Shown: positions 1-64,000 of the stretch, piece by piece
How positions within the stretch are numbered: position 1 is the first letter of the stretch
Layout of the letters: each line of letters starts with the position of its first letter
Origin: Gracilaria vermiculophylla
Taxonomy: Eukaryota > Rhodophyta > Florideophyceae > Gracilariales > Gracilariaceae
Direction of reading: 5' to 3'
Assembly: GCA_019155205.2 (NCBI GenBank)
Contig: JAHNZQ020003150.1
Coordinates: 554,777-618,776 of the forward strand
DNA length: 64,000 nt
Notes under the pieces: generated by a model
What the model saw: only the letters and a program-made list of their open reading frames with translations
What the model was told of the DNA's origin: nothing
Databases searched by the model: none
Made by a program: the position numbers and the translations under genes

Positions 1-1
1 G

Positions 2-681
2 TTCCTGTTTCGCGACTATGTTTCTCAAGTCGCTGAAAATGGCTCGTGTGTTTGGAATTTAGATAACACAATCGATCAGTGCACGGATGCGATCGTCAAA
101 TAGAAATTGGAAGAAATTACAGGTCTATGTCGATCTATATCAATTGAAGCTGCTCTTGCATATTTCAAGCGTAATTTTAAGCTTTATGCTTGCAAAGCAA
201 GTGTTAGGGTTCGAATAATGATGCTCTCTGTATCCTACCTCGAGCTTTGCGAAAAGCGGGGCTATAATGTCTTGAAAACATTGCCTAAGGCTGCCATTAA
301 GCACATAGTACCTGTGTGATAGCCAGTTTGTTTGAAAATACGAATGAATTATGCCCCCCAACTTGAAAGGGCCGACTTGAAAGCTGACTATTTTGTCTTC
401 ATAGATTTCTTGGCAGCCAATGCGGAGATTTGTGAAGAGTTTCAGCCGCTGCATGAGTACTTGCAGAATCGCAAAGAGTCAGAAAAACGAATACTAAGAT
501 GTCTAAGAAGGACTTCGGGGGCCCAACATCGAACTATCGGAAGAAGGGATCTTATTAAAAAATCAACCAAACTATGGCTGGGCAATGTCGTCTTCGAAAC
601 ATCAATGTGAAAATTGTTTTTGACAGTAATAATCATGTCGTTGAAGGTAATACATGTTCCGGAGAAATTGTACTTGGAAAC
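2..681 (+). pseudogene. G1 gag-like region, 5'-truncated
   Basis: Reading from base 2 gives a gag-like product broken by a stop near 101. It continues as an alpha-helical, Lys/Glu-rich stretch to about 319, then shifts frame and continues at 332-610. A Cys/His-containing tail near 590-640 could be a worn zinc knuckle. The end at 681 is the exact insertion point of Copia1, and the codons on either side of that insertion join in frame with the protease region at 5463. Assignment to gag rests mainly on position before protease and RT. The protein is not otherwise recognisable, and its start lies left of the window. Confidence 0.5.
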
Positions 682-908
682 CCTCAGAGACTTTGAGTCT
701 TGGCATCTTGTTCAAATTTGTATATGTATGTATAACGAGAACTGGTTTTGATAATTTGTATTTGTCTTGTTTACGAGAGTAGATATCGTAGTTCCCTATG
801 CTCTCGTAAATCTCCTATGCCTATAAAGACAGGGCATTGAGTTAATCACTGATATCTCAAGGCCCTCAGCTTCCATTATCTTGCTTCCACCTGTTCATCC
901 TCTCAAGA
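682..908 (+). repeat. Copia1 5' LTR
   Basis: Direct repeat of 5236-5462. A TATA box (TATAAAG) lies at 822-828, which would place the transcription start near 850. The LTR lacks the usual TG..CA ends. The boundaries are set by the target duplication on one side and the primer-binding site on the other. Confidence 0.9.
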
Positions 909-923
909 GATTATGGGCCCAGC
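909..923 (+). promoter_or_regulatory. Copia1 primer-binding site, complementary to the anticodon arm of initiator tRNA-Met
   Basis: GATTATGGGCCCAGC directly follows the LTR. Its complement contains CTGGGCCCATAA, the anticodon stem-loop of eukaryotic initiator tRNA-Met. Drosophila copia is known to prime from a half-tRNA-iMet with a nearly identical site, so the same mechanism is inferred here. One base (A at the second position) differs from the site in the TRIM-like element at 11145-11160. Confidence 0.85.
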
Positions 924-1032
924 CCACGTTAGCCTGCAGTATACCCGTTTTACTCTCTCACCTTTGTTTCAATTCCCCGCATAGACATATCCTTCTCGAC
1001 AAGACACACCTGTCTATACGGAAGTATACGTC

Positions 1033-4000
1033 ATGGCGTCTGATGGATGGAAAACTCGAATTCAACCTCTTGACGAGAAGAATGACTACAAGTTATGGAG
1101 GATTCTAATTGACGCTGCCTGTAATGCTAAGGGCTTTGGAGAGGCTTTGCATCAGAATAGGAATCCCTTCAGCAACGATGAAGAGAAGAAAGCCGAATGG
1201 GAGCTCAATAAGAAGAAAGCAAGTGGAATAATTATTTCTGCTCTTTCAGATGAAGCTCTGCGCATCGTTCAGAGCTATATCGGAAACCCGTGTAAGATGT
1301 TGAAGAAACTAGACGAAGGATTTGCATCCACATCAACTGCATCAAGAATTGTGAAGATGTGCGAGCTGATCAATATGAGATATTCTGACGTCTCTCAGAA
1401 CATGGATCGCCATATAGACCAAATGGCTGGTGTTATTGAGCAACTTGCAACCATGGAAACCCGTCTCCCTCATGAGTTAACAGTGGCATTCTTAGTGTCG
1501 TCGGTTACTGCATCTGATCTTAACCCCGTTTGTGCTGCAATCAAATCACTTTCGACTGAACAAACTACGTGGGACATGGTCTCTGCCCGCCTTCTTGATG
1601 AAGTGCGAACATTAGGAACACATAAGGCTGAGCGCGTTGCAGCAGTCAGGCCAAAAAGTGCGATATGTGGCAAGGATAATCACAGTACAATTCGTTGCTA
1701 TTTGAACCCATTGAACCCGAAGAATAAGTTGAAGTTGAATCCCACAGTATCACAAGACCTCGGGTGCACTTTATCCAATGAAGCAGTCAGTAATCAGACT
1801 GAACGAACGGGAAGTGATCCCAGTTCGAGGAAACCGAACAACCGCGCAGCTATTACCAGAACACAAGCGATGACAGCTCGTACCGAAGATAACCTTTTGA
1901 TGTTAGACTCCGGATCTACCACTCACTTGACATCCTCTGTGATTCACTTATCAGGAAGCTTCACATGCAGTGCACCTATCGCTTTTGGAGACAACTCGGA
2001 GATCGCTGCTACTGAAAGAGGAGTGCGACCTGTAACTTGGTGTGATGAAGAAAACAGCACTACTGTAACACTGAGTAACACCCTTGTGTCGAATAAGATT
2101 GCAATGAGCTTGCTCTCGATACCAGCGTTGACAGCGAAGAATCTCGCTGTTCTCTTCCTTCCTGACGTAGCTCTCATCATTGATCTCGAGGATAACCAGC
2201 GTATTATTGGGAGTGCTTCAAAACATTCTGATGGCCTTCTCTACATCCCCGCGAACTCATCAAGCTCACCACACCCTAATACCAATGCAAATTCTCAAAC
2301 AGCAGCCATGCTGGCCAGAACCTCTGAATTAGTCGGCAATATGAGCAGCGCGTCGCCATCCTGCACTGGAAGAAGTCAAGGCCCTGCCAAAGAACCAACG
2401 GAAGTAGATACCTTCCATAAAACTGTCTCTCTATGGCACAATCGTCTTGGACATACTGCAACGGCTGCGGAGGTCAAAAAGTTAATTCTCCAACAAGCTC
2501 TCCCTAAATGCAGAAGCTAAGCTATCAATTGCCTACCGTGTGCTCGTGGAAAATACCGTCGACGTTTTCAAGGTTCTTTAACATCTTCAACAACCCCTAG
2601 GCATCTCCATACTGATATTACCTTTGTGGGAACTGAATCCGAAGCCGGTGATACGTACTATATTGTAATCATAGATGAACACACGAGGTTCTTGTTCGCC
2701 GCAGCACTTACGCGCAAATCGGAAGCATCAGATGTGATTTTGCAGTACTTTAATTGGTTTGAACATCAATCGCGCAAAGCTGTCCTCTCGCTCCACTCGG
2801 ATGGTGGTTCGGAGTTCTTCAAGGCAAAGAAAGCATTGCAGCGCAAGGGTGTCAACATCCGTACTACTTCTGCATATACACCGTCATCCGATGGCCTAGC
2901 TGAACGTCATATTGGTGTCCTCATGGGACCAATACGCGCCTTTTTGGAGCAATCAAATCTGTCACTTTCTTATTGGAGCGATGCCCTTCTTCACGTAGTC
3001 TTCTTTCGCAACGTGATTGTACATCGTGGTACTGATTGCATTCTTTTCACCCATCTGCTGCACGAACCTCCTCATGATGTAAAACCTGTTCGCCCATTTT
3101 GATGCCGCGCCCTTGTCGAACTTGATCCAAATAACAAGAAGAAAGTGCAACCTTGTCTGGTTGAGGGGATCAATCTTGGACACGTCCAAGGTGGGATGTA
3201 CAAGACATTATCAAACCAAGGATAAATAATCACAAAACACGTACGCTTCCTTTAAGATGAGTTTCCTGGCTTGTCTTTGGTTGGAATGTCGCCTTCATCT
3301 GTTCATTACTTGCCTGACCACACAAACGGCTTTGAATCTAGTGATGATGAAACACCAGCCCGTTCTGGTTTTCGTTCCACTACAAAATCCCAGACACTTC
3401 CATCAAACACTTCCGGTAATGACGGTAACGCCTCAACAGCACCAGTTACATGTACCATTGGACTTACTCAATATCCAGAGAACTCTTCACCCTACCACGC
3501 AGACCGTGGTGGACACTCTTCGGACTGTGACGATGCCAGCAGCAGTGGATTGACTCATTAACCCGACAAGTCTTCGACATATGACCCTGGCCTTGGCGGC
3601 TATGCCTCTGATTACGAAGCTGAGTCAGCCAACACTGCTCGGACCCTTCCAGATGCAATAACAACGTCTGACGAGCCCACCTTGCGTCAAGCTCTCTCAT
3701 CAGCTGAATCTGACTATTGGATGGATGCAATCCGAACAGAGCTGGATACCATTCGTCAGCTTGGCACCTTCGAAGAAGCAACTCCTGATCATGGGTCCCC
3801 TATACCGTCCGGGTTTATCTTCCGTCTCAAAAGAGATCATGAAGGGTGACCCCTACGGTTTAAGGCCAGCCTTGTTGCAAGAGGAAACTTTCAACCGGTT
3901 ACTGACAGAGATAGTCTTTATGCTCCGGTGTTGAACTTTGAAATATTTCGAGTAATGATGGTCCTTGCTACCGCTTTGCAATGGGATCGTCAACATATTG

Positions 4001-5250
4001 ATATCAAAGGCGCTTTCCTTCATGCGTCAATGCAGGTGGACAAACCAGTCTGGATCAAACTCCCCAAAATCCCAAACGTAGCTGACGCCGATGGTCGACT
4101 CGTCAAACTTGTGAAATCTCTTTATGGAACGAGAGAGCCCCCGAGACTTTGGTATGAAGATATATCCACATATCTTTGCTCTCTTGGTTTTCGTAAACTT
4201 CAATCGGCTCCGTGTGTCTTTTTACGTGGAAGTGCTTCAGACATTGTCGTAGTTTTGGCTTATGTCGACGATATCAGCATCTTTGGATCTTCCAATCGCA
4301 CATCTTGGGTGATATCGGAACTACGTGCTCACTATGACGTCTCGGACTTAGGTCCAACTGATCTCTATTTGGGTGTTTCCATTGCGGAAGATTATGATGG
4401 TATTGTCCTTCATCAGCGGCCACTCATCGAGAATATAATCAGGGTATCTCGGATGGAGCCCGCTACGTCTTTGGCAACTCCTCTGCCACAGTCACACTGT
4501 CTCTATGACTCCATGGCAGCTTTATCCAAGGAGGAGGCTTCTGCGATGGCCAATGTTCCATACAAAAAGGTGCTTGGCTCGCTGTTGCTTCTAAGCACAC
4601 GGACCCGTCCGGACGTAGCTACTGCTGTTTCAATGTTGGGCAAGTACGCATCGCAGCCTCTCCAATAGCACTGGAAATGTATGAAAAAGGTTGTGAGGTA
4701 CCTAATTGGGACGAAGGATTATGGCTTGAACATAGCTCGAAAGGTCACATCCAAAGTTACATCATGGTCCGATGCAGACTGGGGTCGCGATTTAAAGAAA
4801 CGACAGTCCAGGGGGGGTTTTGTCATCACAGTATGAAATGTACCTGCTACTTGGAGCTCAAAGCTTCAGAAGTCTACTGCTTTATCCACTACTGAGGCAC
4901 AGTTCTACGCCATTTCGGAATGCATCAAACAAGGCAGTTGGTTAAAGAATACTTTGCAAGAATTTGGATTCTCGTTAGATTATGCTGTTGAGCATTTTCA
5001 AGACAATCTTGGTGCTATCTCTTGGACTCAAACTGATTTTGAAATGCGGAAAGTGAAACACATCGAGCTTCGCCATTATCACGTCATTGACGCGGTGAAC
5101 AACAACATTATTGATATCAAACATGTGTCGTCAGAACACAACCGTGCGGACATGTTTACAAAGTCTCTTATTGGTAACCTGTTTGTTTCTCATTGCACGG
5201 CTCTCCACGTTTCTCCCGTATCGGTCGAGGGGGCGTCTCAGAGACTTTGA
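1033..5250 (+). pseudogene. Copia1 gag-pol polyprotein, one frame with eight in-frame stops
   Basis: The ATG at 1033 opens a single frame running to 5248-5250 with no net frameshift. It is interrupted by stops at 2518, 3100, 3223, 3253, 3559, 3847, 4666 and 4834. In order: UBN2-like gag; a zinc knuckle whose first Cys is Ser (…SAICGKDNHSTIRC…); protease with LDSGSTTH near 1903; GAG-pre-integrase (LWHNRLGH) near 2433; integrase core 2560-3100 with DITF, HSDGGSEF and ERH; RT with IDIKGAFLHA near 4000 and intact YVDD near 4262; RNase H with SDADWG, STTEAQFYA and QDN. Apart from the stops the catalytic motifs are largely kept. The damage is point mutation, not indels. Confidence 0.92.
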
Positions 5251-5462
5251 GTCTTGGCATCTTGTTCAAATTTGTATTTCTATATATAACGAGAACTGGT
5301 TTTGATAATTTGTATTTGTCTTGTTCACGAGAGCATATATCGTAGTTCTTTATGCTCTCCTAAATCTTCTATACCTATAAAGACAGGGCATTGAGTTAAT
5401 CACTGATACCTCAAGGCTCTCAGCTTCCATTATCTTGATTGCACCTGTTCATGCTCTCAAGA
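5236..5462 (+). repeat. Copia1 3' LTR with preceding polypurine tract
   Basis: Same length as the 5' LTR. A short purine run (GAGGGGG, about 5227-5233) sits just upstream and is the likely plus-strand primer. The TATA-like TATAAAG is conserved near 5377. The final codons of the pol frame (stop 5248-5250) run a few bases into this LTR. Confidence 0.88.
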
Positions 5463-6279
5463 GAAATACATTCCTTGTTGCATCTGGTTTGAATGTGAAA
5501 GGTTTTCTCGCTGATAACATCGAACGGCTGGCTGCCATCGACTATGACAATATCGAAGTTCAAAACGATGAAGCCTAGGTTGGAAAACTGGGACCAAAGT
5601 TGTTTTCCTAGGCTATCGATGTAAACGAACCAGAGACCGAACCTTCTCGCATCTATAGTATGATGTGTAATAACGAATTCCCGTTGAAGGGCGAGGATGA
5701 AATCGATTACAAAGACGTTGATAGGGGTCTTCAAGACGAAGGCGAGCTACAAAGTGCTATCGATGCTATGATCAGTTGTGGTTCGAAACATTCGGACAAT
5801 TATTCAAAGCCTGTTCTTAAGAACTTGGTTTTAAAGACTTGAGACATTTTCCGTGTCAAGCTTGGAAAAGATCCTCCAGTCGTTGTTGAGCCAATAAAGA
5901 TTGAGTTTGAAGCCGATGAGTGACCAATCAAGGTCTGACAGCGTACATACTCCTCTGAAAAACTTTCGTTTCCGCAAACCAAGTTGTAGAGCTGGTTGGA
6001 GCTGGTTATCTTCCAAATAATAATGAGTGATAGTGGGTTGGTGCGACTCGGCTTTCTCAAAAGCCAGGTAAGGAAGGGTTTCAATTTACTGTCGATCTTT
6101 GTCCAATCATTTCCGAGACCAAGAAAGCGGTCTGGCCAATGCCAAATGCTGATCCTATGTTCCCATTGCTGACCAGATCGAAAAACGTGTTCAATCTGGA
6201 CTTCCGTCATGACTACTAGCTACTTCCATTGGCCGATGCATCACATGAATGAAATTCGTTTCACAAGCCATTCTGTGTG
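5463..6279 (+). pseudogene. G1 protease to RT N-terminal region
   Basis: After the Copia1 insertion the G1 frame continues through a protease/linker region to about 5840 (open part 5660-5842). The Gypsy linker follows (VEPIKIEFEAD near 5888-5920), then the start of RT with a worn KPGKEGFQFTVDL-type motif near 6064-6100 and PMPNADPMFPLL near 6136-6170. Several stops (for example near 5577, 5840 and 5921) and at least one indel are present. The segment ends inside RT at the solo LTR target site (GTGTG at 6275-6279). Confidence 0.75.
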
Positions 6280-6842
6280 TGTTGGATGAAGTGCGTGTGC
6301 TGTCACTGACAACTAAATGTTCCGGGGACCATGGGCTGCGTTGAATGTTGACTCTGTCTGTTACACGTGTGCAGGTGTGCTATTCGGCACGTTTTTCACT
6401 ACCATATCGTTTCCAGGTGTACACATTGCAAACTCAGCTTAATGTACACTGGATATGGTTTAGTGTAATGTGCCTCGGCATGGTAACTATACACACACAT
6501 TGCTGTATGAACACGAGTGGTGGCGGAATACAGAGAGTGTAAGGTAATTGAGTGAATTTGTGCATTGTCATGGTCTCGTGAGTGTACGGAACTGTCATGC
6601 CTTGTTGTGCCTTGCTGTTGTAAGCATTATTTAATTGTGGCTAGTACATTTATGTCATGTCACAATATGATTGGTAATATTGAGTGTCTCGCCTTTGTAG
6701 TGTAATTTCTGATGCAACCTAGTCGGTGCGACTGAACAACTATATAAGTCGTGGTCGAGGCATCTCCAAGTAAATCCAAGCCAGAGCTGGCAAACTTCCT
6801 TTGCATCCCCTCAACTTTCCCTTGCCCCTCTGACTTCCAATA
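6280..6842. mobile_element. Solo LTR S1 inside the G1 reverse transcriptase
   Basis: A 563-bp non-coding block begins TGTTGG and ends CCAATA, imperfect inverted ends of LTR type. It is flanked by a perfect 5-bp target duplication GTGTG (6275-6279 and 6843-6847). Removing it with one duplication copy joins the two halves of the G1 RT in frame. A TATA box (TATATAAG) near 6741 with the remaining sequence downstream suggests + orientation. No second copy of this LTR occurs in the window, so a formerly full element lost by LTR recombination is inferred. Confidence 0.85.
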
Positions 6843-6847
6843 GTGTG

Positions 6848-8249
6848 TACACTCCTAACATAGTGATATACGGTGCTATAAATTCTGTATCTTACATCCA
6901 TTCCTCTATGGAAGCTTTGTTTGGACATCTGGAGATTTTAATATATCTCGATGACATAATAGGGTTCGCTACCGATTCTGCGACTATTTTAGGGAAACAA
7001 CATTCAGTGTTTGAAGTCTGTTGTGAACGAGGACTGAATCTGAACCCTTTGAAATTCCACCCTGTTACAGATTAAGTCCATTTTTATGGACGAATAATCA
7101 ACAAGGAAGACCTTAACTTTCCCCCGCGATCGTACGAAACTCTGACTAATATGTCAGCGACTACGACTATTGGTGCTTTGATGGATTTCGTACATAGTGC
7201 TAATTGGTTGAGAACTACGATACTACATTTGGCGCAACTCGTTTTCCACTATACACAATGTACTGGAGGCCAGCTATGTACAGCACTAAACTGGCAAGAA
7301 GACTCGTCTTATTAACTGCCCTATCTCGGCTTGGGGGGGTAAGCATGAATGTGCATTCCAAAGCCTCGTTACAGCGATTAAAGAATAGGCTCTCTTAACA
7401 ACTGTCGATCCTAGTTAACTACTTTTGTCATTCAAGAATGCGTCGGAACCTAACTGGTCAGGAGTTCCTACCCAAGCGACCCAGAGCGAATTCAGATCCT
7501 GCAGGGCAACTCAAAACTGCGAACGTTTTCCAATGGGTTTGGTCTCTGGATGATTTTGAGGTTCATCTAGCCGTTCCGTTTTGCCGGAGAAAGAGTCCGA
7601 TGTCCTTGCTTCATCGAGTATAAGAATATTTCATAGTCTGGTCGGTTTTTTTGAATTCCTTTTGTTCATCGACAACAATAATGTTCTCCACATGCTGTGT
7701 CCAAGCCGGCTTAATGCGAATATAGCCCGATACATCGTTTACAAAGTTCCCCCTTGGACACTACTACTCGCTCAATTTAACGTCACGATAGAACATATAA
7801 TTGGGGAAAGCATTGTATGGACTCATATTCTCAGCGAGTAGGCAGCTCTCGGTTATGAAACTTCTCTTACTCGTCGCTTGAATGCGATCAAAGTACGTCT
7901 TCTGACAAAAGACATGCCGGAGTTACTTTCTTTGAAAGTCATCTACGTGTCCCAGAAGAGACATCCTCCTTCTTATAGTTCCGACTTCAAAAAAGGTCCT
8001 TTCTGGCCGAAATCTACAAATTTGTCGTCCAGTAACCTCCCATCGCGGAAAGATCAAAATGGCATTCTGTATATACCTTAAAGTGATCTAGAGTTGCAGT
8101 TATGAATTGCTATTTCTGCAGACTGTGGAAGTGGCGGTCATCGTAGATATATGACTACCTATTCTGTGAAAAAAGATAAAATTACCTGGAACACTATGGA
8201 AGAAGACATCAAGGCATGCGTCGACGGTTGCCTTGGTAGCTTACGGTCG
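6848..8249 (+). pseudogene. G1 RT C-terminal part, RNase H and integrase zinc-binding domain
   Basis: RT resumes with SMEALFGHLEILIYLDDIIGF (about 6905-6967), which contains the catalytic Y-L-D-D. The frame stops at 7075 but continues as the Gypsy connection region to about 7320. RNase H C-terminal sequence is seen at 7640-7841 (FIDNNNVLHML, IEHIIGESIVW), followed by an integrase H2C2-like segment near 8110-8230 (CGSGGHR … KITWNTMEEDI). The element is truncated there, before the integrase catalytic core. Multiple stops and shifts make it non-functional. Confidence 0.72.
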
Positions 8250-8566
8250 GCGACTGGTGATGAAAGTTTCCAAGCGGAGGAATAGACGTAGACTCAAGGG
8301 TCCTTGATTTACTTTCCCAGAGGTGGGGCTCGACCGGCTGGTTATGTACCACGCCTGGAACCCGCCTTGGCAGGTCCCACTACTGTAGTAATTACCTGCA
8401 CCAAATAAACAAACAAAAAGAAATTCTACGGTTCCCTAAGTGTACTGTAGCGCACGTGAGCCGAGCTGTGCACAGCTTGGCTCAGTGAATATAATATGGG
8501 CCCTCTTTAGAAATATCCCGTCGTAAAGCCACACCACAATATGACCTTAGGATAAACTCTACTACA
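8250..8566 (+). repeat. LTR family A, 3' half (copy A1a)
   Basis: Matches the second half of the full A-family LTRs at 16343-16896 (+) and 50104-50656 (+): ACTCAAGG, the CAGGTCCCACTACTGTAGTAATTACCTGC core, GCGCACGTG near 8453, and the CTACTACA end at 8566. It begins abruptly where G1 is truncated. Confidence 0.75.
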
Positions 8567-8757
8567 TGTAGGAGCATTGCCTGCCCAAAGAACCCCCTCC
8601 TCCACATGGCGCTTGCGGATCCCCTTTCAGGACTACATCGGCTCGTGACTGCGACTACTGGAGACCACCTTTAGGATCTCGCGCCCTTGAAGTTATCAAA
8701 AACTCCCAATGGACGTTGTGCGCAACCACCTCGGACGAAGAACTGAAAGTACCAAAA
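8567..8757 (-). repeat. LTR family A, terminal fragment in inverted orientation (copy A1b)
   Basis: This segment matches the 3' part of the inverted A copies at 47012-47564 and 52439-52984 (GCGGATCC, GGAGACCACCTTTAGGA, ACTCCC, ACCACCTCG), ending at a worn GTACCA terminus near 8755. It abuts A1a head to head, so the two fragments do not form one LTR. Confidence 0.65.
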
Positions 8758-8948
8758 TCTCCTCGAAAGGAGAACTGACGATACTGCAAGAAGTATCGAC
8801 AATGGTTTATGACGTCAGTGGATTCTAAGGACATACTGTGGTGCATTACCACCTTAGAAGGACACCTGACGGTTAAAAAGTTTATAAATTAGTACTAAAT
8901 TTCAAAAACAGTTTGCTGTTTAATAGAACCAGTATGATACTGCGTAAC
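8758..8948. other. Unassigned spacer between LTR-A fragments and G2
   Basis: No coding sequence seen. It starts with a second worn copy of the A-family terminal motif (AGGAGAACTGACGATACT near 8768-8785), which overlaps a 7-bp hairpin (CGATACT/AGTATCG, 8779-8798). The last five bases, GTAAC, are the likely left target duplication of G2. Confidence 0.4.
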
Positions 8949-9491
8949 TGGGGTATAGCCGGAAAGGCTACAACCCAAAGGGTGTTCATGTGGACGCGTG
9001 GCTAGTGAGCGTGAGGTGGGCTCAACCTAAAAAGGTTCAAGAATGAAATTTGAGAGGTACGCAGTAGCACAACTACTGGGGGTGCGAGATAGCGGGCGCG
9101 CAAAATGCACGTATATTGCCAACGATAGAATGCAAAATATGGGCGCTAGTTGAACCGCAGGATAATGATAGAACGGTAATGCTCGACTGTAGAAACGAAT
9201 AGGAGGGTAGAGTTGTCCAAGAGATGCCTGCCTTTACTTTTTGTGACGGAGATGGCTTGCACGGAGAGTGTACGCACCGTGCGAGGCCCACGGGCCACTG
9301 GGTCCGGTCAAGGTACGGGATCATCGATAGGTGGACACAAAATGCACCTCCAGCGCCTTCCAGTAAAATCTAAAGTCCGTCTAGCAACTGACACACTTCT
9401 TAGGGTGAACATGTAGCTATGCGCTGTGTGTCCAGTGCATAACATCCTTGGCACATAGGCGTGGGATTATTACCACACTCACCGTATCACA
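8949..9491 (-). repeat. G2 3' LTR (family B, copy B1)
   Basis: 543 bp matching B2 (20002-20542) and B3 throughout, including GGTGTTC.TGTGGACGCGTGGCTAG, GGTGCGAGATAGCGGGCGCG and GTCGACTGTAGAAA-type blocks. Ends are a worn TGGGGTATA and ATCACA. On the minus strand it directly follows the polypurine tract, which identifies it as the 3' LTR. Confidence 0.85.
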
Positions 9492-9493
9492 TA

Positions 9494-9506
9494 CCCCCCT
9501 CCCACC
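9494..9506 (-). promoter_or_regulatory. G2 polypurine tract
   Basis: Minus-strand GGTGGGAGGGGGG ends two bases before the LTR start, the expected plus-strand primer position. It is the main evidence that B1 is the 3' LTR of the minus-strand element and that everything between B1 and B3 belongs to G2. Confidence 0.8.
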
Positions 9507-10928
9507 GACAGTCACGCCGTGTGGCAAATTAGATTGCATGCGGCGGTCACACAGCCATGGAGCATTGACAAGCAGGTGACCGTTCATCCATCGAACGGCG
9601 GGGGGTGCCGTTCTTTAACCACAAAGAGACGGAGGCGTTGGTCGTCGTCGTTCACTACCATGTGGGTCTGTCATTTCCTTCACGGTGTTAGTGCGTCTAC
9701 CGTCTTGGTGCTTACCTCCTTGCCCCGCCCAATTGCGGCGCACCCCGAACGGTTTTGTTTGTCGTTGCTGATTATAAGCTACCGGGTTTTGGAAAGCACG
9801 AACCTGGTGGTCGGCGAAGTGGTGGCTCCAGCGAGGCCCGCGCCAGTGGTAATTGTGTGGGACTATCGCTCTGGTTCGGGTGCGGTGTTCAGCCGCTGAA
9901 CGCGCTCATCCGTATGGAGGAGAAACCAGCTCGTTGGGTTCATCGACCGCCCCCATCCGTTTATTTTCACGAGTTGTGGGTCACACGCTCGATGAGACAT
10001 GGCCTCCAAAGGAGCAGGGATGTAACCCCCGCCGCGCAGGATGCTCGCTCCGTGGAGCGGCGCCCGCATACAAGATGGATCTGTGGAGAGGGCACGCGAC
10101 TGCCACGGTGTGAGCACGGCCTCACGCTGGCTGGACATTTTCGAAATACCCGTTGGCGATGACGCCCCCGTGGTGGTGGATACTGTTTTCACCGACCTTT
10201 TACGTGATGCAAACAAGCCCGGGGGAGGGTACGTAATGCTGGATCCTGAATCAATCATCGGCTTTATCCGTCACACCACTACCCTCGCTATGTCTGGTTG
10301 CGGCTCGCAAGCTCTCGCGGTTTTTCAACGCCGTACCCCCGTGGCGGGGCGGGTTCACTGGTTTCTTCGATAACGATCCCGCTGCCGTCTTCGTACACCG
10401 CGCCCGACGCCTTGGCTCGTTATCCTCCTGACTATGGTACCGAGGACCCTTACCCGTTGGTGACGGAGCAGACCATACGGTGTCCCTCCGGCGAATATGC
10501 AAGCGTGGGTATTGGAGACAACGTCATGGTCGATATCGGTGAACTCGACCGCACTCGGGTCGCTCGTAAAGCAACCTGAGTTTGTGGTGTACACCTCATG
10601 CGCCAGATAGGATAGCCATCGTATGGAAGCAGTGCCGAGTAAGCCACTGTTGCCGGCCAAGGAGAGCTAGGGGCGTCCTGGGCGCCACGTCTGCTTCCAT
10701 CATTGGCGCCTGAATTCATCGTTCCGGTTTTTCGTCTCAACCGATATCCCGAGCGACTTGCCTTACCTCCGGTGCTAACCCGAGTTCCATTATTTCCGGA
10801 AACTCGTAGGTATCATGCACCAGCGTGTCAAATGGAACTCGTGGTTACCCTTCAACGCGGGCCGAGGGGCTCTGGATGCTCCGTATGATTGGATTCATTG
10901 GACAGACCAAAATCGATGGGGGACCGAT

Positions 10929-11007
10929 TGTTGGAAAACAGATGAGCTATTTGCGCTATACTCTCTTGTGACACAGGGCGCACAGTTCACCATTTGAACT
11001 ATCAACA
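10929..11007 (-). repeat. TRIM 3' LTR (79 bp)
   Basis: Left direct repeat. On the minus strand the purine tract at about 11009-11020 immediately precedes it. Confidence 0.9.
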
Positions 11008-11144
11008 AGCCCCCTCGCCCTGTAATTACTTACAGAACGAGACCTTGAGCTTACAGTAGCCAATCTTCACTACTGCTGTACACCTGTACAATTTCTCAGG
11101 CTCAGGTCACTTCTGGGAATTGAACCCAGGGTCCTAGCGTTTAG

Positions 11145-11160
11145 CTGGGCCCATAACCTG
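11145..11160 (-). promoter_or_regulatory. TRIM primer-binding site
   Basis: Minus-strand GGTTATGGGCCCAGC lies directly after the 5' LTR (the LTR and site share about two bases at 11159-11160). It is the same half-tRNA-iMet site as in Copia1 and Copia2. The following interior (about 11108-11130) contains CTGGG-TTCAATT-CCCAG, a perfect T-arm-like hairpin whose loop fits the tRNA T-loop pattern. Confidence 0.85.
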
Positions 11161-11237
11161 TTGGAAAACAGATGAGCTATTTGCGCTATACTCTCTTGTG
11201 ACACAAGGCGCACAGTTCACCATTTGAACTATCAACA
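11159..11237 (-). repeat. TRIM 5' LTR (79 bp)
   Basis: Right direct repeat; a single A/G difference from the other LTR near the CACA(A/G)GGCGC segment. Confidence 0.9.
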
Positions 11238-12909
11238 CCGATGGCGCTACTGAGGCGCGTAACCGCTCGCGGAACAGTGCGGTCCAGCCCATGCATGGTT
11301 TCCATAGAACTTAGTTCTTTTCACAGTCTACCGCGGAGCGTCGTCGTTGGCACACCGTACGACCCAGTTGGTGGCAAAGGTTTAGAGTACCCCGTTGCTT
11401 ATTTGTTCCGACGCCACCGGTCTTGGTGTATTTCGTAAGCTTCGTAACCCGTAACCCCGAAGGCTTCTACCATGCGGTATAGAGCATCGCCTTGTCAGAA
11501 TGGGAAGTTCTGGTAGCCATTTTGTCTCGATTTGCTGTCCGTGACAGTATTTCCTGGAACAGTCGCTGCCCGGACCAGGATATCAACATATTTGGGTACT
11601 TTCCACCTGATTGGCTGTTTCGGCACACCCCCGGTACCATCGGCGTGATATACCGCATCGGTTTGGATCTGATTGTCGACGACACTGAATTCACGGTTCA
11701 CCAGTTGGAGGTCTATCGTACCGCATAGGCAGGTTTCAGGTGGAATTCCAACCAGTGATTTAAAGTGTTGGATATTGAGAAGTCAGTTGTCACCAGGCAA
11801 CGTAATTTGCCTGGAGATGTGCTCCGTCGTAAGGGCGCGCCATCATTTGCCCGTGAGGTGCATATTCTTGAGGGAGCTACTCCATTTGTGGTGACCACGG
11901 CTACATCCCAAGCCGGTGCGAGCGTACCGATGATCCAGGTACAGCACTCGGTTCCGCCTCCTCTTTGGGCCTTACTTTTGCAGCCACTGTCGGTGAGCCC
12001 CTCACCCGTCGGTGGAGGGGAGCTGTTGACTGAAACGGCCATTCCTGGTGCGCTGATGCATATTCAGTGGAAATGCACTACGCGTCTGAGCTTCACCCGT
12101 CTACAGAATTTGCACGAGGCGCTCACATCCTTGGAGCACCTGATTCCTCGACAAGCCGATTATGTTATTACGCTAAACCTTTTGGTGAAGTTTCGGAACG
12201 AGTTCCAGGCGGTGGTATGTCGCGCGGTGACCGAGCAGGTATCAACCCCAAGTTAGATAGTGGATCACACCGATACGGCGAGCGATCCAGTGCTTGAGAC
12301 CACGATGGGACCCTGTTTGGCATCCAACGTTGGGTACCCCGTGGATGATGTCGTTATGCCATCAACGTTGCTGCTCATGCATGAGGCTTCGTCTGGATCG
12401 TCCGAGGGTCTTCCTCCGTAGCCGCCCGGCTCACAGAGATCGGCTCCACATTAGTCCTCTGCTGGGAACTTTGCGGCGCAGACATCTTCCGGTCATCTTG
12501 ATACTAAGGCAGGCCCTGACGGAGTGGTATCCATTCCAGGTTCCAGTCCCATGGCTTAAGACCTTCTTGATTAGAGTTCTTAACCTGTTTCGGTAGCGAG
12601 TGGCTCCCAATGAATCTTGTGTTCGCCCGATGTACTCGTCGTGTTTTTCTATATGGCACCCCTAAGGTGTTTTGGATAGCTGAGTTGGTTAATGTGGGCT
12701 AGTTCCAGATGGCGTCCACTACCTTCTCCTTAGCATACATGTCTCACATGCGGCCTTAACCATCAATCGGTATCGTTTCCCTGCCTTTGCGCCAGTAGCG
12801 TATGTGGAAGCGGCGCGGGATATGGCTGAAAGGCTCCATCGCATCGTGCTCGCGGTACTACCCATACCACCGAATAAGGTAACGCAGGCCGATAGGGCTG
12901 CGTTCGTGG

Positions 12910-14400
12910 CTAAAGATGGTATCGTTGGCGTGTTTCGTCAGCTCTGGGACGTGTAGGCGCGTAGGGGCATCTGCCTGGGGTGGAGAGCTCCATCACGTAG
13001 TTCCAGCTGGAACCAAAGATGATAATGTCCACCTGCGTGTGCGGTGGAGGGGAGCGGGGTTCAATGCGAAGCGAAGTGGCAGGGGCCGCATCGATTGCAG
13101 TCGCCTTGCTCGTGCCCGAAAGGCCGGGCGCGTGTCGGGATGGGTCTAACGAGATGCGGTCGATAGAAATGGCAGACTCCAGACCATCGATGAGCACCGT
13201 TATGGTTTGGTCCTTCACGGCCAGGACCTGATACGGTCCGAAGGAGCGTGGAAGGAGTTTTGAGCAAATATCGTTGAAGACATCGATATCGTCCTTCTGT
13301 TCCGACAGTGTCGGTCGACGAACACCGGGTGGTACATCCATAAAGACGTAGTTATCTTTAGTCACCGTCGTGGTGCGATGAATCGATCGGTCATTTTGGG
13401 CCTTGTATCGTCGTTGTGCTTCAATCAAGTGACTCGTGGACATCTAAAGGGCAGAGGGCACCTTTTGGAGGATATTGCGCTTTGCCTGGGCCGGCGTAAA
13501 CGCACTCGGGGGTGCGATGGTGCCCGTTCCTGGTTCAAGGACAAGAACATGGGGTGGTTGTGATAGGTTGAGGTCGAATGGTGTGGTCTGGGTGGAGTGG
13601 TGAACCAGAACGTTGTACGCATAAGTCAGGGGCTGCAAGTACTTGGCCTAACTCGTTTCGTGGTCTTCGACATACTCTCGTAGGCGAGCCATTAGGTTTT
13701 GTTTGACTCGTTCCCCCTGTTCATTGGTTCGGAGGTTGTAGGCAGTACTTTTTCACGCCAAACATGGCGCATACCGCTTCGGAAAACTTTGATCGGAGTT
13801 TGGAGCCTTTATTGGTCAGAAGCTACACCAGGGTGCCATATGAGTACACCCAGTGAGATAAGAAAACTTCACCCAGTACCGCGGAGGTTGTTCGCTTCAG
13901 TGGGATAGCCCGCATGAGCTTCGTAAGTGGATCAGTGATATCCATGAAAAACTGATATCCACTCGTGGTTTTTGGCAGGGGCCCTTGGATTTTGATAGCG
14001 ACGAGCTCTAGGGGTCCCGTCGCTGGGAAGATTTTGAGATACTTTCGGTGCTTTCGGAGACCGCTCGGATTTTGACCAATGAAGCGCACTGAGCGACGTA
14101 GGTATAGACGTCGTGGGCTCTGTGGGGCCAGTAGAATGACCTTCGTAAAGTGTAGTACATCCTCGTGGCTCCCAGGTGGCTAGCTAATCATGGGTAGTGG
14201 GACAGATACATCATCTTGTGGCGTAGGGATGCCGGCACAACCTTCTACAGGCAGCCATCCAAAACAATGCGGCGAACGATATAACCCTGGTGGCCAAGGT
14301 CGAACGACGATCCTCTCATTCCCAATTGGTCAGCTAGGGACTTGCAGTGTGCATCAGTGCTTTGAGCCTGCAAAATCTCCTCATGGGTGATCGACGCAGT
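12910..14400 (-). pseudogene. G2 integrase
   Basis: On the minus strand a worn zinc-binding region (14200-14400) precedes the core (13823-14089). The core shows GPLELVAIKIQGPLP-like and MDITDPLTKLMRAIPL, matching Gypsy integrases; in intact enzymes the first motif carries the catalytic Asp, here seen as I-K. The C-terminal domain is open at 12910-13443 (177 codons) with the Gypsy pattern KLLPRSFGPYQVLAV followed by a Ser/Pro-rich tail without a chromodomain. Stops and shifts separate the parts. The stop at 12910 overlaps the end of the opposite-strand frame. Confidence 0.72.
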
Positions 14401-14639
14401 ATTCTGTGCTTCAGTAGAGTTAATTACAGATGGTCGCTGACTTTCTTCGGTGGTTTCTGGGTTCCGCCGTCTTTATAGCTCCTCGACACTGCCTTGTTGC
14501 TTCCCTGAAATGGTGAAGCAAAGAACATCGTCCTTAATGGGTTTGTTTTTAAGCCCCTCTGCATTCAAGGGAGACAGTGCGTCTGCGACATTGTCCTTGA
14601 GGCTCGAGCAGTATTGGACCTCGTAGTCGAACTCCATCA

Positions 14640-15110
14640 GCCGTAACCCTCAGCGGGCTTACCATCCTGAGGCCGCAGAAAGCCCAAGTATCCACCTCAG
14701 GGTGTCATGATCCGTTCGAAGCGTGCAGTGTGTACCGTAATGGTAAAGTCGCCACATTTTCATACTCCGTACCACCGCTAGGAATTCCTTCTCGGTACTG
14801 TAGTAGTTCGGCTCGGCGCTGTTGAGCGCTTCGCTCCAATAACCCACGGGCAATTGTGTTCCGTCATCCTGCCCCTGCATCAGTCAGCGACTGAATTGGG
14901 CATCTGATGCATCTGTGTCAAGTATATACGGTCGACCGCCTTTCGGTAGTGCCAGGGTTGGTGGTGCGAGGAGTGCGGCTTTCAATTTCTGGAACGCTCC
15001 CACCTCGTCTGTCTCCAGTAAATCAAACCGAGACGGTTACCCTTTCTTTAACTGGCAGTTCAATGGGCCCGCGGTGGTTGCAAATACTTTGATGAACCTT
15101 CAGTAGACAT
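14640..15110 (-). pseudogene. G2 RNase H
   Basis: The open part at 14659-14880 reads PVGYWSEALNSAEPNYYSTE, KEFLAVV and TDHDTLRWIL, the standard Gypsy RNase H core with the conserved E and D-H-x-L-x-W. Sequence toward 15110 is the RT-RNase H connection, with disrupted frames. Confidence 0.75.
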
Positions 15111-15162
15111 CACAAAGACCTAAAAAGGACCAAATATCGGTTTGGTATCGTGGGATTTTGGC

Positions 15163-15960
15163 CTAGCCCAAAGCTCGGATGTTGTGAAGGGCAACCTCTA
15201 TCTCTCCGGCGCTCATGAAGTGCCCGAGATACTCCATAGGCTTGGCTAGGAAGTCGCATTTGCGTAGCTTCAGCGTGATTGCTGCCTTCCGAAGGAGCTC
15301 CAATACCGTATGGACGTGGTCAATATGCTCCTGAACCGTCTTGAAGTAGATGACGATGTCATTTATGTGTACTAGTGCGGTCGTGCAATTTACCTTGGAC
15401 AATATGACGTCCTAGACGCGATGGAACGTGGCTGGCGCGGTGCATAGCACGAACGACAATAGTAGGAAGCGATACAAACCAGAATGGTACGAGAATGCGG
15501 TCTTGTCCCGATCCTGTTCAACTATGCCGATCTGCCAGTAGCCACAGTTGGCGTTCAGAGTGGTAATTATGTTCGCCTCCCCGAGAGAATCAATACAGTC
15601 ATCCATTCTTAGCATCGGGTACGAGTCCTTTACCGTTATGGAGTTCAATCTTTCGTAGTTCACACAAAAGCGAAATCGGGTGTCGCTCTCTTTTGGGCAA
15701 GCACGAAGGGCTCGCCCTCTCCGCATGTGCGGGTTCAATCCCAGCAGCGTGGGGCATCCGCTGAACCTCCAGTGCAATGATCTCCCTGGGGTTCGGGCTG
15801 GCTCGGTATAGTTGTTGCTGGATAGGGCGCGTACCCGGCACCAGATCAATATGGTGCTGATTGGCCTTGTTCATACCGAGCTGGTCAAACAGCATGATTT
15901 CTAACTGTTCCAGGAGAGACAAAATGCAACTGCAAACCCGTTCATCTTCTAGTCCGATCT
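15163..15960 (-). pseudogene. G2 reverse transcriptase with both catalytic motifs mutated
   Basis: Pieces 15599-15922 (HHIDLVPGTRPI, NPREIIALEVQRM), 15412-15849 (YERLNSITVKDSYPMLRMDD, GYWQIGI, KTAFSYHSGLYRF) and 15163-15402 (DHVHTVLELLRKA, KCDFLAKPMEYLGH) cover most of a Gypsy RT. The first catalytic motif reads TTLNANCGYWQ, where families have L-D-A-N-S-G-Y-W-Q. The Y-x-D-D box reads HINDIVIY. Loss of aspartate in both sites, plus the frameshifts, means no polymerase activity. Confidence 0.8.
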
Positions 15961-16342
15961 TGACCTAGTCTCTCCAATAGGCTACCTGGTCCAGCTCGAG
16001 TTTCGTGGTGTTCGGACGCCGTGGGGCTTCGTGGTTTCCCAGTACATTTTGGTTCGCATTTGCGTCAAAAACTCCTCCCCTCTCCTTGTATCGCACGTCC
16101 TTGTAGGATCTATCAGGTGATAGCTTGAACATGTGCTCCGAGGGTGGGAATACAGTCCTGAAGACGGTGTTTTGGGCAGTTTGACCGGATGGTTGCTGAC
16201 GTTTCTGACGTATACCTGGAATGGTTTGTTCGGTACGTTTACAACCAATCCGTTTGCCATTAAGGTCAAGTACTTGCCAAACAGTTTGGATTTGTTTCCT
16301 AGATTGATGGGGCCCAGTTGCAATCACTTGGCGCGAATAGCC

Positions 16343-16896
16343 TGCGGTAAAGTCAGCCCTCCTTTCGAGGTAGTAGAGCACAACGCGCGTTAGGAGTTTT
16401 TATGACTCCAAAGGTGCATGTTTCTAAAGCTGGTCTCCGGTATCCACTGTCGCGAGCCGGGGGACTTCTTGAAGGGGATCCGCAAACACCACGCGGAGCG
16501 GGAGGTTCACTGGGCGGACAATGCTCCTCCAGGCACTGCTATGATGCGACCTGGGGATCGGCGGCTTAGAAACCTGAGGACGATCGACGAGAGTCTCCAA
16601 CTGGAAAAGTAGATGAAGACTCAAGTGTGCTTTTCTTTACTTCCCCAGTGGTGGAGCGCAACCGGCAGATTAAGTATCAAGCGGGAATCCCGCCACGGCA
16701 GGTCTCACTACTGTAGTAATTACCTGCATAAATTAACTAAAATAGATATAAATTCTACCGTCCTTCAAGGATAATGTAACGCACGCGGGGAGAATTGTGC
16801 ACCACGTGGCTCAGTTAATAAAATACGAACCGTCCTTAGGAATAGTGTGCCATAAGGCCACACCACCAATTTTCCCGTAGGAGCCACTGTACTACA
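16343..16896 (+). mobile_element. Solo LTR of family A (copy A2) nested in G2 between protease and RT
   Basis: 554 bp, starting TGCGGTAAAGTCAG and ending CTGTACTACA, aligning along its length with A5 (50104-50656) and, inverted, with A3 and A4. Target duplications TAGCC (16338-16342) and CAGCC (16897-16901) match at 4 of 5 bases. G2 pol sequence resumes on both sides. Confidence 0.85.
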
Positions 16897-16901
16897 CAGC
16901 C

Positions 16902-17360
16902 ATTTCGTTTCGTGCATTGGGGGTATGGAGACCTTGGGAGCCAGGCGTAACTGGTTGAAAATGGTACCAATGGGTTGAACAGTCCGCGTACGAGTACAGC
17001 GCGCTATTCTCTTATGGTTTCCGATGATAGAGATTCGGGGGCCATCGTTGATCAGAACCGTTTGGGGTCGCGGGAAGATCGCCCTGGTGCGGCAATCGAT
17101 AAATGCAGTTCCCATAATAAAGTCCGTGGCGAACTTTTTCACGACGATAAATCGCACCCGAGCCTTAAGGTCTTGAGCAATAACCATTAACATGAAAAAC
17201 CCCATAATCGATAACGGCCGGTTGTCAGCATCAACAAGAGAGTGTTTTAAGTCGTACAACTGGAATTAGCTGAATAACCGTGACGGTATGAACTTGGCGT
17301 TAACCAGATTGTGTCTCGCGCTTGTGTCTAGGACGGTGACGCTAGTTACCGAATGGTTAG
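16902..17360 (-). pseudogene. G2 aspartic protease (retropepsin-like)
   Basis: Minus-strand translation near 17310-17345 gives VTVLDTSARHNLV, the retropepsin D-T/S-G-A site with the Gly replaced by Ser. About 70 residues later the flap-side motif FATDFIMGTAFID (about 17095-17135) gives the conserved I-x-G-x-D/A-F pattern. It is interrupted on the RT side by LTR A2. A stop lies between the two motifs near 17268. Confidence 0.7.
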
Positions 17361-17593
17361 AGGTAAACCAGACGGTGCTGTCTACCTTGTAGATACTGTG
17401 TTTTAGGAAGCATACTGTGGTCGGTGAGTCAAAAGTGTCTGCCTGCCCGGTAACGGTAGGGTAATCATTTATACTAAAACTATTTGGTGCTGGAAGGCCT
17501 TCCGAGGAAGAACGATTGGGGACGGCCTGTTCTCCAGCCGTTAGGCGTTCTTCGCCTATGAGGTAGAATCCTCACGTTGGAATTCGTCCGTGA

Positions 17594-19714
17594 TTAGGTG
17601 GACCTGTTGAGGTGGAGCATGTGGCGCAGGTGCATTGGCAGTGCGCATGCCCTTCGACGGTGTCCCAAAAATACCACGTTAGTTTTGGAGCCGCGTCGGC
17701 AGGAGCGCCACTGGCGCCTGGGGCTCGACCTCAGGGCAAGCCGTCGCGAGGTGTTCCGGTGAGAGGCAGAAACAACACAGGAGTTCGCCCATGTTGGGGT
17801 GCCTTGCCGCCATTGGTGGGGTACGTGGGCTCGGCCGATCAGCCAGTGGGTGCGTGAGCGCAGTGCGATACGATGACTGACCATTTCCATCCTGGTACGA
17901 TATCGCGAGTACTTGGGTCGGAGTGGCTGAGACCCTTGTAAAAGGAGCAGATACCGAAGACGGAACTGATATTAGATACGGTGAGCCAGCAAGCGAGCGC
18001 GGGGGTGGGATTCCCGAGGCCGCCGTTGTCCACTGAGATGTAGACAGCGACCCGAAGTTCGGCACCTCGTTAAACAAGTAAATGGCGGTACCGTATGGTC
18101 AGTGCCCGGCTGGTCCAGGGTTCGTTTCAGACAGTTCTTCGACGTCGAGAACGGACAGATTCGGCTAATCTTTCATGGATTTTGCGAACGGGGGCAGCGC
18201 GCTTTGGTTTCCGAGGCGGAGTGTGTCATACAGACCCTCCGTAAAATGGGCAAAACCATTGTAGTCCACCTTACGGTTTGTCATCAGATGGTTTCTAACC
18301 TGAGACCAGATTGGTCTATCAACGTTGTTGGCGAACATGGTTTTTAACCTAGCGGTGGTGAACACTTTCCCGCATTGGGACGCCGTTGCGTATAGCGAGT
18401 GAACGTATTCCAATTCGGTTTGTCCTGGCCGCTGGCAATGGTTGAGAACCTTCGAGTAGGCCTCCTGAATCACTTCATCGGTTGCGTAGGTTTCCAGTGG
18501 GAAGTTCACCACATATAGGTACGAGTAAAAGAGCTCGGTGTGTTCCTTATCTACCGTAATCGCTTTGCCCTGCTGGCAGCCGCGTACTGGGTCGCCCTTA
18601 TGACCCTTAAGGTAGAATTGGAACAAACACATGGCCGCTCTTCCTGAGAAACCGTTCCGGTCACATGCTATCCTGTATCTCTGAAGGAAGTCAATGATAG
18701 CGATTTCGTCGTCGCCCGAGAAGCGAATGTAGCCCATTTGAAACCTGAGCCGTTTGTGGTGCTTAGCTATGTTCTGAACAACCGTCTTGGTGCACTTAGC
18801 ATCACGATTGGCCAACCGGTAGGTATGGAAGTCAACCGCTTTAACGAACAAATCCTTAAGTGGTTGGGTCATATCAAGGTCTGCATCATTGTCGGAATCA
18901 GACTCCGAAGATTCGTGCCACTTGGACTTACCCTTACAATCTTTTTTCCCATTATTACAGCGAGGATTTCTCAGGCGTTTCCGCAAATCTTTACACGGTC
19001 CTTCTCACTGGAATCTGAGTCTGTGTCTGAGCCTGAAGAGTCGGGATCGCACCGATGACCCTTTTTCTTTGCCAATGTGGTCTCCTTCTTCTTTTAACGA
19101 TTAAAGTTTCGTCGTCGCTCGTACTCCGAGCTCAACGAACCACCATCGCCACCAGGGTCGCCAGCGCTAGCATCCCGCGCAGCGCTACCAATAGGTTTCA
19201 GGAGGTAGATGATCCTCTGGTCCTCTTAGTCCCATAAGGCGACCGCATTCCGAAGTTGGTCATGGTGCTTCTTAACAATTTGGTCATGCGGAAGTTTGTA
19301 TTAGACAGTCTGTACTAGCATGAGGAACTTTTGGTTATTATCTATGGTTGGCGGAAGGACCCGTCCGGTTTATTGGTCGTGCGGAGCCGTGACTGCGTGC
19401 TCCAGCAGGGATTCCTGTACTATATATTTAACTTATTCCCGAGCTTCCTGCTTGAGGGACTGGAAAACCATCGCTGGTAGATGGTCGGCCAGCGCTTGCG
19501 CGGCGCAATCCACAACCATCTTGGTTATCGATTCCAAATCCAACTATAGTACAACCTACTGTGGTTCCTCCGGAAGGGCGTGAGAAGCCATCTGTTCTGA
19601 CGGGGCGCCTTCCGAATCGGTAGCCGGGGGAACGGCGCTCCTTGCGGCCTGTTCTCCATTATCGGCGTGCACCTTAAATGTTTTCCCACGTAGCAATTCC
19701 TCAGGGTTATCCAT
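17594..19714 (-). pseudogene. G2 gag polyprotein with zinc knuckle
   Basis: A likely start is the minus-strand ATG at 19714-19712, about 200 bp from the primer site. The frame is broken by many stops and shifts. The best-preserved block is 18165-18986 (273 codons): a basic, acidic-cluster N-terminal part then a helical retrotransposon-gag domain (FSGDDEIAIIDFLQRYR … MCLFQFYLKGHKGD … GQTELEYVHSLYATAS). Further on, 17679-18077 is a Ser/Pro-rich stretch ending in CCFCLSPEHLATAC, a C-x2-C-x4-H-x4-C nucleic-acid-binding knuckle. The central domain aligns by eye with the gag remnant at 48350-48830. Confidence 0.78.
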
Positions 19715-19919
19715 GATTATTTGTAAGGACGGGGAGGACGGGCAGGCGCGCGACCCTCGACTCCACGAACCTTTCGGTCATCACTGCAGTTTAGACATAT
19801 CCGGGTATGTAAACTGATGATAGGCTGGATTGCTTTGCAGTGATCCTCGCAAACAAAACAGTATCCAGATCCACTTCCTTTCTTTCTTCTTTCGCAAACC
19901 AATTGGGTTTTCCACAATT

Positions 19920-19935
19920 CTAAATCGAAAGACCA
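19920..19935 (-). promoter_or_regulatory. G2 primer-binding site candidate
   Basis: Minus-strand TGGTCTTTCGATTTAG begins three bases after the end of LTR B3, with the TGG that pairs with a tRNA CCA end. Unlike the Copia and TRIM sites it would pair with a tRNA 3' end. I cannot name the tRNA. Confidence 0.6.
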
Positions 19936-19938
19936 AAA

Positions 19939-21026
19939 TGTGGGATATTTGGAGCGGCTCCAAACCAAAGGGTGGTCGTGTGGACGCGTGGCTAGTGAGT
20001 GTGTGGTATAACTAAAGCGGCTAAAAACCAAAAGGGTGTTCGTGTGGACGCGTGGCTAGGGAGCGCGCGGTGGGCTCAACCTAGAAGGTGGGAAAAGGAA
20101 ACCTGAGAGGTACGCGGTAGCACAACCACTGGGGGTGCGAGATAGCGGGCGCGCGGAATGCACCTATATTGGTAGTGATAGAATGCAACGCACGAGCGCT
20201 AGTAGAACCGCAAGGTAATGGACGAGCCGTAATGGTCGACTGTAGAAACCAAAACGGGGTTAGAGTTGTCCAAGAGGTGCTTACCTTTACTCTGGTGACG
20301 GGGACGGTTCGCACAGTGAGTATATCCACTATGCGAGGCCCCCGGGCCGACGCGGCCGGACGGGCCACGTGGCCAGGGGGAGATGCATCTGAGGTGCGCC
20401 CCCGGCACTCTACAGTAAATTCTAAAATTGATCTAGCAATTAAGATTACCTCTAGGTCATTCACATGGCTGTTCCCCATGCGAACCGTACACACCACCTT
20501 TGGCGCCAAATACTAGAATTACCTGACGGTCACTATACTACAGAGTGCTTGCTAGGCTCAACGTGGAAGGTAGGAAAAGAAAAATTGAGAGGTATGCGGT
20601 GGCATAACCACTGAAAGTGCGAGATAGCGGGCGCGAAAAATGCACCTATATTGGTAGTGATAGAATGCAAGGCATAGGTGCTAGTAGAACCGCAGGGTAA
20701 TGGAATAACCGTAATGGTCGACTGTAGAAATCAAAACGGGGGTAGAGGTGTACAAGAGGTGCCTGCCTTTACTTTTTGTGACGTAGGTGGCTCGCAAGAT
20801 GAAAATACTCACCGTACAAGGCCCACGAGCCGCCGTGATTGGCCAAGCCAGGTGGCAACCAGGAGGTGCACTCGAAATGCACCTCCGGCACCTTTCTGTA
20901 AAATCTAAAATCAGTCTGGCAATTAACAGTACCTCTAGGTAGACCATGCGGCTATGCGCCGTGCGTCCAGTGCTCACTACCCTTGGTACATAGGCGTGAG
21001 ATTTTTACCACAATCACTACACTACA
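19939..21026 (-). repeat. G2 5' LTR (family B, copy B3), split by nested LTR B2
   Basis: The two arms 19939-20001 and 20548-21026 together give about 542 bp and align with B1 and B2; the start is TGTGGGATA and the end CACTACACTACA. The split is caused by B2 inserting at GAGTG. Same orientation as B1, as required for an LTR pair. Confidence 0.82.
20002..20542. mobile_element. Solo LTR of family B (copy B2) inside the G2 5' LTR
   Basis: 541 bp from TGTGGTATAAC to ATACTACA, flanked by a perfect 5-bp duplication GAGTG (19997-20001 and 20543-20547). It inserted into another member of its own family, producing what first looks like a tandem LTR array. Confidence 0.92.
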
Positions 21027-21625
21027 GTCACAAAGTAAACGCTTATTGTAGAAATAACCTAGCTTATGTGCAGTGCTAGCTCAAAAAAGAAACATTGCCG
21101 GCAGATATTTTACAGCATGGAGGACAGCAATGTCTCAGCGAGATAGTGCATAATTGTGAATAACAATATTAAAAATAATTTGGAAATTGAAAAGAAGATA
21201 GAAAAGAAACAAAAACAGAAGTGATGGAATAACCTGCGCCTTTACCGGACTCAAAACCCATTGGAATGTACGGGGTTTAATATTAGGAATAGTTATAGCC
21301 AAAAAAGGCAGTTCAGTACATTTTGTGATTTGAAAAACGGTAATAAGAATTGCTGGGACAATATTTTATCTTCGACAATTAATGGCTACATTAATTCAAT
21401 GCACAAACGCTGTATTAGCGTTATTCAGCAAAAAGGTGGAAAACTTAGTTATTGAGTCGCCAAAAGAGACTTCAAGTTGATAGTTATGTAATATTTTTGA
21501 AGGGGTTTTTGACATGAATTTATTTTAAATCTTGATGATGTAGTCGTACAGTACAAAAATCACAATTATTTTACTTTGACACCAACGTGATATGTATGGT
21601 TTTGAAAGACTGCATACAGTACGTT
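21027..21625 (+). mobile_element. Tc1-like element T3, 3' fragment
   Basis: Contains a worn transposase C-terminal region near 21220-21455 (FCDLKNGNKNCWDN, STINGYINSMHKRCISVIQQ), matching T1 and T2. The terminal inverted-repeat region follows: inner repeat near 21485-21505 and outer repeat near 21588-21618 (CGTGATATG…TTTTGAAA). The 5' part is missing at the junction with G2. Confidence 0.7.
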
Positions 21626-21659
21626 ATGAGCCGTGAAAACGGTTAAATACCACAGAATG

Positions 21660-23378
21660 TGTTGCTCTCCAAATCCCCCTTCTGAGGCACGAAAACGTCC
21701 CATGAGCGGCCTGAAACCTCGCATCGCGAGTACTTACAAGAACGACGGCATGGCCGGTTCTAAAGTATGTCTCCTTCTCACAATCACTCAGCTAGCAACG
21801 CGACATATACCTTCTAGCCACAAGCGACCAACACTCCTGAACTGCTAGTGCGTTCTGCTTCCTCAACGAACTCCTCCGCAATCATAACAACCTCTACGTA
21901 TATCCCTCGCAACAACGTGATGAACCAGCCGGGTAACCAGGGCCATCATCCGCGGGATGGACTTAGCCAGCAGAATCAATCGGGATATCGGTATCCTATG
22001 TAGAATCCTCCCCAACTTATTGGTGGTTTTCAGTCTGCTCCTCTCAAGGGGGAAGGGTACTCACAATCTGCGCAGCAGTCGTCTCACCCATCGCCATGAA
22101 AACCTGCACCAGCGCCAGCTTAAGCCGTGGTCAATCCCTACTTCTGGGCCTCGTTTGACGAGCTAATCCCATCCGATCCTCGGAACAAAGCTATGCCGTG
22201 CATACGGGCGCCGTGGTTCTGCATCGCGGGGTCATGCTCACGACGACCATTGAAGCACATGCGGATGGCAAGGGCCGTTTACTGACGGCCATATTCGCCT
22301 GGCGAAGCCGGATAGTAGTTTCTCCTCAGGCGATCGTCCAATTTAGTGGAGAACCCGATGATTCCGCGCGTGTGACACTTATCTGCCTAGCGCACCAGTG
22401 GTTATACCGAACGTACTCGGAAAGACCGATTCCACCCCAGTTTTGGCTCGACATCGCCTTCTTTCGAACTCTCGGCGAGGTCGAGAGAACTTTGCACATC
22501 TGACCGGAATACTCGAACAATACCGAATGCTCTTGTGCATGATAACCTGCTATTTTGAACCCTTCCTCTACTGCGTGCCGAGTTTTGATTCCTTTCTCGC
22601 GAGTCGCGGTTTTCGTACCTACAAAAGGTGATCCGTTATGAGCGTCGGGTCCGCACCCGTTGGAGATGTCTTAAGCCGTATCAAAACACGGAAGCGAATC
22701 GACTGCGCCCTGGCCATATTCGTGGAAGATATGTACCGTTCCCATTCTTCTGGGCCTCATGAGAGGTGTGCAGAGGGTGCTATGTTGAGCTTCCCCCGTG
22801 CATCTCATATAGCGGAAGGCGACTGGTGAACAACCCGTTCACGAAATAATGGTTCATCGTGAACACAGAATTGGCGGCCCACGCGGCGGTGTATTTCATC
22901 CTTGAGGCCTATGACCAGTATAGACTTTGGTATATCCCTCCGTTATTGCGACGTCACATTGAAGCTTGGAACGTGTCCTTCCGCTTAACGGCAATGGAAA
23001 CTTTTTCGAACTCATGTCGCTTTTGCTAGTCATCGATAACACTGCCTTGAGTCAAGTACGAGTTGAATGGGCGAGTAACGAGGATGAACATGACCCAATG
23101 GACCGGTCACCGGGCAGAAGAACTCCGCATGCGGGTGACAATATCTATTACGATCCGTGGACGTGGGAAAAGATCACTCCACAGGAGGCTGTTATCCTTC
23201 GGGACGCCATGAGAGTAATTCTCCGCGTCATCCGGTTGATTTCATCGTCACCAACGAATTTTTCCATGCCTTGGAGGAGCAGGATGCAATGTTGGACGAT
23301 GTTCCCGATGTAGATGGTGAACATGTGCCCGTGGCGGTAATTAATGCGCTAGTACAGGACGTGTCTGCGGTCGTCTGA
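21660..23378 (+). pseudogene. Unrecognised coding-like region (G4, + strand)
   Basis: Frames with protein-like content run 21633-21848, 22198-22503, 22638-22829, 22966-23313 and 23157-23378, with shifts between them. There is a Gln/Pro/Asn-rich stretch near 21930-22110, then PYFWASFDELIPSDPRNKAM (about 22137-22196), RPIPPQFWLDIAFF near 22426, and DNIYYDPWTWEKITPQEA near 23137. No family is recognised. Its layout (a + strand region converging on a minus-strand Gypsy-like region) resembles the antisense region of G2, but I see no residue-level similarity by eye. Confidence 0.35.
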
Positions 23379-23491
23379 TTCACGGTGATTGTGGACGGCA
23401 TAGACGGCGAGTGCGTCACTTGGCGTGGTTGATGCGAGGTCTGAGACGGAACGTCTGAACTCTTACGAGTTTACGGCGTAGCCGTCCCCCG

Positions 23492-24528
23492 CTAGGGTGG
23501 CGACAATTCCCCAGAGGTGGAAGATCGCACCGCATGTATGTGGGTGAGCTCACGTCCGGATTGGAACAGTTTAGACCGGGGAGGCAGATCGGTTAGAAAG
23601 AAGTTATTTGATGGCACGCGCGACGTGTCTCCCCGTCTGGCGACGACGGCGCGTGGTTGCGAAACATTTCCACGGAGTGGTGCACGAGCTATGTCACACG
23701 GCGGGGCCTGCAACGGTACTTCTGCTATTGCAATGCTGTTCACCCCAGCTACGGGTGTTGTAGCTGTGCCATCCACTTCATGGTTTACAGAGCCGTCCTG
23801 ACGGGTTTTTGAGCGGCTTTCCACGACTTGTGGTGACCCCTGCTGCTCTCGCCCCATCCTTGGGCGGTTGTAATCCACTTCAAAGTGTGCCATGTTATGT
23901 TTTGAAGGGCTTATAAGTTCACCGGGACCAGCAGTGAGTGCTTTTCAGTTCCCGCACCTGCGGGGAATAGGACTTACGTCCACGACGGCAGATGATGACG
24001 ACGGAGTATGTGGGCCAGTATTGCCAATACTAACCACGTCTCCTGTATCTTCTTTCCCTTGCGTGCAAGAGTCGATCAGGCTCTTCGACAGTGTCGAGGG
24101 TGTTTCGCGAGAGCTATAAGTGGACCTTGTCAACTGTGTCGCCTGTACAGAAGGGTCCGGGGATGAGTTCTCGACGGTATGGTGTTTACCAGCATGCTGA
24201 TGCGGAATCCTTTCCAAAGGCGGCGGGATATCCTTCTTGACAAGGCTATTGTCCCCTGCAATTGGGGTGAAGTAGTAGGCTTCGCGTTTTCAAAACGCGA
24301 TTGCGGCCTTGCAGTCGCGCCATCCGGGGTATCCGTAACTACACCGTCCTGGACGGAGCCTGATGGCAATTCCATATCAATAATCCACGAGTCGCGAGCA
24401 TTAACCAACTGTCACGACACCGATAATGGGTTTTCGCCAATGCAATCGATCCCGGCCCCTGCCTCAGGCGAAGCCGCGTTCGCAGGCACCGCCGATCTTT
24501 TTATCTTGCCGGTAGTCGAGTTGTCAGA
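23492..24528 (-). pseudogene. Gypsy-like coding remnant on - strand (G4)
   Basis: A minus-strand ATG near 24528 begins a short gag-N-terminus-like frame (Ala/Pro/Ser-rich) that stops near 24412, followed by 24130-24408 and 23492-23893. The last piece contains SNNFFLTDLPP, faintly like the DNYVFMDVPP region of the G2 integrase C-terminus. No RT is present, so if this is a Gypsy derivative its pol has been deleted. Weak assignment. Confidence 0.3.
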
Positions 24529-24689
24529 CATTCATTCTCTGTATTTATTATTCCTATTCTGTAAATATACTTTGTTACATTTAACAATTGTCGGATCGTT
24601 TTGAAACTAATGCATTTTCCTTCTCAAAGCGTAATCTCCCTATTTTAACATTGTTTAGTTGGCCAGGTTTGGCCATCTAAACTTCATCA

Positions 24690-25745
24690 TCACCAATATT
24701 TTTAAAATGGGTCTCTGAACGCCTTCGGCGCTCATTTCTGCATCTTTCTTAAACCAGTTTGCCTTTATTCATTTATAACCCCATCAATAAATAAACAATT
24801 GATAATGTCAGTATAATTTCCATCATCTTCTGCTCCTAACCAGTGTCAAATTAAATATGAATTTGTGAAAGATAGTCGAAACACAAATATCTTATCATGA
24901 ATATTTTTGCTTTATGTATATTTGGAACGAGTTACTTCAAACGATTTAGTCAGTCATTCAAAAACCTTTTTCAATATGACGTGGTTTGAAAAAATCTTCT
25001 TCTTACTAAACTTTTTCGTTAAAATTAATAAAATCTAATCATGTTTTTTTGTCGCATGTATTGTCCCTAAATGCTCTGCAGCACCTTGATATTCTTTATC
25101 CATTAAAATATCCCAGTGTTCTCTTTATTTGACGATAAATTCTCAAGCATCCAAACTAAAATTCAACCCTCATCTGGACATTTCCATGCAGCGGTTTTAT
25201 GATATTCTATATTTTGAAGAAAAATGCCAATGTCCATTCGAGCCTCCAAAGCATATGCAGACGTTATGATAGATAATCAATTTGATAAACCCGAAACGTC
25301 TGTCATGAAGTACATTTTTCTTTCAGCATTATGCCCTCCAGGACGACATTATTGAAAGAAAATTAGATCTGTTGCATAAAGACAGTACGGATAATTTATT
25401 TAAAGTCCAGCTCTTTCTTGAATTCAACGTAGCTTGAATGCTATAGCAGATATAAATTTTATGATTACTCTTTCCATGCTTTCTGCTTCCGTTTTCAACA
25501 TCGGACGTAGAAACTCCCGGGTTACACGACGTTTTATTGTTGTTAATCTCATAAAAAACCCAGATTCCTCCATGTCCTCTTCTTAAATCCATATTTGGAT
25601 ACCGTTGGCTGTATAATTCTTCATAAAAAATCGAACTCTTTTTGTAAAACATTTGGCATAGATGATATTGTCTCGGAACCGTTTTGATATTAAACAACGT
25701 AATATAAAGGGCTTTTGGAGCCCCAATCTTCATAAAAGCTTTCAA
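24690..25745 (-). pseudogene. PIF/Harbinger-type (DDE_Tnp_4) transposase pseudogene
   Basis: Minus-strand translation gives REHWDILMDKEYQGAAEHL followed by IHATKK (about 25060-25140), then a motif like FSNHVILKKVFE (usual R-V-I-V-E-N-x-F-G), then TRSKYT, DKIF and EDDGNYTDIINCLF toward 24790. This order (D-K/x-G-Y-Q-G … R-V-x-V-E-x-F … ) is the C-terminal DDE part of Harbinger-type nucleases. The 5' section is open at 25329-25745 (138 codons) but poorly conserved. Many stops; no terminal repeats could be fixed. Confidence 0.6.
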
Positions 25746-26340
25746 AGATATTCTATATATATTTTTGCTGCGATTCGTTTAGTTTTAAAACACATTTTAT
25801 CTTCAAAAACGACTAAACCGTTTGCAGTGTGTTTTTAAGAGATAAACCACATATTTTAGAAGCTACGAGAATTTTATATTCAGAACAAGAAGAACGAAAA
25901 ACAAGTTTTCGCATATCTATTAAATATTTTCGTAGCTACCTGTTGTTCTGATAGTGAACTGTGCGTGTGTTTATCTACATCGTTATTTCATTGTTATGTA
26001 ATAAGTTTGCCAGTAATTAGATTTATTTACGAAATTAAAATCCTAAGTTCTTTATTGCTGTATTTCTCTAAATATAGTACAACATGACAGTATCGTAAAT
26101 GATTTTGTTTAACGGCAAAGCGTTGGATTCCTGCCTTCTATTTTGTGTTGAGATCGAGTAATGGGATTAAAAACTAAAAAATAACAACATACAATTTAAA
26201 TTCTTAAAAACCTGGAACATTTAAGGTCAAGACATACGAAATATGATAACTTCGAAAATCGGTTTCAAGAATTCAATAGCCTTCTATATCCTTATCAATA
26301 TCCTGATCATCCGTTAGCGCCTCGAACGCGCCTGTGAAAG
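25746..26340. other. AT-rich intergenic spacer
   Basis: No convincing coding sequence, repeat or RNA seen. Confidence 0.5.
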
Positions 26341-26720
26341 TTTTGTCAGAGAAAGCACTCCTCAATGAGTGCCAGAGCGCCTCGATCATGCCCGGAACCC
26401 AGCTTTTCTGCGCCTCGCTCACGACCTACCGTCACCCTCACATTAGGCCTCAGACGTACAGGCCTCATACGTGCAGAGCGCGCTAGGTCCCGCCAGCCCC
26501 CTCTCACCGTCGCTTGCTCTTCTCTGCCGCCTCCGCCTCCGCCGCCGCCGGAACGCGCCGTTCCGCTTTTCACCGGCAACGCGCACGCCGCCCGTCGCCA
26601 CGCCGCCCCGCCGCCTCGCCGCCCTCTCGCTCTTCTGCGCCTCGTGCTCTTTCACACATACCGCCGCTCCTGTCCCGCCGCCACTCGACCACGAAACCCA
26701 TCGGATATTTGCTGTCCGCA
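26341..26720. other. GC-rich, CpG-rich island without an assignable gene
   Basis: Sharp switch from AT-rich sequence to CGCC/CCG-rich sequence, open in several frames on both strands, as expected for low-complexity GC-rich DNA. No frame gives a recognisable protein. It could be a promoter-associated island for the gene at 27231. Confidence 0.4.
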
Positions 26721-26928
26721 TGCCTATCGACCACTACAAATGAGTACGCGAATGACTGTGCACGTGGCCACGCGTGTATTTCGTGTCAGAATAACATACT
26801 CCAAAGTATCATGATGACAAGAGGGCATTTAGCTTTCTAGATGTTTCACGCTTTCGTGCGCTTTTCTAACTTCAATCGTCCCGATTCGTATCGATTCACT
26901 GCTTGTTCTCCATTCAATCCCACGTGTC

Positions 26929-27063
26929 TTGAGTCAATGCCATTCAAAGCTTTGCTTGAATCGATGCCATTCAAAGCCTTGCTTGAACCGATGCCATTCA
27001 AAGCCTTGCTTGGACCGATGCCATTCATGGCCTTTATTACATCAATGCCATTCAAGGGCTTTC
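26929..27063 (+). repeat. 27-bp minisatellite, five units
   Basis: Five consecutive 27-bp units with core GATGCCATTCAAAGCCTTGC, diverging in the last two. A unit length of 9 codons keeps a short + strand frame (26841-27140) open with a nine-residue repeat containing SMPFKAL. It ends about 170 bp before the next gene. Confidence 0.9.
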
Positions 27064-27230
27064 CTGGGCACCCCATCGTCATGGACACGCCTTCCAGTCT
27101 CCATAAAAGGCGTTCGAAACGAGTTCCTAATTGTTCCTAGCTCGCCTCACGGCTTTGCTATCACCAACACTGCCTCAGGTTCATCCATTCGCTGCTGCTG
27201 TCTTTCTACAAATCTTTGGATACTCTTGTC

Positions 27231-28382
27231 ATGTTGGTTTTGTTCTCCATCTTCCTTGGTCTTCTTATCGTCATCGCACACAGTCAAAGGCTGCAAATCT
27301 TTAAAGCTTCTGTGCCGGGACCAATGTCTGGATGGGAAATAGGACCCGAACTTTCTACAGAAGTTACATTCTGTCCTGAAGATCTACCTTCTCCGTTCAC
27401 AATTGTGTGCATTCCGCCTAATGACCAAGAAACTTCTTTCGCTGTGTTTATGATAAATGGCATCAAGGTCCGCACAGAAAAGCAATTACCGTACGTTTTG
27501 ACTGGTGATACCTACGCTAATGGTGCCAATGCATGGATTCCTGAGTCGCAAGTGAACCAGATAGAGTGTCGCCTTAGTACTGGAGATACCGCATTTTCTA
27601 CAGTTACATTCTCATGTGATGATGAGACTGAAGAAATCCCTGTTACTACTTTGCCTCCTACGACGACTTTTACGACCACTACAATGACAACAACAACACC
27701 TACTACTACTACCACCACTACCACCACCACTACCACCACCACTACCGAACTCCAAACGACCACTGAAATTACCACGACAGCTCCCACGACTGCAGCGTCT
27801 ACCGAACAACCGCCGAATTCGCAAGAGGGGCTGAACGCCTCTGAACCACCTCAGAACTACTGCATCTATATTCCTGCAAAATCATACGAGTCTAAGACAG
27901 GTGCCTGGGAGGATGCGGAACAGGATGAAGCCGTATGGTACAAGAGGGATGACAACACCCGTAAGACGGATCGTGCAGGGTTGGCAACTATGCGCTTTTC
28001 ATTTACACCTGCCTATACGGCTCGATATGCACTCACGCTTGACATGCAAACCAGCCATAGGACCGAGCATAATGATGTGTGGGTCGAGCTCTCTGGTGTG
28101 CCATTTAAGCTTGTTAGCAAGGCAGGAACTACCGAGTTGGGAAGACGCGGTTTAAACAAGGCATACCACAACAAAAATGGACGGGCGCGAGTCGTATTCA
28201 CTACTGATTTTGACCCGCACGTATTCTCAACAGAGTCTTTCTTGCAAGCAGGTGATACGTATGTTGTGAAAATTGGCGGCAGAAGTACAAAGGTTGCTAT
28301 ATATGGTATTATTCTCTTTCCTTGCGCTTCCTATGGCTGTGCCCCCACTCAAGACTGGTACAGGTCAGCCAACACGTGTTAA
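27231..28382 (+). CDS. Secreted Thr-rich protein with C-terminal carbohydrate-binding-like domain
   Basis: 383 residues from the ATG at 27231 (an in-frame TTG 15 bases upstream is not a likely start). A signal peptide spans about 1-18, cut before QRLQIF. An N-terminal domain of about 110 residues with Cys follows. Then comes a mucin-like linker rich in Thr encoded by ACC/ACT runs (about 27640-27800). The C-terminal domain (about residues 205-383) begins NYCIYIPAKSYES and shows the beta-sandwich pattern HNDVWVELSG … LQAGDTYVVKIGGRSTKVAIYGIILF, resembling carbohydrate-binding modules attached to marine polysaccharide hydrolases. It ends with a Cys-rich tail. Binding of a cell-wall polysaccharide is inferred; no catalytic domain is visible. 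Intronless as read. Confidence 0.8.
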   Translation: MLVLFSIFLGLLIVIAHSQRLQIFKASVPGPMSGWEIGPELSTEVTFCPEDLPSPFTIVCIPPNDQETSFAVFMINGIKVRTEKQLPYVLTGDTYANGANAWIPESQVNQIECRLSTGDTAFSTVTFSCDDETEEIPVTTLPPTTTFTTTTMTTTTPTTTTTTTTTTTTTTTELQTTTEITTTAPTTAASTEQPPNSQEGLNASEPPQNYCIYIPAKSYESKTGAWEDAEQDEAVWYKRDDNTRKTDRAGLATMRFSFTPAYTARYALTLDMQTSHRTEHNDVWVELSGVPFKLVSKAGTTELGRRGLNKAYHNKNGRARVVFTTDFDPHVFSTESFLQAGDTYVVKIGGRSTKVAIYGIILFPCASYGCAPTQDWYRSANTC

Positions 28383-31300
28383 TTTTGTTTTTGTCGAAGG
28401 TTGTAGAGACTTAACTGATGCATTAAGATACTAATCTTTGGCTAACTGTCATCTGCTGTGGTTATAGGTATTACATACAAGATCTAAGATTGTTCTTCGT
28501 GTTAAAAACTTCTCAATACACTGGTAGTTGACACTAACCAACACTGATATTGTCTTTTTACTTTTTCTGAAATTCGTGATTCTTATGCTGGCCCAAGCAG
28601 AAAGTTTTTTGCCAGGTTTATATTAAGCAAAGTCTGCCGCTCAATTTGCCACAGTTTAACGTTTTCATCGTTGGTACCTCAAGCCTTGTAGCATTATTCA
28701 ATACAAGCTTTTATTTTCACAAGAACTATATCAAAAACGCTGATTACTTATAATACACGAAAGAACTTTCAAGTTCAATTTTTGTTTAAAATGTATATTT
28801 GTTTTCCCCATTACTCTGCAGTTGAAGGAAAAAAAGTCGCAAAATTCGAAACTTTTTTAAGATGTTCCTTCTGAAAAGTGCATTCATTCGTCATATAATC
28901 ATTTTATAAAAATGCTTTAGTCAAGACGATTAAGTACAAATAGAAAAGTAAAAGAAATGCTTTAGATATACGTCATTAACAAAACATTTGTTTCGCTTAT
29001 TAGCTCAATGATAAAGACACAGAAATGTTCTTCAGAATCCACTGAAAACGTATTTTGCAAAGCTTTATGTATCAAAAAGCAATTCCTTAGAATTTCGGTT
29101 GTTTCTAAAACGTAATTTAGCAACTTTTTGCAAATATTACACATCATACAAAAATATATACTGACCGCTTCACGCCGCTTCATAATACCTTTTTGAAATA
29201 GACTGCAGTGTAGTTTTTTTATGCTGAAAGTATTAGGTTGGTTCAACGGAAATTTTAGATTCCCCAAGTAGCGACTTATTATTTTCTTCTGGTTTAGTGG
29301 GTTGCATTTCTTTCTATTAAATTGGAACACGTAAAACAGACAATTAGGTTTACAAACAAGTTTTTAATTAGAGTCGTGCCATTCAGGTCACACCCAATGA
29401 TGCTCAAGAAATTCTTTATTTATCAGCTGGCAAAAAAAGGGCATGAACAAGAAACCGTCACAAAAACATATGCCTTTATGAAGTCGATTTCTTATTTTGA
29501 AATGGCTTCAAAAAATCAAACAAACGAAATGATTTCATGCAGTACAGAAGTGTACTATTTCTCAAAGGATGAGGCAGCGTAGAACACATTTGGGTGCCGG
29601 TCGTGGCTTGACAGGAAGCTATTTCACATGAACTATACCGTGAGCATACGAACAAATAATCTTATCATGGATCATAATCATACAAGAGAATTGCATGACA
29701 ATTGGTACCCCAGAAGTGGAATCTTCATGCAAAGCAATGATAAGCAGACGAAGACGACATAATGAGCGTCTGCGCTTTCAATATTACCGCATACGCATAT
29801 CAATACCAAGGCCATTTCGTTTTTTTATAGCGTGAAAAAGGCAGTTTCAGAAATACCACATGAAGACCTCACAGATACTAATCAGCTTCGCATTCAAAGC
29901 CCCGGCAATGTGAAAATCTTTAAACCTTAAACCAAAACAATCGAGAAACTCATTAAACCAACTCTATGTCTGTTCATAATTGTATTCGAAGTTCAGATGT
30001 TCTGTTTGCTGCGAAGTGGTAGCCATTAAAACTAGCGTTCCTGCGTCTCATTCCTACAAAACAATTAAAGCTTTGCAAAGCAGTAACAATAAACCCCGAA
30101 ATGTTTATTATTTAAGACTGAAAAACATCAACATAGTACTAGACATTTGCTTATGAATATTTTCAAAAAGCATGTAAATGTAAAATTGTTTTGTACAGTA
30201 TAAGAAGTACAAAACTAGAACTAGATACTGAAATTCGAAATATTGTATAGCACTACTTAAATTTTCAAGCAAACGACATTATCAATTGTAAAAAGTACCA
30301 TTCATAATACATAGCTTCCGAAGTTTCTATTGTTAAATGAACTAATTTGCAATAACAAAAGAAAATAAAAGCAACAAACCTTTCGATTGTCACATGTGCG
30401 ACTTAATATGAAGGTGTACTAATTTGAGCATATCCACCAGCATTTGAACCAAATCAGCAAAACAGCGAAATATTTGCACAGTTGTACAACATTTTTTAGG
30501 TTGGGCTATCCTACGTTATGACTTTTGCTCAATTGCTAAAAAGTTGGCGTTTCCCTCCTGTGATGATACTGTAGTCCTCAACTACAGTATCCTCAGTCTG
30601 CAAAACTACTAATTTATCAAACAGATGTTCATGTGTTGTAGGGACACCTTATTTATGTCTAAACTACTCAGATTTTAATCAATTTGAGTATGAACCGGTA
30701 GAGAAAATAAATGAGTCTCGTAAACTTTATAGCCAATTTTTTCAATAAATGCAAAGCATTCCATTGTTTTTGAAGTAGCAATTTTGAATTTCTAAATTAT
30801 CTACATCAGATTTTTAAAGAAATATAATATAGCATCAAGAGGGATCAGTACAAATATAATTCTATCCAAAAGTTTGACAACCACCCAACCTTATTCAGAA
30901 TTTTTTTTTTTTTAAAATTGCGCAAAAAGCTATCGACGCGACTAGCATGGTCGATACAACGAGGAAAAACACCACTCTTTTGAGTATATATAATACTCAT
31001 AGCTCTAAAAGTTGCATTTGCAGCTCTTGAATAAGAATTCGTCATGCATAGATCGATACTGTTTTACCATGTTTTGAAACAACTGAAAAAACTTTGCTGC
31101 AGTATAACCATGTAAAATCTTATTTTTTAGAGTTAACGTACATTCACGGCTCAACACGAAGAATGGAGAAACAAATTTGAAATTATTTTTTTGTGTTATT
31201 TATTGCACGAAACTGGGGCTTAAACAAATATTGCAGTATATGAAAAGGGATATTAGCAAAAGACATATAAAAGACAAGAGACACCAGGAATTTAGAAAAG

Positions 31301-31485
31301 TTTACAAACAAATTTAAAGTATGTGATTGAATTACCGTATTGGTGTCCAATCGGTATCCAGCATGTTGCCGATAAGTTTCCACACTACGAATTAAAACAA
31401 ACGCACATGGAGATTTGAAGCTAAATGCTATTCCCTCCACATTTACCTTCTTCTCTCGAGACAAAAAAAACAATGGCTTCGAAAA
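28383..31485. other. 3.1-kb AT-rich intergenic region
   Basis: Only short frames without recognisable content. It holds a perfect hairpin at 30565-30591 and a poly-T run at about 30900-30914. No transposon ends or RNA genes were identified. Confidence 0.5.
30565..30591. other. Perfect 11-bp hairpin
   Basis: GATACTGTAGT and ACTACAGTATC pair completely around a five-base loop (CCTCA). No downstream T-run or adjacent gene suggests a terminator. It could be a palindrome from an excised or miniature element. Confidence 0.6.
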
Positions 31486-33303
31486 TCATGCTTGCACAGG
31501 ACGCCACTCCTCGGATTGAATTGCAACCCAACGAACACAATTGCCTGCGTCAGGAAAGCCTGTCGCCTTGAAACAATCCTTTTCACCAATACTTTCCACA
31601 ACCATGAATTCTCTTCGTCTGGAAACATCATTATCCGGTAATTGGATTGAAATTATATCCTCCCACTTTAATCGGGGAAAATCTTGTGCAGCGAGAAGAT
31701 GATTTTTGGGCGTACGATTATGATCTCTCCTGAACCTTATGTATGTTGGAGATTGGGCTTTGATAGCCATAGATGTATCCAAAGCCAATTTCAAAGTCAC
31801 GGCGTACAGATTGTTGACAGCACACACATGCTTCTGCTCGACATGAACTTGCCCATCCGGCAGTGTATCCACGGTGAAACGATGCCATTTGTTGATCACA
31901 GGATTTCTTACCTCAATTATCTGCCCCGCGGTCGGAGGCGAGCGCTCATCTGCTAGCGGGGGCGCAGGAAGTGCGGCATTGCTCGCAGCTTGTATTTCGG
32001 GGGAAGGGCTTGCGGCTGGAGGAACAGCAGGATTGTTTGCAGCTTGAGCAGCTTGAGCAGCTTGAATTTCGGGCGAAGAGCTTGCGGCTGGAGGAACAGC
32101 AGGATTGTTTGCAGCTTGAGCGGCTTGAATACCGGGAGCAGGGCTTGTGGCTGGAGAAGCAGCAGGATTGTTTGCAGCTTGAGCGGCAGGTACCTGTAAG
32201 AGTTGAGCAACTGCTAAATAAGGCACATGAGGAGCGGTATTGCTTGCGGCTTGAATACTGGCGGCAAGGCCTGCGGCCGGAGGAACAGCAGAATTGTTTG
32301 CAGCTTCAGTAGCAGGTATCTGTGGGGGTTGAGGCACAGCTAAATGGTTTGAGACTTGCATCGGGCCAAATCCAGATGGCATTACACCTCCCCCAGATCC
32401 TAAACTCCCATTTCCACTTCCATTCCCAGCACTTCCATTTCCGCCACCTCCATTTCCGCCACCTCCATTTCCCCCATTGCCACCGTCACCACCACCACCA
32501 CCGCCCCCACCGCCATCATTACCTCCTCCTCCTCCACCACCACCACCTCCTCCTCCTCCACCTCCTCCACCACCACCTCCTCCTCCTCCTCCACCTCCTC
32601 CACCACCACCTCCTCCTCCTCCTCCACCTCCTCCACCACCACCTCCTCCTCCTCCGCCACCACCTCCTCCACCATCACCATTATTACCTCCGCTGTCTCC
32701 ATTTGAAGTTGGTGGCGGCACTGGTAGCCCGTTCAGAAGCGCGGCACGCGGTTGCATACGGCTCGGTCCTTGCAAAATATCGAGGGAGGGCCCTAAACCA
32801 GGTATATTTGGTCCGTTAGAGGGCTGTTGCCAGAGCGGGAATCGGAGCAAATGTGGATGTATGTCGTGTTCCGAAGGGAGAGGTTGAGAATCTCCGGGAT
32901 TTAACTCGCCGGAAGTATAATCAAGATCACATGAAAGAGGAAACCACATCTCATCCAAAAGATCAACATCTTCATACATTTCATGATAAGGCTGCATAAG
33001 TGGGTCAATGAAGCAGACGCGAAAGCGGCCGGACGGTAGAAAGCGCACGATTTTACACAGGGTACATTCGTTTGTGACACGGCTGCGAATATAAATGCGA
33101 CTGTGGATTTGCAAATGTCTGATCAGTTGAAGTGGTGAGTAGATTTTACTTGCATGCTCAGGAGGAAAATTGATATCGTCGACATATTTCAGAATGGTAT
33201 CTCGATCTTGATAGAATCCAAGTTTTGGAGGCACTCTTGCTCTCTGCGGTATGGTGTGATCCGGTACAGGTCCACCGGGCGGTGGACCAGGATTCGCGGC
33301 CAT
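31486..33303 (-). CDS. 605-residue protein with poly-Gly tract, Ala/Asn/Pro repeats and two unknown end domains
   Basis: The minus-strand ATG at 33303 opens an uninterrupted frame to TGA at 31486. A short Pro/Gly N-terminus precedes a folded region (about 25-135) containing IYIRSRVTNECTLCKIVRFL, which looks like a small beta-barrel. Next is a Pro/Ser linker and a very long Gly tract (about 200-300; genomic 32480-32690), then roughly 20-residue repeats built on AAQAANNPAVPPAASPSPEI. The C-terminal domain (about 465-605) starts GQIIEVRNPVINKWHRF. Both end domains have a Tudor/SH3-like feel, which is inference only. No signal peptide. Opposite-strand Pro-rich frames are shadows of the repeats. 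Function unknown. Confidence 0.7.
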   Translation of the reverse strand: MAANPGPPPGGPVPDHTIPQRARVPPKLGFYQDRDTILKYVDDINFPPEHASKIYSPLQLIRHLQIHSRIYIRSRVTNECTLCKIVRFLPSGRFRVCFIDPLMQPYHEMYEDVDLLDEMWFPLSCDLDYTSGELNPGDSQPLPSEHDIHPHLLRFPLWQQPSNGPNIPGLGPSLDILQGPSRMQPRAALLNGLPVPPPTSNGDSGGNNGDGGGGGGGGGGGGGGGGGGGGGGGGGGGGGGGGGGGGGGGGGGGGGGGGGGGNDGGGGGGGGGDGGNGGNGGGGNGGGGNGSAGNGSGNGSLGSGGGVMPSGFGPMQVSNHLAVPQPPQIPATEAANNSAVPPAAGLAASIQAASNTAPHVPYLAVAQLLQVPAAQAANNPAASPATSPAPGIQAAQAANNPAVPPAASSSPEIQAAQAAQAANNPAVPPAASPSPEIQAASNAALPAPPLADERSPPTAGQIIEVRNPVINKWHRFTVDTLPDGQVHVEQKHVCAVNNLYAVTLKLALDTSMAIKAQSPTYIRFRRDHNRTPKNHLLAAQDFPRLKWEDIISIQLPDNDVSRRREFMVVESIGEKDCFKATGFPDAGNCVRWVAIQSEEWRPVQA

Positions 33304-35066
33304 ATTGGATTAAACAGGAAACTGAAAAATGATAAGTGGGGCGGAGGGTGTCAATTTGGTTGGAGCGATGCACGATGCACAGGCGAGGTACTCGGGAGGA
33401 GAGATTCGACATGGTCCCTGTGAGAAGAGCATGGTTAAAAAGAACGTGACAGCACCCACCTCTGATCACGATAGACGGAGATGAACGCGAGAAGAGATGC
33501 TCACGTTAAGCAGTGCAGCACGCCGATGCGTCTTTCCTTGCGATGGAAAGGGGCGCTCGAGAGAAGCTTTGCGGACGCCACGTCCCCATGAGCGATGGCG
33601 CGCGCAAATGCTTGTCGGACGATTCGAACTTTTGACATTTTAGTCATGCGAGCGGAAAGCTCGCGAGGTTCTGGCACGTGTGCAGTCTGCACTGAATGCT
33701 TCGTGGCCACATCGCCAGAGAGGCAATATTCATAGCGCTAGCTTCTACGAAGGGTACCCTTGGTAATCCTCACATTTGGACATGCGTTTTAGCATTAAAC
33801 TCGGAAACCAAACCAATGTCATGCCAAAAAGAAAAAAACAACTGTATTTCTGGCTCGAAGCTGTCAGCATTCAAAAACATGAATATTTTGGATATGTAAA
33901 ATGAAAGGTCTCGATAGGGAGGTATCTTTGCATCACCGGTAGCTGGCGGGCCAAAAAACAAATGTTTACAATTTTGTCTTCTGTAAGGTCAATTGCTCAT
34001 AAGATGCCAATATTCCTGTATCTCCAGAACTGCAAAAATTACAAGAGAGCCTCAGCACTTGTTTTCTACGTCATATACACTGCCTCTTGATCGGCAATAT
34101 CCAGGGCTATGTAAAGTAGTTTCTCAACCCATTGTTCCGCTTTATGTAGCTACAACTACATAAGAAGATACTTTCATTTTATTATGAATGACTCATGTTA
34201 AAGTACTAATGCCTTGCCATTTGCGTTAGGGACTGCGCTCTGAATTCTTTGCTATTACACAAGATCAAGTGTAGTAATCTGGACTTGTATTTAACAAAAA
34301 GAAAAGAAAAGTTCTACCAGGTAAGCTTTACATTTTAGACACTATAAGGCTATTTCTTAAATTTAACAAAAACTTTACCGAAATTGTTTCCTAAACTCTA
34401 GCCTCATATGGGGCTACATTTTCAAATGGGTAGATAGCGTACCGAGCATGCTTAGAACAGGAGGATTATGCAAATCCAGCATGTCTTTCGCGACCGAGAA
34501 CGCATCTAAATTCTTGAGTACAACGGACATCCGGAACACACGGCATAATGGTTTCAAGCTTTGACTCACAGCCAAATAACAGTAGTTTTTATGGCCCGAA
34601 AAAGACACCGTATCGACGACGTGAGCAACTCCACTGGAGGCGTGAAGTTGGTGAAGAAAAGTTTAGCCTTACAACCCTTCCCCTCTGAGTTCACCACCAT
34701 GGAGCGGGAATGATGGATGTGCAGTCTTGGGAAGCGGAAGGACGGTTTCATAAGCTGAATGAAGTAATGCGGCGCGTCAAATAGCAGAGGGTGGGAATGG
34801 TAAGATGTCTATCGTCGCTACGGCGTTATCATGCCGGCGAGTAGTCGACACAGGCTCAATAACACTGAAAGCCACATCGCTTCCTTTGATAACATGAAGG
34901 GAACAATAACAACTGACTCCCGTGGAATCACTCAATAGCGAGCGTTCAGTCATCGACAACAAAGGGTGGTGGAAAAGAGGTATTTCTCTCAATGAAGGAT
35001 TTGACATGGGCCAAGAAAGATACTCAAAATGAAGCTGTTTACGAAGTACAAGAATAAAGGACGCAC
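33304..35066. other. 1.8-kb intergenic region
   Basis: Short frames only; no recognised coding, repeat or RNA sequence. No histone-type 3' stem-loop is seen just downstream of the H3 stop. Confidence 0.5.
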
Positions 35067-35588
<522 letters not shown>

Positions 35589-35615
35589 CTAGGAATGGAG
35601 CTGGCTTATTTGTAC

Positions 35616-35637
35616 CACTCTGCAAAAGCGCAGAGTG
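35616..35637. promoter_or_regulatory. 8-bp inverted repeat upstream of histone H3
   Basis: CACTCTGC and GCAGAGTG pair perfectly around AAAAGC, about 140 bp upstream of the H3 start. It could be a dyad-symmetric factor site or a 5' UTR hairpin. Confidence 0.4.
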
Positions 35638-35724
35638 CTTTCTGATGCGCAGCAAACCTCGCGGCGTTTCGCCTGAGCACTGATACTGAAACTATGTTTG
35701 GGTGTACCCCATGCGCCTTCATGG

Positions 35725-35806
35725 CCAATAAGCCAAGGCAGAGCAGCCAATGCGACTTCTTATTTGACCAATGAAAACGCACCATCATTGAGTTTTTTTT
35801 TGGCGC
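35725..35806. promoter_or_regulatory. Candidate H3 promoter: three CCAAT boxes and an E2F-like site
   Basis: CCAAT occurs at 35725, 35747 and 35768, spaced 22 and 21 bp, about two helical turns. TTTGGCGC (35799-35806) fits the E2F/DP consensus TTTSSCGC. These lie 250-330 bp upstream of H3 and fit S-phase control, which is inference. Regular CCAAT spacing is the usual binding mode of NF-Y-type activators. Confidence 0.5.
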
Positions 35807-36321
35807 GCTTCCCATAGCACACATTTTTGAAAGGCAACAGATAACGAACCTGCCACACATAACCACCCACGTTTTGTACGTGGACATTATGCGCGGGTTG
35901 CATACGTGGCGTACTACTTGAGGCATTACAGTGTGTTTAAAGCTCATACAAAAAAAAAGCTTTCGCGGCCAAGCAGTCGCGGCATCGCGCAGCTGGCTCT
36001 CGCCGAGTTGACACGGTCATCTTTCCTCAGTTGTCTTCCTGAACAGCCCGAATCATGCACCTCCTGCGTTTCATCCATTTTGTCTGTCAATCTCGTCTCG
36101 TTTCAATTCGCCTCCAATAACTTATCAGCATCTTGTCATAATCTCTTAACCGATGTTCATTGCCGAACACACTGGTCCTATCGCTTTCCGAGAAACATGT
36201 AGCGCAAAGCAACCCTTTTACTTTTGTCATTCATTGCGTTTTCGCATGCAGCTCTATAACATCAGAGTCAACATTTATAATATTCAATATCTGGAATGAT
36301 TCCTACCCTCAACGAAGTGCG

Positions 36322-36921
36322 TCATATACACAACCTGTACTCATACGCCACAGAATACAAGTATCCAATCACCGTTTCCACGTCAACATTTTCGTAAGCT
36401 CTCCCCTCGACCTGCACAATAAAACCTTCCTCGTCAGTGGTACATCCGAAATCCCTGATCTCCCGAAGAATCGGTAGCATTTTCTTCACCGCTGCAGCAA
36501 ACTTGCGCTTGGTGCCACCCACTGGCAATATCTCCTTCCCCCGCAGTTTTTGGGTGGTCTCACAGAACTTTGTGACCAGCTCTCCTGTGACTGAGCTTCC
36601 AAGTTCAGAAATGTTCACATCGATCTTCGGGTATTTCACGATCGTCGGCGTCATTCTGGGCTCACGAAATATAAAAAGATACGCTTCCGGGCATTGTAAA
36701 GGGATCCCCTCGTATAATGTAACGATGAACATCTTCCTGTGTATGGAGACATAACTCTCACTCATCGGCCTGAAACAATCGTCTTTCATGCTATACGTGC
36801 GCCCTAGAAGAGCCGGAGGAAGCGGATTCACGCTTTCACATGTTCCTTTTGTATTCTGTGCGATCACATCGGAAATTAGCACCGCAAAAGGTAGTAAAAG
36901 AAAGGCAAACCTATTCGTCAT
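36322..36921 (-). CDS. Small secreted protein of unknown function
   Basis: 199 residues; ATG at 36921 on the minus strand. A clear signal peptide (hydrophobic core FAFLLLPFAVLIS, cleavage likely after DVIA before QNTKG). The mature part has several Cys (in GTCES, DDCFR, QCPEA, KFCET, FGCTT and the C-terminal LCI), suggesting disulphides, and no membrane segment. It does not match a family I recognise. The frame is intact and intronless. No operon-like partner; the nearest gene is histone H3 some 0.8 kb away. Confidence 0.65.
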   Translation of the reverse strand: MTNRFAFLLLPFAVLISDVIAQNTKGTCESVNPLPPALLGRTYSMKDDCFRPMSESYVSIHRKMFIVTLYEGIPLQCPEAYLFIFREPRMTPTIVKYPKIDVNISELGSSVTGELVTKFCETTQKLRGKEILPVGGTKRKFAAAVKKMLPILREIRDFGCTTDEEGFIVQVEGRAYENVDVETVIGYLYSVAYEYRLCI

Positions 36922-37085
36922 AATAAGAAGTGTGACGAAATATCGACCCTACTCATGAATTACCTTGAGTTGAAACTGCAATCAAGTGCTGCTGTCGTTC
37001 TCATACGCAACGAATACGTTTTTCCCTCAAGAGAAAAGTTGCATCCGAAAGCGCCCCGTCCAGCAGCCGTTCTCTTCAGGACGCC

Positions 37086-37160
37086 ATGAAGCCTCTTGGG
37101 CCCATGCTGGCCAGCAGCCCGCCTGAGACAGGGTCCGTGATCAACGGCGTTGGCGCGCGG
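37086..37160 (+). other. Possible first exon of a host gene truncated by transposons
   Basis: An ATG followed by exactly 25 codons (MKPLGPMLASSPPETGSVIN…) ends at CGG|GTGAGT, an excellent 5' splice site. The acceptor and later exons cannot be placed before the Tc1 element begins at 37675. The same stretch is open on both strands, so this is weak. Confidence 0.2.
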
Positions 37161-37829
37161 GTGAGTAGAGATGCTTTTGCTTTCGTCGAGGCTGCTTTAT
37201 GTACACTGGATGTGGGCCTGCGCATATCGTTCAAGAACGTGATTTGTAGCACCCGCATACATCGTACAATACCGTTGACCATTGGAAGTCCTTTCCCACG
37301 GGCCAAGAACCGAAAACACGTACGCAGAATAACATTCAGCACGATAGCTATTTTGTACACAATGTCGATACAGAAAATGCTATGACGCATTGTTAAAGAC
37401 TAGAATTTCCAGGTACGCAGACGAACAGATATCTGGCAGTGGATGGCAGTGGAATGGGCAGCGGGGGGCGATCGAGGAGCAAGTTGTGGACAACGGCATT
37501 GTTCTCTTTGTGCAGAAGTATTCTGCTCGCTTTTGCAATGATCGCCAATCCAGATTGTGCAGCTCGAATCCGTCGCTCGTATGCGCCATCTTCAGGATGC
37601 TGAGATTTAGCGTGTAGCTGCGGGCTTCCGTTACTCAATGCCACATTCCTCATCTCCGACACGTGTGCGCACATGAAAGTCTGTTTCAAAATCATACCAC
37701 ATTGGTGGCAAAGTACGTTAATATAATTGTGATTTTGGTACTGTACGACGTACAGTGCATAATCAAGATTTAAAATAAATTCAAGTCCAAAAATCGTTTC
37801 AAAATCATAACATATTTATCAATTTTTAA

Positions 37830-38235
37830 GTCTCTTTTGGCGACTCACTAACTAAAATTTCCACGTTCTTGCTGAATAACGCTTCTATAGCGTTTCAGCA
37901 TCGAATTAATGTACCCATTAAATGTCGAAGTTGAAATATTGTCCTAGCAATACTTAATACAGTTTTGCAAATCAAAACCTGTCCTAAACTGTCTTCAATG
38001 GCCATAACCCATTCTTGGTTATAAACCCACTACATTTTCAATACTTTTTGAATTCAGTGAGTGTGCTGGCCATTCCATGACCTTAATATTTGCTTTTCAT
38101 GGCCATTCTGACACCAATTTAGATTTGTATACCGGTGCATTATTTTTTTTGAATATATAATATCCACCGTTTACAACACATTTTTAGGGTAGAATAAAAT
38201 CATAAGAAAGTATTTGTAGCATACAGAGCCTTCAC
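37830..38235 (-). pseudogene. T1 transposase, C-terminal half
   Basis: Minus-strand sequence includes a worn W-P-A-H-S-L-N-S-K-S-I-E-N motif (Tc1 family: WPAxSPDLNPIEN, holding the third catalytic acidic residue) near 38040-38080. It ends with TSTFNGYINSMLKRYRSVIQQ-like sequence (several frames). Homologous to T2 and T3. Confidence 0.65.
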
Positions 38236-38242
38236 TGCAATA

Positions 38243-38987
38243 GTTAAAAATACGAATGGAAGTCCGTTGACACAAGTGTTGCTCGTTTACGCTCGCGAGT
38301 CCGGCGAGTTTGCTGTCCAAGCGGCCCCCCTTCTTTTTTGTTTCTACTACGTCTGACATACGCTAGCTGGGACCTTTTATACCCCAGCCGGACGGCGCTG
38401 CAGCTCTCCCGTAGTCCAAAGTGTTGCATTCCAATGCGGTCGTGGCAGTTATTGCGTACACTTATTGCGTGTTGTCAGCTTGGGTACGGCGCTGTGGTAT
38501 AACCAAAGCGGCTAAAAACCAAAAGGGTGTTCGTGTGGACGCGTGGCTAGGGAGCGCGCGGTGGGCTCAACCTAGAAGGTGGGAAAAGGAAACCTGAGAG
38601 GTACGCGGTAGCACAACCANNNNNNNNNNNNNNNNNNNNNNNNNNNNNNNNNNNNNNNNNNNNNNNNNNNNNNNNNNNNNNNNNNNNNNNNNNNNNNNNN
38701 NNNNNNNNNNNNNNNNNNNAAATTCTAAAATTGATCTAGCAATTAAGATTACCTCTAGGTCGTCCACATGGCTGTTCTCCATGCGAACCGTACACACCAC
38801 CTTTGGCGCCAAATACTAGAATTACCTGACGGTCACTATACTACAGGCGCATGAACACGTACTACGTGGCACGATAACGTACGAGCTCTGCGGCTGATAA
38901 CTGCGTTCTGCACCTCAGCACGCTCTCATTGAGACTGACACATGCACTAGTGCCTGGACTGTCGGTAGGTACTCCGTACATTCCATA
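38243..38987 (-). repeat. Copia2 3' LTR, interrupted by solo LTR B4
   Basis: Arms 38243-38492 and 38851-38987 match 43518-43905 base for base apart from scattered substitutions; the interruption at GGCGC is the B4 insertion. Confidence 0.92.
38493..38845 (+). mobile_element. Solo LTR of family B (copy B4), containing an assembly gap
   Basis: Starts TGTGGTATAACC and ends ATACTACA with a perfect duplication GGCGC (38488-38492, 38846-38850). The 100 N at 38620-38719 stand where B2 has 288 bases (20129-20416), so about 190 bases more than shown are missing. Flanking sequence is nearly identical to B2. Confidence 0.93.
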
Positions 38988-38999
38988 CTCATCTCTCTG

Positions 39000-40617
39000 A
39001 GAAAACCAATCAACCAGTAGACTTGTTTGAGTTGCTGCTCAAAGCGTCCTTGAAATCCAAACAAAGCTTGCCTTCATGAGGTGTTAGTTCCAGACAAGTG
39101 CTAATCGGACTGTCCGTCTTTGTAAGCGGGTCTGCTAGGTTCTGCTTTCCAGGGATCCAGATCCTGCGATCGATGTTACGAGTCTGAAATTTGTATCGAA
39201 TGACCGCGACATCTCCGCGAATGGAACGATCGGCAGCGGTTCGGCAAATTTATAGTGTCCCGTAAAGGTCCTTAGAGTCCACAACGATCCAAAGTCCCAC
39301 TTGGATACCTAATAGCTGGAGAAAGGCCTTCGCCAAGACTTTGCCTTGATCTATGGCTTCTCCGGCTGCAAGCGTTTCTGCGGATCCAAATGACTTAACC
39401 GGGCGCCTTTACTTGTGCGAACTCCACATAACAATGTGGATGACCGAGTCCATTGCCAGTTTGCCAAACAGTAGTCCGGCAACGTAACCAAGTTGCCAAT
39501 GGTCCTCTGATCTACTTGCATCGGAGAACACGACCACAGAAACCTTATACTTCGCCTTCTGTGTTGGTCGAACAAACCTTAGCAAAGTGCTCTTTGTCTT
39601 CAGATTCTTTAGGAGATTGATCTGTGTTATCAGGTCTTTCACCAACGGAGTAGGTCCCTTCTGCTGAAGATAACTTGCTACAAAAGCGCAAAACGGAGAA
39701 GCTGCGATGCCTAACCAACCTATGCTGCTGTTAAGTGACCTAAACCCCTTCATCTCTATGCTGTTCAGCGCTGAGTCATACTGCTTTCGTCTGGTTCGGC
39801 TGATCGCTGGAGCTAGATAACTTTGCATCTTATCGTCTCCATGGATGCCAATGGTCGTGTCGTCGTGCTAAGTGATCATCAAGCCATAAAAATGAATTTC
39901 ACCCGGACCATATACGATAGTTCCAAGTTTGTGGTTCTTCCTGATATCTTCGATAACTTTGGTGAGTTGGCTCCTTTCACCTCCGAACATGATATCGTCC
40001 ACGACTTTGACTGCAGCGACAACAACCTTCCCCGACCGCTTCAAGTAAAACAACTGCGGTACATATGCGAGCTGAAAGAAACCAAACTGTCGGAACACGT
40101 TGTCACTCAACTGCTGCCACTTCGCTCCAGCATTGGCCAATCCATACGCAGCTGATAATAGTAGCCACTAGTGACGGTGGCGTGTTTTGCATTCTCGTGG
40201 TGGCACCATGTAGCCATCTCTGTGGGCCTCAGTTTGCAAGAATGCACTCTTGAAGTCAATTTTCGCCAAGGTCCAGCGAAAGATCGTTGACAGAGAGAGT
40301 AGAATGCGAATTCCAACAGGCGGACATGTGGCGGAGTCCGTCTTCAGGCTGTCCTTATCTCGATCCTTATTACCGTGTACTGCAATACGGGCCTTTAGGG
40401 TGAGAGAGTCGTCATCACACTGCTTGACTCTGTAAAACACGTGGCTGGTTACGATGTTAGCGTTAATTGGAACCTCAGAAACCGGTACGTCCCTCACTAT
40501 CTTCTTGAAGGACCTTTCTTCTTTATCGTAGGCGTTCTGCGTGGCGAACGGTGGTAGTCCTTGTGCTTCGTGTAGCATGAACTCAAGTAGTTCCAAAAGC
40601 GCGGTGGTACACCTCAA
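39000..40617 (-). pseudogene. Copia2 reverse transcriptase and RNase H
   Basis: Minus strand: 40168-40617 gives LKARIAVHGNKD and LAKIDFKSAFLQT, the Copia RT motifs including the first catalytic Asp. 39868-40140 contains KVVDDIMFG, the Y-V-D-D box with Tyr changed to Val. 39409-39828 gives VVFSDASRS and IVMWSSHK of RNase H; the rest of RNase H (KSFGSAETLAAGEAI-like) continues in another frame to about 39200. At least two frameshifts and an internal stop separate these blocks, and the RT is in a different frame from the integrase. Confidence 0.85.
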
Positions 40618-42343
40618 TCAACTGCTTCTCGGTGCTCTGAAGCTCTTGTCCTGGTGAGAGCTGAACATCCCCGGCACTCACAACCTGTTCCTGTTGTTCG
40701 AGGTTTGGCCCGTCCGTAACATAATTCCACACTTCGTTCTCTAGCGTTCGTTTCTCTTTGTCACAGTCGGAATAGTGAACCTCGTACTTTCCAGTCCCCT
40801 CATCGTGAGAGTGTGCGGTGCCGTGATAGAACTGCTTATCAAGAGGCCAGTATACCTCGATCCTATCACCTACGCTGGGTAGATTGGTTCCAAGGCTTTC
40901 CACGTCATCCTCTTTGGGTTGCGCATGATCCACGCTTCTGTCATGGAACTCGTCTTCTGTGTCGGTACTTGCGGTGTAAGACTGGTCTAGGACTTCCTCC
41001 ATGTTTCTGTCTAGTTCGTCAATAGCTTCTTGCACAGCGGTTGCTAGCTCATTGTCACGGATACCTGGCCTGACATCCTCAATAGCAGCGGAAACCGGCT
41101 TCCCCTTGGAGCCAGGTACGGTAATAGTTCGACTGGCGACGTCAAATGACAATACGGGCCTGTTCAGCGACCACTTACCCCGCTTTGCATTTCCGTCCTT
41201 GACAAAGATCTGCACCATATCTCCGACTTCAATCGAAATTTCCTCGACAGCCTTTGAATGGAAAATGAGAGTAAGCTTGCGTCTGACCAAAAGAGTCTGA
41301 TGTGCGTCGACCAGGTCCTGTGGTACCAACTTCGGCATGGCTCCTGGTTCAATGGGTCTGGCGTCTCCCTTCGCCAACTCCTGAGCCGAAAGTACATCGT
41401 TACCGTAGAGATCGTTAGAAATTCTGATGGCTTGTTGAATGTTGCAGATGTCAGTCCATTCCTTTTGGTTGTCTTTGTTCTCGTGCTGCAGCCGAATGAA
41501 TACATCTCGGATGATCCTGTGCTTGGATTCTAGCACATTCTTGTTGTGCCGGCGCGGCGGTAGTGCCCTGCCCTCGATACTTTGGTCTTTGAGATATATT
41601 CGGAATAGATTATTGTCAAATGCCTTGTCATACGCTACTTCCTCTGGATTCCAGAAAGAGGTGATCCAGTGCGCATCAACGACCGGAATAGCACGAACCA
41701 CCGATATGTCTTCGACGACGGCCCCGACTGAGTAGCGCGAAGCAGAGTCCATGATGTGCATGACGCAATACTTGTCCAAAAACATGTGGTCGATACATAC
41801 GACCTTGTTAAAAGACCTCGTCATGGCGCTCAACGACACCTTCCGGCATCCGGTGGGCTTCGCAGTTGCCTTACATGACGTGCATCTTTCCAGTACAGAC
41901 TGCAGGTAACTGTCCACATGCGGGTTCCACAGCTAGTTGCGTGCCAGTAGTACCTTGATATCTGTGTACGTAGAGTGCCCGCAAACATGTTTGTGGACCT
42001 TGTCTACGAAGTACTGCAGATAACTCCACGGTTTTTTTTCAGTTTCGCCTTCGTTGCTAGCTGAGGCGCAAAACATGGTGTACCTGTTCTGATCGCGAAA
42101 GTCTCTGGCGTGAAACGTGAACGCCGAGTGCGCGATATACGTGTGCATATCGTGATCCACCAGTGTGATACTGTCTTCAGAATTTCCAGTAGCGTCAGAC
42201 GGTAAGACCAATTTGTTCTGGTTCGCTTGGAGGATGTCGCAATGTTTTTTTACATTGCGCCCAATTACCCACTGAGATGAACCCTCGATGACCAAATGCC
42301 TGATTTTCACCAGGTTGCTTTGATCCGTCTTGGCTTCGAGCAC
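40583..42343 (-). pseudogene. Copia2 integrase with a Tudor-like domain
   Basis: Two same-frame pieces (41933-42343 and 40583-41917) are separated by one stop near 41930, which falls inside the integrase H-H-C-C zinc region (VCGH … CTSCKA). The core shows CIDHMFLD (first Asp), AYDKAFDN (second) and LESKHRI (Glu). Downstream, about 40725-40880, lies IEVYWPLDKQFYHGTAHSHD followed by GKYEVHYSDCDKE, a Tudor-like beta-barrel pattern not part of standard Copia integrases. The piece ends at a frameshift before RT. Confidence 0.8.
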
Positions 42344-42391
42344 TACAGAGCCCAGGATCTTCTTTGCCTGACTGCTGTGCGCTCCTCTGCC

Positions 42392-43438
42392 TTATGGCCA
42401 ATAGGGCCGATCCGCCACGGCTTCTGGCAAAGGTTCCAGCTCTCCATCCTTTTGCAGGCAGACCATCTTCGCTATGAGACGCAGTTCTGTGAACTCGATC
42501 CCACTATATTGGGCCCCGCCGTCCAGGAGCGGCCCGATTGGTGTGTCGAAGGTAACTGCAGCTCCGTCCACTGATCGCAGATCAGCCATGTGGAACGTGA
42601 AAACGTTCTCGTTGTTTTTGTCTCTGCCCACTGGGGCGTCTAATGCCATGACCCCCGGCTTCAGAGTCCCGTCTTCGTTGTGATCGTACTTCCAATGGCC
42701 CCACTTCTTGCACTTATGGCACTTGGTCCGGCCCTTCAGCTTGGCGAGTTGCTCTGGAGTTCTTCGGGGTCTAGTGCCATTCTTGTGAGAACCTGAGCCA
42801 TGGTTATTTGAGCGCGTCGGTTGGTGAGCTGGACTTGCTGATAGTGACTTGGGAGACTCGCCGTTATGACCCTTCATCTTGTCGCACTGTCGGAGGACCG
42901 ATGCGATGGCTTCGTACGAAATGACCTTAAGGTAGTCACTGGTGCTGGATGTTGAGGCCGATTCGGAGCTCCTTGGTGCCGTATTTGCCAACACGGACAC
43001 TCTCTGGTTACTGTCCACGTCTGCATTTGCCAGGAGTGCAAATGCTACGAGTGCTTCTGACAGCTTGGCTTCAGATCCATGTGCTTTCATCCTGGACACC
43101 TGTGCCTGAAACCTGGATTCGAGGTTCTTGAAGCTCTCGTTGTGGTTTCTCTTGGTGTTGAGCAGTGACAAAAAGTCTTGGAACACGTCGGAAACTACTG
43201 CCAAGGGGCCTCTATTGTACAAAGCGTCCATGATAGCTATTGCTCCTTGATCTGAGAGAATCGTTGCCTCTGGTATCGCCTTACATAGATCCCTTGCTCT
43301 GCCATACAGTTGCGACTGCAACACTATTCCCCTAGTCTGCTTCGAAACTTTATTACTGTTCGAGTCAGCCAGTGTGTCTTGAATTGCTTGCGAAAAAAGA
43401 AACTGCTTCCGCGTACTGTTACTGTCTGCCACGCCCAT
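42392..43438 (-). pseudogene. Copia2 gag and protease
   Basis: The frame is open from inside the LTR (43705), but the likely start is the ATG at 43438, 67 bases after the primer site. The gag body is helical and Asn/Ser-rich. A zinc knuckle CHKCKKWGHWKYDH (C-x2-C-x4-H) lies near 42690-42730; its last Cys is replaced by Asp/His. The protease site reads LLDGGAQYSGI near 42515-42550, with Gly where D-S-G/D-T-G is usual. It stops at 42392, and the same frame resumes at 42343. Confidence 0.85.
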
Positions 43439-43504
43439 CTCTCCATGGCACGGTTCGTATGTCCCAAGAAAATCGCGGCCTTGACGGTAGGCTATTAGAG
43501 CTTT

Positions 43505-43517
43505 CTGGGCCCATAAC
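43505..43517 (-). promoter_or_regulatory. Copia2 primer-binding site, half-tRNA-iMet type
   Basis: Minus-strand GTTATGGGCCCAG abuts the 5' LTR exactly and matches the Copia1 and TRIM sites. Confidence 0.88.
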
Positions 43518-43905
43518 AATGAAAAATACGAATGGAAGTCCGTTGACACAAGTGTTGCTCGTTTACGCTCGCGAGGCCGGCGAGTTTGCTGTCCAAGCGG
43601 CCCCCCTTCTTTTTTGTTTCTACTACGTCTAACGTACGCTAGCTCGGACCTTTTATACCCCAGCCAGACGGCGCTGCAGCTCTCCCGTACTCCAAATTGT
43701 TGCATTCCAATGCGGTCGTGGCAATTATTGCGTACACTTATTGCGTGTTGTCAGCTTGGGTACGGCGCATGAACACGTACTACGTGGCACAATTACGTAC
43801 GAGCTCTGCGGCTGACAACTGTGTTCTGCACCTCAGCACGCTCTCATTGAGACTGACACATGCACTAGTGCCTGGACTGTCGGTAGGTACTCCGTACATT
43901 CCATA
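43518..43905 (-). repeat. Copia2 5' LTR
   Basis: 388 bp. TATAAAAG at 43657-43650 on the minus strand is the likely TATA box, with transcription expected to start about 30 bases downstream. Confidence 0.92.
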
Positions 43906-43922
43906 GCAATCATTCAGTGCAA

Positions 43923-45211
43923 TAAAGTCTGTTTTAAAAGAATAGGGCACCTGGAATTTTGATGCAAATCATAGTTTTTAGAACTGTAGAGCCACCAAAA
44001 TCAGTTTTCAGAAAACTTCAAGTGAAAAAACCGTTTCAGAATCATAGGACATTTCACTTTTCCCCTTCATTTTGCCTTCTTAAGTATATGATTTTCGCTT
44101 TTTTGTACGAAATAATACTAGTTCAACGCTTTTGCATCGCATTTCTCTAACGTCCAATACTTAAATCATTCATAGTTTTCGAGCTGTTTCCAATGCTTTT
44201 CTTTTAATTAAAACCTGTTCAGAATGGCCTGTAATGGTTATAAATCATTCTAACGAGTACAGAGTATTCGTTTTCAAGAGGGTTAAAGTAAAACTGACTC
44301 GTGAGTAACTGCGTGGCATTAGTCTAAAGCAAGCTAACAACGTTTTTCATTGCTATGGACTACTAAACAGTGGCGCTATCTTCGTAAAAAATGAGATTTC
44401 ATTTCTGATAAGATATGTGAACTTTTATAAAACGTTATGTTAAAGCATTTGAAAGCCTTTTTAAGTCTGCAATACTTACTTAAAAGGCTTTATATGTAGT
44501 AGTTTTCATCGAAAATCTAGTACAGAGCATAAGTTAAGCTCAAATAAAACTTTTCTATGTTCAAATTTTATTTAATCTTTGTTGCTTATGATAGCAATAT
44601 GTGAAACACTGTTGTTCATCTTAATCAAGGTTTTACTAATTTTTAAATACATTTTTTGCAGCTGAATTTTTTTCAGTGCTCATTGCATACAGTGGCAACA
44701 TTATTTGTTTATTTACAGCTTTAAAAAGGAGACGTTGTTCATTTCTATAAACCGAAAGAACTTTGAAGCGTTATTCATTACCATTTTATTCACTTTTTAC
44801 AAAACAATTTGTTCTTTTCATGGGTCTTTTAGTCCAAAACACATTGTCAATATATTATTTTTGCCGAAAGTTATGCTTATTGTTTTAGCTGAGCATTATT
44901 AAGCTATCAATAAAACTTTATGTTATTATTACAGTAAATATTTAAGAAAATCGTGTAAAAATGAGAAAAATGGCCTAGATCTAAGGTACCATTTGAAGTA
45001 TTGTGTTGTAAGTTTTTATTATAGAAGAATTTATGCCTTTTTGAGGAAAGAAAACAACATGATGTGGAAATAATTACGCGCGAGTTGGAAATGTCCAATA
45101 CTTTTGAAACGCGTTTTTGAGGGGTTTAACGAAGGTGGGGTGGCTACAGCAGGCAACAATCCATATTGTGGCGCGCTTTTGCAGTGTCGTGTACTTTTGA
45201 AACGCACTGTA
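43923..45211. mobile_element. Tc1-like element D1, coding capacity eroded
   Basis: 1289 bp with worn inverted ends: left TAAAGTCTGTTTTAAAAG, right end complement TACAGTGCGTTTCAAAAG, both starting at TA. Each end has an outer and an inner copy of a GTTTCAAAAGTATAGGACA-type repeat (inner left about 44031-44051, inner right 45091-45112), a variant of the repeat in T1/T2. It shares its full length with D2 (inverted, 59727-60990). No intact transposase; a minus-strand MRCKSVELVLF-like stretch near 44110-44150 may be the last transposase residue run. Confidence 0.75.
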
Positions 45212-45219
45212 CCTGTTTT

Positions 45220-45794
45220 TTCATATTGTAATCTACCAAACCATAATATTAAAGTATTTTCTTCAATTTGTCTTGTCCAAAATTCAAAGCGTTCATTTCT
45301 AAGACAATGCTAATATTCTTCAACAAAAACGTCACCATCTAAGTTGAATTTTTTTCTGTCAGAAATAATGAAAATGCACCATTGTGACTTTCAGTACTCT
45401 ACAATTGTACGAAAAGATACCCTTTATCTGATCATGATCTTCTGGAGCAAACGTTTGCATCATTTTTCCATACATAAACGAATTCATCTTTTATTTATCT
45501 CACACTGTATTTTTCATTTGAATACAATGCCAATTTAGTGTTTTTCAATTTTCTTGCCCAAAACTCTCTTGCCACTAAATTTGTGTTTAATATCGCGTTT
45601 AACTGCAAGACGGAGAATTTTTGGACGCCTTGTAGATTATTTTCTCTATAGTTTGCTAGATGTTTATGAAAACGGAGAATTGTAACCGGATAATGGTTTA
45701 AATTTCGACCACGTTCTGCATATGATTTTCCAGTGGCTTTCAATCTTATAATTGTAAGCTGTTCGGAGCGCGAAAAAGGTGATCCTCGAGCCAT
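45220..45794 (-). pseudogene. T1 transposase, N-terminal half
   Basis: ATG at 45794 (minus) begins MARGSPFSRSEQLTIIRLKA, a helix-turn-helix DNA-binding start shared with T2 and T4. The open frame ends at 45495. Beyond it, worn sequence corresponds to the DEKKFN catalytic region and FNIMVW before D1 interrupts. Confidence 0.75.
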
Positions 45795-45921
45795 AATAAT
45801 GGATGAACTTAGTGTAGTGTTATGATTATAAAACGAGTTTTTCTTATATGTTGCGCAGAACGTCCACTATAGTACTACTTTGGCGTGTTTATCAGGTTTG
45901 GTTTGAATTTGAAACACATTG

Positions 45922-46449
45922 GCAATGGCATACATGGTACTGCTCGCACTTGAACTCTTTTACCTGGCGAAATACGGGGATACAAGGTAACATCTACCCT
46001 TGACATCTGACCAAATATAGAGGCCGACTGAAACAAATTGCAAATGCTCCGCTCTTTCTAACGGTGACCAACAAATGCTGGTCTATAGGGACAACATAGC
46101 GTGTTGCACATATTGAAGAGTTTTTATCCAAACTCGAAATTATTGGGACACAGTTCGGGCCATTGACTTTGCAAACCGGATACCGGAATATAAAAACGAG
46201 GATATCAAATTATTCTAAAACTTAAAACTATGCGTTCACACATATTTGATGCTTGAATAATTCTTGAAATGTTTATAGGTTATAGCAATTAAAATTAACT
46301 GGAATATTTGATGACCGACCCAGTATGTGTCTTTAGATAGTGATTTATTTAAAAACTATTGCTGTTATGGAAGACAATTTATCGGAAGGCATTATAGTGC
46401 AATATCCCAAAGGGTAAATTACCATGTAGGATGTTTGAACATCACTCTA
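45922..46449. other. Spacer without recognised content
   Basis: AT-rich, short frames only. Confidence 0.45.
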
Positions 46450-47011
46450 GGGAGGTGGTTCAGGGGCAGAGCATTCCTTGGGCAAGGCACACGAGGCAAA
46501 CGTAATTCCGGGACGAAGCCGTCGCAAAGGGTGTAGGAGGAAAACAAATGGAGACACCGGGGATCCGGCAAGTTCTGTGATTGAGGCAATTTCCCTAATG
46601 TTCGGTGAGAATTCTCTCCCATACACCGGGCCATTTCGGCGCGATCAGGTAATAAATTGGGCCGCGCGGGTTTCGGGCAAGCCGCGTTGAGTGGGTGGCG
46701 GACGTAGTCCGAAAGGGGTAGACCGTAGGTCCGGTGTGGATAACTTCGTACGAGGGTGAACCTGAAAGAAGGAAAAAATAATTAAGACAATGGTCCTCGG
46801 CGTCACCGGCGGTTGATTTCCGTTGTCCACGGCGTACGTTTCCAAGGTGGTGAAAGATACCCGCGTGGGCGGCAAGTTCAGATCAAAGATCCTGCTTGAT
46901 ACGGTATACTGTGCGCGACGGCGAAAGTGCCGTGGCGCTTAATACTGTAGCTCTGGGGCCGAAATGGCCAAAATAACTGAATAAATAAAATAGCAAAAAT
47001 ACAAAAATAAC
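46450..47011 (+). mobile_element. Candidate tRNA-Gly-derived SINE
   Basis: The block begins abruptly with GGGAGGTGGTTCAGGGGCAGAG, which resembles the 5' half of a tRNA-Gly (D-arm and pol III box A), followed by CACACGAGGC and AATTCCGGG where the T-arm and box B would be. Box B is degenerate. A GC-rich body of about 450 bp follows, ending in an A-rich tail (AATAAATAAAATAGCAAAAATACAAAAATAA) just before LTR A4. The tRNA head plus A-rich tail is SINE-like. There is no second copy in the window and no target duplication was found. Confidence 0.4.
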
Positions 47012-47564
47012 TGTAATATAGCGAATCCTAAGGTGTTATGGTGCTGTGCCTTTACGACGGGATATTCTTAAGGAGGGCTCGTATTTTATTAGCTGGGCCA
47101 CGTGGTGCATAATTCCGCCCGCGTGCGCTACAGTATCCTGAAGGGACAATAAAATTATTATTTATTTTAGTTAATTTATGCAGGTAATTAGTACAGTAGG
47201 GTGACCTGCCGAGGCGGGCTCCCGGCTAGATACTTAAGCTGCGGGTTGAGCTCTGCCTCTGGGGAGGTAAAGACAAGCACCCTTGAGTCTTCATCTACTT
47301 TTCCGGTTGATGTCTCTCGTCGATCAACTCAGGTTTCTAAGCCGCCGATCCCCAGGTCGCATCAGAGCAGCGCCTGTACGAGCATTGTCCGCCCAGTGAA
47401 TCTCCCCCTCCGCTTGGTGTTTGCAGATCCTTTTTAAGAATTCCCCCGGCTCGCGACAGCGGATACCGGAGACCACCTTTAGGAACACGCACCTTTGGAG
47501 TCAACAAAAACTCCTAACGGACATTGTGCTTTACTACCTCGAGAGGAGGGCTGACCGTACCACA
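47012..47564 (-). repeat. LTR of family A (copy A4)
   Basis: 553 bp in the same orientation as A3: TGTAATATAG start, GTACCACA end. Contains GCTGGGCCACGTGGTGCATAAT and the CAGGTAATTA…CAGTAG core. Flanking bases (ATAAC, AGGAT) do not match, so it may be a remnant of a rearranged element. Confidence 0.85.
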
Positions 47565-50103
47565 AGGATTAGGGGGCCCAGCGATTCTTCGTTGACGGAG
47601 CAGACGGCTCCTCCCCCTTTCCTAAAGGCGACCTCCGTGGAGCTGAGGCACGATGGTAAGGAGCCACGCGGAGCCTCTACGCGTGGCCATGAGGGTTTGT
47701 CTGGTGGGAGGGGAGCTAAGCTCCAGTCCGGGACGGCTGCTGCGGTGCACATCGAGATGCGACGTAATTCCCTGAGGTGTAACCTGTTTCGATACCGGCA
47801 CCGCCGCTTCGGGCGCAAGTGACAGCGAAACAGGTTGTAATCCCAGTGAAGTGCGGTAACCGTAGTTTCCTTGAGGAGAGCGGATGTCACGATACGTGGT
47901 TCGATAACTTCCGCTGTCCGTTGGTGTGTCCTTCAGGTCCTGGAAATTATTCTCCCGTTTCTGCAGGATGGCGGCCCTCATTGCTGGGGTGGGAGTAGTA
48001 CAGTGTACTGGCTCTCGAGACAAGCAAATCGTGTAAGGCGGTGGATAGCTCCGAGGGTTCGCGAATCGAACACTCCCGGAAGATACAGCAGAGGCGTACG
48101 AAGTAGGAGACGAGGGTGTCCTTGCCCTAGACTTGCTTCCTGAGGTGAGGCGTATATGTGGGCAAGGGCCTCTTGATCTCCCACGAGCGTGAGCTCGTCG
48201 AGCTCCTCTGAGGTGCGGGAGTCCAAAGTCAGGGTGGATGGCGGCCGGCTCCTCGAGTCCATCGGTTTAGCCGATAGTGGAGCATGGCTGCGACGAGCAG
48301 CACGGTGGTTATCCCCATATAATCCCACGAAACATGCCAGCTCCGTATAGGTGGTCTTCGAGTGCGTTGCCAAGTGATTACGCACCCTGGCGGGGATTGA
48401 GGTAAGGAATCTCTCGATAAACAACGATTTCAACCGCCGTTCGGGGTACACGTTCCCACACCGTAAGACATTCGTCCACAGCTTTTGCGAGAACTCCCTC
48501 TCGGTCATTCTCGTGTTCTGCCTATATTAGGTGACTTCTGCGTCAGCATCGGCTATCATCTCGCCCGTTGCATACCTTTTGAGGAGGATATTAACCTCCA
48601 TTGGGTACGTCGCCAAGATATTCGATACAGGATCATCCACAACGCTGATCTCCCCCGTGAGGTGTGGATGCTCCAGCGAGTGCGCTCGGCCTGTGAGGTA
48701 GAACTGAAAGCACCAGACGGCGGTACCTTCATGGGAACCATTGGTATTTCACGCTAAACGGAAGCGTGTGAGAAAAATCACCACCAAGATGGGGTTTTCG
48801 CCTGAGAAGGAGTGCTTATTCATTTGAATATCCATCCGGTGCTGGATCTTCGTGAGTCGTTTAGTGACCGACGCGTCGTAAAAAGTAGAGCGATCATTAA
48901 ACCTGTAGGTTCCCTAATCCACCACTTCGGAAAAGTGGTCGTTGAGCGGGACGACCTTTCTGACCCTCCTGCTTTTCTCCTTGGGAGGTATACTGTCATC
49001 TGAGCTGGAGATGTTCACGGATTCAGAGTATGAGCTTCTCTCCAAATCGGTACCTTGCTTTCTACTTTTCTCCCTCGATTTCTTTCCGCGCCATTTCTTT
49101 AGGTGGTCTGGGTGACTGATGATATCTCAGTTTTCGCGATTCACCCGAGGAGTATCTTGTCCTTCTCTGCTTCAATGAATTCATTCACGACCGGTCTCCC
49201 GTCCTCCTCCGCGGAGGGTAGGGGCCAGACGATGCATAGCAAGATTCCTGAGGCGTTCCCGCTTCCCTGCAGCAGTATCCTTTCGTCCTCTGGCGTGGGG
49301 AGAGGCAGTAGCTTGTGCATCTCTGCCCGGGGTCACCTTAGGTGTTGATAGAGGTCCCCTCTTGTGTACGGAAGAAAAACTCTGAAACGACGCTGCGGGG
49401 AGCCGCTTCGCGGTTTGGTAACAAACATCCGAACGGATAAAATCTGAGATCACCTCTAGTAAGGTATCAGTATTCATCAAAGCATCCACGGCACGGTAAG
49501 CGCTCTCCGTTGCGATACCCTCCACAAGGTTGTGGCGGCGCGCTCCGAAGTTTGCCTCAACACCTGCAGGTATTCTTTCGACCAGCTCCTGTCATAGCCA
49601 ATCCGTTAGGCGTGGGGCCAGCGTCTCCAGGGGGGGAGTTATCCTCCTGGTATTTGCGTCCCTGCAGCTCTTGAGGTGGCGGATGCGATGTCGTGTGGGG
49701 TTCTTCAACTTCCACGTCGGTGTTCTCCAGAAGTGTTGCAGGGGATTCCGCTTGCCTCCGATCGTGCATTCTCCTAAGCGGATTCCTGAAACGCTCAACA
49801 GAGGAGCCAGGCTTCCGAAGGAGCTTTGAGGCTCCTCCAGTCTGACGGCCATCTCCTCGGGAGCGCTGCCCGTGCTGCGCCCGCCAACTGTGTTGCTTGC
49901 TTGAGGGTCCTATAAGGGGGTTTCCATTGGGGGTTCTGAGGGATACATAAAGGAGTAGGTCGGGGGTGATTTCCTTCCGCTTCCATATCACCTTTAAAAA
50001 GAATTCCACTGTGGGGTTCCGATCGTTGCAAACTAGAATCACTGTTCTATCGCAACTTCTGCGAATCCTTTCTGAAACTGACCTTCTAAGTCGGTACACT
50101 GGT
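47565..50103 (-). pseudogene. Gypsy gag remnant (G3)
   Basis: The best block is 47978-48508 (MTEREFSQKLWTNVLRCGN, LKSLFIERFLTSIPARVRNHL), with preceding minus-strand sequence to about 48830 (FSGENPILVVIFLTRFRLA, VWCFQFYLTG). It aligns by eye with the G2 gag (FSGDDEIAIIDFLQRYRIA, MCLFQFYLKG). Upstream pieces 49181-49525 and 49557-50144 are charged, Pro/Arg-rich gag N-terminal-like sequence with stops. No protease or RT follows before A4, so pol is missing. Confidence 0.65.
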
Positions 50104-50656
50104 TTTGGTACCGTCAGTTCTCCTGTCGAGGTGGTAGCACACAACTTCCGTTAAGAGTTTTTGATGACTACAAAGGCGCAAGTTCCTAAAGGTGGTCTTC
50201 GGTATTCGCTGTCGCGGGCCGGGAGAATTCTAAAAGGGGATCCGCAAACACAAAGCGTAGGGGGAGGTTCACTGGGCGGACAATTCTCCTACAGGCGCTG
50301 CTACGAGGCGACCTGGGGATCAGTGGCTTAGAAACCATAGGATGTACGACGAGAGTCTCCAACTGGAAAAACAGATGTAGGCTCAAGGGTGCCTGGTTTA
50401 CTTCCAAAGAGGTGGAGCTTGACCGACAGATTAAGTATCAAGCCGCGAGCCCGCCTCGACAGGTCTCATTACTGTAGTAATTACCTGCACAATTAATCTA
50501 AATGAAATTTAAATTGTACCCTTTCTTAGAAGGAATGTAGCGCACGTGGGCCGGATTATGAACCACGTGGATCAGTTAAAAAAAGACAAGCCCTCTTTAA
50601 AAATATTCCGTCATAAAGCTATACCGCCATATCACCTTAGGCTCCACTGTATTACA
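50104..50656 (+). repeat. LTR of family A (copy A5), probable 5' LTR of G3
   Basis: 553 bp, start TTTGGTACCGTCAG and end CTGTATTACA, same orientation as A2 and opposite to A3/A4. Its orientation relative to the minus-strand gag is the same as LTR B relative to G2 gag, so it suits a 5' LTR. No matching target duplication and no clear TGG primer site seen. Confidence 0.8.
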
Positions 50657-51365
50657 GTCATCTTGCCATAAATTGAAAACTTCTCCGTAGAACAAGTTAA
50701 AAAGGTAGCAAAGTTTTATGGAAATCTTCTTGGAGAGCTTTGCATTCATCATAGTCTTAACGAATTCTATTTCTGTCAAAACATTTTTCAAAATAGCAGC
50801 GCACATCATAACGAAACCTTCAACAAAATATCTCTGTCGAACTTCCGTGCGTTCGTAGCGACACCTACGGCAGTAAATGTTCAAACTATCAAGATTTTCA
50901 AGACTAGAGGGTTTCTGTCAGCAAACGTAACATATCTTTTTGCTTCTATCCATAAAGATTTCAAAAAAAAAACAGTAGATGATTTTTCTTTACTCGTAGG
51001 GCTCATGTAGTGCAAAAGCGGTATTGAATTTGTTTTATTTTTCTACATTTGTATTATCTATTTCGTTTTAAGGCCGTTCCTTGCATCGTTAACAGTGAGA
51101 ATTTTTCCAATTTTATTGTACAAAACGGTTATCCTTATACATTGTGCGTATACGTTTTTGTTTATTTATGTAGCTCAGCTTTCTTTGGGCGTCCCAAAGA
51201 TCATTTTGTTTCGATAAGTGTAACGTTTGTCAGCAAATACGCCATTCTTACTCTTGAGAGCTTACAGGTTTGTTCAGTAGCTCTATCCCGGTTTCTATCT
51301 GCGCTTCATTTTATGATTTGAAGCTCTTTTTGCTTGGAAAAGGGTGAGCCTTGAGCTATATTTAC
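50657..51365 (-). pseudogene. Tc1-like transposase remnant T4
   Basis: Minus-strand translation from about 51350 gives AQGSPFSKQKELQIIK, homologous to the T1/T2 start (the ATG has become ATA). LGRPKK near 51190 looks like the GRPR-type linker of Tc1 proteins. Worn sequence runs to KFSIYGKMT at the A5 border, where a GxISxxGKT-type block is expected. Many stops; G3/A5 interrupts the C-terminal half. Confidence 0.6.
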
Positions 51366-51773
51366 TTGAGACGGATTGGTGTAAAATATATATCTTTAGA
51401 AACGATTCTATGTATATGACGTACCATAAGCAGAGTAACGAAAACTACTAAGGCATATTATAGCAGTCAAAGAATTTTTAAAGTAAATTTTATTTGCAGT
51501 ACAATAACGTGGTGGCTTCAAACCCCACAGTAGTGAAACAAGAGGTTTTCTTTCTTGAACGCTAATATCATGCCGTTGGGCCGCACATTTCATGGATTTC
51601 ATTTCAAATAAAAAATAATTGTGTTTGATGGCCTGGAATGATTTGTGGCCAAGACTAGCAGTTCTACACAGTTTCTATGCTAAAATATTGGTTTGTCAGT
51701 CATTAGAAAACAACGTTTTCTGGAATTCCGATTCCTAGACAAACTCGATGCCAAAATGTCATTAAGTACAAGT

Positions 51774-51845
51774 GTCTAACGGTCCGGTGCACGGACCTCA
51801 TATGAGGGCATATGGACCTCACATGAGCTCAGCGCACCGTCAGAC
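51774..51845. repeat. Compact palindromic block
   Basis: Outer arms GTCTAACGGT… and …ACCGTCAGAC are inverted. Inside are the hairpin GGTCCG-GTGCA-CGGACC (51781-51797), the perfect palindrome CCTCATATGAGG (51796-51807), and a second GGACCTCACATGAGCTC. A related block lies at 52126-52156. Confidence 0.65.
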
Positions 51846-52125
51846 AAAATAAAAAAAATTTAAAACCTGATTCGTAGACCTTAACATTTCGAATTTTAAA
51901 CTTGAAAAACGCCCTATAGAGCGCATCAAGTTCTGCAAGGTTCTCTGAGCATAGCATCGATTTGCAGATGTGCTGACTACTGCGACTGATTCAACACCTA
52001 AAAATGTTTCTTATCAGTTATTGTAATGGTTCGGCGCTGCCCGTCTATAAGGCACGATAAGGAGATCATATTGAAAAGAAATAGGAAAAGCATCAAATGT
52101 CTTGGTATAACTCTAAAATAAGTAC

Positions 52126-52156
52126 AATGGACCTCATATGAGCTCGCTGGTCCATT
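52126..52156. repeat. Second copy of the CCTCATATGAG palindromic motif
   Basis: AATGGACC and GGTCCATT are perfect 8-bp inverted arms around TCATATGAGCTCGCT, sharing GGACCTCATATGAG with 51792-51807. Confidence 0.6.
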
Positions 52157-52438
52157 AGAGACTCGTATAACTAAGTAAAAAGAAGGGAAACCCAGTGACT
52201 GCTGTTGACAACATGAACTTTTATACGAATATGTGCCATGATTTTCAAACGAGTTTTGAACTCTAATATTACTGGAAGTTGTTTTCTGTACATTAGTACT
52301 GCAGTAGTACAGTGCGTTTCATATTCATATCACGCCTAAAAAACGCGCCAAAGGAGTACTATAGTGCCCCTTTTGCATAACAAATAATTAAAAATCGTTT
52401 CGTAATCATAACACTATATCAATAACATCCATCATTAT

Positions 52439-52984
52439 TGTAGTACAGTGGCTCCTACAAAATTATGGTGGTTTGGCCTTAAGGCATAATATTCCTAAGG
52501 AGGGTTCGTAATTTATTAGCTGGGCCACGTGGTGCATAATATAGCCTGCGTGCGCTACAGTATCCTTAAGGTACGGTAGAATTTATTATTTATTTTAGAT
52601 ATTTTATGCAGGTAATTAGCACAGTAGTGCAACCTGCCGAGGCGGGCTCCCGGCTAGATATTTAAGCTGCCGGTTGAGCTCCACCTCTGGGGAAGTAAAG
52701 ACAAGCACCCTTGAGTCTTCTTCTACATTTTCCGGTTGGAGTCTCTTGTCTACTCTCTNNNNNNNNNNNNNNNNNNNNNNNNNNNNNNNNNNNNNNNNNN
52801 NNNNNNNNNNNNNNNNNNNNNNNNNNNNNNNNNNNNNNNNNNNNNNNNNNNNNNNNNNAATTCCCCCGGCTCGCGACAGCGGATACCGGAGACCACCTTT
52901 AGGAATACGCGCCTTTGGAGTCACTAAAAACTCCTAACGGACGTTGTGCTTTACTACCTCGACAGGAGGGCTGACAGTACCACA
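52439..52984 (-). mobile_element. Solo LTR of family A (copy A3), containing an assembly gap
   Basis: TGTAGTACAG…GTACCACA, flanked by a perfect duplication ATTAT (52434-52438, 52985-52989) whose right copy overlaps the T2 transposase ATG. This copy fixes the exact ends of family A. The 100-N gap at 52759-52858 is close to true size judging from A4. In this orientation TATTTAAG at about 52659 is TATA-like. Confidence 0.93.
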
Positions 52985-52987
52985 ATT

Positions 52988-53960
52988 ATGGCTCAAGGAT
53001 CACCTTTTTCGGGCTCCGAACAGCTTGAAATCATGTATCTAAAAGCTAATAGAAAATCTTATGTTGACATTGGCCGACTTTTAAAACGTCATCCTGTCAC
53101 GATTCTTCGTTTCCTTAATGTAGAACATAGAAATCTACGGAGCGTCCACATCTTTTAATTACTGTCAATGAACGCGGTAGAAAACGGGTACAAAGTTGAG
53201 AAAACGTTTCAAGTAATAAAATTGCAAAAACCTTAAATTTCAATGCTTTTCAATCATCATTTTGACATGAAAGCAATGAGAATATTTTATCGGTACAAAA
53301 ATATGGTAAAACGTTTCTTAAAGAAGATAGTCAAAAGTAAAAAGCAATATATTTGAATGCAACCATGGCATTCTGGAAAACTCAATAGAAAGCATTTATT
53401 GCTTCTGAAGAAACAAAATGCGACTTGGATGCTCCGGATTGTAATGAATTTTGTTGACATGGTCTTAGAAAGGAACGCTCTAAACTTTGGACAAGAACTT
53501 TTTGAGGCGGCTCTGTAATGATTTGGACTGGCATATCAAAATAAGGGAAAAGAGATATTGCATTTATGGATATACATAAAAACTGTGCATGCTATGAAGA
53601 AGTTGTTTATAACTATATGCAACTTTATGGATATTGTGTACACGGAAGAAGTTTTGTTTAACTGCAAGATAATGCAACGATACACAAATCTAAACTATTG
53701 TCGAATTGGCTACAACAACCAAAATATTATGGTAGTAGATTCGCTAGCACGCTCACCTGACGTAAGCCTCATGGAAATAAGATGGGGTTTATTATCAAGA
53801 ATGGTTTATGGCCATTGAAGGCAGTTAGGCACAGTTTTTGATTTAAAAAAGTGTGCTAAGAATTGCCGGGGCAAAACTTCTATTTCGACAATTAAAGGCT
53901 ACATTAATTCGATGTTCAAACACTTTATTTGCGTTGTTCAGCAAAAAAAAGAAAAATTAG
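52988..53960 (+). pseudogene. T2 transposase
   Basis: ATG at 52988 opens MAQGSPFSGSEQLEIMYLKA with GRLLKRHPVTILRF, the paired-type helix-turn-helix domain; the frame fails after about 53158. Later, LARSPDVSLMEIRWGLLSRM (about 53740-53800) is the W-P-A-x-S-P-D-L-N-P-I-E region. The C-terminus STIKGYINSMFKHFICVVQQ ends near 53960. Confidence 0.78.
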
Positions 53961-54134
53961 TCACTGGGTCGGTAAAGGAGACTTAAAGTTTAGAAAGCTA
54001 TTATGATTTTGAAACGGTTTTTGGACTTGAATTTATTTTAAATCTTGATTTTGCAGTCGTACAGTACCATAATCACAATTTTTGTACTTCGAGACCATCG
54101 TGATATGATTTTGAAACAGACTGTAAGTACTGTA

Positions 54135-54629
54135 TTTCGCCTCAAAATGCGAGGTGGTCTATACTTTCGAATCAATCTTAACCCCTGTGACGTACCCATT
54201 TGCCAGATCATCCATCTGCTTTGGAAATTGCGCGACTCATGTGAGTGCTGAACCTCGTTGCCCTACATCGCAATTCCTGTTAACATCTTGTAGATTCCAA
54301 CCTTACTTGCTTTCTACTGTAATCCATTGTGGCGCAATTGATATCTTTATTGTCCAAATATGCCCACCAGTGACGCAACCTCGGGACTTTCTCGCGATAA
54401 GACATCAGAACCGTTGAGAATTTTGTCAAACCCGAGTTTTCATTCAGCACCAGATTCCCCTTTCAAAGCAACGAATTCACTTATCTAAGCAGTAGATTGG
54501 ATGCGTTCACGATGTCGCAGACACTACCATACTTTCAGCCATGCTCTTTACTTTCTCCACCCTCCACGCTTTGATCCTTCCTTTACTGAAGTCAAATACG
54601 CTCTCTAATTCCCCTTTTGAACAGCTGAA
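54135..54629. other. Spacer and 5' region of the LPMO-like gene
   Basis: No repeat or coding sequence recognised; the gene start follows a pyrimidine-rich leader. Confidence 0.45.
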
Positions 54630-55796
54630 ATGCAGAAGAAAAGCACTGTGCTGTTCTTGATTACGGTCCATGCTGCAGTATGCGCTGTCGAAGCTCATCA
54701 GGCAATTGCGTATCCCTGGCCCATATCGAATGACGGAGCATGCCGCATTGGAAAGTTTAAGAACTGTCCTGGTCCGTGTCCAACTGGCGATCTTCGCCTA
54801 GATCAAACACCAGACTCGCCATCTATCACTGTTCGTCGTGGTCAGAAACTTGACATAAACATCAAACGCAACAATCATGCAGGTGGCTTTACAAGGTGGG
54901 CCATGGTGCACGTCCATCACATGCACGATAAAAAGAAACATGAACAAGCAGCTTTTTACTACACATGCGGTGATCAACGGATCACGAGCTGTAACGCGAA
55001 TAACCGGAATCGGGACTGTACGTATGACAGACGAAGAAAATACTACCGACATCAAATTCGCATCCCGGAAGTGTATGGAAACGGAGTATACGTGCTAGGC
55101 TATGCTTGGTACGGGGGAACGCAGGAAAATGGGCAAAACGGGGATTTTGGCGACTACTATGATTGCATGTATGTTCAAGTGAAAGGTGGCCCGTACAAAA
55201 AGTGGTATCAACCCACATTTAAAATGGGGGATTCAACGACCGGAAAGAATGGACTTTGTAGAGCTCGGACCAACTGGATAGGGGATTGCTGGAAGGAACC
55301 TTGCAGACATAAAAAGAAAGCGCGGAACCTCATCCCTTGGCAATTTTCCAAAGGAAAAAAGCCGGGCAAACTTTCGAATGTCGCGTTCCGGAAGCCGTAC
55401 ACAATCAGGAACGCTGGCAAGACTGCGCCCCGGTTACAAGGTATTTCCATCCGTCTTGCGGACAATCCTGGACAAGTGAAAGCAAGTTCGAAATTTGGGT
55501 CTGTTGCAAAGCTTGTGGTGCAGAAAAACAGCAGAATTACGGCCACTTGTGACGTTTCTGGAGCAGTTCGACACGTTATATTTTATCGAAACGGGCTACC
55601 CATTAGAAAGGACGAAGTTGGCCCTTTTGGCATCGCCGGTGTGTATTGGATTAAAAGAAGAGGCAAGTTTATATTGAGGTTTCATCCATGGAAAGTTGCC
55701 TTGGTGAGCGATTTTTATTCGCTATCTTGTGTGGTTTACGGTAAGGACGGCAGCGTGCAATACGCAAAATTGGACGTGCAGCAAACTTTAAAGTAG
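54630..55796 (+). CDS. LPMO-like secreted protein with C-terminal Ig-like domain
   Basis: 388 residues. The signal peptide is 1-22 (VCAVEA), so the mature protein starts HQAIAYPWP with His23, as needed for the copper histidine brace of lytic polysaccharide monooxygenases. The second brace His is likely His83 in KRNNHAGGFTRW. A terminal motif GDYYDCMYVQVKG (about 179-191) has the aromatic axial-ligand and conserved Cys pattern of these enzymes. Many Cys pairs lie between. After a basic linker (about 235-260) an Ig-like beta-sandwich follows (ITATCDVSG … YSLSCVVYG, residues 290-388). Predicted role: extracellular oxidative attack on a polysaccharide; the substrate cannot be told. The frame is intact and intronless. 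The family assignment rests on these motifs only. Confidence 0.75.
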   Translation: MQKKSTVLFLITVHAAVCAVEAHQAIAYPWPISNDGACRIGKFKNCPGPCPTGDLRLDQTPDSPSITVRRGQKLDINIKRNNHAGGFTRWAMVHVHHMHDKKKHEQAAFYYTCGDQRITSCNANNRNRDCTYDRRRKYYRHQIRIPEVYGNGVYVLGYAWYGGTQENGQNGDFGDYYDCMYVQVKGGPYKKWYQPTFKMGDSTTGKNGLCRARTNWIGDCWKEPCRHKKKARNLIPWQFSKGKKPGKLSNVAFRKPYTIRNAGKTAPRLQGISIRLADNPGQVKASSKFGSVAKLVVQKNSRITATCDVSGAVRHVIFYRNGLPIRKDEVGPFGIAGVYWIKRRGKFILRFHPWKVALVSDFYSLSCVVYGKDGSVQYAKLDVQQTLK

Positions 55797-57748
55797 AAAG
55801 AATACGAAGTACAGAGTGCGCAAAACTGAACAACATTGGCTTCGAAGTTTACCAAGTCGCAGTCACACAAGATCTCGAGAGGATGTCAAAGATACCAGCT
55901 GTTGCCAAGAGACCTTCGGACTTTTGTGGGGGGATGCCTATAATTTGAATTTTTGTGACTGTAATCTCGAGTTCTCCAATGTAGTCGAGATTCTGATACT
56001 GTATTCTTCAATTTGTTACTGTAATGTGGATTGCTGTTGGTCGTGTTTAGCTGACAGCACAGTGGATGGAAAGAAATAAGATAACCCATCAAATGAGTTC
56101 TCGGAAAATATATATCTTGCAGGCCAAATAAAGTTGATAAGCGAAGTGGAAACTGTTGTACAACGTGTAGATATACCCATTGTAGTTGTAGTAACTTATC
56201 AAACTACCCCTCATCGATTAGTAACACTCTATGCGTAGTCCAAAAAAAAACAACCATTTAATGTTTTTTTTCTGATTTTCTCCGTCAAATTCTCCAGAGT
56301 AAGGGTCTAGTTTTTGAACTCTCAAAAGCACCAAAAGAAGAGAAACAGTTTTGCCAATCCCTTTCAGGACTACTCAATGAGTAACAACCACAAGTAAGGT
56401 AGGACAGCATCTTCAAATCAGAGCCTCAGCGCGACGACGACTATCGACATGCGCTGCCGTTGCGTATCAGCCGCCCCACCGTGCGCTCCAAGCTAGTCGC
56501 AGCATACGGCGCGTAGTGCAAGCACCCGGCGTTAGAGCGCGGTGCAATCCAACGGATCGAAGTAGGTGCATTAGCTTATCGGCTAGCTTCACTTTGAACA
56601 ATATAAACACTCTGGACCCAGTCTCACCGGAGAACGGTTTTGGTCAAACTTTCGTCAAACAATCAGTGTTACATAATGAATCTGAGACTTAATGATTTCT
56701 ATTCATATTAAACATACCAGTCAAAAGTTTCCCGCAAATCTTTCAATAAAAACCAAAATTCGGCAAAAACACCAAGCCCCAATTATGCAACCCTTCAGGC
56801 AATAGGTACAGGACACCCGTGGTACTCGTTTTGGGAATTGAAGAACTGGGATGGATCTATGAGAGAAAAAAGTAGCAGATGCACGACGACGCGGGCGTAT
56901 AAATGTGTTCTTTGGCAGCAGTCAAAAGCTCAGCCGCCCTCCATTGCCTGCTGTTTGCATCAGGTTTCTTTGAATCCCCCCCCCCACACGCCAGGCTGCG
57001 TCTTTATCTTGCCACTTTTATTGGATGCACTCAAAGTATCACCACTGAGAACACTTTTCAGTTTTGTGTAACCGGTTCTCTCGATCAACCTGCTCCAACA
57101 ACTTTTGCGCTGGCAACTGGAAACATAATCAAACGTGTTTATGTTTGAATTTATTTGGCACTGGAAAATGTTTTCTTTTTACCATTTAAAGATTTGTTGA
57201 TGCATGCTTGTGGTTCTCTTAAAATTGTGGTAATCTCTTTGTTGCTGTCTTTAAGATGCGGTGAAGACGATTTATGACTGTTTTTGAACTGACAGTACCC
57301 CACCGACACGTGCGGCGAATTTCAAAAGAAAAACTTTTTTGAGGTTATTCTGGCGCCATCTTCCATTTCCATGCTGACGAGTAAAAGTTACATGTTACAT
57401 ACATCTTTGTCACACAACAAACCAGATACAGTAACGAGATCTACTCGGTTTAGCGAATCGGGCTGCGGACCTCTCATTTGTACGAGTTCTTTCGAAGAAT
57501 ACACATGTTAGAAAACATATAAAACTTTGGAGATGACCAGATATACGTTTCCTAACCAGACTTTGAAACACGCTGCACTCACGATTTTAAATTCAAGTCT
57601 GCCGCCAAATGCCTCCGTTCAACGGTCTGCAATACAGTACTTATGGGTACCAAGTCACAAAGCTCAGCTACTAGAAGCCTTCACGGACCATAGCCAGGTT
57701 TGAATATCAAGATATCTGTTCAGTGATGCTCTGTGGTGATAGCCAAAA
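55797..57748. other. 2-kb intergenic region
   Basis: Short frames only; moderately GC-rich near 56400-56600. No repeat or RNA recognised. Confidence 0.45.
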
Positions 57749-58717
57749 ATGATCACGAACCTCATCATATTCGGTTTATGCTGCTCAGCTGCATTTTCTC
57801 ATGAATGCACCTGCCCCACTTTTGATGAGGCAAATTCTCAGGCAATCTCACCTTGGGGTTCAGAGGATGAAATTGGAGCTGCAAATCGCATCAGCCCAGA
57901 AAGCGTACTGGCAGCATCACAGCTGATCAAAACAGGAAACACATACAACCTTGGCATTGTCATCGACGCGGATACCCCATCATTCTCTCCTCGTACATTG
58001 AGCATCACTATCTTGCGCCCTGCTCAATTTGGACTTGGTGGGTCTGGTGTCAACGGTCTCACCTACAATGATGACATATTACTCGGATGGCTCGGTACTG
58101 GCTCTCAAATAGACGGCCTCGGTCACATTGGAATAAGAGGTGTTCATTACAATGGTTTTAACGTTTCTGAAATTGTGACGACGCAGGGCATTACCAAACT
58201 GGGCCTTGAAAAGCTGCCGCCATTAGTGACTCGCGGAGTATTGTTGGATATGGCCTCATTCTATGGTGTGGGCATTGTGAGCGAAGGCACTGCCTACACG
58301 AAGGAACACATTGAGGCAGCTGCCAGACAGCAAGGGGTAGAAATCCGTCGAGGAGATACAGTTCTGTTTCATTCGGGGTGGTTGAACTTGGTGGACGGTG
58401 CAGACCAGAATCGTACACGCTTTGTCAGTGCCGAGCCCGGCCTGGGTATTTCCGGGGCCGAGTATCTCGCTGAAATTGGCGCAGTTGCCGTAGGAGCTGA
58501 TACCTGGGGTGTGGAGGTTGTGCCATTCGAAAGAGGCGTGAATTGTCAATTTGCAGCACACCAAATTTTGCTTGTGCGTAATGGTATTTTTATCCTAGAA
58601 AACATGGACAGCCGTGAAATGGTCAAAGATAAGGTTTGGGAATTCATGTTTGTTCTTGGTGTTACACGCTTGAGAGGAACGGTTCAAATGATGATCAATC
58701 CCACTGCAATTCACTAG
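57749..58717 (+). CDS. Secreted cyclase-family protein (kynurenine formamidase-like metal hydrolase)
   Basis: 322 residues, intact. Signal peptide about 1-17 (LIIFGLCCSAAFS), cut before HECTCPTF. The body matches the cyclase superfamily (Pfam PF04199): SPWGSEDEIGAAN near 34-46, the metal-site motif SQIDGLGHIG (119-128) with Asp122 and His126, HYNG (133-136), TRGVLLD (161-167), DTVLFHSGW (203-211), DTWGVEVVP (251-259), His271 and ENMD (284-287). These enzymes hydrolyse amides or related bonds, such as N-formylkynurenine, at a divalent metal site. Secretion points to an extracellular substrate; the true substrate is unknown. Intronless. Confidence 0.88.
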   Translation: MITNLIIFGLCCSAAFSHECTCPTFDEANSQAISPWGSEDEIGAANRISPESVLAASQLIKTGNTYNLGIVIDADTPSFSPRTLSITILRPAQFGLGGSGVNGLTYNDDILLGWLGTGSQIDGLGHIGIRGVHYNGFNVSEIVTTQGITKLGLEKLPPLVTRGVLLDMASFYGVGIVSEGTAYTKEHIEAAARQQGVEIRRGDTVLFHSGWLNLVDGADQNRTRFVSAEPGLGISGAEYLAEIGAVAVGADTWGVEVVPFERGVNCQFAAHQILLVRNGIFILENMDSREMVKDKVWEFMFVLGVTRLRGTVQMMINPTAIH

Positions 58718-59726
58718 AGCATTCACTGCGATATAAACGGCTGTGCGTGGGTACGTTCCTCATCCTGAAATACGGTGTGGCTCAGTCGTGTTACCCCGCT
58801 TCCCACTTTCGACATAGCCAAGAACCAAGAGGGCGTGAAGATGAGAATATGGGATTAATCGGGAAGCTTGTGAGATCATCGATACCTGAAGACTCGGTCT
58901 GTTAATTTGTGAAACAATTATTCCGTGCCATCGGTATGATACGCTTGTCCAAATTCAAAATATCTGAAACGGTTATGTGGAAGTTCACAATCTGGACAGC
59001 ACTGCAGGGCATTTAGATTTCTCTTCTCACATACAGTCATTTCGCGCCGAGATCTGCGCGAGCCTTATGGTATAGTAACTGAGCTTCCCATGAAAGTTAT
59101 GATGCATTTCATAAATCTTGCGATGAACCACCCCGTACTGCTATTGCAACACTCTGATATGCACGCTTGCTTTGAGCTAGCCTTGAGTGCCGTTGCCCGA
59201 ATAAATTGCCATCGTGAAGTAACTTGAGGCCCTCGCGCCACCTCCGCTCCTTGTGGGTGTGCACGAGGCGGGATATTTTCCTCCCAAACAGCTTGCAATC
59301 CGCGCTTACTCTGCGCGACTACTTTAGCCCAAGCTCTGCGTGAAGGCCCTCTGCGTCACGTGCTTGCCACTAAAAGTATAGGATCCTTTCCTGTACACCC
59401 TGGGCCCGTAATGGACTGCGCAAACTCAACGAAACACGTCCATGTGGGCACTCCTTCACCAAGCGTTCAATATAAAAACGAATTGCATCAAAGAACGAGT
59501 GTTGGTGATGGGTGCAACCAGAACTTACAGCAAAGCTATTTTGCTCCACACAGATGGTCAGGATTTGATTGCTGATTGTTACATTTGAGGGTGTAAAGTA
59601 CGCAACCACAAATTTCTTGCCACATTTAGTAGCCACACCTCCCACGTTTATGTGAAAATCATTTTCTAAGAAAACTGATATATGGATTCCGCACGTGATA
59701 TGTTTCATAAATATGAGTATTAGTGG
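58718..59726. other. 1-kb intergenic region
   Basis: No recognised gene. Sequence near 59500-59726 adjoins D2 and may be older transposon debris. Confidence 0.45.
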
Positions 59727-60990
59727 TACACTGCGTTTCAAAAGTATTGGACAGTGCAAAAGCGCGCCAAAATATGGATTTTTGCCTACTGTAGCCACCC
59801 CTCTTCGTTAAAACCCTCAAAAACGCGTTTCAAAAATAAAGGAAATTTCGAACTCGCTCGTGATTATTTCCACAACACGCTGTTTTCTTTCCTGAAAGAG
59901 ACATAAGATCTTCTAAAACTAAAAGCTCATAACACAAAAGTTGAAACAATACCTTAGATCTAGGCCGCTGTTTTCATTTTTATTCCATTTCCTTAAATAT
60001 TTACTGTATTATAAACATAAAGTTTTATTGATAGCTAAATAATGCGCAGCTGCAACAGTAAGCAAAACGTTTTGCAAAACAATTATCCGAAAAATGTTTT
60101 TTGCACTAGAAAGCCCATAAAAAGAACGATTTGTTTACAAAAAATGAATAAAATGGTGATGAAAAACGCTTCAAAAATCTTTGAGTTTATAAAACTGAAG
60201 ACAATTTCCTTTCGGAAGCTGCAAAGAAACAAAACATGGTGCCACAGTGTGCAATGAGCACTGAAAAAAAGACAGCTGCGAAAAGAATGTATTTTAAATT
60301 GAATAAAACTTTGATTAAGCTGAAAAACAGTGTTTCACATATTGCTATCATAAGCAAAAAAGATCAAACAAAATTTGAACATAGAAAGTTTTATTAGAGC
60401 TCACATTATGCTATGCACTGGACTGTGGATGAAAATAACTACATGTAAAGCCTTTACAGTAAGAATTATTTAGACTCAAAAAGGCTCACAAAGGCGTTCT
60501 CACAACTTTTTATAAACTTTTACATATCTTATCAGAAATGTAAATTGGTTTTTTCACCAAGATATTGCCACCGTTTAGTAGTCTAAAGCAATGAACAACG
60601 TTCTTCGCTTTCTCTAAATTAATGCCTGGCAGTTAATTAATCGTTAAATTCACTCAAAATGAATAAGATGTGCTCGTTAGAATGATTTGTAGCCATTTTA
60701 GGCCATTTTAAACGGGCTTTGATTAAGCAAAAGTATTGGAAATAGCGTGAAAACTATGAATATTTTAAGTATGGGACGTTTGAGAAACGCGATGCAAGAG
60801 GGTTGAGCTAGTATTATGTAGTACTCAAAAGCAAAAATCAACTACTGAAGAAGGCAAATTGAAGTTCGAAGGTGAGATGTCCTATGATTTTGAAACGGTT
60901 TTTGAAAACTAATTTTGGTAGCACTGCAGTTCTAAAAACGATGATTTGCATCAAAATGTTAGGTGTCCTATACTTTTGGAACAGACTTTT
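59727..60990. mobile_element. Tc1-like element D2, inverted copy of D1
   Basis: About 1264 bp matching the reverse complement of D1 from end to end with many substitutions and small indels: TACACTGCGTTTCAAAAGTATTGGACAGTGC at the left, GTGTCCTATACTTTTGGAACAGACTTT at the right. Double terminal repeats as in D1 (inner copies near 59825-59845 and 60879-60903). No open transposase. Confidence 0.75.
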
Positions 60991-63900
60991 CTACTTTACG
61001 CCGCTTAATAGTATTTCTCGTCGATGTACCAACATGGTCCGACAGGAAGATCATCGATTAGAAAAGGTCTGGAGAAAGCGTTAGAGAGGAATCAATCTTC
61101 CTCTCTTAACGCTACTCAACAGGGTGCTCCAACAGGGATGGTAAAGTAAGGAAAGGTTTGAAGGTACTGTGGCGGCAACTGGAGAGGTACGAGGACAGGA
61201 AAGTAAAGTTATGTTACGGCGGCAACTGGTACCAAAATCATTTCGTGTAGATGCGGAAATGCACGAAAATTCGTGGCTGCTTTTCGTGCAGTTTTATTTC
61301 ACGTTATAAACGTGCACGTTCTGTACCAAGTTTATTCGAAAATTACACGAAAACCGGCATTGCATAAATCCTCAACTGTGTGTCCGTTTGGCTTCACGAG
61401 CGAACCTCGTCAGAGCAATTGTGAGTGAAGTAGTGCACAAACATACTGTTTTCAAGTGCAATACCTCTGGAAGCGCAAGTCACTTTCGGTTTGAGCCGAC
61501 TGCTCTGAGCTGTTGTTATGGCAAGCTTGCTCGTCAGGGTGAACGGCAATCTTATTGAAAAGAATAAAAGATAAATTCACCTCAATACTGAGTGATGCCC
61601 CTGTAAAGTATTACTTTTCATCCCTTCCGTATTTCAGAATGTGCAGTGAAACACACCTACAGAAAAACATAAAGTTGGTTTTTGATTTTTGTGCTTTTCA
61701 GGTTACATCCAAAGGGTGAAAACTACAAGACAATAATGGTTCCCCAGCTATGGAGGGAGACCAATTTCTTTTGGACGTGTGCCCAGTATCTGATCACACT
61801 TTGCTTTCAGCCTCACCTATTCATCATATTGCTGAAAGATTCCCAGCCGACAAACTTCAACTTTGCAGCTGGGTGCGAAAAGAACTTTCTTACATCAGCA
61901 TTCTAGCAGTAGGACATGACAGCATTCCAAAGGGCCGACTCTCTCGGTGCAACTCAACATAATTAATATGCGCATTAAATGTTTTTCTGTCACTGCTGCA
62001 CATATCAATGTGTTGCAACTTTTTGTTGAATGAACCTCAGCGAAAGTTCAATTTTGAAAAATGTGCATGGTCTCAAAATTTGTGACCGACTTTGACTTGC
62101 AAAAAATCATTTCGATGTGATTTTAATGTTGTCACCGCATGCAAATTCTCGAGTTGAAGAATTGTTTGGAAACCGGTTGAAAAAATGCAGATTGCAAACA
62201 ACCAAAACCGCTAACAGGTGAAAGAAAACTTAAATTTTTCAGGATAGAGTGGACGCCAATTGTTTAAAAGAAGAAAATGAAGTCTTTTTGTGCGTTCCTG
62301 GAAATGTAATTAACTGTTCTACCATCAAATGCGTCGGAAAAGTTTTTCATGCATCGTTTCAGAAAACGCCTCAAAAGGCTCATTTTCCTTCCCGAACGCG
62401 AATTCAAGTACGAACAGAGAGCTGTTGCCTCTCATTGAAAAGGTCATAGCCCGTTTCCTTCATAACTAACTTACAAGAGAGTAGAATCATGCAGCTTTTA
62501 TTAGAGTCCACTTTGGTTACAATCAAATGAATACTAGATTTAAGGCAGTTCGTCGCATAGAGATCAAAAACTATGAGATGCATATTTCGGCCAAAACACA
62601 ACATACCAAACTTTCAAATCCCAAACCGAAACGCTCGAGAATATTAACGACGAGAAGCTCAACAAATTTTTACAACAGTTCTATGGTTCGGTACTGCTCT
62701 GCTGCGCTGCACATATAAAATTTGATGGTCTGACAAACGTTTAGGGGAGCTGAGACGGCGCAGATGTAGCTGCAATAGATTGCCTTTTCGACACGTAGTT
62801 AAAAAAAAAAAAAACTCTCAGAACCTGATGATGAAGTTTCAGGTGGATGAAAGTGGCACGGTGAGGGTGAGCACTGTGCACGAGCGCCACTTGACCGCGG
62901 AGTCCGTACTACACGCTTTGAGCGCAAAGACCAAGCTTGGAAAGTGCTGCAAAGCTCCGTGGTGTAGTTGAGCTTACCCCGTGTAGAATAACGCCGGTGG
63001 AGCATGTAGCTGAGACACGGGAGCAGAGGGGCGAAATTGGCGCATGTTGCACTGCTCTCGGGGGCGCTTTGAATGGTGTTGTTGAAAATGGGTCGGTTTC
63101 AAAGTCGGGGGATGCGGGAAGCGATGAAATGGGAAATGAAGTGGTGGGCGGGTGTTCTGTTGATGCGAAAGTGAGGGATATTCTGACAGAAATGTGTTGC
63201 ATCATACTGCACAGACTGAGTTGGCGCTGATGCCGTTTGTGGACAAGAGCTTGGCCCGCGCGACACATTAACTATTTGTGCAAAAACAGGACCATTTTTG
63301 GACGATAAGGTGATTCGCTTTCTACGACGTTGCTTTCTGTTTTAGAAGTTGAAATCCAGCAGACAAAAACGCGAAGACGCGCAGCTTTTGTATGATATAT
63401 CGAACTCCCCGAGTACTGCAGCGGTATGGAAATGAGGTCGGCTGCACTGGATAAGTAGTGAGTCAAAAACGATTTGTGACACATTTGAGGTAAGGAAGAA
63501 CAGTCGCATCCGAACGGCGGATATGTACACGTCACAGCACGTGTGCGCCATGCGCAAACACATTTCTGAAATACAAAAACCATTTTTGTTTTAGAACACA
63601 CGAACGAGGAGAATTGGAGTGGCAGTCTAGAAGACGGTTAATTTGTTCATTGTGTTTGTGTGTGTTGAGGTTGCACGTGGTATCTCTGCAAGGGCGACCT
63701 TGTTTCGCTTCGTGCCAATTGCTGGGAGCTTTCGCTCCGAGCCGACTGCTCGCCACTTTTGCTTCGCGCCGACTTGAGCTTCAGAGTGCACGGCAATCGT
63801 ATGGTCGCGAGGTACGGCTGACCTCACCGTTCAACTGAACGAAGAACGATTCGTTTCGTTGATATGTTGTGTAATGCACTTCAGGGTCCGTTTTGCTTTT

Positions 63901-64000
63901 CGCCATTTTCAGGTTGCATGTCCTCTTCTTATTTTGACCACGTTTTGATTTTTCTTTTCGCGTGCGTTTTGATTCGTGCTCATAAAATTCGCATCATGTT
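60991..64000. other. 3-kb region without a supported gene
   Basis: Two stretches preceded by pyrimidine-AG (61700-61962 and 62243-62449) could be exons, and 62830-63230 is open on both strands, but none gives a recognisable protein or a convincing start. A short related block (GAGCCGACTGCTC…CACGGCAATC) occurs near 61493-61550 and 63738-63800. Confidence 0.4.

What the first reader, a model, noticed from the sequence alone, without database searches (positions are those of the whole stretch)
9519..12956. A 3.4-kb coding-like region on the opposite strand of a complete Gypsy element
G2 is delimited by paired LTRs, PBS, PPT and a near-matching target duplication, so the + strand frames between integrase and 3' LTR belong to it. 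They read as globular protein, converge with the integrase and end in a 47-bp tail-to-tail overlap. Antisense ORFs between pol and 3' LTR are known in some plant Gypsy elements (Grande, RIRE2). An equivalent in this lineage, with no family I recognise, could be a new accessory or regulatory gene.
Basis: partly seen in the sequence, partly recalled or inferred. Interest (0 to 1): 0.75.

Follow-up and report, generated by a model that had tools for sequence, protein, structure and literature searches.

The report
Conserved reverse-strand gene in Gypsy retrotransposons
A group of Gypsy retrotransposons carries, behind its integrase and on the opposite DNA strand, an extra protein gene that natural selection has preserved; the copy in this window is a broken old relative, and what the protein does is not yet known.

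Summary
The core of the finding is right. The window element belongs to an old, decayed Gypsy family. Its segment between integrase and 3' LTR recurs elsewhere in the genome, aligning unbroken into pol in several copies. It holds an antisense (+ strand) gene at 10041-12574: ATG kept in 13 of 14 sequences, TAG in 7 of 10; the integrase stop lies at 12756-12758 on the other strand in 8 of 9.

A transcriptome protein led to a younger, abundant family in the same genome whose antisense ORF is open over about 700 codons in a few copies. Its dN/dS has median 0.34 in 21 pairs. It lies tail-to-tail with a chromodomain integrase in 26 of 26 listed pairs.

Pfam and PDB sequence searches gave only chance-level matches. 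Corrections: the start is 10041, not 9519; the 47-bp overlap is an artefact of decay; a 309-bp insertion splits the window copy.

Antisense genes in this place are known (plant Grande, RIRE2, Retand; fungal Boty), so this is a new variant of a known kind. A deletion subfamily lacking the protein's core shows that the core is dispensable in cis. Function, fold and host are undetermined.

The parts
8946..9491 (-). 3' LTR of the minus-strand element; edges from cross-copy alignments
9493..9505 (-). polypurine tract beside the 3' LTR
   Evidence: read by eye
9492..10040 (+). leader between 3' LTR and the antisense start codon; coding strand unsettled
10041..12574 (+). antisense gene, decayed in this copy; ATG kept in 13 of 14 sequences, TAG in 7 of 10
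10761..11776 (+). part homologous to P0001 and to the 698-aa ORF of the younger family (interrupted by the insertion)
10929..11237 (.). 309-bp insertion with 79-bp terminal direct repeats, not part of the gene
12756..14011 (-). integrase and its C-terminal chromodomain-like end; stop at 12756-12758 in 8 of 9 sequences
15412..15849 (-). reverse transcriptase fragment (E 0.00099, below the Pfam cut-off)
16343..16907 (.). insertion of a dispersed repeat, skipped by several copies' alignments
18165..18986 (-). 273-aa ORF in the gag position; no Pfam match
20000..20545 (-). 5' LTR copy; 81.5% identical to the 3' LTR over 325 bp
20538..21027 (-). second, partial LTR copy in tandem

Best explanation
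The segment is the decayed copy of an accessory gene that belongs to a lineage of Gypsy elements and lies antisense to gag-pol, tail-to-tail with the integrase, between it and the 3' LTR. Shown: it is part of the element; its + strand frame is conserved; a related abundant family in the same genome has it open over about 700 codons in some copies and under purifying selection, strongest at residues 71-420, followed by a proline-rich linker and a C-terminal tail that are less constrained. Inferred: it is transcribed towards the integrase from a promoter in the 3' LTR or in the roughly 500-bp leader, and makes a protein that helps the element in trans. The most likely role is regulation or handling of the element's RNA or DNA (transcription, RNA export or integration), as proposed for plant antisense proteins and known for retroviral HBZ (recalled). 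The confidence below is for the conserved antisense gene; for the regulatory role alone I give about 0.45.
For: Recurs at other sites at 65-76% (first half) and 68-81% (second half) identity. Start, stop and integrase stop conserved. Frame test and stop test. Transcriptome ORF P0001, 263 aa, 41% identical, E 1.8e-59. P0001 matches 145 places (145 of 420 candidates scored). The 698-aa ORF matches 64 places (64 of 1111 candidates scored), the 63 others at 70-85% identity. 26 of the 64 have a listed integrase within 4 kb, and 26 of 26 are opposite and tail-to-tail, median gap 248 bp. dN/dS 0.23-0.60, median 0.34, in 21 pairs of 7 ORFs, against median 0.525 in 10 pairs for the integrase C-terminal part. 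Frame z 18.8, index 0.38. The element ends beyond the gene: 39 of 39 other long matches of the leader-plus-LTR query stop at its position 1012-1019 (40 of 2068 candidates scored).
Against: Loci for dN/dS were chosen for open frames, which favours low values. Of the 63 other matches only 3 lack internal stops. The mirror frame on the other strand also scores (z 16.7), as shared third positions predict, but holds 19-24 stops. Outside the ORF two control stretches are not silent: one leader frame reaches z 3.6 and one frame of the gap between ORF and integrase z 4.4. A deletion subfamily lacks residues about 38-445 and still spread. The strand of the RNA behind P0001 is unknown. No fold (mean pLDDT 30.3). 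N-terminal homology between the two families is not supported.
Confidence: 0.87

Rival explanations
1. The antisense stretch works as RNA: an antisense transcript that silences or tunes the element, with the open frame as a by-product.
For: Antisense transcripts of retrotransposons with no protein are described in the review PMC7264820 (passages). No protein function is known here. Some short-gap copies lost the core and still spread.
Against: Amino-acid-level conservation: dN/dS median 0.34 in 21 pairs, frame-specific signal z 18.8, and protein similarity to P0001 from another source.
Confidence: 0.06
2. The antisense protein is structural, a second capsid-like or membrane-associated protein, and not a regulator.
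For: Large size, conserved globular-looking core, proline-rich linker; one hydrophobic stretch reaches a 19-residue hydropathy mean of 1.9 in L038, 1.7 in L039 (elsewhere in the chain), 1.5 in L040 and 2.05 in P0001.
Against: No signal peptide seen by eye; antisense position is unusual for a structural gene; no Pfam or PDB relative by sequence.
Confidence: 0.2
3. A captured host gene or a nested foreign element that happened to land in this orientation.
For: No similarity to other element genes was found.
Against: Shared by two families 23-43% similar to the same outside protein, uniform strand and spacing (26 of 26), inside the element's edges.
Confidence: 0.05
4. The open frame is a shadow of a sense-strand gene such as env.
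For: The mirror frame also shows synonymous bias (z 16.7); weak minus-strand signal at about 9.7-10.2 kb in the window family.
Against: The mirror frame holds 19-24 stops in 7 of 7 ORFs; the longest minus ORFs at 9.9-10.8 kb have index about 1.0.
Confidence: 0.02

Closest known systems
Antisense ORFs of plant Gypsy elements (Grande gene23, RIRE2, Retand with the TRP28 domain)
   Same: Antisense to gag-pol, between pol and 3' LTR, conserved across copies, role unknown, regulatory role proposed (PMC11963269, passages; PMC7264820, passages and section 5).
   Different: No TRP28 match; the integrase here carries a chromodomain, whereas Retand is described as non-chromovirus.
brtn, antisense gene of Boty elements of Botrytis and Sclerotinia (Zhao 2011, not read; known here through PMC7264820 and PMC8365987)
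   Same: A non-plant antisense gene between pol and 3' LTR (passages of PMC8365987).
   Different: Sequence relation not tested: the brtn sequence was not at hand.
HBZ and other retroviral antisense genes (mentioned in PMC11963269; details recalled)
   Same: Antisense gene towards the 3' end, with a promoter in or near the 3' LTR (inferred here).
   Different: No sequence comparison was made; retroviruses are another lineage.
Chromoviruses (chromodomain Gypsy elements)
   Same: Integrase core plus chromodomain in the younger family; the matching end is also in the window copy.
   Different: An antisense gene is not among their defining features as I recall them; no RT tree was made.

Membership tests
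Antisense accessory ORF between pol and 3' LTR (aORF-3R) | ORF antisense to gag-pol between pol and 3' LTR | tested here: met
Antisense accessory ORF between pol and 3' LTR (aORF-3R) | present and conserved in most copies of a family | tested here: inconclusive
   Conserved where present, but 6 of 12 integrase-leader pairs have a shortened gap and all lists were capped
Antisense accessory ORF between pol and 3' LTR (aORF-3R) | antisense transcription | tested here: inconclusive
   P0001 is an ORF of an assembled transcript from another source; the strand of the RNA is unknown
Retand TRP28 antisense protein | TRP28 domain, PF04195 | tested here: not met
   No match in 10 of 10 members of A3 at E up to 1, nor in 4 proteins at E up to 10
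Retand TRP28 antisense protein | element of a non-chromovirus lineage | tested here: not met
   Chromo domain, E 3.8e-7, in the integrase ORF of L043; no RT tree
Boty brtn | sequence similarity to brtn | not testable with these tools
   sequence not available here
Chromovirus | chromodomain at the integrase C-terminus | tested here: met
   L043; homologous end in the window at 12932-12786, 43% identity, E 2.5e-6; no Chromo hit for the window ORF tested
Chromovirus | place in the RT tree | not tested
   no RT tree was made
Env-like third gene | sense orientation | tested here: not met
   opposite strand in 26 of 26 listed pairs
Env-like third gene | signal peptide and transmembrane segment | tested here: inconclusive
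   one stretch at the border of transmembrane hydropathy; signal peptide judged by eye only

The most novel reading that the evidence does not exclude
An undescribed family of antisense accessory proteins, older than the split between two Gypsy families and shared with at least one other eukaryote, that works in trans, so that deletion derivatives without its core still spread by using the protein of full-length copies.
Probability: 0.35. Interest if true: 0.68.

Novelty: new variant of a known kind. Interest (0 to 1): 0.55.

Why it matters
In the papers seen here, antisense genes behind pol are described mainly in plant Gypsy elements and in one fungal group, without a known function. Here is an abundant chromodomain lineage with an antisense protein of its own, whose conserved core is mapped, together with natural deletion derivatives of that core. 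That makes it testable within one genome whether such genes are needed and whether they act in trans. It also shows that annotation that reads one strand of an element will miss such genes.

Tried and rejected
Rejected: the start at 9519 and the 47-bp overlap. Minus-strand ORFs of up to 286 aa at 9.9-10.8 kb: the longest has an index of about 1.0; some minus frames at about 9.7-10.2 kb reach about 0.7 and stay unexplained. An N-terminal similarity between the two families seen by eye: profile comparison gave probability 0.1%. The central-domain profile comparisons are partly circular, because A3 holds two members of A2; the independent evidence is. Structure: P0001 with three window fragments gave mean pLDDT 30.3, so no fold search was made. 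Protein search with a 319-aa fragment: none of 2045 candidates. Search with A3: one 130-aa protein, P0002, E 3.3e-27, 52% identical over 15% of the query, among 7996 scored. Viral contigs: no relative in two scans. Pfam: chance-level matches only (E 0.14, E 0.22 for 1 of 10). PDB by sequence: best E 0.43 and 0.64, none. Splicing as the cause of the deletion subfamily: the junction lies in a 10-bp direct repeat that also offers GT-AG on the antisense strand, but a microhomology deletion is simpler.
Full report
What was checked. The finding claims a 3.4-kb coding-like region on the + strand of a minus-strand Gypsy element, between integrase and 3' LTR. The window lies in an unnamed 44.8-Mb genome of 27 contigs at C21:554777-618776. 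In the window alone the claim is weak: the + strand ORFs of the segment are at most 163 aa, minus-strand ORFs of up to 131 aa overlap them, and the five + ORFs tested have no Pfam match.

The segment belongs to the element. Searching the genome with 9500-10920 gave 15 matches including the window itself, and with 11240-12960 gave 18 rows including itself. I fetched 17 stretches around these places. In several of them alignments run from the 3' LTR edge through the segment, and from 11238 on into pol; other copies have gaps in the segment (L021, L024, L031) or end early. The stretch 10929-11237 is missing at this point where the two alignments of a copy abut: it is a 309-bp insertion with 79-bp end repeats, copies of which lie elsewhere in some of these loci. 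A jump from 16342 to 16908 marks another insertion.

The reading frame. In 150-bp bins the strand with fewer stops is + in 9 of 12 bins from 10700 to 12500, and minus in 31 of 50 bins from 12500 to 20000, with 13 plus and 6 ties. A test of synonymous against non-synonymous single changes gives z 8.3, 6.2 and 7.8 for the + ORFs of 288, 319 and 280 aa at 11570-12571, with an omega index of 0.61, 0.70 and 0.61, better than any other frame there and like the best pol ORFs of the same copies (0.57 for a 282-aa minus ORF). Between about 9500 and 10570 neither strand wins clearly, and + ORFs at 10570-11750 have an index of about 0.8 to 1.1. An ATG at 10041 is present in 13 of 14 sequences, a TAG at 12572 in 7 of 10, and a minus-strand stop at 12756-12758 in 8 of 9, the window counted in each. 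The younger family's integrase matches the window at 14011-13111 and, in another frame, at 12932-12786. The gene is therefore 10041-12574, tail-to-tail with the integrase and about 180 bp from its stop. The window copy carries several in-frame stops.

Relatives. A profile of eight fragments (A2) found one protein, P0001, 263 aa, an ORF of an assembled transcript from EukProt, 41% identical, E 1.8e-59. P0001 matched 145 places in the window's genome (145 of 420 candidates scored): 12 rows of the window family at 34-43% identity and 133 others at 23-32%. Eight of the others were fetched, chosen mostly for open frames. Their antisense frames run to 698, 698, 713 and 630 aa from a start codon (TTG in the tool's listing, with an ATG within the first 10 or so residues), and to 597, 563 and 577 codons stop to stop; one of 757 codons spans withheld bases. 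The 698-aa ORF finds the window family by tblastn (L030 E 3e-16, L021 5e-13, window 10761-10925 E 1e-4). The profile of the 698-aa members found one more protein, P0002, a 130-aa relative of the N-terminal part.

Arrangement. The 698-aa query gave 64 scored matches of 1111 candidates; of the 63 others, 3 have no internal stop and the rest 1 to 9. An integrase of the same family gave 104 scored matches of 1584. Because both lists are capped, only 26 of the 64 have a listed integrase within 4 kb; 26 of 26 are on the opposite strand and tail-to-tail, with a median gap of 248 bp. Of the 133 other P0001 matches 39 have one, and 38 of 39 are opposite and tail-to-tail. The sequence beyond the ORF start ends at a common edge in 39 of 39 other long matches, and 6 of the 15 shorter rows hold just its last 550 bp or so, as an LTR would. 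The integrase has rve and chromodomain matches.

Selection. Among 7 antisense ORFs, 21 pairs give dN/dS 0.23 to 0.60, median 0.34; the integrase C-terminal part of 5 loci gives 0.32 to 0.70, median 0.525, in 10 pairs. Along the protein pN/pS is 0.57 for residues 1-70, 0.21 to 0.43 for 71-420, and 0.56 to 0.89 beyond; one locus (L043) is frame-shifted in the tail, which inflates the last. Over the ORF the frame scores z 18.8 with index 0.38; four of the five other frames score negatively and the mirror frame z 16.7, but the mirror frame holds 19 to 24 stops in 7 of 7 ORFs. Controls: the LTR's best z is 1.7; one leader frame reaches 3.6 and one frame of the gap between ORF and integrase 4.4, which I do not explain; the integrase part reaches 3.5. 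The loci were chosen for open frames, so the ratios are somewhat optimistic.

A natural deletion. Of 40 leader matches, 12 have a listed integrase on the same strand: 6 at 2384-2389 bp and 6 at 959-1361 bp. The two short ones fetched (L046, L047) share a breakpoint that removes residues about 38-445, the whole core, and keep the start and the proline-rich and C-terminal parts. The junction is a 10-bp direct repeat. Such copies spread, so the core is dispensable in cis; it may be supplied in trans or not be needed.

What it does. No Pfam family above chance, no PDB relative by sequence, no usable fold. Hydropathy shows one stretch at the border of a membrane segment. By position and orientation it resembles the antisense genes of plant Retand, Grande and RIRE2 elements, for which a regulatory role has been proposed (PMC11963269, passages; PMC7264820, passages and section 5), and brtn of Boty (same review; PMC8365987, passages). 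It lacks TRP28, so it is not a member of the Retand protein family. I take a trans-acting regulatory or RNA-handling role as most likely, at about 0.45, by analogy only.

Literature. Eight searches were answered and one failed. PMC5348765 on oomycete retrotransposons was seen in passages and names chromodomain elements there with an extra RNase H, but no reverse-strand gene in what I saw. In the listings I noticed no antisense gene in a chromodomain Gypsy lineage; whether Boty counts as one was not checked. The library holds open-licence papers only, so this is no proof that none is in print.

Noticed in passing
L046, L047 and the pairs: A deletion subfamily with one shared breakpoint lacks the conserved core of the antisense protein; the junction is a 10-bp direct repeat that also offers GT-AG on the antisense strand.
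   Followed up: partly
window 10929-11237: 309-bp repeat with 79-bp terminal direct repeats and a tRNA-like B-box stretch judged by eye (ARAGORN found no tRNA); copies lie in several fetched loci. Possibly a miniature terminal-repeat element.
   Followed up: partly
window 8259-8757, 16343-16907, 47039-47564, 50107-50656, 52439-52986: Dispersed repeat of roughly 500-560 bp at 73-88% identity, in places as inverted halves.
   Followed up: no
window 9700-10250: Some minus-strand frames show a weak signal of constraint (index about 0.7) where the antisense leader and start lie; assigned to no gene.
   Followed up: partly
window 1033-2520 and 3928-4668: Copia-type element: gag-polypeptide match PF14223 in the first ORF and, read by eye, a reverse transcriptase ORF in the second.
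   Followed up: no
window 31486-33303: 605-aa ORF with a very long glycine run and repeated segments; no Pfam match.
   Followed up: no
window 57749-58717: 322-aa ORF with a putative cyclase domain, PF04199, E 2.7e-21.
   Followed up: no
window 20000-21027: Two LTR copies in tandem at the 5' end of the element.
   Followed up: no
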